A DNA stretch of 37,127 nucleotides from Pelagibacterales bacterium SAG-MED31 (GTDB lineage Bacteria > Pseudomonadota > Alphaproteobacteria > HIMB59 > GCA-002718135). The stretch spans positions 1-37,127 of the forward strand of contig JACWEB010000008.1 in assembly GCA_014653715.1 (NCBI GenBank). Reading direction: 5' to 3'. A model generated the notes under the pieces. The model worked only from the letters and a program-made list of their open reading frames with translations, did no database searches and had not been told where the DNA came from. The translations under genes and the position numbers were made by a program. Below are positions 1 through 37,127 of this stretch, piece after piece (positions within the stretch are counted from its first letter, which is position 1; each line of letters opens with the position of its first letter).

Positions 1-111
1 ATTGACAGAAGTTTGAAATCATCAATGTTTAAAAAACATATAAATTATAAATTAAAAAGCTGGGAAAAAATGCTACTAGAAATGAAAAAGTTTAATGAAG
101 AACGATCTTAA
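1..111 (+). CDS. C-terminal end of a sugar-nucleotide reductase (RmlD/SDR-like), partial
   Basis: An open frame runs from base 1 to a TAA at 109-111 and encodes the last 36 residues of a protein whose start lies outside the window. It reads IDRSLKSSMFKKH, then a lysine-rich stretch and SWEKMLLEMKKF. The pattern 'D-R-S-L-x-S-S-x-F' followed by 'SWEKM' resembles the C-terminus of dTDP-4-dehydrorhamnose reductase-like proteins. It overlaps the next gene by 17 bases, which fits an operon with the dehydratase and 2-epimerase that follow. In the V. cholerae O37 type pathway, an RmlD-like reductase works with these two enzymes to make UDP-N-acetyl-L-quinovosamine. The assignment rests on a short tail and on context. 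Confidence 0.5.
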   Translation: MDRSLKSSMFKKHINYKLKSWEKMLLEMKKFNEERS

Positions 112-1125
112 AAAGAAATTTTTAAATAAAACACTATTGATAACAGGAGGGACTGGCTCTTTTGGCCAAGCTCTTATTAAAAAGATTCCTTTTAATTTAT
201 TTAATGAAATTAGAGTGTTTAGTAGAGATGAAAGAAAACAAGACCAGATGAGGAATAAATTCTCTAATAAAAAAATTAAATTTTATATTGGAGACGTTCG
301 TGATAGTCAAAGTATCTTGGCAGCAACAAAAAATGTTGATTATGTTTTTCATGCAGCAGCATTGAAACAAGTACCTTCATGTGAATTTTACCCTTTAGAG
401 GCTGTAAAAACAAATATTATTGGATCAGATAATGTTATGAACGCCGTAATTAGTAATAACGTAAAAAAATGTGTTATATTAAGTACTGATAAGGCAGTAT
501 ATCCAATTAATGCAATGGGTATGACGAAGGGTTTAATGGAAAAGGTTATGATTTCCAAAACACTTGAATATAAAAAAAACGAAACAGTCATATGTGCGAC
601 TAGATATGGGAATGTTATGGCCTCAAGAGGATCCGTCATTCCTTTATTCATTGATCAAATTAAAAAGAATAAAAATTTAACAGTAACTAATCCAAAAATG
701 ACAAGATTCATGATGAATTTAGATGAGTCAATAGATCTGGTATTTAATGCTTTCCTTAATGGATTGCCAGGCGATATATTTGTTCCTAAAGCGCCTGCAA
801 GTAATATAATTAATATTGCAAAAGTTTTAAAAAAATATTTAATTCAAACTCTTCTATTATGAATATTGGCACACGCCATGGGGAAAAATTGTTTGAAACC
901 TTAATATCATCTGAGGAAATGATTTTTACTAAAGAGTCTAAAAATTATTTTAGAATTTTATCAGATAATAGGGATTTAAATTATAACAAATTTTTTAAAC
1001 AAGGGAGTGTTATTAAAGAAAATATGCTACCATACTCTTCTCATAGTACAAATCAATTAAACATGTTGCAATTGGAAAAGCTATTATTAAAATTAGAAAT
1101 AGTAAAAAATAATATTAATGATTAA
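95..1125 (+). pseudogene. UDP-GlcNAc 4,6-dehydratase/5-epimerase (FnlA/WbjB/CapE-like), split by a one-base frameshift
   Basis: Two frames, 95-862 and 859-1125, together make one protein of about 343 residues, the normal length of FnlA/WbjB/CapE. These enzymes convert UDP-GlcNAc to UDP-2-acetamido-2,6-dideoxy-4-keto-hexoses for surface polysaccharide. The first part has the Rossmann motif GGTGSFG (residues 18-24), STDKAV with Asp132, and NAMGMTK, the Met-x-x-x-Lys variant of the SDR catalytic pair typical of this family (Met141, Lys145). The second part carries the conserved GTRHGEKLFETL block. The break is at an A-run at 829-835 with 7 A; 8 A would restore a continuous frame (KKIFNSNSS, then GTRHGEK). 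This may be a sequencing indel, a real lesion or slippage. The flanking partner genes look intact, so I favour a functional gene or a very recent break. Confidence 0.8.
829..835 (+). other. Homopolymer frameshift site in the FnlA-like gene
   Basis: A run of seven A interrupts the reading frame; one further A joins the upstream and downstream frames into a full-length protein. Seen directly by reading both frames. The cause cannot be told from one sequence. Confidence 0.8.
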
Positions 1126-2257
1126 AATTATTACTGTCGTAGGTACTAGGCCTGAGATTATCAAACTTTCTAGAATAATTCCAAAATTAGATCAAAACTT
1201 TGAACATATTTTAGTTCATACAGGTCAAAATTATGACTATGAGTTGAATGAAATTTTTTTTGAAGAATTAAGTATAAAAAAACCTGATATTTATTTAAAT
1301 TGTGCAAGAAATACGCCTTCTAAAACTATTGGAAATATTTTAATAAAATTTGAAGAAGTATGTTTAAAAATTAAACCAAACGCTGTTCTAGTTTTGGGTG
1401 ATACAAACAGTTGCTTAGCTGTATTAGTCGCAAAAAAATTAAAAATTCCAATTTTTCATTTAGAGGCTGGAAATAGATGTTTTGACGAAAGAGTTCCAGA
1501 AGAAATTAATAGAAAAATCATAGATCATACTGCCGATATAAATTTAACATACACTGGCATCGCTAAAGAATATTTAATTAGAGAGGGAGTTGATCCATAT
1601 ACAGTTATTAAAGTGGGCAGTCCTATGAAAGAAGTAATCTCTTTTTACTCAAACATGGTAAAAAGCTCAAAAATATTAAAAAAAAATAAATTAATTAAAG
1701 ACAAGTATTTTTTAGTATCTTTTCATCGAGAAGAAAATGTAGAAAATTTAAATAATTTAAAAAAATTTGTAAAGATAATAGACTATCTAAGTTCATTTAA
1801 GAATATGCAAATTGTAATTTCCACTCATTTTAGAACAATGAAAAAAATTAATTTATTAAAAATTAAATTTCCAGAAAATGTTTTACTAAATAAACCTTTT
1901 AGTTTTACAGACTACTTAAAGTTGCAACTTAATTCATATATTATATTATCTGATAGTGGTACTATAACAGAGGAAGCTTCAATTTTAAATCTAAAAGCTA
2001 TTTCACTAAGATCATCGCATGAAAGACCAGAGGGATTAGAAGAAGGTACTGTTATATTTAATAGTCTAGATCTGGAGACTTTCAAACAATCTCTCAGGTA
2101 TCTTGGTGAAGAAAAAATTAATAAATCTAAAAATCGTATTATAAAAGATTATGACGTAGATAATGTATCTGATAAAGTAGTAAAAATAATATTTAGTTAC
2201 TTAGATTATGTAAATAATATTATTTTAAAAAAAGACAGATACATTGATGATGATTGA
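1118..2257 (+). CDS. UDP-N-acetylhexosamine 2-epimerase (WecB/FnlC/WbjD family)
   Basis: This 379-residue cytoplasmic enzyme belongs to the non-hydrolysing UDP-GlcNAc 2-epimerase family. Visible motifs, in order, are VVGTRPEIIK near the N-terminus, HTGQNYD, LEAGNRCFDERVPEEINR, SFHREENVEN, LSDSGTITEEAS and RSSHERPEG. The last blocks form the UDP-binding half. It overlaps the preceding dehydratase gene by 8 bases. With that dehydratase and the RmlD-like reductase it would complete synthesis of a UDP-N-acetyl-L-deoxyhexosamine, by family precedent L-FucNAc or L-QuiNAc; I cannot decide between them. A simple WecB role (UDP-ManNAc) is the alternative, but the FnlC-like HREEN motif and context favour the deoxyhexosamine pathway. 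Confidence 0.88.
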   Translation: MIKIITVVGTRPEIIKLSRIIPKLDQNFEHILVHTGQNYDYELNEIFFEELSIKKPDIYLNCARNTPSKTIGNILIKFEEVCLKIKPNAVLVLGDTNSCLAVLVAKKLKIPIFHLEAGNRCFDERVPEEINRKIIDHTADINLTYTGIAKEYLIREGVDPYTVIKVGSPMKEVISFYSNMVKSSKILKKNKLIKDKYFLVSFHREENVENLNNLKKFVKIIDYLSSFKNMQIVISTHFRTMKKINLLKIKFPENVLLNKPFSFTDYLKLQLNSYIILSDSGTITEEASILNLKAISLRSSHERPEGLEEGTVIFNSLDLETFKQSLRYLGEEKINKSKNRIIKDYDVDNVSDKVVKIIFSYLDYVNNIILKKDRYIDDD

Positions 2258-2903
2258 AATTATAGTTAAATCATTATTTAACTTTTATGGACTAATATTA
2301 TTTATATTAATATTAAATATTTTTAATTCACGATTAAAAGTTCTAAATTTATTTTTTATTTTTTTTTTTTTATTAATTTCAATTGTATATTTCCAAAATT
2401 TTATATTAAAAAAATTTAGTTACTTTTCAAATCAAATTGTTTCAATTGATGATAATAAAAAATATGATCTTCTTATTTTGGGTGGTAATGAAATAAAAAG
2501 AAACATGGTCGCCATAGATGTTCTAGATAAATATAATATTGGTAAAGTACTTTATGTTAATGACAAAAATCAATTAAATACTTTTTTTTTAAAAAATTTA
2601 GCTAAAAGAAAAAAAATAATAATTTCAGAAAAATCTAACTCAACTTATGAAGATATTAAGTTTTTAATTAAGAATTTAAATGATTTAAATGAAAATATAA
2701 TAATTATTACTGATGATTTTCATATCAACAGAGTATCTATGTTAGTATCAGAGATTAATAAAAATTTTTTTTATGCCCCAGTTAAAAATTATAATGATTT
2801 TGACCATAATAAGTTAATTGATTTCAATAGAGGAATATATTATTTAGAAATTATTATGAGAGAGATTGCATCAATAACCTTATATTATTTTAAATATATT
2901 TAA
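2244..2903 (+). CDS. Membrane-anchored DUF218 (YdcF/ElyC/SanA-like) protein
   Basis: The protein has 219 residues. The first 60 are very hydrophobic and form two likely membrane segments. The soluble part begins with YDLLILGG followed by an Arg, then has a Ser-rich SNSTYED segment, a run of Ile (NIIIITDDFH) and HINR. This order (hydrophobic strand plus GG, S-x-STYE, IIxTxxxHxxR) is the pattern of DUF218 proteins such as YdcF, SanA and ElyC, some of which affect envelope polysaccharide metabolism. It is shorter and more diverged than E. coli members. The start overlaps the epimerase gene by 14 bases, and three consecutive ATG codons make the exact start ambiguous by up to two residues. A role in polysaccharide assembly is inferred only from position. 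Confidence 0.55.
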   Translation: MMMIEIIVKSLFNFYGLILFILILNIFNSRLKVLNLFFIFFFLLISIVYFQNFILKKFSYFSNQIVSIDDNKKYDLLILGGNEIKRNMVAIDVLDKYNIGKVLYVNDKNQLNTFFLKNLAKRKKIIISEKSNSTYEDIKFLIKNLNDLNENIIIITDDFHINRVSMLVSEINKNFFYAPVKNYNDFDHNKLIDFNRGIYYLEIIMREIASITLYYFKYI

Positions 2904-2907
2904 TTTT

Positions 2908-3768
2908 ATGGATGATTCCTTTTACGAAAAAACGCTTAACTATAATTTTATCACTAAATTTTTGCATAAAAACAAAACAAAATCATTATTAAATTTTTTA
3001 AATAAATATTTTAAGAACAATAATGGTAAAGTTTGTAAAATTCTTGACATTGGTTGCGGACCTTCATCTATTTTTAGAGATATTCTATTAATAAATAAAA
3101 ATATAGAATATATGGGAATTGATATTAGAGAAGATTTCATTAAATTATCAAATGAAAGATATTCATCATATAAACAATTCAAATCTAAGCAAATAGATTG
3201 CGAAGATTTTTTATCAGAAAACAAAGACTTTGATATTGTTATTTCCTTTGACTCATTTGAGCACATACCCCTTCAGAAAAGAAATAATATTATTAATTTA
3301 ATATTCGAAACTAATTGTAAATATCTTTTTGTAAATGTGCCAAATGAACTAGGTCTAGCAATTTTAATTAAAAATTTAGGGAGTTTTTTAATGGGCTATA
3401 TTAGACATAAAGAGTATAGCTTAAGAGATACTATAAATGCTTTTTTTTATAGATTAGATAGCATTGAAACTCATTATGATGGACATAAAGGTTTTGATTG
3501 GCGAGTGTTGAATTATATACTTAAATATTATTTTGAAGTTAAAGTGATTACTTCTCCTTTTAAAATTATTCCAAAATTTTTATCACCTACTATTTTTTTT
3601 ATTTGTAGTAATAATTTAAATAAAAATATTGCTGAAAAAATAAAAAAAAATGCTTATTTTATGTCTAATAAATATTTTTTTGATTATGAAATTTGTTTAA
3701 AAGCTCTAGAAGATAATAATAATAATATAAATTTAGCCTTAAATTTTCTAAGAACTAAAAATAAATAA
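2908..3768 (+). CDS. Class I SAM-dependent methyltransferase
   Basis: The protein has 286 residues. The SAM-binding fold is shown by ILDIGCGPSS (motif I), YMGIDIRED (acidic end of strand 2) and DIVISFDSFEHIP (motif post I). A hydrophobic stretch NELGLAILIKNLGSFLMG follows, as in polysaccharide-cluster methyltransferases that sit near the membrane. It lies 4 bases after the DUF218 gene, and its stop is directly followed by the wecA start, so it is in the same transcript. The acceptor is unknown; a sugar or lipid-linked glycan is a guess from context. The last 35 residues, with a KALEDNNNNINLALNFL stretch, resemble a UBA-type three-helix segment, which is unusual for this family. Confidence 0.8.
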   Translation: MDDSFYEKTLNYNFITKFLHKNKTKSLLNFLNKYFKNNNGKVCKILDIGCGPSSIFRDILLINKNIEYMGIDIREDFIKLSNERYSSYKQFKSKQIDCEDFLSENKDFDIVISFDSFEHIPLQKRNNIINLIFETNCKYLFVNVPNELGLAILIKNLGSFLMGYIRHKEYSLRDTINAFFYRLDSIETHYDGHKGFDWRVLNYILKYYFEVKVITSPFKIIPKFLSPTIFFICSNNLNKNIAEKIKKNAYFMSNKYFFDYEICLKALEDNNNNINLALNFLRTKNK

Positions 3769-4794
3769 ATGGTTATTTTATTTTATAATTTATTATTTTT
3801 TATAATATTATTTTTTTTATTTTATAATATTGCCCCAAAGCTAAATTTAGTAGATCTTCCAAATTTTAGAAAAAAGCACAAAGGAGTTATTCCAGTTATA
3901 GGAGGTATTATTATATACATTAATATTTTCATACTAAGCTTTTTCTATGACAATTCTTTTTCTTTGAGTGTAATATTGTATACTTCAAGTTTGTTAATTT
4001 TATTGGGTGTAATTGATGATGCAATTGAATTGGGAGTTTTTTTTCGACTAATTGCTCAGTTAATATGCTGCTTAATTGTTATTGGATCAGGTCTAACCAT
4101 AGATCATGTTGGTGAATATTACTATTTTGGTAAAGTCTATTTAGAGCCTCTCTCTGTTATTTTTACAGTTTTTTGTGTATTGGGCCTAACGAATTCTTTT
4201 AATTTTATTGATGGTACAGACGGTTTATGTGCTGGCTTAGCAATCACATCTTTATTTTCGATACTTATTTTTTCTGTACTGCTAAAAACTAATATTGATT
4301 TTTATGATTTTAATTATCTATTTTTAATTACATTCACACTAATAATTTTCCTTTTTTTTAATTTAACTAGTTATTTTAAAATATTCTTAGGTGATGCAGG
4401 CAGTATGTTCTTAGGTTTTCTAATTTCTTTCATTCTAATTATGGTTACACAGGATGAAAAAGAAGTTTTAAATCCAATATTAACTATCTGGTGTGTGACT
4501 CTTCCTGTATTTGATATGATTTCAGTTGTTTTAAGAAGATTAATAAAAAAAATTAACCCTTTTAGGCCAGATCGTTCCCATCTTCATCATATATGTATTG
4601 AGGCTGGTTTTAGTACATTTAAGACTACTTTTTTAATTTTATTTTTATCTTTAATTTTAAATTTTATTGGATTTTATAGTTATTTATTTTTTGGAACCGA
4701 TGTTGCATTATTATTGTTTTTATCTTTGTTATTTATTTACGTATACGTAACTTATAGATTCTCAAAAAGGATCATTATTAATCAAAATTCTTAA
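3769..4794 (+). CDS. wecA: Undecaprenyl-phosphate GlcNAc-1-phosphate transferase (WecA/MraY superfamily)
   Basis: This 341-residue integral membrane protein with about ten hydrophobic segments transfers a HexNAc-1-phosphate from a UDP-sugar to undecaprenyl phosphate, the first membrane step of O-antigen, enterobacterial common antigen or capsule synthesis. Diagnostic motifs are NFIDGTDGL (catalytic Asp-rich loop), FLGDAGSMFLGF and the cytoplasmic PDRSHLHHI (His-rich loop typical of WecA/TagO-type enzymes rather than MraY). IPVIGG near residues 40-47 matches the conserved N-terminal loop. The start codon follows the previous stop with no gap. It is the last gene of the rightward polysaccharide operon, and its end overlaps the convergent gene by 17 bases. 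Confidence 0.9.
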   Translation: MVILFYNLLFFIILFFLFYNIAPKLNLVDLPNFRKKHKGVIPVIGGIIIYINIFILSFFYDNSFSLSVILYTSSLLILLGVIDDAIELGVFFRLIAQLICCLIVIGSGLTIDHVGEYYYFGKVYLEPLSVIFTVFCVLGLTNSFNFIDGTDGLCAGLAITSLFSILIFSVLLKTNIDFYDFNYLFLITFTLIIFLFFNLTSYFKIFLGDAGSMFLGFLISFILIMVTQDEKEVLNPILTIWCVTLPVFDMISVVLRRLIKKINPFRPDRSHLHHICIEAGFSTFKTTFLILFLSLILNFIGFYSYLFFGTDVALLLFLSLLFIYVYVTYRFSKRIIINQNS

Positions 4795-6028
4795 GAGCAG
4801 ATATTACCTTTTGAGCATCCTCTTTACTATTATAGTGTGTCATACTTAATCTTACTACCCCATCTTCTGTATCAATACCTAGGGCTTTTAGGCACCTCCA
4901 AGCATAGAAATTATCATTTCTAGTGGCTATATTATTTTTAATTAAGTAATCGCTAATCTCTTTTGAAGTTTTATATTTAGAAAAGAAGGAAATAGTAGGA
5001 GCTCTATTTTTATTAGAAATTTTATCTTTACCAATAAGACAGTATTTTTTCTCATTATTTAAATAGTTTAATAATTCATTTGCTATTTCTTCTTCATGAG
5101 ATGATATCAAAGAATTTACCTTTTCAATTTTTTGGTTAATTTCTAAATTTTCATTATGAAAATGATGATTATATAATTCTAGAAAATAATCATAAATTCC
5201 AATTAGAGAAACCAGCTCCTCATGATTAGGCCCCCCAGGATTTATTGTGTAAGGGTAATCATTTTCTAAAAATTGATGATTTTGATTAGGAAGTTTTTTT
5301 AATATGTTTTCTTTACCATATAAAAGAGCTAAATGTGGGCCATAGGTTTTATATAAACTAAAAGTATAAAAATCTACACCTAACTCTTTAACGTTTGGAA
5401 AACCATGAGGTGCATATGATACTCCATCTCCTATTACTATAGCATTTTTTTTATGTGCTAATTCTGAAATTTTTTTTAAGTCATTTACACTTCCAACTAT
5501 ATTAGAACAATGAGTTACAGCCACAATTTTAGTTTTCTCAGTCAGTAAATTTTCTAAATCATTAATATCTAGTTCTGCCGTATGAGGGTTTATTCTCCAT
5601 TCTTTTATAATTGCTCCAACTTCTGATAATCTTCTCCATGGGCTTATATTAGCTTCATGATCTTGATTTGTGACAATTACTTCATCACCTGGTTTTAATG
5701 AGTATTTTAGAGAATTTGATAAAACATATAAGTTTATTGACGTTGATCCGCCGATAATGATTTCTTTTATATTGGCATTTATCATTTTGGAAAAGTAATC
5801 AGTTGCTTTATCCATATTTGCACCAGCAATTTTAGACATTGGGTAAGCAGCATATGGTTGAACTTTGGTTGAAATCATAAATTCATTTAACTTATTAATT
5901 ACTTGTTGAGGCACATAACTTCCTCCAGCATTTTCAAAAAAAGACCATTTTTTGCACATTGGATCTTTAAATGCAGGAAATTGAGATTTAACAAAATTTA
6001 AGTCAAGTTTAGTGTTATTTATATTCAA
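4778..6028 (-). CDS. Class V aminotransferase-fold PLP enzyme (cysteine desulfurase-like)
   Basis: The protein has 416 residues and fold-type I PLP chemistry. The PLP Lys is Lys227 in FSLYKTYGPH; Asp201 in GDGVSYAPH should contact the pyridine nitrogen, and His124 in NQDHEAN stacks on the ring. The SLYKTYGPH and DGVSYAPH blocks are typical of the 'cysteine desulfurase-like' subfamily (TIGR01976), whose substrates are largely unknown, and not of housekeeping IscS/SufS. The start is TTG at 6026-6028, supported by AAGGAG (6035-6040 on the complement) about 7 bases upstream. It is divergent from an aldolase and aldehyde dehydrogenase, so a role in amine catabolism is plausible. No Fe-S genes are nearby. 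Confidence 0.8.
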   Translation of the reverse strand: MNINNTKLDLNFVKSQFPAFKDPMCKKWSFFENAGGSYVPQQVINKLNEFMISTKVQPYAAYPMSKIAGANMDKATDYFSKMINANIKEIIIGGSTSINLYVLSNSLKYSLKPGDEVIVTNQDHEANISPWRRLSEVGAIIKEWRINPHTAELDINDLENLLTEKTKIVAVTHCSNIVGSVNDLKKISELAHKKNAIVIGDGVSYAPHGFPNVKELGVDFYTFSLYKTYGPHLALLYGKENILKKLPNQNHQFLENDYPYTINPGGPNHEELVSLIGIYDYFLELYNHHFHNENLEINQKIEKVNSLISSHEEEIANELLNYLNNEKKYCLIGKDKISNKNRAPTISFFSKYKTSKEISDYLIKNNIATRNDNFYAWRCLKALGIDTEDGVVRLSMTHYNSKEDAQKVISALKNFD

Positions 6029-6034
6029 AAAAAA

Positions 6035-6040
6035 CTCCTT
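6035..6040 (-). promoter_or_regulatory. Shine-Dalgarno site supporting a TTG start
   Basis: The complement of 6035-6040 reads AAGGAG and lies about 7 bases before the TTG at 6026-6028. It fixes the start of the PLP enzyme on a rare codon. Several other genes here have no recognisable SD. Confidence 0.6.
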
Positions 6041-6071
6041 TTTTATTAAAATTTATTCTATACATTTTTAA

Positions 6072-6815
6072 ATGAAAATTAATAATATTTTTGATGATGA
6101 AGAACTGAAAAATAGAATTGATTTAGCTGCAGCATATCATTTAGCAAATATATATGGATTTAGTGATATAATATGGAATCATATTACTTGTAAAACATCA
6201 TCCAAGAAAGATACTTTTTTAATTAATAGATTTGGATTGATGTATGATGAAGTAACTGCGTCAAATCTTTTGGAAATTGATTTACAAGGTAATATTTTAA
6301 ATGGTGAGGGTGATATAAACTATACTGGTTTTGTTATACATGGTGCAATTCATAGAAGTAGAAAAGATATTAATTGTGTAATGCATTCTCATTCTAGATC
6401 AGGATTAGCAGTTTCTTGCTTGAAGAATGGATTAGAAATTTTAATTCAAGACTCTGCAATGTTTCACAAGAAAATAAGTTATCATGATTGGCAAGGCATG
6501 TCTACTAGTGCAGAAGAATGTGAAACAATTTCAAAAGATCTAGGCAATAATAATACTATGATTTTAAGAAATCATGGCCTTTTAACTGCTGGCAAATCAA
6601 TAAGTGAAGCATTTATGCTAATGTATTATCTTGATAGAGCATGTAAGGTTCAGCTTGACCTATTATCAATTAATAAAAATATCATAAAACCTTCTAATAA
6701 TTTATTAAAATTTGCAGATAGTCAGTATGAAGATCCAAAATATAAACTTGGAGAACATGAATGGCCCGCTCTAAAAAGGATGCTAAAAAAAAATAATAGT
6801 ATATACGATCAATAA
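6072..6815 (+). CDS. Class II aldolase/adducin family protein
   Basis: The protein has 247 residues. Metal-binding His residues are visible in CVMHSHSRS (His105, His107) and ILRNHGLLT (His168), as expected for the Zn-dependent class II aldolase (fuculose-phosphate aldolase) fold. The segment before them reads FVIHGAIHR; the catalytic Glu seen in true sugar-phosphate aldolases is not obvious there, which places it with the adducin-like aldolase relatives of unknown substrate. Its stop overlaps the start of the aldehyde dehydrogenase gene by one base, so the two are co-translated; an aldehyde product passed to that enzyme is a reasonable inference. No SD is visible before the ATG. Confidence 0.8.
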   Translation: MKINNIFDDEELKNRIDLAAAYHLANIYGFSDIIWNHITCKTSSKKDTFLINRFGLMYDEVTASNLLEIDLQGNILNGEGDINYTGFVIHGAIHRSRKDINCVMHSHSRSGLAVSCLKNGLEILIQDSAMFHKKISYHDWQGMSTSAEECETISKDLGNNNTMILRNHGLLTAGKSISEAFMLMYYLDRACKVQLDLLSINKNIIKPSNNLLKFADSQYEDPKYKLGEHEWPALKRMLKKNNSIYDQ

Positions 6816-8311
6816 TGATTTTTAATTATGAAAATATTAAAAAAATAAAATCAAGTTTAAGTTTTCCCTCACAATTATTCATTAATGGTAAATATCAAAA
6901 TTCAATTACTGAAAAATCTTTTGAGAACACTTCACCTATTGATGGTAATATAATAAATAAAATCAATTTTGCTCATCAAGATGATATAGATCTAGCAGTT
7001 TTAAAAGCTAGAGAAGCTTTCAATAATGGCTATTGGTTAAATTTATCACCTGCCGAAAGAAAAAAAGTACTTCTTAAATTTGCAACATTATTGGAAAGGG
7101 ACCGTCTTGAGTTATCACTTTTAGATACAATTGATATGGGCAAAACAATAAATGATACATACAATGCAGATTTGCCAACTAGTATTGATAATGTTGAATG
7201 GTATGCTGAAATCATTGATAAATTATTTGATGATATTTCTCCAAGCTCAAATGAATATATGGGCTTAATAACAAAAGAGCCAATAGGAGTAGTGGCGGCC
7301 ATTGTTCCTTGGAATTATCCTCTTTGGATGGCTGTTTGGAAAATTGCACCAGCTCTTATAACTGGTAATTCTGTTATATTAAAACCTGCTGAACAATCAC
7401 CCATGAGTGCTATTAAAATTGGAGCCATGCTATCAGAAGCGGGTTTACCAGATGGTGTTTTTTCTGTACTTCCCGGTGACGGACCAATTACAGGTAAATC
7501 ATTATGTCTTCATAATGATATTGACTGTGTTGCTTTTACCGGATCAGGTGAAGTTGGAAAATTAGTATTACAATATTCTGGTCAATCAAATATGAAAAGA
7601 GTGCAATTGGAATGTGGAGGTAAATCACCAAATATTGTTTTTGCAGATTGCCAAGATTTAGATGCAGCAGCTGAAGCTTCAGCATATGCAATTTTTGGAA
7701 ATCAAGGGGAGGTATGTTCTGCAGGATCTAGACTTATAGTGCAAAAAGAGATTGAAAATGATTTTGTTGAAAAAGTATATGAATTAAGTAAAAATATGCA
7801 ACCAGGCGATCCTTTTGATCCTAAATCATTTGCTGGAGCTATAGTAAATACTGAGCAGTTAGATAAAATTAATAAATATGTAAATATTGGCAAGAAAGAG
7901 GGAGCAAGTGTTCAGACCGGAGGAAATATCACTATGAAAGAGACGGGAGGTTGCTACTTTGAACCGACAATATTTAAAGATGTTAAGAATAATATGAGAA
8001 TTGCTCAAGAAGAAATTTTTGGTCCAGTTCTTACAACTTTGACCTTTTCAAGTTTTGAAGAAGCTATAACTATTGCTAATGATACTGAATATGGACTTGC
8101 AGCAGGTGTATGGACGAAGGATATTAATAAAGCCATTAAAGCATCTAGAGAAATTCGAGCAGGAACAGTTTATATAAATAATTATGAGGAAGGTGTTGAT
8201 TCAACAATACCACTTGGCGGATACAAACAATCTGGTATTGGTAGAGATAATGGCTATCAAGCTTTAGAAAATTACCTTCAAGTTAAATCTACATGGATAA
8301 AAATTACTTAA
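6815..8311 (+). CDS. NAD(P)-dependent aldehyde dehydrogenase (PuuC/betaine-aldehyde type)
   Basis: This 498-residue full-length ALDH has all catalytic elements: Asn167 in WNYP, Glu266 in QLECGGKSP, nucleophile Cys301 in GNQGEVCSAG, and FTGSGEVG at the cofactor site. The overall pattern is closest to E. coli PuuC and betaine aldehyde or 4-trimethylaminobutyraldehyde dehydrogenases. Between a class II aldolase and a gamma-butyrobetaine dioxygenase-family gene, plausible substrates are 4-trimethylaminobutyraldehyde (giving gamma-butyrobetaine) or betaine aldehyde from the choline-dehydrogenase-like enzyme at 14560. Sequence alone does not settle which. Its TAA shares TTAA with the stop of the convergent dioxygenase gene. 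Confidence 0.85.
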   Translation: MIFNYENIKKIKSSLSFPSQLFINGKYQNSITEKSFENTSPIDGNIINKINFAHQDDIDLAVLKAREAFNNGYWLNLSPAERKKVLLKFATLLERDRLELSLLDTIDMGKTINDTYNADLPTSIDNVEWYAEIIDKLFDDISPSSNEYMGLITKEPIGVVAAIVPWNYPLWMAVWKIAPALITGNSVILKPAEQSPMSAIKIGAMLSEAGLPDGVFSVLPGDGPITGKSLCLHNDIDCVAFTGSGEVGKLVLQYSGQSNMKRVQLECGGKSPNIVFADCQDLDAAAEASAYAIFGNQGEVCSAGSRLIVQKEIENDFVEKVYELSKNMQPGDPFDPKSFAGAIVNTEQLDKINKYVNIGKKEGASVQTGGNITMKETGGCYFEPTIFKDVKNNMRIAQEEIFGPVLTTLTFSSFEEAITIANDTEYGLAAGVWTKDINKAIKASREIRAGTVYINNYEEGVDSTIPLGGYKQSGIGRDNGYQALENYLQVKSTWIKIT

Positions 8312-9447
8312 ACTTTAATATCATTTAAATAGTTAAGCTTTGAAATAATTTCCTCCCTTTCAATATAATAACCCTGTAAGTGTCTTTTTCCTGAGTTTGC
8401 ATCGAACTTTGTTCTTCCATGTAATACTCTTCTATTGTCAAAGCAAAAAATATCTCCTGCATTTAATCTAAACTTTATTTGAAATTTTTTGCTGTGTAGT
8501 TGTTTATAAAAAATCGTATACGCTTCATAAAAGTGATTCATAATATCAGGTTTGAGATCCAATGTTCCCATAGCACCTAAATTTATTCTAATTTCTTCAT
8601 AATCATTATTTTTATTAATTTTAATTATAGGAGATTTTTGTATTCTAATATTTTTTTGAGTGTAATCGTTATCTTTAAATATAACTTCATTTTCATTTAG
8701 TAATTTGAATTTTTTAAATTCTTTATTTTTAAAATACTCAGCAACAGCAAAACCATCAACGGCAGTTGAAAGACCCCCATCGGCATCGTTTTTTAAGCAA
8801 TGTAAAAATTGGAATCCAGGTACATATTCATAGTAGGGAAGGTCAGTATGATTTGGGAGCGCATCAGCAGTGTATGCTTGATTATTAGGATTAGGTATAT
8901 TTATAACTTCAAAGGGTGTTCCAAAAAAGGTTTCACGATATTTTCCAATTTTATCTAAAATTCTAAAAGCAGATTTATTCTTAGTAGGTGCATTTTTGAC
9001 TATAGCTATTCCAAATGAATAAATTGTTTGAAGCCATTTTTTTAATTCTTTTTCATCTAAAGATATTTTATTATAATCAAATACTACTAATTTAATTTTA
9101 TTTGCAAATTGTGAATTCCATAATTTATAGTCAGACTTGTATAATTTTAAATTTTTTTCTGTATAGCAATTATCTCTTATCCATCTCAAACTATAAATCG
9201 AATGATGATTATTTTCAGACCAAGAAATATGAATATTTTTGTTAGTTATTTTAAAATTTAAGGGTTTGATTTGTTTGCTAACAGTAAGAATATTAAAATT
9301 TCTCATTCTTGTATCTTTATGAAAAGCACTAGGGCAGTTATCTCTAAGCCAAAGAAAATGAAATTTACTTATATGGTTATCACTCCAATATATTTCAAGG
9401 TATTTATTTCTTTCTTTAATTTTAACTATTTTATATTTATATTGCAT
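8308..9447 (-). CDS. Gamma-butyrobetaine dioxygenase / TmpA family Fe(II)/2-oxoglutarate oxygenase
   Basis: The protein has 379 residues, the family's usual length. The N-terminal DUF971-type domain (about 1-100) contains two LRWIRDNC-like blocks; the first reads LWLRDNCPSAFH, keeping one Cys and a His of the zinc site. The catalytic domain has the Fe triad His200-x-Asp202 (PNHTDLPYYE) and His343 (RVLHGR), with Arg355 likely binding 2-oxoglutarate. Tyr192 and Tyr361 align by hand with Tyr194 and Tyr366 of human BBOX1, part of the cage around the trimethylammonium group. It should hydroxylate gamma-butyrobetaine to L-carnitine, or like TmpA hydroxylate a trimethylaminoethylphosphonate. The carnitine genes favour the first; the HD protein at 22326 keeps the second open. 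Confidence 0.83.
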   Translation of the reverse strand: MQYKYKIVKIKERNKYLEIYWSDNHISKFHFLWLRDNCPSAFHKDTRMRNFNILTVSKQIKPLNFKITNKNIHISWSENNHHSIYSLRWIRDNCYTEKNLKLYKSDYKLWNSQFANKIKLVVFDYNKISLDEKELKKWLQTIYSFGIAIVKNAPTKNKSAFRILDKIGKYRETFFGTPFEVINIPNPNNQAYTADALPNHTDLPYYEYVPGFQFLHCLKNDADGGLSTAVDGFAVAEYFKNKEFKKFKLLNENEVIFKDNDYTQKNIRIQKSPIIKINKNNDYEEIRINLGAMGTLDLKPDIMNHFYEAYTIFYKQLHSKKFQIKFRLNAGDIFCFDNRRVLHGRTKFDANSGKRHLQGYYIEREEIISKLNYLNDIKV

Positions 9448-9503
9448 TTAAAATAACTTTGCTATTGGCTATCATAAATTTAATTTTTATTTAATATTTT
9501 TTT

Positions 9504-10358
9504 ATGAACAAAAAATTACTGGGGATATTATTAATGACACTAGGCATGTTTTGTCTAAGTGTAAATGATATGACTTATAAAAATTTAACTATAAACTTTC
9601 CTGTCTGGGAAGCTATATTTTTTCGAGCATTGAGCGGATCAGTCATTTCGCTTTTTTTGGTATATCGCTCAGGTATAGGATCGATAAAAACAAAAAAACC
9701 AATTAGGCATTTTGTTAGAGCTTTTTCAGCAGTTGGATGTGTTGTACTTTATATTTTTGGAATCAAATATTTATTGCTTTCAGAAAATATTGCCATTGCT
9801 CATAGTGCTCCAATTATTGCAGCTTTACTAGCAGTACCAATACTTGGAGAAAAAATTGGGATTCATAGAATGCTAGCAATAATCATAGGTTTTATTGGTG
9901 TTTTGATAATTGTAAAACCTGGCACTGATTTGTTCCAACTTAAATCCTTGTTTCCAATAGGCTCAGCATTTTTTATGGCTGCTGTATATTTATCTACAAG
10001 ATCTTTAATGAATACAGAGACAAGCACATCAATAATATTTTACTATTCTTTTTTATTGTTTTTTATTTCGATTATTTTTTTCCCGCCAGATTTTATTATA
10101 CCGGATGCCTTTAATTTAACTTTAGCACTTAGTCTTGGTGTCATGGGATCTTTTGGCCATTACTTTATGTCACAAGCTGCAAGGCATGCAGATGTGGCTG
10201 TAACCTCTCCTTTTGAGTACACATCATTTGTATTTGTAGGGTTTATGGGATACTTGTTTTTTAATGAAATTCCTAGTAATTCTATTGTTATGGGAGCTTT
10301 ATTAATCATAATCAGTGGTATTTACGTTGCTTATAGAGAGAGGAAAAATGATTATTAA
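9504..10358 (+). CDS. DMT-superfamily (EamA) transporter
   Basis: This 284-residue integral membrane protein has ten predicted helices in two EamA repeats (about 8-135 and 150-278). The repeat ends carry PIIAALLAVPILGEKIG and a SPFEYTSFVFVGFMGYLFF block, the conserved EamA helix before the short Glu-x-Pro/Gly turn. Such proteins export or import small metabolites; specificity cannot be read from sequence. It is divergent from the dioxygenase gene (56 bases apart) and precedes the proX promoter by 90 bases, so it may be expressed with the betaine/carnitine genes. Confidence 0.8.
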   Translation: MNKKLLGILLMTLGMFCLSVNDMTYKNLTINFPVWEAIFFRALSGSVISLFLVYRSGIGSIKTKKPIRHFVRAFSAVGCVVLYIFGIKYLLLSENIAIAHSAPIIAALLAVPILGEKIGIHRMLAIIIGFIGVLIIVKPGTDLFQLKSLFPIGSAFFMAAVYLSTRSLMNTETSTSIIFYYSFLLFFISIIFFPPDFIIPDAFNLTLALSLGVMGSFGHYFMSQAARHADVAVTSPFEYTSFVFVGFMGYLFFNEIPSNSIVMGALLIIISGIYVAYRERKNDY

Positions 10359-10395
10359 AAATACCAATAAATCTGTCATTTTTTTCAAATAAAAG

Positions 10396-10423
10396 TTGTT
10401 TCTATATAAATAACCGATATAAA
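10396..10423 (+). promoter_or_regulatory. Candidate sigma70 promoter for the proXWV operon
   Basis: TTGTTT (10396-10401), a 16-base spacer and TATAAA (10418-10423) form a plausible -35/-10 pair. The expected transcription start would lie about 20 bases before the proX ATG, leaving room only for the SD. Motif match only. Confidence 0.4.
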
Positions 10424-10435
10424 AATTAAATAATT

Positions 10436-10441
10436 AGGAGG
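10436..10441 (+). promoter_or_regulatory. Strong Shine-Dalgarno AGGAGG before proX
   Basis: A full-consensus AGGAGG sits 7 bases before the proX ATG. Most genes in the window have weak or no SD, so this fits very high expression of the periplasmic binding protein. Confidence 0.75.
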
Positions 10442-10448
10442 AAAGAAT

Positions 10449-11471
10449 ATGAAATTTATTAAAAAATCATTTCTAGTTCTATCTCTTTTATCATTTTTCT
10501 CCCTAAGCTCTTTTAGTGCAAATGCATGTACTGTTAAAGTTGGAGATTTTGACTGGGATAGTGCTAATATTCATACGGCTATAGGTTCTTATATCATGGA
10601 GCATGGCTATGGCTGTGATGTTGAAGTAACTAAAGGAAGTACAAATCCAATTTTAGCTGCTTTAATAGACAATCAGCTTGATATTATTTTTGAGCATTGG
10701 ACTGATAATAATGTTGCTTTAATTGATCCTGAATTGGCTTCAGGAAATTTAGTTGACCTTGGTATCAATACTCCAGCATCAGAACAAGCTTTCTTTGTTG
10801 ATAGAGCAACTTCTGAAGCTCATGGTATCACTAGTGTAGCTGATTTAAAAAAGCCTGGTATTTGGGAACTATTCAAAGATCCTGAAGATCCATCTAAAGG
10901 AAGAATCACAAGCTGTATTTCAGGATGGACTTGTTACACAATCAATCTTGTAAAGATAATGGAATATGGTCTTGGTGATCTATATACCAATTTTGATCCA
11001 GGTTCTGGAGGAGCGTTAGATGCGGCAATTGCAGGTGCCTTTGCTAAAGGTCAACCAATTGTTACTTACTATTGGACTCCAACAAGTTTAATGGGAAAAC
11101 CAGAAATTGATATGGTTCGTTTAACTGAGCCTGCTTATGACAAAGCTTGCTGGGATTCTATGATGGTAGTTGTAAATAAAATTAAAGCTGATGGCCCAGA
11201 TGCTTATGAGCCTTCTTGTGCTAATGAGTATAAAGATATGGCTTTAACTAAACTTGCAACTGGAAAATTTGCTGCTGATAATGCAGACATTATTGCTTTT
11301 GCTGATGCTTACACTATCACAACTTCAGTTGTTAACAATATGTTGGCATACTATGTTGATGAGTCAGGTGGAGATATGGAAGCTACTGCAATGCATTACT
11401 TAGAAAATCATTCTGAGTGGGAAGCTTGGGTTCCAGCTGACGTAGCTGCTAAAGTTAAAAGCTCATTATAA
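10449..11471 (+). CDS. proX: Glycine betaine/carnitine ABC transporter substrate-binding protein (ProX/OpuAC type)
   Basis: The protein has 340 residues. A signal peptide of about 26 residues (KKSF, a hydrophobic core, then SANA) directs it to the periplasm. The mature part is an OpuAC-type binding protein. Trp residues in the usual ligand-cage segments are visible: Trp36 (DFDWDSAN), Trp84 (FEHWTDNN), Trp160 (ISGWTCY) and Trp209 (YYWTPTS), suited to cation-pi binding of a trimethylammonium head. It starts after a consensus SD and is followed by a hairpin (11486-11506) before the permease gene. Ligand could be glycine betaine, carnitine or gamma-butyrobetaine; the adjacent catabolic genes make a nutrient role likely besides osmoprotection. 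Confidence 0.9.
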   Translation: MKFIKKSFLVLSLLSFFSLSSFSANACTVKVGDFDWDSANIHTAIGSYIMEHGYGCDVEVTKGSTNPILAALIDNQLDIIFEHWTDNNVALIDPELASGNLVDLGINTPASEQAFFVDRATSEAHGITSVADLKKPGIWELFKDPEDPSKGRITSCISGWTCYTINLVKIMEYGLGDLYTNFDPGSGGALDAAIAGAFAKGQPIVTYYWTPTSLMGKPEIDMVRLTEPAYDKACWDSMMVVVNKIKADGPDAYEPSCANEYKDMALTKLATGKFAADNADIIAFADAYTITTSVVNNMLAYYVDESGGDMEATAMHYLENHSEWEAWVPADVAAKVKSSL

Positions 11472-11485
11472 TTTATAAATAAATT

Positions 11486-11506
11486 CAGGGTCTATATAAG
11501 GCCCTG
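11486..11506 (+). other. Intercistronic hairpin between proX and the permease gene
   Basis: CAGGGTCT (11486-11493) pairs with AGGCCCTG (11499-11506) around a 5-base ATATA loop: an 8-bp stem with one G-U pair, GC-rich for this genome. No T-run follows, so it is not a classical terminator. In many transport operons such a hairpin after the binding-protein gene stabilises its mRNA and raises its yield over the permease. Confidence 0.55.
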
Positions 11507-11529
11507 GATAAAAACATTAAATAAGATTC

Positions 11530-12717
11530 ATGAATAAAATAGCTAATTTATATATTAAGGTCGCTAGTATTGTAATTTTTGTTGGGCTAATAGTTGCTAC
11601 ACACTTTTTAATTATTCCTAAAAATGTATTATTCTTATTTTTAAAATTAGTTTTTTTAATACCTTCAGTTGCACTTGTTGTTAATTTAGTAAATATAATT
11701 CCAAAAAATATATTTTATTTATCTTCCAAAATAATTGGGTTTGTAGGGTTGCTTGCATTAATAGTTGTAAGTTACCTTTCATCAAAAAGAAAGCCTGATA
11801 ATGTAAATGAACTGTATACTGATTTCACATGGTTGATTAATTGGCCTAAGTGGCTTGACACTCCTTTTATGCATTGGATTAATAAAGGCTGGAGGAGTTT
11901 TATTGCTGACTATGGACTTATATTTGATGCAATTGGATATGGTCTCCTAAGAGGATATACTGAATTAAAAGGTGTAATTGTTCAGGCACCTTGGCCAGTC
12001 GTTATTATTGGTGTAATAGCTATAACTTATTTCACTAGTGGAAGAAAAGTTGGAACAACAGCCTTTGTTGGTTTTTGTACTTTCTTTATTGGTTTTTTAA
12101 ACCCTCGTTTCTGGGATAAAGCAATTGAAACAACAACTATGGTTGTTATTGGAATAGCAATTTGTATTATAATTGGAATTCCAATTGGTATTGCTATGGC
12201 AAGAAGTGAAAAGGTAAGAAACGCAATTTTACCAATACTTGATACAATGCAGGTTATTCCAGCATTTTGTTATTTAATTCCAGGAATTATATTATTTGGT
12301 TTAGGCGCTATACCAGCCATCATATCTATTTTTATTTATGCTTGTCCTCCGCTTATAAGGCTAACTGATCTAGGTATTAGATTGGTTGACAAAGAAGTGA
12401 TTGAGGCAGCAAGATCTTTTGGAGCAAGTAAAAAACAAATGCTTTTAGGTGTTCAGCTACCTTTAGCCCTACCAAATATTATGCAAGGAATAAATCAATG
12501 TACAATGATGGCTCTTGCAATGGTTGTTATTGCTTCTATGATAGGAACTCGTGGTTTAGGAGATGAAGTTCTTCTTGGTTTACAACAGTTAAATGTAGGA
12601 GCGGCATTGGAAGCTGGATTAGCAATTGTTTTATTGGCAATTGTATTGGATAGAATGACACAAGCATATGGAGATAAAATTCAAGAAAGAACTCAGCCAG
12701 GTAAAAATAAAAAGTAA
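11530..12717 (+). CDS. proW: Glycine betaine/carnitine ABC transporter permease (ProW/OpuAB type)
   Basis: The protein has 395 residues. Residues 1-100 carry about three hydrophobic segments before the core permease domain, and two further segments flank residues 150-200. The C-terminal half is the BPD-transport domain, with the ATPase-contact EAA loop reading EAARSFGASKKQMLLGVQLP, followed by LPNIMQGINQC and a final helix pair. It lies 58 bases after proX with the hairpin between, and 3 bases before the ATPase gene. The long N-terminal extension resembles ProW rather than short OpuB-type permeases. Confidence 0.9.
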   Translation: MNKIANLYIKVASIVIFVGLIVATHFLIIPKNVLFLFLKLVFLIPSVALVVNLVNIIPKNIFYLSSKIIGFVGLLALIVVSYLSSKRKPDNVNELYTDFTWLINWPKWLDTPFMHWINKGWRSFIADYGLIFDAIGYGLLRGYTELKGVIVQAPWPVVIIGVIAITYFTSGRKVGTTAFVGFCTFFIGFLNPRFWDKAIETTTMVVIGIAICIIIGIPIGIAMARSEKVRNAILPILDTMQVIPAFCYLIPGIILFGLGAIPAIISIFIYACPPLIRLTDLGIRLVDKEVIEAARSFGASKKQMLLGVQLPLALPNIMQGINQCTMMALAMVVIASMIGTRGLGDEVLLGLQQLNVGAALEAGLAIVLLAIVLDRMTQAYGDKIQERTQPGKNKK

Positions 12718-12720
12718 TAT

Positions 12721-13767
12721 ATGTCAAAAATAGAAATCAAAAATGTATATAAAATTTTTGGAAATTCTCCTGCTGAAGTATTGCCTATGGTTAAAAGTGG
12801 TGCAAATAAGGAAGAAGTTTTAGAAAAAACAGGTCATACAGTTGGTTTAGATAATGTCTCACTATCTATTGAGGAAGGTGAAACGTTTGTATGCATGGGT
12901 TTATCGGGCTCAGGTAAGTCTACTCTAATTAGGCATTTAAATAGATTAATTGATCCAACTGATGGAGATATTATTGTTGATGGAAGTAATATTATGGAAT
13001 TAGATGAGCAACAATTAATTGATTTCCGTAAACATGAATTAAGTATGGTTTTTCAGAGGTTTGGATTATTTCCTCATAAAACTGTAATTGAAAATATTGG
13101 ATATGGATTAGAAATTCAAGGTAAGGAACTTGAAGAAAGAAAAAAACTAGCTATGATACAAATTGAGTCTGTTGGTTTGCAGGGGTTTGAAAATCAATAC
13201 CCAAGTCAACTTTCTGGAGGAATGCAACAAAGAGTTGGATTAGCAAGAGCGCTAGCAACAAATCCTCAAATCCTACTAATGGATGAGGCTTTCAGTGCGT
13301 TAGATCCATTAATTAGAAGCGATATGCAAAACCAACTTATTGAACTTCAAGCTAAGTTAAAAAAGACAATTGTTTTTATCACACATGATTTAGATGAGTC
13401 TTTAAGACTAGGTGATCACATAGGAATTTTAAATGGAGGAAGATTAGTTCAAGCTGGTACGCCAGAAGAAATTATTATGAGCCCAGCTGATGATTATGTT
13501 GAAGCTTTTGTTAAGGATGTAAACAGGGCAAAAGTACTAAGAGCAAAAACAGTTATGATTAAAGCAAATGAATTTAATTCTAATGATATTAAATTAGCTG
13601 ATGTTTACAAGGTTGATGAAGGTTCTTATATTGAGCAATTTTTACCTAAAGTTCTAGCGGATAGATGTACTGTAATGGTTGTGGACAAAATGGGAGATAC
13701 AAAAGGATATATTACTGAAAAGGAACTTGCTATTTCTCTAAGTAAAGATGGTTATAATTTAAAATAA
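12721..13767 (+). CDS. proV: Glycine betaine/carnitine ABC transporter ATP-binding protein (ProV/OpuAA type)
   Basis: The protein has 348 residues. It has the N-terminal ProV signature with a FGNSPAEVLPM insertion, Walker A GLSGSGKST, Q-loop FQRFGLFPH, ABC signature LSGGMQQRVGLARALA, Walker B ILLMDEAFSALDP and the switch His in FITHDLDES. The C-terminal region after about 280 is a reduced regulatory tail, shorter than the two-CBS tail of E. coli ProV (about 400 residues), so ionic-strength gating may be altered. It completes the ProXWV set and is followed 16 bases later by the dehydrogenase genes. Confidence 0.92.
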   Translation: MSKIEIKNVYKIFGNSPAEVLPMVKSGANKEEVLEKTGHTVGLDNVSLSIEEGETFVCMGLSGSGKSTLIRHLNRLIDPTDGDIIVDGSNIMELDEQQLIDFRKHELSMVFQRFGLFPHKTVIENIGYGLEIQGKELEERKKLAMIQIESVGLQGFENQYPSQLSGGMQQRVGLARALATNPQILLMDEAFSALDPLIRSDMQNQLIELQAKLKKTIVFITHDLDESLRLGDHIGILNGGRLVQAGTPEEIIMSPADDYVEAFVKDVNRAKVLRAKTVMIKANEFNSNDIKLADVYKVDEGSYIEQFLPKVLADRCTVMVVDKMGDTKGYITEKELAISLSKDGYNLK

Positions 13768-13783
13768 TATTTTTTTAAGATTT

Positions 13784-14560
13784 ATGATTTTAAAAAATAA
13801 AAAATTTATTATTTCAGCAGCTGGTGATGGCATAGGATTTTCAATTTCAAAGCTCATAGTTCAAAATGGTGGTATTGTTTATTTAACAGATATAGATCGC
13901 CAAAAAATCAATAAGATAAAACGTAATAATAAATTTAAAAATAAAATTTTTGCAAATCAACTTGATGCAAATAATTATAATCAAGTTAGAGAATATTTTT
14001 CATCTCTTTCATATTTAAAAAAAGTTGATGGTTTGATTAATAATGTAGGTATTGCAGGTCCTACAAAGTATATTGAAAAAATTACTAATCAAGAATGGCA
14101 AAATACTATTGATACAAATATCAACAGTCATTTCTTTTTTACAAAATTTGCTATCCCACTCTTAAAAAGAAATAAATCTGGTTCTATTATTAATATATCA
14201 TCAACAGCGGGTTTATTTGGCTTTCCTCAAAGAACTCCATATGCAGCAAGTAAGTGGGCTATTATTGGATTAACAAAAAGTTTAGCCATGGAGCTTGGCA
14301 AATATAAAATTAGAGTAAATGCTATCTGCCCAGGTTCAGTAGAGGGGGATAGAATGAAAAGAGTAATAAGTGCTAAAGCAAAGTTGCTTAATGTAAATCC
14401 TAATAAACTACAAAAAGAATTTGAGTCCATGACCTCTATTAAATCTTTTGTCAGCAAAGAAGATATAGCATCTATGGCTGTTTATCTTTTAAGTAATAAT
14501 TCTATTAATATTTCAGGCCAGTCAATAGCTGTAGATGGTCATACTGAGAGAATGAGTTAG
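13784..14560 (+). CDS. Short-chain dehydrogenase/reductase (SDR)
   Basis: The protein has 258 residues. The classical SDR fold is shown by AAGDGIGFSISK (cofactor glycines near 13-20), DGLINNVGIAG (Asn87), NISSTAG (Ser140) and the catalytic pair Tyr153/Lys157 in TPYAASKW. The C-terminal SGQSIAVDGH is also standard. It overlaps the choline-dehydrogenase-like gene by one base and follows proV by 16 bases, so it should be expressed with the transporter. The substrate is unknown; a hydroxy acid or alcohol of a quaternary amine is an inference from position. Confidence 0.85.
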   Translation: MILKNKKFIISAAGDGIGFSISKLIVQNGGIVYLTDIDRQKINKIKRNNKFKNKIFANQLDANNYNQVREYFSSLSYLKKVDGLINNVGIAGPTKYIEKITNQEWQNTIDTNINSHFFFTKFAIPLLKRNKSGSIINISSTAGLFGFPQRTPYAASKWAIIGLTKSLAMELGKYKIRVNAICPGSVEGDRMKRVISAKAKLLNVNPNKLQKEFESMTSIKSFVSKEDIASMAVYLLSNNSINISGQSIAVDGHTERMS

Positions 14561-16188
14561 TGAAAAAAACTTTTGATTATATAATTATTGGTGCGGGATC
14601 AGCAGGATGTGTTCTTGCAAATAGACTTTCAAAAGATAAAAAAACATCTGTTTGTTTACTTGAGTCAGGACCTAAAAGTAACACTTGGAAAGTGGATATG
14701 CCCAGTGCACTGCTTTACACGATGCATGATCCTAAATATAATTGGAAGTATTATTCTGAGCCAGAGCCATACTTAAATAACAGAAGAATATTCTGTCCGA
14801 GAGGAAAAATGATAGGTGGCTGTTCTTCTCATAATGGGATGGTATTTGTTAGAGGTAACCCCTTAGATTTTGAAAGATGGGCATCTTATGACTTACCTAA
14901 ATGGAGTTATAAGAATGTTTTACCTTATTTTAAAAAACTAGAAACTTGGTCAGGAGGAGAGAATTTATATAGAGGAGGTAATGGCCCTCTTAAGGTTAAT
15001 AGATCAATAATAGATGATGCATTTCCTTTGTTCAAATCATTAATTAAAGCAGCCGCAGAAGCTGGTTATGATACATTTGAAGACTCCAATGGATTTAAGC
15101 AAGATGGTTTTGGGACATTTGATGTAACAATTGATAATGGAAAAAGACAAGGTGTATCAAGAGCTTATTTAAATGAAATTAATGGAAAAATTAATCTCTC
15201 TATAGAGCATAATACAGATGTTTCAAAAATTATTTTTAAAGAAAAAAAAGCTATTGGTGTTGAGATTAAAAGAAATAATTATTCTGAAATATATTACTGC
15301 AATAAGGAGGTAATACTTTCATCAGGTTCTATAAATTCTCCAAAAATATTACAGTTATCTGGTATCGGTGATGAAAAGGTACTTAATCAAAATGGCATTA
15401 ATATTATTAATCATTTACCTGGGGTTGGGAAGAATTTACAAGATCATCTTGAAATTTATATTCAGCACAAATCTAAAATCAAAGATACTTTATATAATCT
15501 ATCAACGAATTATTTTACACAAGCTATAGAAGGAGCTAAGTGGTTTTTGTTAAAAAAAGGAATGTTAACCTATTCACATCTTGAAGTAGGCGGTTTTGTT
15601 AAGACTTCTAAAAAATATAAACACCCCAATATTCAATTACATTTCTTTCCTTCCTTAGTAATTAATCACGGATTGACTAATCCCTCATTTGACGGTTTCC
15701 AATTTCACGCCAGTCCTAATCGTCCAAAAAGTAGAGGTTTTGTAGAAATTAAATCAAATAATTACTTAGATGATCCAAAAATACAATTTAATTATTTAGA
15801 GCATGAAGAAGATCTTCAGCAAATGCGGGATAGTGTAAAAATAGCAAATAAAATTTTTAAACAAGAAAGTATGAAAAAATATTTAGGAGATCAATTAAGA
15901 CCAGGATACGATGCCACTGATAATGAGTTAGATGATATAATAAGAAACACAGCTGATACAGCTTATCATCCATCATGTACAAATAAAATGGGAACCGACT
16001 CTATGTCTGTAGTAGATGAGGAAACAAAAGTTTATGGTGTAGAAAATTTAAGAGTAATAGACTCGTCAATTATGCCAGATATTTTAAGTGGAAACTTGAA
16101 CGCAGGCACAATTATGATAGCTGAAAAAGCAGCTGATATAATACTTGGAAAGGAAGAAAATCCAATTGATGCAAAATTTTATGTTTAG
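14560..16188 (+). CDS. GMC-family FAD oxidoreductase, choline dehydrogenase-like
   Basis: The protein has 542 residues. The FAD site is IIGAGSAGCVLANRLS near the N-terminus, with GCSSHNGMVFVRG at the flavin ring and a C-terminal block with HPSCTNKMG and SGNLNAGTIMIAEK, the catalytic His and Asn region. The last block closely matches BetA choline dehydrogenases, which oxidise choline to betaine aldehyde and on to glycine betaine. Other GMC alcohol dehydrogenases share the fold, so choline is likely but not certain. The start is GTG at 14560, overlapping the SDR stop by one base. Its stop overlaps that of the convergent aldo/keto reductase gene. Confidence 0.82.
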   Translation: MKKTFDYIIIGAGSAGCVLANRLSKDKKTSVCLLESGPKSNTWKVDMPSALLYTMHDPKYNWKYYSEPEPYLNNRRIFCPRGKMIGGCSSHNGMVFVRGNPLDFERWASYDLPKWSYKNVLPYFKKLETWSGGENLYRGGNGPLKVNRSIIDDAFPLFKSLIKAAAEAGYDTFEDSNGFKQDGFGTFDVTIDNGKRQGVSRAYLNEINGKINLSIEHNTDVSKIIFKEKKAIGVEIKRNNYSEIYYCNKEVILSSGSINSPKILQLSGIGDEKVLNQNGINIINHLPGVGKNLQDHLEIYIQHKSKIKDTLYNLSTNYFTQAIEGAKWFLLKKGMLTYSHLEVGGFVKTSKKYKHPNIQLHFFPSLVINHGLTNPSFDGFQFHASPNRPKSRGFVEIKSNNYLDDPKIQFNYLEHEEDLQQMRDSVKIANKIFKQESMKKYLGDQLRPGYDATDNELDDIIRNTADTAYHPSCTNKMGTDSMSVVDEETKVYGVENLRVIDSSIMPDILSGNLNAGTIMIAEKAADIILGKEENPIDAKFYV

Positions 16189-17210
16189 TGCTTACTAGAT
16201 GCTGCCCATAAATTTATATTTTGTTCTTTGGCATATTTATCAATATTTTTTAATTCTGATGTAGTAAAATTTAAATTATTTAAACTATCTAAACACTCAT
16301 CTAATTGCTTTACATTTCTTACGCCAATAAGTGCGGATGTTATTTCTCTTTTTCTTAAAACCCAACTTAAAGCCATTTGAGTTACAGATTGATTACGTTT
16401 TTTTGCAATTAAGTCTAAATTTATAATTTTATTTTTATAGCTTTTATTAATCATTTGTTTTTTTAAAGATGTATTATCATTTGCTCTCGAATTTTTAGGA
16501 ATAATATTAGTATACTTATTTGATAACATGCCTTGAGCTAGAGGGGAAAAGGCAATGCAGCCAATTCCAAGTTTACTCAGAGTTTTTAATAGATCATATT
16601 CTACCCATCTATTAATCATAGAGTATGAAGGTTGATGAATAAGACATTTAACACCTCTTTCTAAAAGTAGTTTATTCATTCTAATTGTATTTCTTGATGA
16701 ATAAGATGATACTCCTACATATAATGCTTTTCCTTGCTTTACAGATAAACTTAGAGCATCTGCTGTCTCTTCAAGTGGCGTATTAGGATCAAATCTATGA
16801 GAATAAAATATATCAACATAATCAAGTTTTAATTTAGATAAGCTCTGATCCAAGCTTGAAATAAGATATTTTTTTGAGCTCCAATTTCCATATGGTCCAG
16901 GCCACATATCATAGCCAGCTTTTGTTGATATTACCAATTCATTTCTATATTTTTTTAATTCAGTTGATAATAGTTTACCAAAATTTATTTCAGCAGTACC
17001 AAAGGGAATTCCATAGTTATTAGCTAGATCAAAGTGAGTAACTCCTCGATCAAAAGCTCTAAATATTATTTTTTTAGACTCATTTTTAAGACCTTTTCCT
17101 CCAAAATGTTTCCATAATCCAAGTGTTATTAAAGGTAGATCTAAACCGCTATTCCCACATCTTCTGAAGTTATTTTTTTTGTATCTATCTTTTTTGGCTG
17201 TGTATTTCAT
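16185..17210 (-). CDS. Aldo/keto reductase (YghZ-like)
   Basis: The protein has 341 residues. The NADPH-dependent AKR barrel is shown by the catalytic tetrad segments: Asp and Tyr in HFDLANNYG, Lys in STKAGYDMWPGPYG and His in DIFYSHRFD. The MWPGPYG insertion and YSHRFDPNTPLEE are typical of the YghZ/Kv-beta subfamily, which reduces small aldehydes such as L-glyceraldehyde 3-phosphate or methylglyoxal. It sits 42 bases after a possible small gene on the same strand. Its role here is not shown; aldehyde detoxification is possible. Confidence 0.85.
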   Translation of the reverse strand: MKYTAKKDRYKKNNFRRCGNSGLDLPLITLGLWKHFGGKGLKNESKKIIFRAFDRGVTHFDLANNYGIPFGTAEINFGKLLSTELKKYRNELVISTKAGYDMWPGPYGNWSSKKYLISSLDQSLSKLKLDYVDIFYSHRFDPNTPLEETADALSLSVKQGKALYVGVSSYSSRNTIRMNKLLLERGVKCLIHQPSYSMINRWVEYDLLKTLSKLGIGCIAFSPLAQGMLSNKYTNIIPKNSRANDNTSLKKQMINKSYKNKIINLDLIAKKRNQSVTQMALSWVLRKREITSALIGVRNVKQLDECLDSLNNLNFTTSELKNIDKYAKEQNINLWAASSKH

Positions 17211-17252
17211 TTATTTAAGTCTAAATAATGAAATTAAGTTTTTTTTAAAGTA

Positions 17253-17429
17253 TTAAATTTTTCTTAGAGTCCAACCATACCTTTCAGAATAGTATGCTTT
17301 AGCGTTATCAACTAAATCAAAATTAATTGCTGAGTCTAGTGATTTTTGCACAACTTTTTTTCCAATGTATGTTTCGATATAATTTTTTTCAGATTTAGTT
17401 ATTTCTGACGATTTTTTTTTATTTTTCAT
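17253..17429 (-). CDS. Possible small protein of 58 residues, unrecognised
   Basis: On the complement, an ATG at 17427-17429 opens a 58-codon frame ending at TAA (17253-17255). The product is charged and non-membrane: a Lys-rich start (MKNKKKSS), then KNYIETYIGKKV, a short polar middle and the tail YSERYGWTLRKI. I recognise no family. It is the only open frame of note in the 331-base gap and would be cotranscribed with the aldo/keto reductase, divergent from the ScfR-type regulator. No SD is visible, and operator-like repeats lie just upstream. Coding status is uncertain. Confidence 0.4.
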   Translation of the reverse strand: MKNKKKSSEITKSEKNYIETYIGKKVVQKSLDSAINFDLVDNAKAYYSERYGWTLRKI

Positions 17430-17541
17430 AATTTACATATTTTACATTTAGAAAAATAATGCAAGAAAATACTGGAAAATATAGGTAAATATTGTAAAGT
17501 TAGTATTTATATAATATGTAATTTTGTAAACCTTGTAAATT
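17430..17541. promoter_or_regulatory. Operator-rich divergent intergenic region next to the ScfR-type regulator
   Basis: TGTAAA elements occur in pairs with a 9-base period: TGTAAA-CCT-TGTAAA at 17525-17539, GGTAAA-TAT-TGTAAA at 17484-17498, and the same pair reversed, TTTACA-TAT-TTTACA, at 17432-17446. The rightmost pair ends two bases before the regulator ATG, suggesting autorepression. The leftmost lies just upstream of the small gene. The related regulator RamB, as I recall, binds TTTGCAAA-like sites, and TTTGTAAA here is one base off. Confidence 0.6.
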
Positions 17542-18981
17542 ATGGAAATTAGTGAAATTTCAAATATTGGATCAAAAATTAGAAAAGAAAGAAGAAGTCT
17601 AGGTCTTTCTCAATCCGAACTATCAAAAAAATTAGATATTTCAGCTAGCTACTTGAATTTACTAGAAAGTGGCAGAAGAACGATAACTGTTCCTCTCTTA
17701 ATTAAGGTTGGTAGTGAGCTAGGACTGTCTTTAAAAGATCTAACTTTAGAGAGTAACCAAAGAATTTTATCAGATGTTATGGATGTTTTAAGTAATGAGA
17801 TATTTGAGGATCTTGACATTACAAATCAAGAAACTACAGAATTTATAAGTAATAACCAAAACATTGCCAAAGCATTGCTAACTCTAAATGATATTCATAA
17901 ATCTTTTAAAGAAGATATGCAAAATAGATTGGAGTCAATGGATGTAAATTCAACTATTGTTGAAAATCCAAGTCGTTTACCTGTTGAAATTGTTTCAGAC
18001 TTTTTACAAGATAATAAAAATTATTTTAATCAAATAGAATTATCATCAGAAACGATTAGAAAAAAAGCAGGATTAGATAATGGGCATAATATTGGCTCAG
18101 GATTAAAACTAACAAACTATCTTAAGGAAAAGTATCAAATCTCAGTTGAGATTGTTCCAGCAAGTGAAGAGTTAAAATCTGTACGTAGATTTGATAAAAA
18201 AAACAATAAATTACAATTATCAGAAATGCTTACTTACACCTCAAGAAATTTTCATTTAGCCTATCAAGTGGCATTTGTTGAATCAGATGATGTAATTGAA
18301 GAAATTGTAAATGCAAATAAAATAGACTCAGAAGAAGTTAAGCCTCTTCTAAAAATTTCTTTATTAAACTACTTTGCATCGGCGATACTTATGCCTTATG
18401 ATGATTTCTTAACTAATGCAAAAAAAAATAAGTATGATGTTGAAATATTAATGCATCATTATGCATGTAGTTTTGAGCAAGTTACTCATAGATTAACAAA
18501 TTTACAGAAACCAGGTAATGAAGGAGTTCCTTTTCATTTTTTAAAAACTGACATTGCTGGTAATGTTTCTAAAAGGTTTTCATTATCAGGTATTCATATT
18601 CCTAGACACGGTGGCTCATGCCCTCGTTGGAATGTTTATATTGCCTTTCTAAATCCAGGTAAAATACATCCTCAAATTTCAAGAATGCCTGATGGAAAAA
18701 TTTATTTTTGTATTGCACGAGCATTTGAAAAAGGTATCGAGAAACATGGTATGCCAAAAAGTTTTGTTTCAATAGGTCTTGGATGTGATGTAAAATATGC
18801 CAAAGATTTAATTTATTCTGAAGGAATGGATATTGGAAACAAAAAACTACAAACCCCAATTGGTGTTTCATGTAGAATATGCCCTAGAATTGATTGCCAA
18901 CAAAGAGCTTTTCCACCTATAGACAAAGAACTAAAATTAGATATTAACTTTAGAGGCACAAGTCCTTACGTAACACTCTAA
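17542..18981 (+). CDS. XRE-family regulator of the ScfR/RamB type (HTH, IrrE-like and DUF2083 domains)
   Basis: The protein has 479 residues. Residues 8-65 form a Cro/CI helix-turn-helix (GLSQSELSKKL, SASYLNLLESGRRT). The middle has an IrrE-like region without an intact HExxH, and the C-terminal third (from about 330) is DUF2083, with HIPRHGGSCPRWN and CRICPRIDCQQRAFPP. Proteins with this order regulate short-chain acyl-CoA or acetate metabolism, for example RamB of Corynebacterium. Here it may sense a CoA intermediate of carnitine breakdown; BKACE uses acetyl-CoA and releases acetoacetate. Cys415, 444, 447 and 452 could bind metal. Its stop overlaps the convergent reductase gene by 4 bases. 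Confidence 0.85.
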   Translation: MEISEISNIGSKIRKERRSLGLSQSELSKKLDISASYLNLLESGRRTITVPLLIKVGSELGLSLKDLTLESNQRILSDVMDVLSNEIFEDLDITNQETTEFISNNQNIAKALLTLNDIHKSFKEDMQNRLESMDVNSTIVENPSRLPVEIVSDFLQDNKNYFNQIELSSETIRKKAGLDNGHNIGSGLKLTNYLKEKYQISVEIVPASEELKSVRRFDKKNNKLQLSEMLTYTSRNFHLAYQVAFVESDDVIEEIVNANKIDSEEVKPLLKISLLNYFASAILMPYDDFLTNAKKNKYDVEILMHHYACSFEQVTHRLTNLQKPGNEGVPFHFLKTDIAGNVSKRFSLSGIHIPRHGGSCPRWNVYIAFLNPGKIHPQISRMPDGKIYFCIARAFEKGIEKHGMPKSFVSIGLGCDVKYAKDLIYSEGMDIGNKKLQTPIGVSCRICPRIDCQQRAFPPIDKELKLDINFRGTSPYVTL

Positions 18982-19985
18982 ATTTTTACAAGCATTTTTC
19001 CAATATTTTTACCGTTTAATAAATCTACGAAAGCTTTAGGTGCTTTACTTAAGCCTTCGTAAATTGTTTCTTTTGAAACAATTTTTTTATTTTTTAACCA
19101 TTCTGACATATCATTTTGAAAATTTTCTGAGTCATTATCATGATCAAAAATTAAAAATCCCTTAATAGTTAATCTTTTTACAAGTACATGAGCTATGTTT
19201 TTTAATCCTTCAGGTGTTTTAGTTGAATTCATTTGTGAAATTCTTCCACAAATTACAATTCTGCCATAATTTTTCATTCTAAAAATAGCTGCTTCAAGAA
19301 AATCTCCTCCAACATTATCAAAATACAAATCAAATCCATCTGGCATTACCTCTTTTAATTTTATGACTAAATTATCTACTTTTTTATAATTAAACGCATG
19401 ATCAACATTCAATTCATTTTTAAGCCAATCTACTTTTTCATCTGAGCCTGTACTAGCAACAACTTTGCAACCATGTAATTTTGCTATCTGACAAACTAAA
19501 GAACCAACACTTCCTCCAGCGGCAGATACTAAAACTGTTTGATTTTTTTTAAGTTTCCCAATTTTAAAAAGACCAGTATATGCTGTTTGGCCAGTCATCC
19601 CTAAAGGTCCTAGGTATGATTGTAATGCAAAATTATTTGGTTTTATTTTACTTAAATTGTTATCTGCATTAACAAATTTATCTCTCCAACCATAATTACT
19701 TAATACGTATTCACCAACTTCAAAAATACTTGAATTGGTTTTTTTTACGATACCTATTGCAGCTCCTTCCATTGGCTCACCAATAACAAATGGTTCTTTA
19801 TAATTTTTCTTTTCAGTCATTCTTGCACGCATGTATGGATCAACAGATAACCATAGATTATTTACTAATACATCATTACTATTAGATAAATTTATTTCTT
19901 GCTCTTTGATCATAAAGTCATCTTCACTTGGCAATCCCATAGGCACATAGTTTTTTAATGCTATATATTTACTTTTTTGAACCAT
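18978..19985 (-). CDS. Zinc-independent MDR-family NADP-dependent oxidoreductase
   Basis: The protein has 335 residues. It belongs to the medium-chain reductase group of 2-alkenal/curcumin reductases. The N-terminal half has LSVDPYMRARM, the NADPH fold has VLVSAAGGSVGS followed by GCKVVAST, and the C-terminal half has YFDNVGGDFLEAA and GRIVICGRIS. No zinc-binding Cys cluster is present. It is the last gene of the operon with the carnitine dehydrogenase, one base downstream. A side activity such as reduction of reactive enones is possible, but its role in carnitine catabolism is not established. Confidence 0.85.
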   Translation of the reverse strand: MVQKSKYIALKNYVPMGLPSEDDFMIKEQEINLSNSNDVLVNNLWLSVDPYMRARMTEKKNYKEPFVIGEPMEGAAIGIVKKTNSSIFEVGEYVLSNYGWRDKFVNADNNLSKIKPNNFALQSYLGPLGMTGQTAYTGLFKIGKLKKNQTVLVSAAGGSVGSLVCQIAKLHGCKVVASTGSDEKVDWLKNELNVDHAFNYKKVDNLVIKLKEVMPDGFDLYFDNVGGDFLEAAIFRMKNYGRIVICGRISQMNSTKTPEGLKNIAHVLVKRLTIKGFLIFDHDNDSENFQNDMSEWLKNKKIVSKETIYEGLSKAPKAFVDLLNGKNIGKMLVKI

Positions 19986-19986
19986 A

Positions 19987-20922
19987 CTAAGCTTTATATT
20001 TCTTTAATAATTTTTGTAAATCGATTAAAAAATTATCTCTTAAATTGGCTAGATTTTTAATAGATTTTTTATTGGATTGAATTTTTGTGCCTTCTATAAT
20101 TTTTTTCTTTAGACTATTTGTTAATTTTGGCGCCTTAAGCTTTGTCCAAGGTAATTTTAAAGCAGGACCAAATTGTTCTAGCATATGCTTCATGCCCATT
20201 TCACCACCTGCTAAATGAAAAGTTAAAAAAGTACCCATTAAAGACCATCTCAGACCAGGTCCGTAAATTATGGCGTCATCTAAATCTTTTGTAGATGCAA
20301 ATCCTTCATTAATTATATGCAATGATTCTCTCCACATAGATTCTTGTAATCGGTCAGATAAATATCCTGGTAACTCCTTTTTTAAAATCAATGTTTTCAT
20401 ACCGATTTTGGTATAAAATTTATTTGCTTTTAAAATAATTTTTTTAGCTGTTTTTTTACCTGGTACTATTTCTACTAAAGGTAAAAGATAAACTGGATTA
20501 AAAGGATGTGCTATTAATACCCTTTCTGGATTTTTTGCTTTGGATTGTATTCTAGAAGGTAATAGTCCTGATGAACTAGAAGCAATAATTGAGTTTTTTT
20601 TAGTATGTATACTTATTTCCTTTATTATCTTTATTTTCAATTTCTCATTTTCTGGAGTATTTTCTTGTATTAGATCTGCGTCAGATACAGCTTCTTTTAT
20701 TGAACTGCAAAATTTTAATTGATTATTTATATTAATATTATTTTTATAATATTTTTTTAATAAAGGTGATGTTCTTTTCAGTTCATCTAATAAAAATTTT
20801 TTTTGTTTATCACTTGGATCAAAAATTTTAATATGTTTTTTATTAAATAAAAATCTTAATATCCATCCAGTGCCTATAACTCCAGTTCCAACAACTGCAA
20901 TTTTATTTATAGAGGATTGCAT
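19987..20922 (-). CDS. lcdH: L-carnitine dehydrogenase (carnitine 3-dehydrogenase)
   Basis: The protein has 311 residues, the expected length. It is a 3-hydroxyacyl-CoA-dehydrogenase-fold enzyme that oxidises L-carnitine with NAD+ to 3-dehydrocarnitine. The NAD site is GTGVIGTGW (12-20), IQENTPENEKLK follows, then SSSSGL (from 115) and the catalytic His139 in AHPFNPVYLLPLVEIVPG. The region RLQESMWRESLHI and the YGPGLRWSLMGTF / HLAGGEMGMKHM stretch is characteristic of carnitine dehydrogenases and not of fatty acid FadB-type enzymes. It sits one base from the BKACE gene, the next pathway step, which strongly supports the call. Confidence 0.9.
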   Translation of the reverse strand: MQSSINKIAVVGTGVIGTGWILRFLFNKKHIKIFDPSDKQKKFLLDELKRTSPLLKKYYKNNININNQLKFCSSIKEAVSDADLIQENTPENEKLKIKIIKEISIHTKKNSIIASSSSGLLPSRIQSKAKNPERVLIAHPFNPVYLLPLVEIVPGKKTAKKIILKANKFYTKIGMKTLILKKELPGYLSDRLQESMWRESLHIINEGFASTKDLDDAIIYGPGLRWSLMGTFLTFHLAGGEMGMKHMLEQFGPALKLPWTKLKAPKLTNSLKKKIIEGTKIQSNKKSIKNLANLRDNFLIDLQKLLKKYKA

Positions 20923-20923
20923 T

Positions 20924-21814
20924 TTAAAATTGTTTTTTTATGTTTAATTTTTTTCTTGCTTGTTCTGGGTTAAGAATTTTTGAACCAAGATCACTTATGA
21001 TTCTTGCTGCTTTTTCAACTAATTGAGCATTTGATGCAAGCACTCCTTTTTCTAAATATAAATTATCTTCTAATCCCACTCTAACATTACCACCTAAAAT
21101 AACAGATTGTGCAACCATAGGCATTTGATATTTTCCAATGCCAAATCCAGCCCAGTTAGCTTCATCTGGTATCATATCTGCCATGACTTTCATTGAAGCT
21201 GTATTTGCAGGTGATCCCCAGGGTATACCTAAACAGATTTGATATAAAGGAGGTGAGTCAACTAATTCTTCTTTATAAAGCTGATTAGCAAACCATAAAT
21301 GCCCCATTTCAAAAGCCTCCATTTCTGGTTTTATTCCTAAGTCTTGCATTTTTTTTGCTGCAGCTCTCAATTGAACGGGAGTATGAATAAAGGTCATATT
21401 TGCGTCACCAAAGTTTAATGAACCGCAGTCCAATGTACAAATCTCTGGTAATAATTCTTCAACATGCTCAAGTCTGTCTAAAGCATGTATCATATCTGTG
21501 TTTGGACCAACTGGATTAAGTGGATCTTTACCTTCCCCAACTTCAAAATCACCCCCCATACCAGTTGTAAAATTAATAATTACATCAGTATCTGAAGAAC
21601 GAATTCTATCTGCAACCTCTTTGTAGTATTCTAATTTTCTACTTGGTTTCCCATCTGGTTCTCGTACATGAATGTGCGCAACTGCCGCCCCAGCTTTAGC
21701 AGCTTCAATAGATGCTTCTGCAATTTGTTTTGGTGTAATAGGCAAATCAGGGTGTTTACTGACAGTATCCCCAGATCCTGTTACAGCACAACTAATTATA
21801 ACTTCATTATTCAT
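20924..21814 (-). CDS. 3-dehydrocarnitine cleavage enzyme (BKACE, DUF849 family)
   Basis: The protein has 296 residues. Beta-keto acid cleavage enzymes are Zn-dependent and transfer from acetyl-CoA. Zn ligands are His47 and His49 ([10 protein letters not shown]) and Glu249 ([11 protein letters not shown]), equivalent to the His-x-His/Glu set of Kce. [20 protein letters not shown] and GHLWFANQL are typical. Next to lcdH, the expected reaction is 3-dehydrocarnitine plus acetyl-CoA giving betainyl-CoA and acetoacetate, as known for carnitine-associated BKACEs. It is the first gene of a leftward three-gene operon and is divergent from the thioesterase gene, with 43 bases between them. Confidence 0.9.
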
Positions 21815-21842
21815 TTTTCTTAAAAAATGATGTATCTCAGTT

Positions 21843-21848
21843 AGAGGA
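21843..21848 (+). promoter_or_regulatory. Shine-Dalgarno supporting the GTG start of the thioesterase
   Basis: AGAGGA lies 9 bases before the GTG at 21858-21860 in the 43-base divergent gap. It supports the GTG as start; no upstream ATG fits the family length better. Confidence 0.5.
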
Positions 21849-21857
21849 AATTAACAA

Positions 21858-22325
21858 GTGTCTATATATCTAAAAACTGGAAAAGTGCTCCCCGAGTGGA
21901 CTGACTATAATGGTCACATGAATTTAGCTTTTTATATTCATCTTTTTGACTCTTCATGGGAAGTACTATTGGAGAAGTTTAACATTGGAGAAAATTCAGC
22001 AAAAAATGAAAAGAGAACTACTTTTGCTGTTGAGTCTCACACTACTTATGACATGGAAGTAAAAGTTAATGATGAAGTGGATATGAATCTGATTTTTTTA
22101 GACTTTGATAAAAAAAGATTAGTTTACAAATTAGAAATGATACACAAAAAAGAAAAATATTTAGCTTCCACGACTGAAGTTTGTTCTTTGTATGTTGATT
22201 TAAATTCAAGAAGAGTTACTGAGTTTGATGATAATAAAAGAGACTTAATTCAATCTTTTGTTGATGAAAATAAAGATAAATTTAATTCAGAAAATTTAAA
22301 TTTAATAAATAAACTAAAAAAATAA
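21858..22325 (+). CDS. Betainyl-CoA thioesterase (hotdog fold, 4HBT type)
   Basis: The protein has 155 residues. It has the 4-hydroxybenzoyl-CoA thioesterase-like hotdog fold with catalytic Asp16 in EWTDYNGHMN, the usual start of the central helix, followed by AFYIHLFD. Single-domain thioesterases next to carnitine dehydrogenase and BKACE hydrolyse betainyl-CoA to glycine betaine and CoA; in some bacteria this domain is fused to the dehydrogenase. Here it is a separate gene on the opposite strand. Start is GTG with an SD. Its TAA is directly followed by the stop of the convergent HD gene. Confidence 0.85.
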   Translation: MSIYLKTGKVLPEWTDYNGHMNLAFYIHLFDSSWEVLLEKFNIGENSAKNEKRTTFAVESHTTYDMEVKVNDEVDMNLIFLDFDKKRLVYKLEMIHKKEKYLASTTEVCSLYVDLNSRRVTEFDDNKRDLIQSFVDENKDKFNSENLNLINKLKK

Positions 22326-22895
22326 TTAAAGACCCAGATAAACGTGTTTGTGTGGTTCTCTATCAAATATTCTGTGAACCATTGGTATAAATTCTTCTAA
22401 TTTTATAGTATTATAAATAGGATCAAAAGAATTTTGATCATAAGTTTCACAAAATTTAATTGTATCATTATAAAAAGGATGTCCAATATATTTATCTCTT
22501 AAGTTTCTGTCCTGTCCATAATGGTGATTGTAATAATATGATTGAAACAGTCCATGCTGCTGAACAATCCAATGAGTTTTTTCAGTTACAAATGGTCTTA
22601 AAACTGCTGCAGAAATTTCAGCATGATTTAAAGGAGCTATTTCATCTCCAATATCATGAAGAAGAGATGCTACAATCATTTCTTCATCTGCATTATCTCT
22701 AAGTGCTCTTGAGGCAGCTTGTAACGAATGCTCCAATCTAGAAATTTTATAACCACCCAATGATGAATTAAGATTTTTTAAGATACGAATTACTCTCTCT
22801 GCTGTACCTTCAATATATTTATCTTCAAATTTTGCTAAAAGGTCATAATCTTCTTTATCACCATCTTTCATTTCAACAAATTTTACTTTTTCCAT
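22326..22895 (-). CDS. HD-domain mixed-valent diiron oxygenase-like protein (PhnZ/TmpB/MIOX relatives)
   Basis: The protein has 189 residues. The motif SRLEHSLQAASRA with His56, SLLHDIGD with His80-Asp81, then His91, His114 (QQHG) and Asp153 (CETYDQNSFDP) give the six-ligand diiron set of the oxygenase branch of HD proteins. The block LEHSLQ-16 residues-SLLHD closely matches PhnZ. PhnZ and TmpB cleave the C-P bond of 1-hydroxyphosphonates; TmpB yields glycine betaine. By hand alignment the PhnZ pair Tyr24/Glu27 is not conserved (Leu/Tyr here), so the substrate may differ. It ends the aminotransferase-MFS-GNAT operon. A plain phosphohydrolase is less likely. Confidence 0.75.
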   Translation of the reverse strand: MEKVKFVEMKDGDKEDYDLLAKFEDKYIEGTAERVIRILKNLNSSLGGYKISRLEHSLQAASRALRDNADEEMIVASLLHDIGDEIAPLNHAEISAAVLRPFVTEKTHWIVQQHGLFQSYYYNHHYGQDRNLRDKYIGHPFYNDTIKFCETYDQNSFDPIYNTIKLEEFIPMVHRIFDREPHKHVYLGL

Positions 22896-22896
22896 C

Positions 22897-23346
22897 TTAA
22901 GTCTCTAAATAATAATTATAATATTCTTTGTCTCTTTCATAATCAAGCAATTCATATAAGGATTGAGCTTTTTTGTTGTTAATGCCCGTAGATAATTCAA
23001 TTATTTTTATTCTTTTTTTTATCGCGTAATCTTTTGCTTTTAACATTAGTTTTTTACCAATTCCTAATCTTCTATATTTTTTATCAACATACAGATCATA
23101 TAAAATTAATTTTTTATTAATATTTAATGAATCAAAAGTTTCATATAATTGAACAAATCCAGCCGCTTCAAATGATTTTGCGTAACAAATAAAAATAGTG
23201 GACTCTTTATTTAAAATTCTTTGCTTAATATAATTTGTTGATGCTTTTAGGTTTGATTTATACTTATAAAATTGTCTATATAAATCAAATAAGTGCCCAA
23301 CATCTTTAATGTGTTTAGAAGTTGCTTTTATAATTTTAATTCTCAT
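22897..23346 (-). CDS. GNAT-family N-acetyltransferase
   Basis: The protein has 149 residues. The acetyl-CoA pyrophosphate loop is YRRLGIGKKLM (motif A), preceded by LYDLYVDKK and followed by an ELSTGINNKKAQSLYEL block, typical of amino-group acetyltransferases. It overlaps the MFS gene by 11 bases and the HD gene follows one base later. The substrate is unknown; an amine handled by the neighbouring aminotransferase, or an aminophosphonate, would fit the context but neither is shown. Confidence 0.8.
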   Translation of the reverse strand: MRIKIIKATSKHIKDVGHLFDLYRQFYKYKSNLKASTNYIKQRILNKESTIFICYAKSFEAAGFVQLYETFDSLNINKKLILYDLYVDKKYRRLGIGKKLMLKAKDYAIKKRIKIIELSTGINNKKAQSLYELLDYERDKEYYNYYLET

Positions 23347-24520
23347 TTTTTTTTAACAATGATCTTATTATTCCAAATATTATACAAATAATTACAAAGC
23401 TTGACAAAGTATAAATAAAACCAGAGTTTCCATATATACTCATATTAAACCCAACTATGATTGGCCCTAAATACTCTCCTAATTCATAAATAATTATAAA
23501 GAGTGATGTAGCAAAAGCTATATCAGTCACTTTAATTCTCTCGCCTAAATAAGCGAGCGTTACAGTATAAAGGCTAGTAGATGCAAATCCACTTATCATT
23601 AAAGCAAGAATAATTAGATATGGATTTGAATTAGAAAAGTTTAATAATATTAACCAACAAATATGAGAGAATAGAAGTAAAAAAATAATTATTCTTTTAT
23701 TAAAATTATCAGATAAAGCTCCTATAAAAGGCTGACAGAGTACACCAAATATCCCGCCAACAAATATATACAAACCAATTTGTTTATCTGTAAATAAATC
23801 ATTAATCATAAAAGCTGGAAACAAAGCTAAAAAAGAGGAATCTTCTATTCCTGCGCAAAATATAGCAAAAAATACAAAAGGAGATATTGTAAGTATTGAG
23901 AATTTCATCTTAGAAGATTGTTTCGGAATAATAACTCGGTCAATAAATTTTTTTATACTTATTAGGCTTATAATTTTAAATCCTACAAGTATCATGCATA
24001 CTATTAAAGGTATCCTGCTAGATGTTCCCAGTATTCCAACAATCAATGGGCCAAGTGCCAATCCGGCTGTTACAGATGAATTATAAATACCTATAGATTT
24101 ACCTCTATTAGAATTATTGGATACAATATTAACCCAAGTATCCATTGTCATCCATGTTAGACCGCCCATAATACCAAATACAAAAAAACACATTGATAAA
24201 ATGATTGGATGTAAAAACTCAAGCATTAATATGATACATAACCCTTGGGTTGTAGCTGATATAAAAATTATTTTATAAAAACCAAATTTTTTTAAAAGTT
24301 TAGTGACAAAAAATCCTGAAAATATTAGCCCTAATGGACCAAAAGAAGCCACTGAACCAATTAGAAATTCTGAATAACCTGCATATTTTTGAAGTATTAC
24401 TAATACAGTATAAAAATAACTAATTATTATTCCTGTACAAAAAGCAACTAATGATAGATATTTTATACTTGAGTTTACAATATTGAAGTCTAAATAGTTC
24501 TTTAGACTATTTAAAATCAT
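23336..24520 (-). CDS. Major facilitator superfamily transporter
   Basis: This 394-residue protein has about 12 hydrophobic segments in two halves separated by a basic loop near residue 195. The loop after helix 2 reads GFFVTKLLKKFG, and the second-half equivalent is QPFIGALSDNFNKR, the MFS A-motif. The FGIMGGLTWMTMDTWVN stretch suggests the YcaD-like drug/metabolite branch. It overlaps the aminotransferase gene by 4 bases (ATGA), so they are translationally coupled; uptake or export of the aminotransferase substrate is plausible. Confidence 0.82.
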   Translation of the reverse strand: MILNSLKNYLDFNIVNSSIKYLSLVAFCTGIIISYFYTVLVILQKYAGYSEFLIGSVASFGPLGLIFSGFFVTKLLKKFGFYKIIFISATTQGLCIILMLEFLHPIILSMCFFVFGIMGGLTWMTMDTWVNIVSNNSNRGKSIGIYNSSVTAGLALGPLIVGILGTSSRIPLIVCMILVGFKIISLISIKKFIDRVIIPKQSSKMKFSILTISPFVFFAIFCAGIEDSSFLALFPAFMINDLFTDKQIGLYIFVGGIFGVLCQPFIGALSDNFNKRIIIFLLLFSHICWLILLNFSNSNPYLIILALMISGFASTSLYTVTLAYLGERIKVTDIAFATSLFIIIYELGEYLGPIIVGFNMSIYGNSGFIYTLSSFVIICIIFGIIRSLLKKNEN

Positions 24521-25899
24521 TTATTTTGTGCCCAAAGCCCCTCAGTTTTTAATTGGTTAATTGTATTTGAAATTGCTTGATATAATTTTTCTGTAAGTTC
24601 ATTAATTTGTTCTTTATTTATTATTAGGGCAGGGGAGAGTACACAAATATGATAAAGAGGTCTAATTATTAAACCTAATTTAATTGACTCTTCGTCAATC
24701 CTGGATCCTATTGCTTTATCTAAAACTAGTGCTTCCTTACTATCTTTGTTAATTACACATTCTATGCCAGCCATTAAACCTTTGCCTCGTATGTCACCTA
24801 CTATTGGTAATTCATATAATGAGTTAAGTTTTTCAAAAAAATAAGGTTCAATTTCTTTTACATGTTCTAAAATTTTATCCCTTTTAAGTATTTCTATGTT
24901 TTTTAGTGCTGCTGCACAACATGCAGGATGACCAGAGTAAGTATATCCATGAAAAAACAAAGATGAGTCATTTTTTAAATCAGATATCAACTTATTTGAA
25001 AACAAAACTGCTCCTAATGGCAAATATCCTGAAGTAATACCTTTTGCGCAAGTAATAATATCAGGCACGACTTCAAAAATTTCTTCTGAAGAAAAAAAAT
25101 GGCCAAGTCGGCCAAATCCAGTTACTACCTCATCTGCTATAAAAATTATTTCATTTTTTTTACATACATCATAGATTTTTTTAAAATATCCATCAGGTGG
25201 TACTATACATCCTCCAGATGCAAGAACAGGCTCAGCAATAAAAGCTGCAATATTTTCAGACCCTAATTCTTCAATTTTTTGTTCAAATTCTTTTACTAGT
25301 TCGTCACAAAAATCTTGAACAGTTTGATCTTTTGCCCGTCTATATGGAAGAGGTGAACTAAGATGATGGATAAAGTTTTTTTCAAAATCAAAACTATTTT
25401 TTTCTCTGTCTTTACCCGTAATTGATCCAGTTAAATAGGTGCTACCATGGTAAGCTTTATCCCTTGTAATTATATGTTTTTTATTTGGTCTGCCCAAGAT
25501 GTTATTATAAAACATTACAAATCTTAATGCTGTCTCATTAGCTGTTGACCCATCAGAAGTGAAAAAAACTGTATTTAAATCTCCTGGTGATAGGTCTGCT
25601 AATACTGATGCTAATTCAGCAGAAACTTCATTTGACTCAGAAAAAGGACTACAGTAATCCATTTTTTCAATTTGATTTTTAATTGCCTCACCAATTTCTT
25701 TATTTCCATGACCTATATTATTGCACCACATTCCGCCTGGACCATCTATGAATTTATTACCATTCTCATCGTATAAATAGATATTATCAGATTTAGTTAT
25801 TAATTTTCTATTGTAAGTACCTCTACTATTAAAATCTTCATAAGGATGGAGTACTAATTTGTCTTTTTCATAAATTTCAGAAATATAATCATTTTTCAT
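24517..25899 (-). CDS. Class III omega-aminotransferase (PLP)
   Basis: The protein has 460 residues. The PLP Lys is Lys286 in ITCAKGITSGYLPLG and the ring-binding Asp256 is in FIADEVVTGFGR. GPGGMWCNNIGHG and FFTSDGSTANETAL (phosphate-binding) match the omega-amino acid/polyamine:pyruvate aminotransferase branch (BauA, SpuC, Tpa-like). It likely moves a terminal amino group from an amine such as beta-alanine, GABA, taurine or putrescine; the donor cannot be read. It is the first gene of a leftward operon preceded by an operator shared with the BetI-like repressor region. No SD precedes its ATG. Confidence 0.85.
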   Translation of the reverse strand: MKNDYISEIYEKDKLVLHPYEDFNSRGTYNRKLITKSDNIYLYDENGNKFIDGPGGMWCNNIGHGNKEIGEAIKNQIEKMDYCSPFSESNEVSAELASVLADLSPGDLNTVFFTSDGSTANETALRFVMFYNNILGRPNKKHIITRDKAYHGSTYLTGSITGKDREKNSFDFEKNFIHHLSSPLPYRRAKDQTVQDFCDELVKEFEQKIEELGSENIAAFIAEPVLASGGCIVPPDGYFKKIYDVCKKNEIIFIADEVVTGFGRLGHFFSSEEIFEVVPDIITCAKGITSGYLPLGAVLFSNKLISDLKNDSSLFFHGYTYSGHPACCAAALKNIEILKRDKILEHVKEIEPYFFEKLNSLYELPIVGDIRGKGLMAGIECVINKDSKEALVLDKAIGSRIDEESIKLGLIIRPLYHICVLSPALIINKEQINELTEKLYQAISNTINQLKTEGLWAQNK

Positions 25900-25916
25900 T
25901 TCATGAGCACATTATC

Positions 25917-25942
25917 ATTCACTGAATAAGCATTCAATGAAA
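25917..25942 (-). promoter_or_regulatory. Operator/promoter before the aminotransferase operon
   Basis: Four alternating half-sites, ATTCA-C-TGAAT-AAGC-ATTCA-A-TGAA, fill this gap. Read on the complement, TTGAATGCTTATTCAG matches 13 of 16 positions of the palindrome at 34233-34248. TTGAAT is followed after 15 bases by GATAAT, a -10-like element that ends 11 bases before the ATG. It is probably bound by the BetI-like repressor encoded at 34309. Confidence 0.6.
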
Positions 25943-25955
25943 ATTAATTATTTAA

Positions 25956-26732
25956 TTACTTATCTTGCCAATTAGGATCAGTTTTTTTTACAAATGAAGA
26001 CGCCCCTTCTTTTAAATCCTGACTTCCATAGACTTTTTTAACAGTTTCTAAGGATCTTAAAATTTTAAAAGAAGAAATCTCTTTTTCATTTTCTGTTTCA
26101 CGCAAAACTTCTTTTATTGAAGAATAAATTAAATTAGGTCCATTTGAAATTTTTTCTGCTATTTTCCAAGCTCTTTTTAATAAATCATTTTTATTAATAG
26201 TTTCATTAATCAAACCCCAATGCTTAGCTTCTTTTGTATCCATCCATCTTCCAGTCATTAAAAACTCTACTGCTACGTGATAAGGTATTCTCCTCCTTAA
26301 TTTTATTGTAGCTGCATCCGCAACGACTCCTACATTAATTTCAGGTAAAGCAAATGTTGCATGTTCAGATGCTATAATAATATCTGCTGAAATCATAATT
26401 TCAAAACCACCGCCACAAGCAATGCCATTTACGGCAGCAATAATAGGTTTATTCATATTGGGTAATTCTTGTAATCCTCCAAATCCCCCAACTCCATAAT
26501 CAGCGTCTGCAGCTTCTCCCTCATCAACGGCTTTCAAATCCCATCCAGCTGAAAAAAATTTTTCTCCAGCTCCAGTTATAATTGCAACTTTAAGATCTGA
26601 ATTATCTCTAAAATCAGAAAATATGTCACCTAATATAATGCTTGTCTTAGCATCAATGGCATTAGCTTTTGGGCGATCAATAGTAACCTCTAAGATTGAG
26701 CCTTCAATTTTTGTTTTAACTGGTTTATCCAT
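25956..26732 (-). CDS. caiD: Carnitinyl-CoA dehydratase / crotonobetainyl-CoA hydratase (CaiD)
   Basis: This 258-residue crotonase-fold protein is unusually close to E. coli CaiD: GSILEVTIDRPKANAIDAKT (11-30), IITGAGEKFFSAGWDLKA (oxyanion hole) and GGGFE with Glu111, plus FALPE with Glu131. These two Glu fall at the same residue numbers as the catalytic pair I recall for E. coli CaiD. It should interconvert crotonobetainyl-CoA and carnitinyl-CoA. Unlike the E. coli operon there is no CaiB CoA-transferase or AMP-forming CaiC; an NDP-forming acyl-CoA synthetase and an acyl-CoA dehydrogenase lie directly upstream. It is the last gene of the six-gene operon. Confidence 0.88.
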   Translation of the reverse strand: MDKPVKTKIEGSILEVTIDRPKANAIDAKTSIILGDIFSDFRDNSDLKVAIITGAGEKFFSAGWDLKAVDEGEAADADYGVGGFGGLQELPNMNKPIIAAVNGIACGGGFEIMISADIIIASEHATFALPEINVGVVADAATIKLRRRIPYHVAVEFLMTGRWMDTKEAKHWGLINETINKNDLLKRAWKIAEKISNGPNLIYSSIKEVLRETENEKEISSFKILRSLETVKKVYGSQDLKEGASSFVKKTDPNWQDK

Positions 26733-28772
26733 CTAATTTTTAAAATAATGTATTAATGCATCAGCGGCAAATACACCTTTTCCTTTTTCACATATTATTA
26801 ATGGATTTATATCAACTTCTGAAATGTTATTTGAGTTTTTTTCCGCAAAATTTGCTAATTTTAATATAGTATTTATTAAAGAGTCTATATCCCCACCTTT
26901 TTTTCCCCTAAAACCAAATAATATTTTACTAAATTTTAGTTTTTTAATCTCTTCAAGTATTATTTTTTTAGTTAAAGGTAAAAGGAGTGTGGTTGTTTCA
27001 TTAAATAACTCTGTATATATCCCTCCTGCTCCTAAAATTAATGTCGGTCCAAACTGACTATCATTTTTGATTCCTATGATCATTTCAAAAACTTTATCTG
27101 TTATCATTTTTTCAATAAGTATCTTATTTTTAAATTTATTTGTTTTTTTCTTTAATTCTTTTTCACTATTTATATTTGTTACTACACCGCCAATCTCAGT
27201 TTTATGGAAAACCGTATTAGAATTTATTTTTGCAACTAAAGGAAAACCAATTTTTTTATAATCACACAAAATATCTTTTTTATTTGTAATTAAAGATTTA
27301 GGTATAGATATTTTAAACTTTTTTAAGATTAGTTTTGATTCATATTCTGTAATGGTTTTTGTTTTCATCTCAAGATTGTTTATTTTTTGTGAAATTTTTA
27401 TATCAAAACAATTTCTCCATGCCTTTGCAATTTTTATTGAATTACTTATTGCTATTAAACTTTCTGACATACCTTGAAGAGGTACAACTCCTGATTTAAA
27501 ACATTTTTTTCTTAAATACTTAGGAAGAGTATCTACAAGAGAAGAAATAATCACTCCATTTTTTTTTATTTTTGATGATTTGATAAATTTATCAACTATA
27601 TCATCCCATTCTGCAGTGTCACAATCTTCTATATTTGGAAAATCTAACATTAATGCATTTAGTCCAAAATTTGTTTTAAACATTAATTTAAATGTTTTTT
27701 CTAATTGCTCAGGATCATTCCAATTGTATGTTTGTAAATCAAATGGGTTTGAAATTATAACACTTGGATGGTTAACTTTTTTTAAACTTTTTTTAATTTT
27801 TGGATCTATTTTACCAAAGTTCAACGAGAGTTTATCAGCTACATCTCCTATCATAGCCATATCACCACCAGATGGACCCATTATTGCAATTTTATCATTA
27901 TTTATCGCTCCATGAGTATGAAATAATTTTAAACTTTCACATAATTCCCCTAAGGTATTACATCTTGCAACACCCATTCTATTAAAAACAGAGTCATGGA
28001 TGTCCTCTTTTCCACTAAGGGCCCCAGTATGTGTTAAAATTGTTTGAGACGCGATTTTAGATCTTCCTACCTTTACTATTGCTATTGGTGTTTTTTTAAT
28101 TCTAGATTTTTTAAAAACTTTTATTAATTTTTCTGCATTAGTAAAACTTTCCGCATATATTCCAATAGCTGTGACTCTATTATCATCTAGTACATAATTT
28201 ATTGTATCTTCTATAGTTATTTGTGCCTGATTACCCAGGGAAATTATATATCCTATTGGTAAAGATCTATCATTAAAGCTGATTGTGTTTCCAATAGTTC
28301 CACTTTGACAAATAATTGCAACTCCTTTTTTTGTGGGCTTACCTGCTACTTGATCAGACCAAACAGAAACTTTATCTAAGTAGTTTATATATCCGTAACA
28401 ATTTGGTCCAAGAAAAGGCATTTTACCAGCATTAGAAATTAATTGTTTGGTTTTTCTACTCCCTTCTTTAGAATTTAGTTCTGAAAATCTAGAGGCTAAA
28501 CAAACAGTACCACCAGCACCTATCTCAGAAATCTCTTTAATTAATTTTACAGTTAAATCACTGGATACTGCTAGATAAACACAATCTGGTACTGCAGGTA
28601 GATCTTTGATGCTTTTATAATATTTTTTTTTCTTTGAGCTTTTTCTTGATGGATTAATGTGCCAAACTTTACCATTAAAACCTATTGTTTTATTTCCTTC
28701 ATAAACAAAATCTGCCCAATACCCGCCAACGATTGCAAGACTTTTTGGTCTAAAAAGTTTTTTTAAATTCAA
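26733..28772 (-). CDS. NDP-forming acyl-CoA synthetase (fused alpha-beta, ATP-grasp)
   Basis: The protein has 679 residues. Order of parts: CoA-binding Rossmann domain (SLAIVGGYWA, PFLGPNCYG), succinyl-CoA-ligase-like domain with Glu208 (YAESF) and the phosphorylated His248 (ILTHTGALSGKE), then a C-terminal ATP-grasp domain (from about 460; YESKLILKKFKI, FPLVAKINS, ILGAGGIYTELF, DINPL). It makes an acyl-CoA from acid, CoA and ATP through a phospho-His. Directly before caiD and after an acyl-CoA dehydrogenase, it probably activates gamma-butyrobetaine, crotonobetaine or carnitine in place of CaiC/CaiB; a different acid is possible. Confidence 0.85.
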   Translation of the reverse strand: MNLKKLFRPKSLAIVGGYWADFVYEGNKTIGFNGKVWHINPSRKSSKKKKYYKSIKDLPAVPDCVYLAVSSDLTVKLIKEISEIGAGGTVCLASRFSELNSKEGSRKTKQLISNAGKMPFLGPNCYGYINYLDKVSVWSDQVAGKPTKKGVAIICQSGTIGNTISFNDRSLPIGYIISLGNQAQITIEDTINYVLDDNRVTAIGIYAESFTNAEKLIKVFKKSRIKKTPIAIVKVGRSKIASQTILTHTGALSGKEDIHDSVFNRMGVARCNTLGELCESLKLFHTHGAINNDKIAIMGPSGGDMAMIGDVADKLSLNFGKIDPKIKKSLKKVNHPSVIISNPFDLQTYNWNDPEQLEKTFKLMFKTNFGLNALMLDFPNIEDCDTAEWDDIVDKFIKSSKIKKNGVIISSLVDTLPKYLRKKCFKSGVVPLQGMSESLIAISNSIKIAKAWRNCFDIKISQKINNLEMKTKTITEYESKLILKKFKISIPKSLITNKKDILCDYKKIGFPLVAKINSNTVFHKTEIGGVVTNINSEKELKKKTNKFKNKILIEKMITDKVFEMIIGIKNDSQFGPTLILGAGGIYTELFNETTTLLLPLTKKIILEEIKKLKFSKILFGFRGKKGGDIDSLINTILKLANFAEKNSNNISEVDINPLIICEKGKGVFAADALIHYFKN

Positions 28773-28775
28773 AGA

Positions 28776-29927
28776 TTACGCTCCAAGTGGTCTTAAAAGT
28801 GAACGCGATATAATATGTCTTTGAATTTCACTTGTACCTTCCCAAATTCTCTCTATTCTTGCATCTCTCCATATTCTTTCAAGAGGAATGTCAGACATAA
28901 GACCCATCCCTCCACATATTTGGATAGCTTCGTCAGACACTTTTCCAACCATTTCAGTGCAAAATAATTTTGTCATTGCAGCATCTTGAGAGGAGAGGGT
29001 GCCTTGATCTATTTTCCAAGCTGATTCTAAAAGCATTAAGTTTGCTGCCTTTATACTTGTTGCCATATCTGCTAATTTAAAAGAAACTCCTTGAAATTTA
29101 CCAATCACTTTTCCAAATTGTTTTCTATTAGCGGACCAATCAAGAGCAATATCAAATGCACGTTCAGCTCTTGAAACAGAAGTTGCAGCAACTGTTAATC
29201 GAGTTGCTTCTAACCAAACATTCATCAATTCAAAACCTTTATCCTTTTCACCTAAAATGTTTTTTCCAGGTATTCTACAGTCATTAAAATTTATAACATT
29301 ATTTACATATCCTCTATGAGAAACACATTCATAGCCTTTAGCTACTTCAACACCTTTTTGATGAAGGTCAACCAAGAAACATGATAATAAATTTCTTCCA
29401 TGCTCATCTGTTCCAGTTGAGGCAAATAAAACAACAAAGTCAGATATATGAGCATTTGATATAAAATGTTTAGTTCCATTGATTATCCAATCATCACCAT
29501 CTTTTTTTGCATTTGTTTTCATTCCTCTCAGATCAGAACCAGCCTCAGGTTCAGTCATCGCAATACAATCTTTTCTTTCACCAGTAATGGCAGGTTTCAA
29601 ATATTGATCAATTAATTCCCCTTCACAGGCCATTAAGATATTTTGTGGACGCCATGCAATTTCAGCTAAGGCGAGAGATGCAAAACCTAAATGTTTTTCA
29701 ACTAAAGTTAATTCAAAAGCATTTAAACCCCCTCCACCATGTTCAACTGGCATATTGCAAGCATACAAACCAGCATCAATACTTTTTTTCTTAATTTGAT
29801 TATATAGTTCTTTAGGTAGATTATTTGTTTTTTCTAAAAGTTCTTCATGTTGAAGTAATTCTGTTTTAACAAAAGCTTTAGTTGTATTTATTAAAAGATT
29901 TTGCTCTTCTGTAAGATTAAATTCCAT
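28776..29927 (-). CDS. Acyl-CoA dehydrogenase
   Basis: This 383-residue FAD enzyme has AMTEPEAGSDLRGMKT (flavin/substrate loop), FISNAHISDF, RKQFGKVIGKFQGV, QICGGMG and the C-terminal IWEGTSEIQR, where Glu363 is in a catalytic-base position used by several family members. It lies 3 bases upstream of the acyl-CoA synthetase gene and two genes before caiD, so desaturation of gamma-butyrobetainyl-CoA to crotonobetainyl-CoA is a reasonable guess. It is not especially close to E. coli CaiA (which ends GGSDEMQ at this site), so another CoA ester is possible. Confidence 0.85.
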   Translation of the reverse strand: MEFNLTEEQNLLINTTKAFVKTELLQHEELLEKTNNLPKELYNQIKKKSIDAGLYACNMPVEHGGGGLNAFELTLVEKHLGFASLALAEIAWRPQNILMACEGELIDQYLKPAITGERKDCIAMTEPEAGSDLRGMKTNAKKDGDDWIINGTKHFISNAHISDFVVLFASTGTDEHGRNLLSCFLVDLHQKGVEVAKGYECVSHRGYVNNVINFNDCRIPGKNILGEKDKGFELMNVWLEATRLTVAATSVSRAERAFDIALDWSANRKQFGKVIGKFQGVSFKLADMATSIKAANLMLLESAWKIDQGTLSSQDAAMTKLFCTEMVGKVSDEAIQICGGMGLMSDIPLERIWRDARIERIWEGTSEIQRHIISRSLLRPLGA

Positions 29928-29928
29928 T

Positions 29929-31116
29929 TTATATATCAGCAGGTACCTTATGCCGTCTTGGTGGGTTAAAAAACTGTTTTTTTACAACTAAACACTCAGC
30001 CCATATTTTTTTATATTCTAATTCTTCAGGATGATATATTTCAGCAAAAACTTTTGATCCAATTTTCATATGGTTGTTATCAACATAACCAAAAGCTATA
30101 TTTGATTTTAAGCTTGGTGACCACATACCGGCTGTGACAATTCCAATTTCTTTTTTATTTTTATCATATAAAACTGAACCAATAGCAGGTTTGTCACCTT
30201 GAATATCTAGACCGACTAATTTTTTATTTAAAGGTTTATTTTGTAGATCAATCAGATTTTTTTTTCCGGTAAAGTAGTTTTTATTTAAATCAACCAACCA
30301 TCCCATACCTAGCTCAAATGGAGTCCTCATTCTATTTGGTCGCAATGCTTGCTCAGCAGACATAAAGTCTGCATTAGGCTGAATAAAACCTGCTTCAATT
30401 CTAACCATTTCTAGTGCATTCATGCCTGCGGCCAAAACCTTATAGTCTCTATTGAATTTAAATAGTGAGTCCCAAACATTTAACGCATATTCAGGTCTAC
30501 ACCAGATTTCATAGCCTAAATCTCCAGAAAATCCAGTTCTAGATATAGTAACTTTTGAACCATTAAGATCAAAATTATCAAAGAAAAACGGCTTTAGATT
30601 TTCTATATTCTTAACATTTAATAAATGTAAAATTTTACAAGAGAGAGGTCCTTGAAATGCTAAAGCAGCAATAGAGTCACTAACATCGTTAACTTCTACG
30701 TCAAAACCAATAGCTGTATCAGAAAACCAATTCAAATTTCTCTCTGCACAAAAGATTCGTAAATGATTAGTGTCAAAACAAAAGACAGTACCATCATCGA
30801 TAACATTTCCGTCTTCATTACACCAAATAATATACATTACTTTATTAGGTTTGATTTGTGTTACATCTCGTGTGACTAATTTATCTACAAATTTAATAGC
30901 ATCATTTCCTTTGATATCATATTTGTGCATTGGCGTTATATCTAAAACTCCTGCTGTATTTCGCATAGAAGTGTATTCTAGTTCAGTATTAGAATACTCT
31001 CTTGCAATTTTATATCCAGCCCAACGATACCAATCATTATTATAACAAGCTTCAAAAGTTCTTTTATGAAAAGGGGTTTCCAGAAGAGGTTTTGTAAATG
31101 AAAATGTATTAACCAT
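29929..31116 (-). CDS. GcvT-like aminomethyltransferase family protein (possible THF-dependent demethylase)
   Basis: The protein has 395 residues. The T-protein fold is shown by MRNTAGVLDITPMHKYDIKG, NEDGNVIDDGTVF (Asp107-Asp108 at the folate site), ALAFQGPLS, TGFSGDLGYEIW (Glu203) and ALEMVRIEAGF. The tail FFNPPRRHKVPADI is seen in the family of standalone GcvT paralogues common in marine alphaproteobacteria, which includes the DMSP demethylase DmdA and N-methyl demethylases. No GcvH or GcvP is nearby, so it is not housekeeping glycine cleavage. It probably moves a methyl or methylene group from a methylated amine to tetrahydrofolate; the substrate is open. Confidence 0.8.
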   Translation of the reverse strand: MVNTFSFTKPLLETPFHKRTFEACYNNDWYRWAGYKIAREYSNTELEYTSMRNTAGVLDITPMHKYDIKGNDAIKFVDKLVTRDVTQIKPNKVMYIIWCNEDGNVIDDGTVFCFDTNHLRIFCAERNLNWFSDTAIGFDVEVNDVSDSIAALAFQGPLSCKILHLLNVKNIENLKPFFFDNFDLNGSKVTISRTGFSGDLGYEIWCRPEYALNVWDSLFKFNRDYKVLAAGMNALEMVRIEAGFIQPNADFMSAEQALRPNRMRTPFELGMGWLVDLNKNYFTGKKNLIDLQNKPLNKKLVGLDIQGDKPAIGSVLYDKNKKEIGIVTAGMWSPSLKSNIAFGYVDNNHMKIGSKVFAEIYHPEELEYKKIWAECLVVKKQFFNPPRRHKVPADI

Positions 31117-32588
31117 TACCTTTATCCTTTAGTAATTGTTTAGCAGCATTAACTCCATTAATACCTGTAATACCCCCTCCTGGATGAGTGCCTGCACTAC
31201 ATAGATATAAGCCATTAATTGGGGTGGAATATTGAGAAGACCCATAAAATGGACGCATCATTAAAAGTTGATCTATCTCCATATCTCCGTGACTCCAGTG
31301 ACCACCTGTAATATTATATTTACTTTCAATATCATTAGGAGTTTCAATTATTGAAGAAACAATTTGATTTTCTTCAATAAATTTTTCTAAAATTAAATTA
31401 ACATTTGTTAATATTTTTTCTTTATCATGTGAAGACTCTCTTAAATAAGGTATAAAATAGACATTTGCAGATAATTTATTTTTATTAATATAAAATTCCA
31501 AACAAGGATTTGCTGATAATTTATTATACTTATTAGTATTAAAAGCATGTTCTATATATTTTATATTTGGAGCATAAACAAATTTACCCGATAAATATTT
31601 TGAGTCTAAATTTTTAATTTTTATCTCATGTTTAAATTCAATATTGACTTTAGCTACTGTACCTCTGGTGCGATAATTATTTGTTCTTCTTGTAAAGTCT
31701 GTATCCAAATTAGAAGCTCCAACTAATTCTAAATAAGTTGTTTTTGGATCTGAATTTGAGATTATTGTAGATGTTTCAATTTGTTCTCCCGTATTAAGCA
31801 AAACTGAATTAACACTCTGGTTTGAAATGTTAATTTTTTCAACTGTTTTATTAGTTTGAAACTCAACATTATTTTTTTTTACAAATATTCTCAACGGAAT
31901 TTAAAAATGAGTTTGTATTAAATTTGTTAATTCTAAATAATGAATTATTTGTAGCTTGGTTATACAATAAATTTAATATTGATCCAGGAGATCTTGCGCC
32001 AAGGTTTGTTCCAATAACAGCCTCATTAGATATTAAACCCTTTAAAATGTTGTTTTCTATATTGTCCTCTAAATCATCTGCAATATTTAAACCTATCACT
32101 CGTAATAATTCTCGCATGTTTTTTTTTCCAAGACGTCTGACTTTTAAACCCATTGAAAATAATTGCCAAATATCAGATCTTGAACCTGATTTAACTCTTG
32201 GTGGTTTTTTAAACATAAACGATCTTAAGGTTCTTGCAAATAAATCATATTTATTAACTAAGTTAATAAAACTTTTTTTATCAGAGTCACTTGCACTTGT
32301 TTGTAAAAATTGAACATTTTTACTTCCATTTATTTTTAACACAGTATGATTTAAATCTTCAGACAAAGCAGAAATAAAATTATCGCTTATATTCTTTTCA
32401 ATAGTAATGTTTAATTCTTTTAAAATTTCTTGAGAAATATCACTTAAGTACTCGACATAATTAGCAAGGCCACCTAATTTTTCATTCTTTTCTATCACTA
32501 GAACTTTTTTTCCTTTTTTTGATAAAACACATGCAGCAACCAAACCATTGTGTCCTCCACCTATAATTATAACATCAAATTTTTTCAT
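31109..32588 (-). pseudogene. FAD-dependent oxidoreductase (COG1233, PYROXD2-like), split by a one-base frameshift
   Basis: Frames 32588-31869 and 31894-31109 together encode about 492 residues of a phytoene-desaturase-fold flavoprotein. The N-terminal part has IIIGGGHNGLVAAC (FAD) and VIEKNEKLGG; the C-terminal part has LYLCSAGTHPGGGITGINGVN, the second FAD motif. The break is at a T-run at 31872-31880 (A9 on the coding strand); 8 A would give a continuous CKKNNVEF. It is a diverged tandem paralogue of the next upstream gene (542 residues) and overlaps it by 4 bases. It may be a sequencing indel, decay of a redundant copy, or slippage. No carotenoid genes accompany it. Confidence 0.78.
31872..31880 (-). 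other. Homopolymer frameshift site in the COG1233 paralogue
   Basis: Nine consecutive T (A9 on the coding strand) separate two frames that join if one base is removed. Seen directly. Confidence 0.78.
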
Positions 32589-34213
32589 ATATAATGTGTA
32601 TTAATTTGTTTTTTTAGATCTATTAAAATTTCTCTTGCTGCATTTGCGCCTGGTGCACCCATTACTCCTCCACCTGGATGTGTGCTAGATCCACACATGT
32701 ATAGATTTTTAATTGGAGTTTTGTACTGAGCGTAACCTGGTACTGGTCTATTAAACATTAACTGATCCATAGTCAGCTCTCCTTGGAAGATATTGCCTTC
32801 AGTTAATCCAACTTCTTCTTCAAGTTCTTTTGGTGTTCTTATTTCAGCATGTTTTATAATGTCATTAAAATTTTCAGAATATGAACCAATTCTATTCATA
32901 ACATGTTTTCCAAATTCTAATCTTTTTTCTTCAGTCCACCCACCATCTGCAAGATTGTATGGAACGTATTGAACAAATACTGACATGTAATGTTTTCCTT
33001 GTGGGGCCATTGTTGGATCATTAATACTTGGAATGCACATATCTACATAAGGTAATTGAGACCATCTTCCATCTTTCCAATCATCATAAGCACCTTCCAT
33101 TTCTTCTATACTTTGTGTAATATGAAGGTCTCCTGTTCCTGCAGGGTCTCCCTCCGGTATACTTTTCCAAATAGGTAAATCATCAAGAGCAATATTTAAC
33201 TTTCCTGATGATCCTCTTATTTTAAAATTTTTTACTGCATTATAAAAATCATCAGGTATATTTTCTTTTTCTACAACTTTAAGAAAAGTTCTTTTTACAT
33301 CTAGATTAGAAACTAGCTTATCAGCAAATATTTCATCACCATTTTCTAGCACAACACCATGGCTACGATTATTTTTAATTAATATTTTAGTTACTGGGGA
33401 TCCCGCAATAATATCGCCACCACTTGCTTTTAGTGAAGCAGCCATAGCTTGCGTGATTGAACCCATTCCTCCACGCGAATACCCCCACGCACCAACTGTT
33501 CCATCTACTTCACCCATATAATGGTGCAGTAATACATAAGCTGACCCAGGAGAATAAGGTCCTAAAGCAGTACCTATTATTGCCGAGCCTGCCATATGAG
33601 CCTTTACAACATCTGACTCAAAATATTCTTCTAAATAATCACGAACACTCATCGTCCAAAAACGAATAGTGTCATAAATTTCTTTTTCACCTAATCCGCC
33701 CAATTCATCTTTTGCAGCAAAAAATTTTGCAAAATCAAAAAGACCCATAATATCTTTCGGCCTAAATGAAGTTGGGTCTGGAGGGGTCATTTTTAACAAT
33801 GGTTTTATTATTTTACATTGTCTCATTACATCTTTGCTAAATCTTTCATAAGCCTCAGCATCTTTTTTGGAAAACTTTGCAATAGAGCGATAATTAAGAT
33901 CATGGTCACTGTAATGTGCATAAAATCGTCCATCATCAAGCATTGTAGCACTACCTTCATATGGAATGATTTGAAGACCATACTTTGAAAGTTCCAAATC
34001 CCTAAAAATTTCTGGTCTAAGCAAGCTACATACATATGAGCAATTTGAATAAGTCCATCCTGGGTGAAGCTCCCTGCTTACAGCTGCACCACCAACATAA
34101 CTATGCCGTTCAATTACTGCTACTTTTAACCCAGCTTTAGCTAAATAACATGCAGTTGTAAGTCCATTATGACCACCGCCTATAATAGCTACATCATATT
34201 TAGTTTTTGGCAT
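32585..34213 (-). CDS. FAD-dependent oxidoreductase (COG1233, PYROXD2-like), intact copy
   Basis: The protein has 542 residues. It has the N-terminal FAD motif AIIGGGHNGLTTACYL (Gly12-Gly17) with Glu35 in VIERHSYVGGAA, and the C-terminal NLYMCGSSTHPGGGVMG with GAPGANAA. The fold is that of amine oxidase/phytoene desaturase flavoproteins, and this subgroup (related to PYROXD2) has few characterised members. It is the first gene of the six-gene leftward operon with GcvT-like, acyl-CoA and CaiD enzymes, so oxidation of an amine or its derivative fits better than carotenoid synthesis. Its ATG follows a -10-like TATAAG by only 8 bases, suggesting a leaderless transcript. Confidence 0.82.
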   Translation of the reverse strand: MPKTKYDVAIIGGGHNGLTTACYLAKAGLKVAVIERHSYVGGAAVSRELHPGWTYSNCSYVCSLLRPEIFRDLELSKYGLQIIPYEGSATMLDDGRFYAHYSDHDLNYRSIAKFSKKDAEAYERFSKDVMRQCKIIKPLLKMTPPDPTSFRPKDIMGLFDFAKFFAAKDELGGLGEKEIYDTIRFWTMSVRDYLEEYFESDVVKAHMAGSAIIGTALGPYSPGSAYVLLHHYMGEVDGTVGAWGYSRGGMGSITQAMAASLKASGGDIIAGSPVTKILIKNNRSHGVVLENGDEIFADKLVSNLDVKRTFLKVVEKENIPDDFYNAVKNFKIRGSSGKLNIALDDLPIWKSIPEGDPAGTGDLHITQSIEEMEGAYDDWKDGRWSQLPYVDMCIPSINDPTMAPQGKHYMSVFVQYVPYNLADGGWTEEKRLEFGKHVMNRIGSYSENFNDIIKHAEIRTPKELEEEVGLTEGNIFQGELTMDQLMFNRPVPGYAQYKTPIKNLYMCGSSTHPGGGVMGAPGANAAREILIDLKKQINTHYI

Positions 34214-34218
34214 TTTGA

Positions 34219-34248
34219 TTTCTTATATTTCTTTGAATGACCATTCAA
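34219..34248 (-). promoter_or_regulatory. BetI/TetR-type operator overlapping the promoter of the six-gene operon
   Basis: A perfect 16-base palindrome, TTGAATG-AC-CATTCAA (34233-34248), lies in the 95-base divergent gap. On the complement, TTGAAT is followed after 15 bases by TATAAG, 8 bases before the operon's ATG. The same arrangement occurs at 25917-25942. It resembles published BetI sites in having TTGAA/TTCAA arms. Confidence 0.65.
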
Positions 34249-34308
34249 CCAAATTCCTTGTAAAAACATTAATTTTATGAAAAAATCACATATTTTTTAA
34301 TAAAAATA

Positions 34309-34932
34309 ATGTCTAGTAAAAATCAAAGATCTAAAAATAAAAAAAATAGTAATTTAAGACTTATATCTTCTACAATTAAAAACTTATCAAAAAAAGGAAT
34401 AAATGATCTTACTATGAATGATGTCTCTCAAGGAGCGGGATTATCACAAGGCATAGTAAATTTTCATTTTAAAAGTAAAGAATTACTTTTAATTGAGACT
34501 CTAAAATTTATTTCAAATGAATATCTGACTTCATTTGATAAATATTTAAAAAAAGCAGGAGATGATCCAAAACTTAAAATAATAAATATGATAGAAAATG
34601 ATTTTAGTTCTAAAATTTGCTCACCAGAAAAAATTTCTGTTTGGTTTACGTTCTTTAGTGAAATTAAATTTAAACCAGCTTATAGGCAGATTTGCAGAGA
34701 AAGAGATTTGTATTATCAAAATGTGACAGAGGATATTTTTTCTGAACTAATTAAGAGAGAAAAAAACAACTTATCTAAAAAAAGTTTATCTATAGCATTT
34801 CAGTCTTTAATAATGGGTTTATGGTTAAATCAGTTAGATGAACCATCTAAATTTTCTAAATCTGAGTCAAAAAAAATATGTATCGATTATCTGAAAACTC
34901 ATTTCCCTAAACAGTTTAGTAGGTACTCTTAA
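34309..34932 (+). CDS. TetR-family transcriptional regulator, BetI-like
   Basis: The protein has 207 residues. The N-terminal HTH is seen in INDLTMNDVSQGAGLSQGIV followed by NFHFKSKELLLIETL, the TetR recognition helix region. The C-terminal ligand domain has VWFTFFSEIKFKPAYRQICR, which resembles the WLAFW...P...R pattern of BetI, the choline-sensing repressor. A perfect palindrome lies 61 bases upstream in the divergent gap. It overlaps the following acyl-CoA dehydrogenase gene by one base. It probably represses its own operon and the two leftward operons, with a quaternary amine or a CoA ester as inducer; the inducer is inferred. Confidence 0.85.
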   Translation: MSSKNQRSKNKKNSNLRLISSTIKNLSKKGINDLTMNDVSQGAGLSQGIVNFHFKSKELLLIETLKFISNEYLTSFDKYLKKAGDDPKLKIINMIENDFSSKICSPEKISVWFTFFSEIKFKPAYRQICRERDLYYQNVTEDIFSELIKREKNNLSKKSLSIAFQSLIMGLWLNQLDEPSKFSKSESKKICIDYLKTHFPKQFSRYS

Positions 34933-36107
34933 TGTATAGTGGAATGACAAAATCAGCCTTAGACTGGCAAGTCAAAATAAGAAAATTTGTTGATAAAGAG
35001 CTTATACCTTGGGAGGTTCACGCCGAAAAAAATTCTGGAAATTTACCACTTGATATTGAAAAAAAACATTCTCAAATAGCAATAAAGCTAGGGTTACCTG
35101 GTATGGGCATATCAAAAAATGAGGGTGGCTTAGGACTCTCAATGTTTGAGCAAATGGTTATATGGGAACAACTAGGAAGAGTAACGAATGCTTTATGTTG
35201 GTGTTTTTCTGAGGCGCAGGATTGGATGGAGGAAAATTTTACAGATGTTCAAAAAAAAAACTATTTATACCCATTATTAAAAGGAGAAAAAAAAGAATGT
35301 TACGCAATAACAGAAAAAGGTTCCGGTTCAGATGTTAATGGTTCTATAAAAGCTACTGCTGAATTTATTGATAATAATTATATTATTAATGGTGAAAAAT
35401 GGTATGTTACAAGCGCAAACAAAGCTGACTTCTTTTTTTTGCAAGCAAAATTAAAAAATGGAAAAAATAAAGATCATCATGCTCTTTTCATTGTTGATAA
35501 AAACCTCGATGGTATTGAATTAGTAGATACTCCAGAATTTAGTCATACTTTTTCTCATCATCATTGCATTTATAAATTTAGTAATGTTAAGGTTCCTTCA
35601 ACGCGCATCATTGGAAAAGAGGATGATGGAATGGCATATACGCACTCTTGGTTTCGTCATGAAAGACTGGGAATTGCTGCAAGATGTTGTGGTGCAGCTG
35701 AAAGATTAATAGATGAAGCTACTAAATTCGCAATGAATAGGGAAGCAAATGGCAGCAAAATAAAAGATTATCAATTAATTCAATCAATGTTAGCTGATAG
35801 CGTTACAGAACTTGCTGCTACTAGACTTCTGCTTTATGAAATATGTAAAGATCACGATAATAAAAAGGATGTTAAAATTTTACATGCTAAATGTTCAATG
35901 ATAAAGCTTTATGCATCAGAAATGGCAAATAGAGTTGCAGATCGTGCTGTTCAAATTTTTGGAGGAAGAGGGTACATGAGAGAAAATGTTGCAGAGAGGT
36001 TCTTCAGAGAACTAAGAGCTGATAGGATTTGGGAAGGGACTAGTGAGATTCAACGTATTATTATTGCTAATTCACTTTATAAAAGAGGTTTGGAGAATTT
36101 GATTTAA
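34932..36107 (+). CDS. Acyl-CoA dehydrogenase, second copy
   Basis: This 391-residue FAD enzyme has AITEKGSGSDVNGSIKA at the flavin/substrate loop (the usual E-P replaced by E-K), WYVTSANKADFF, NREANGSKIKDYQLI, QIFGGRGYMRENVAERF and IWEGTSEIQR with Glu368 as likely base. It differs clearly from the other copy at 28776, so it is not a recent duplicate and may act on another CoA ester in the same pathway. It lies between the BetI-like regulator (1-base overlap) and the Pot-type permease gene (4-base gap). Confidence 0.85.
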   Translation: MYSGMTKSALDWQVKIRKFVDKELIPWEVHAEKNSGNLPLDIEKKHSQIAIKLGLPGMGISKNEGGLGLSMFEQMVIWEQLGRVTNALCWCFSEAQDWMEENFTDVQKKNYLYPLLKGEKKECYAITEKGSGSDVNGSIKATAEFIDNNYIINGEKWYVTSANKADFFFLQAKLKNGKNKDHHALFIVDKNLDGIELVDTPEFSHTFSHHHCIYKFSNVKVPSTRIIGKEDDGMAYTHSWFRHERLGIAARCCGAAERLIDEATKFAMNREANGSKIKDYQLIQSMLADSVTELAATRLLLYEICKDHDNKKDVKILHAKCSMIKLYASEMANRVADRAVQIFGGRGYMRENVAERFFRELRADRIWEGTSEIQRIIIANSLYKRGLENLI

Positions 36108-36111
36108 TGCT

Positions 36112-36996
36112 ATGATTTCTACACTTCAAAAAATTTATGTCAAAAATGATCAGTTAAAAGCATATTCTTTATTATCTCCTGCATTAGTTTTAATTATTAT
36201 AGCTATGGCAGCACCCATGCTTGTTATGATTATTACAAGTTTTAATACACAAGTTTCAATGGTGGAAATTGATAGAACTTTTACTTTTGACAGATATGAA
36301 GATTTTTTTACAAAACCAATATTTTCAATGTTGTTATTTAGGTCAATTAAAATATCTTTCTTAGTAACTGTATTAACTCTTCTAACAACATACCCACTTG
36401 CCTACTATATCGCTTTTTATGTAAAAAAAAATAAAATGCTTTGGATAATTTTGATGACTTTACCATTTTGGACAAGTTATTTATTAAGAGTTTTTTCTTG
36501 GAAAGTTATTTTAGGAAATAAAGGAGTAATTAACTCTGCCCTTGTTGGCTCAGGTTTAATTGATGAACCTCTTGGTTTTTTACTTTATAATCAAGGTGCT
36601 GTAGTTCTAACTTTAGCCCATGCTTGGGCTGCATTTGCTATTTTACCTCTTTATGTATCTTTGGATAAGATAGATAAATCGTTGCTTGAAGCTTCTTATG
36701 ATTTGGGTAATTCAAAATTTGAAACTTTTATACGCGTTACATTGCCTTTATCTTTACCAGGAATAATTGGAGCTATTCTTATTATTTTTATACCTACTGT
36801 CGGAGATTATGTTACTCCTCAAATGGTTGGGGGCACTGATGGTAGAATGCTCTCTAATATGATCCAAAGTTTATTTGGTAGAGCTAATAATTTTCCTCTA
36901 GGTGCAGCATCTGCTGTTTTAATGCTTTCATCTGTTTGTATAATTGCAGGTATAGTTACCTATATTACTAAAAAATTAACCTTGAGAATGTCATAA
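36112..36996 (+). CDS. Polyamine-type ABC transporter permease (PotB-like)
   Basis: The protein has 294 residues and about six membrane helices. The ATPase-contact EAA loop reads LLEASYDLGNSKFETFIRV, followed by TLPLSLPGI. VGDYVTPQMVGG and LPFWTSYLLRVFSWK are strong PotB/PotH signatures of spermidine/putrescine-type importers. Substrates of this family also include other cationic amines. The ATPase and binding protein are not in the window and may lie to the right. Being in the operon of the BetI-like regulator suggests that it imports the inducer or substrate of this cluster. Confidence 0.88.
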   Translation: MISTLQKIYVKNDQLKAYSLLSPALVLIIIAMAAPMLVMIITSFNTQVSMVEIDRTFTFDRYEDFFTKPIFSMLLFRSIKISFLVTVLTLLTTYPLAYYIAFYVKKNKMLWIILMTLPFWTSYLLRVFSWKVILGNKGVINSALVGSGLIDEPLGFLLYNQGAVVLTLAHAWAAFAILPLYVSLDKIDKSLLEASYDLGNSKFETFIRVTLPLSLPGIIGAILIIFIPTVGDYVTPQMVGGTDGRMLSNMIQSLFGRANNFPLGAASAVLMLSSVCIIAGIVTYITKKLTLRMS

Positions 36997-37127
36997 TGTA
37001 CAACAAAAATAATTTATTATTGATATACTGTATTTTTTATTTTCTATTTTTATACATTCCAGTTTTTTTATTGCCAATATTTTCTTTTAATGATTCTTTT
37101 CACATGGTTTTCCCCCTCAAAGGTTTT
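36996..37127 (+). CDS. Polyamine-type ABC transporter permease (PotC-like), 5' part only
   Basis: The first 44 codons, starting at ATG 36996-36998, overlap the PotB-like stop by one base. The product begins with a single hydrophobic helix (FLYIPVFLLPIFSFNDS) and then FPLKGF, which matches the first helix and the periplasmic 'S-F-N-x-S ... L-x-G-F' segment of PotC/PotI permeases. The window ends within the gene. Confidence 0.75.
   Translation, partial: MYNKNNLLLIYCIFYFLFLYIPVFLLPIFSFNDSFHMVFPLKGF

Follow-up and report, generated by a model that had tools for sequence, protein, structure and literature searches.

The window analysed here, a 37,127-nucleotide contig (JACWEB010000008.1) of Pelagibacterales bacterium SAG-MED31, carries two leftward operons, each preceded by a similar 16-bp sequence (sites A and B), and a TetR-family gene next to the first of them. 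This arrangement raises the question of whether one regulator controls both operons from a common operator and what kind of regulon this would be. Our answer, drawn from sequence comparison, is that the sites are very probably operators of the neighbouring TetR protein, which would act as a local repressor of a cluster for the catabolism of polyamines and methylated amines.

The initial annotation had described two sites equal at 13 of 16 positions, each with TTGAAT at a fixed distance from a -10-like hexamer close to an ATG, and a regulator gene divergent from the first. All of this agrees with the sequence: the coordinates are exact, the differences lie at positions 8, 10 and 16, the layouts TTGAAT, 15 nt, TATAAG, 8 nt, ATG (site A) and TTGAAT, 15 nt, GATAAT, 11 nt, ATG (site B) are as given, and the TetR gene is divergent from site A (Table 1). 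Site A lies between the FAD1 and TetR genes, 19 nt from the start of the former and 60 nt from the latter. Site B is found in the 56-nt gap between the enoyl-CoA hydratase and class III aminotransferase genes, 22 nt ahead of the aminotransferase ATG, and on the minus strand an additional GAATG half-site comes after it. Since it lies in this gap, site B may serve an internal promoter, probably one inside a single long leftward cluster.

Table 1: Features of the regulator locus (positions in the window).
Feature	Position	Strand	Basis or remark
Remainder of site B operon	22326..24520	-	order identical in relatives
Class III aminotransferase, first gene behind site B	24517..25899	-	NF005447 above cut-off
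-10-like hexamer GATAAT, aminotransferase operon, 11 nt to ATG	25911..25916	-	inferred, weak alone
Operator B, CTGAATAAGCATTCAA (reverse TTGAATGCTTATTCAG)	25922..25937	.	sequence and comparison
Enoyl-CoA hydratase	25956..26732	-	best match crotonobetainyl-CoA hydratase
ADP-forming acyl-CoA synthetase-like protein	26733..28772	-	
Acyl-CoA dehydrogenase 1	28776..29927	-	
GcvT-like aminomethyltransferase	29929..31116	-	NCBIfam/Pfam comparison
FAD2, second FAD oxidoreductase, two overlapping ORFs (31869-32588 and 31109-31894)	31109..32588	-	
FAD1, FAD-dependent oxidoreductase (CrtO/phytoene-dehydrogenase superfamily), first gene behind site A	32585..34213	-	
-10-like hexamer TATAAG, FAD1 operon, 8 nt to ATG	34222..34227	-	inferred, weak alone
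Operator A, perfect palindrome TTGAATGACCATTCAA / TTGAATGGTCATTCAA	34233..34248	.	sequence and comparison
TetR-family regulator, 207 aa, BetI-type C-terminal domain	34309..34932	+	TetR_N, TetR_C_6
Acyl-CoA dehydrogenase 2 and PotB-like permease, downstream of TetR	34932..36996	+	PotB cut-off not reached

Counts in the window alone were of little use. With up to two mismatches, the loose motif TTGAATGNNNATTCA shows no enrichment there (11 found, 15.6 expected), and such window-only statistics, being at chance level, were rejected as evidence. Scans of positions 25800-34400 for consensus promoters (37 against 44.8 expected) and for terminators (3 against 3.5) were uninformative. Over the whole assembly (940 kb, 54% complete), exact matches to the loose motif are confined to sites A and B, and the reversed-motif controls gave no match.

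The comparison was extended to 102 genomes of the genus. The exact palindrome TTGAATGNNCATTCAA is present in 19 of them, the source genome included, with one site each, beside the TetR gene. These are the same 19 genomes that carry the TetR gene (E <= 1e-20; one of the 19 is a fragment at a contig end); the other 83 have no copy, and the reversed controls of TTGAATGNNCATTCAA gave none in the 102. Three more carriers from another collection (L140, L141 and L147) bring the total to 22 carrier loci, in all of which site A is identical apart from one central base. Across the 22 loci, which comprise 16 distinct sequences, 15 of the 16 positions of site A never vary, compared with 42 of the 79 remaining intergenic positions; for site B the counts are 12 of 16 and 12 of 40 (12 loci, 11 distinct). 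Every examined locus with the hydratase-aminotransferase junction, the window included, has kept site B, taken as up to three mismatches to the site A consensus (12 of 12, then 3 of 3 more, thus 15 of 15); in G050 the locus is rearranged, without this junction. The initial annotation had named two observations that would speak against it, a motif common at random positions and one not conserved in relatives with the same genes. Neither was found: the exact form is not scattered in the assembly or in the 102 genomes, and the operator common to the two leftward operons and the divergent regulator is conserved in the gene-carrying relatives at both sites. As the sites within the genus are all linked to the gene cluster, part of this conservation is common descent.

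A third near-identical palindrome (site C) was found in eight relatives, on the contig that carries site A and 10.9-12.4 kb further on; the window's contig stops short of this place. The regulon is therefore larger than the initial annotation could see. Site C was present with at most one mismatch in 13 of the 13 relatives examined, ten of which had been fetched because the motif scan showed a copy and three (G048, G077 and G089) without prior sight; in several other carriers the contig ends first. Its invariance was not counted, since the loci were picked by exact sequence and it would hold by construction. Site C stands between divergent genes whose start codons are 18-19 nt away. In one direction the first gene encodes a DAO-type FAD oxidase, judged PuuB-like by eye, for which L-pipecolate oxidase is the nearest NCBIfam model although its cut-off is not reached. 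It is followed by an AguA/AguB-like pair, an agmatine deiminase that falls below its cut-off and an N-carbamoylputrescine amidase that exceeds its own. The other direction leads to a Rieske oxygenase. Among NCBIfam models it matches the glycine betaine monooxygenase GbcA best, again short of the cut-off; among solved structures its best matches are chains of 3vca and 4qup, deposited as ring-hydroxylating dioxygenase and monooxygenase/demethylase, and we take both to be stachydrine demethylase. A weaker site D, TTAAATAGACATTCAA, lies between glutamine-synthetase-like (GS-like) and amidase-like genes (named by eye) in some relatives only. When nine regions, each 27-46 kb long, were scanned with a weight matrix, it appeared in three; a separate comparison showed it at six loci. 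In the weight-matrix scan the top ranks go to sites A, B and C in every region that has them; since the matrix was built from these sites, the scan only rules out stronger competitors.

The genes of the regulon point to the uptake and breakdown of polyamine-like and N-methylated amines, as far as protein similarity can be followed. The basis of this function reading is the PotB-like permease, the agmatine deiminase and carbamoylputrescine amidase, the GS-like genes, the GbcA-like Rieske protein, the GcvT-like protein related to TMAO demethylase and the acyl-CoA enzymes. The GcvT-like protein comes closest to the NCBIfam model of TMAO demethylase (C-terminal half) and next to that of GcvT, reaching no cut-off; the GS-like genes match GlnA best, then type III GS and gamma-glutamylputrescine synthetase, likewise all below cut-off. 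The enoyl-CoA hydratase reaches 287.6 bits against the crotonobetainyl-CoA hydratase model, short of the cut-off of 500. The FAD2 frame, split in the window, is open over 495-506 aa in 12 of 12 genus relatives. The remainder of the site B operon holds an MFS transporter, a 149-aa ORF (a GNAT acetyltransferase by eye) and a third ORF weakly similar to HD-domain phosphonate oxygenases. The window also has, 18 and 26 kb from the regulator, a choline-dehydrogenase-like gene (14560-16188; 702 bits, above the subfamily cut-off of 605 and below the betA equivalog cut-off) and an aldehyde dehydrogenase gene (best match PuuC, below cut-off).

One claim was not upheld. The initial annotation had taken the identical -10 spacing as making chance unlikely; the distance from TTGAAT to the best -10-like hexamer is 15 nt at site A, 15 nt at site B and, at site C, 17 nt in one direction and 19 or 14 nt in the other. 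Given this base composition, a 5-of-6 match to the -10 hexamer would arise by chance at any one fixed position with a probability of about 0.04, and the hexamer at site B reads GATACT in many relatives. The feature that is kept at sites A, B and C is the distance from operator to ATG, 18-22 nt. So short a distance suggests short or no leaders. Starts without a Shine-Dalgarno (SD)-like motif were rejected as proof of leaderless mRNA: the motif is present at 6 of the 33 window starts checked and absent from 27, and because most starts lack it anyway, its absence is uninformative on leaders.

With one mismatch allowed, the motif is unspecific: among the matches listed, at least one copy is present in 49 of 61 genus genomes, carriers included. 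Seven such copies besides sites A-C were examined. Six are inside ORFs (L110, L114, L122, L126, L128 and L129), and the seventh, in the source genome itself (C17:300, L127), has no ORF of at least 60 aa over or near it. The recurrent one-mismatch motif TTGAGTGACCATTCAA, found in at least 17 genus genomes besides G001 among the matches listed, was rejected as an operator, both places examined (L110 and L122) being inside two different ORFs; the near-copies G051:C26 and G067:C9 were rejected as sites for lying inside an ORF. In the carriers G001 and G076 a one-mismatch copy, TTGAGTGAYCATTCAA, stands 55 nt before the orthologue of the choline-dehydrogenase-like gene, inside the preceding ORF, and is the next-ranked match after the sites in the weight-matrix scan of these two regions. 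No copy above the scan threshold precedes this gene in the window, and none was seen before it in the other carriers among the matches listed. We treat the TTGAGTGAYCATTCAA copy as coding, of the same kind as TTGAGTGACCATTCAA, though it may still be a site. The copy at G020:C5:77663 has flanks unlike those of the other nine copies; site C of this genome is on C38.

Outside the genus, a profile of the regulator (E <= 1e-18) gave a match in 20 of 385 genomes of the class, the source genome included. In five (G187, G326, G424, G451 and G492) a FAD1 orthologue (59-65% identity) is the immediate divergent neighbour of the TetR gene, and other homologues adjoin Pot, PuuB-like, Rieske, aminotransferase, GcvT-like or acyl-CoA dehydrogenase genes. 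Upstream regions were examined for 29 of the 34 homologues other than the window's own, five having no locus. Another cluster protein has a match on the same locus in 26 of the 29, some of them weak (23-25% identity), and three (L219, L220 and L224) have no other cluster gene nearby. The strict genus motif was found upstream of 5 of the 29 within two mismatches and of 8 within three. The same regions searched with 209 permuted palindromes gave means of 0.06 and 0.29 (largest 3 and 6), and the true half-sites at other spacers from 0 to 8 gave at most 2 and at most 4. At L231/L241 the copy is exact; it stands in DNA of 69-71% GC, with the TetR gene on one side and, on the other, a gene weakly similar to the cluster's acyl-CoA synthetase. 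A Rieske-like gene lies downstream of the regulator gene there. In one genus, two genomes have tandem copies at the FAD1 gene itself, one of them identical to site B of the window; three of the five best distant matches come from one genus. Upstream of 18 of the 29 the strict motif has no match even with four mismatches allowed, so not every member of the subfamily has the operator. The relaxed consensus TTGAAYGNNCRTTCAA is within two mismatches at 9 of the 29 (0.09 expected), but it was picked after the distant sites had been viewed, and the fair distant test is that of the strict genus motif. The regulators with sites have the recognition-helix region GxxxGIVNF(H/Y)F(K/Q)SK with small changes, and the same region is present in several homologues at which no site was found.

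Taken together, the comparison of sequences gives the site, its conservation, its linkage to the regulator and the shared targets. The locus has what marks a local TetR-operator regulon, a palindrome at the divergon and at the target promoters that is inherited together with the regulator; we infer the TetR protein as binder, repression, autoregulation and the class of effector. A TetR dimer would bind the 16-bp palindrome TTGAATGNNCATTCAA with half-sites TTGAATG and a spacer of 2; the outer TTGAAT would be, or overlap, the -35 region, some 30 nt ahead of the start codon. Effector-free regulator would then block transcription by RNA polymerase from each site: that of the FAD1 operon from site A, that of the aminotransferase operon from site B, and that of the FAD-oxidase/agmatine-deiminase operon and the Rieske oxygenase gene from site C. 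A substrate or intermediate of the encoded catabolism of polyamines or methylated amines would release the regulator. Steric blocking is favoured because the operator ends 18-22 nt before the starts and covers the place of the -35 region, and the TetR gene is probably autoregulated because site A lies in its own upstream region.

Three other explanations have to be weighed. That the sites arose by chance is scarcely credible. Palindromes and -10-like hexamers do arise anyway in DNA of 29% GC, -10 matches are cheap, and with two mismatches the motif is about as frequent in the window as chance predicts, while with one it is widespread in the genus. This reading is nevertheless already contradicted by the perfect match of exact motif and regulator over the 102 genomes, the third copy at a divergent promoter and the recurrence in regions of 56-71% GC in other families. 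Real sites bound by another regulator, or a TetR protein that activates rather than represses, would be very surprising. TetR-type activators are known, LuxR of Vibrio harveyi being described as both activator and repressor in the title of PMC2628434. The exact motif, however, occurs only where the TetR gene is present and recurs upstream of some of its distant homologues, and its position over the promoter favours blocking.

The initial annotation called the regulon BetI-like, and the regulator could be BetI in the strict sense, which represses osmoprotectant synthesis, responds to choline and binds a betI box; we consider this improbable. The name is right as to the TetR family and the BetI-type C-terminal domain: TetR_N (34.1, cut-off 24) and TetR_C_6 (35.6, cut-off 27) both exceed their Pfam gathering scores, BetI is the best-scoring named family, and identity to E. 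coli BetI is 24%. It fails at both BetI equivalog cut-offs, with 95.6 bits against 201.3 (TIGR03384) and 89.6 against 118 (NF001978); E. coli BetI, the positive control, passes both with 268.3 and 303.9. The boundary is soft all the same. L209 and L231, homologues with close sites, pass one of the two cut-offs, the E. coli betI-betT intergenic region contains TTGATTGGACGTTCAA, one mismatch from TTGAAYGNNCRTTCAA and readable either way, and the window has the choline-dehydrogenase-like gene, with TTGAGTGAYCATTCAA before its orthologue in G001 and G076. Against a true BetI, that gene has no above-threshold copy before it in the window, nor any in the other carriers among the matches listed. The regulator adjoins the FAD1, acyl-CoA dehydrogenase and PotB-like genes and not betB, betA or betT, sites A, B and C lead to genes of polyamine and demethylation type, and the half-sites of the published BetI1 box are 4 bp closer (PMC12442346).

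We prefer a local repressor of amine catabolism; in this marine lineage of small genomes it would govern a compact regulon that lends itself to testing. Its operator would mark the genes of one amine-catabolism pathway and its regulator would give a handle on the substrate, whatever releases it being probably a pathway compound or intermediate. A wider proposal is more speculative, and we hold it only tentatively: the regulator may belong to a new BetI-derived subfamily in several alphaproteobacterial families, with operator TTGAAYGNNCRTTCAA, that couples polyamine uptake and breakdown (Pot, agmatine deiminase, GS-like proteins, DAO-type oxidase) to oxidative and folate-dependent N-demethylation (Rieske, FAD1/FAD2, GcvT-like proteins). 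If true, this would be a catabolic route for an N-methylated amine not previously assigned. The operator and regulon are ordinary in kind and, as far as our literature searches show, new in their members; no account of them was found among the matches listed, in a literature that mostly excluded subscription journals.

Among known systems, the TetR-type FadR of Bacillus has half-sites TGAATGA...TCATTCA, which resemble the TTGAATG found here, at a wider spacing; the window regulator scores 23.7 bits against the NCBIfam FadR model (cut-off 200). BetI of E. coli and Ruegeria shares with it the TetR family, the BetI-type C-terminal domain, half-sites of the TTGA...TCAA kind and the control of amine catabolism (PMC12442346), and in E. 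coli betI-betT also the divergent regulator. In that paper the Ruegeria pomeroyi BetI1 box is ATTGACG*CGTCAAT, the protected 29 bp include the -35 box, and blocking of RNA polymerase is proposed; the site here differs in being 16 bp long with a spacer of 2, in targets that are not betBA or betT and in a regulator below both equivalog cut-offs. AguR of Pseudomonas aeruginosa is reported to be a TetR repressor that binds the aguBA promoter between -35 and -10 and is released by agmatine (PMC4287709). The blocking mechanism proposed here would fit both BetI1 and AguR by analogy. The AguA/AguB-like pair behind site C likens the regulon to that of AguR, by description and not by sequence or operator, whereas the regulon described here has several promoters and includes genes of the demethylation type.

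After site B, the operator copy before the aminotransferase gene, comes a conserved additional half-site, ATTCAGYGAATG. A tandem pair of full operators stands in the promoter of FAD1, the first FAD oxidoreductase gene of the leftward operon, in a different family (L245, L246). These arrangements suggest that two dimers may bind. Between operator A and the divergent TetR gene, the element TTTATGAAAAA did not vary across 22 loci and may be the TetR promoter's -10 region. FAD2, the second of the FAD oxidoreductase genes, is made up of two overlapping ORFs in the SAG-MED31 assembly and is a single open frame of 495-506 aa in the 12 genus relatives compared; the split reflects either a frameshift in the genome or an assembly error.

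Features discussed, with coordinates in the window or in the locus named
Feature	Location	Remark
Site B with half-site	25917-25937	
TTTATGAAAAA	34274-34284	
FAD2	31109-32588	
One-mismatch operator copies	L110 9717-9732; L114 5079-5094	within an ORF
Weak fourth operator-like site	L255 10872-10887	between GS-like and amidase-like genes
Gamma-butyrobetaine dioxygenase-like, L-carnitine dehydrogenase-like and BKACE-type genes	8308-9447, 19987-21814	all under equivalog cut-offs

The one-mismatch copies, found in two relatives, lie 55 nt upstream of the orthologue of the choline-dehydrogenase-like gene; no such copy precedes that gene in the window (14560). The weak fourth site is present in only some relatives. 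No operator copy over threshold was detected by the weight-matrix scan at the carnitine-type genes, whose below-cut-off matches suggest that a carnitine-to-betaine branch adjoins the regulon.
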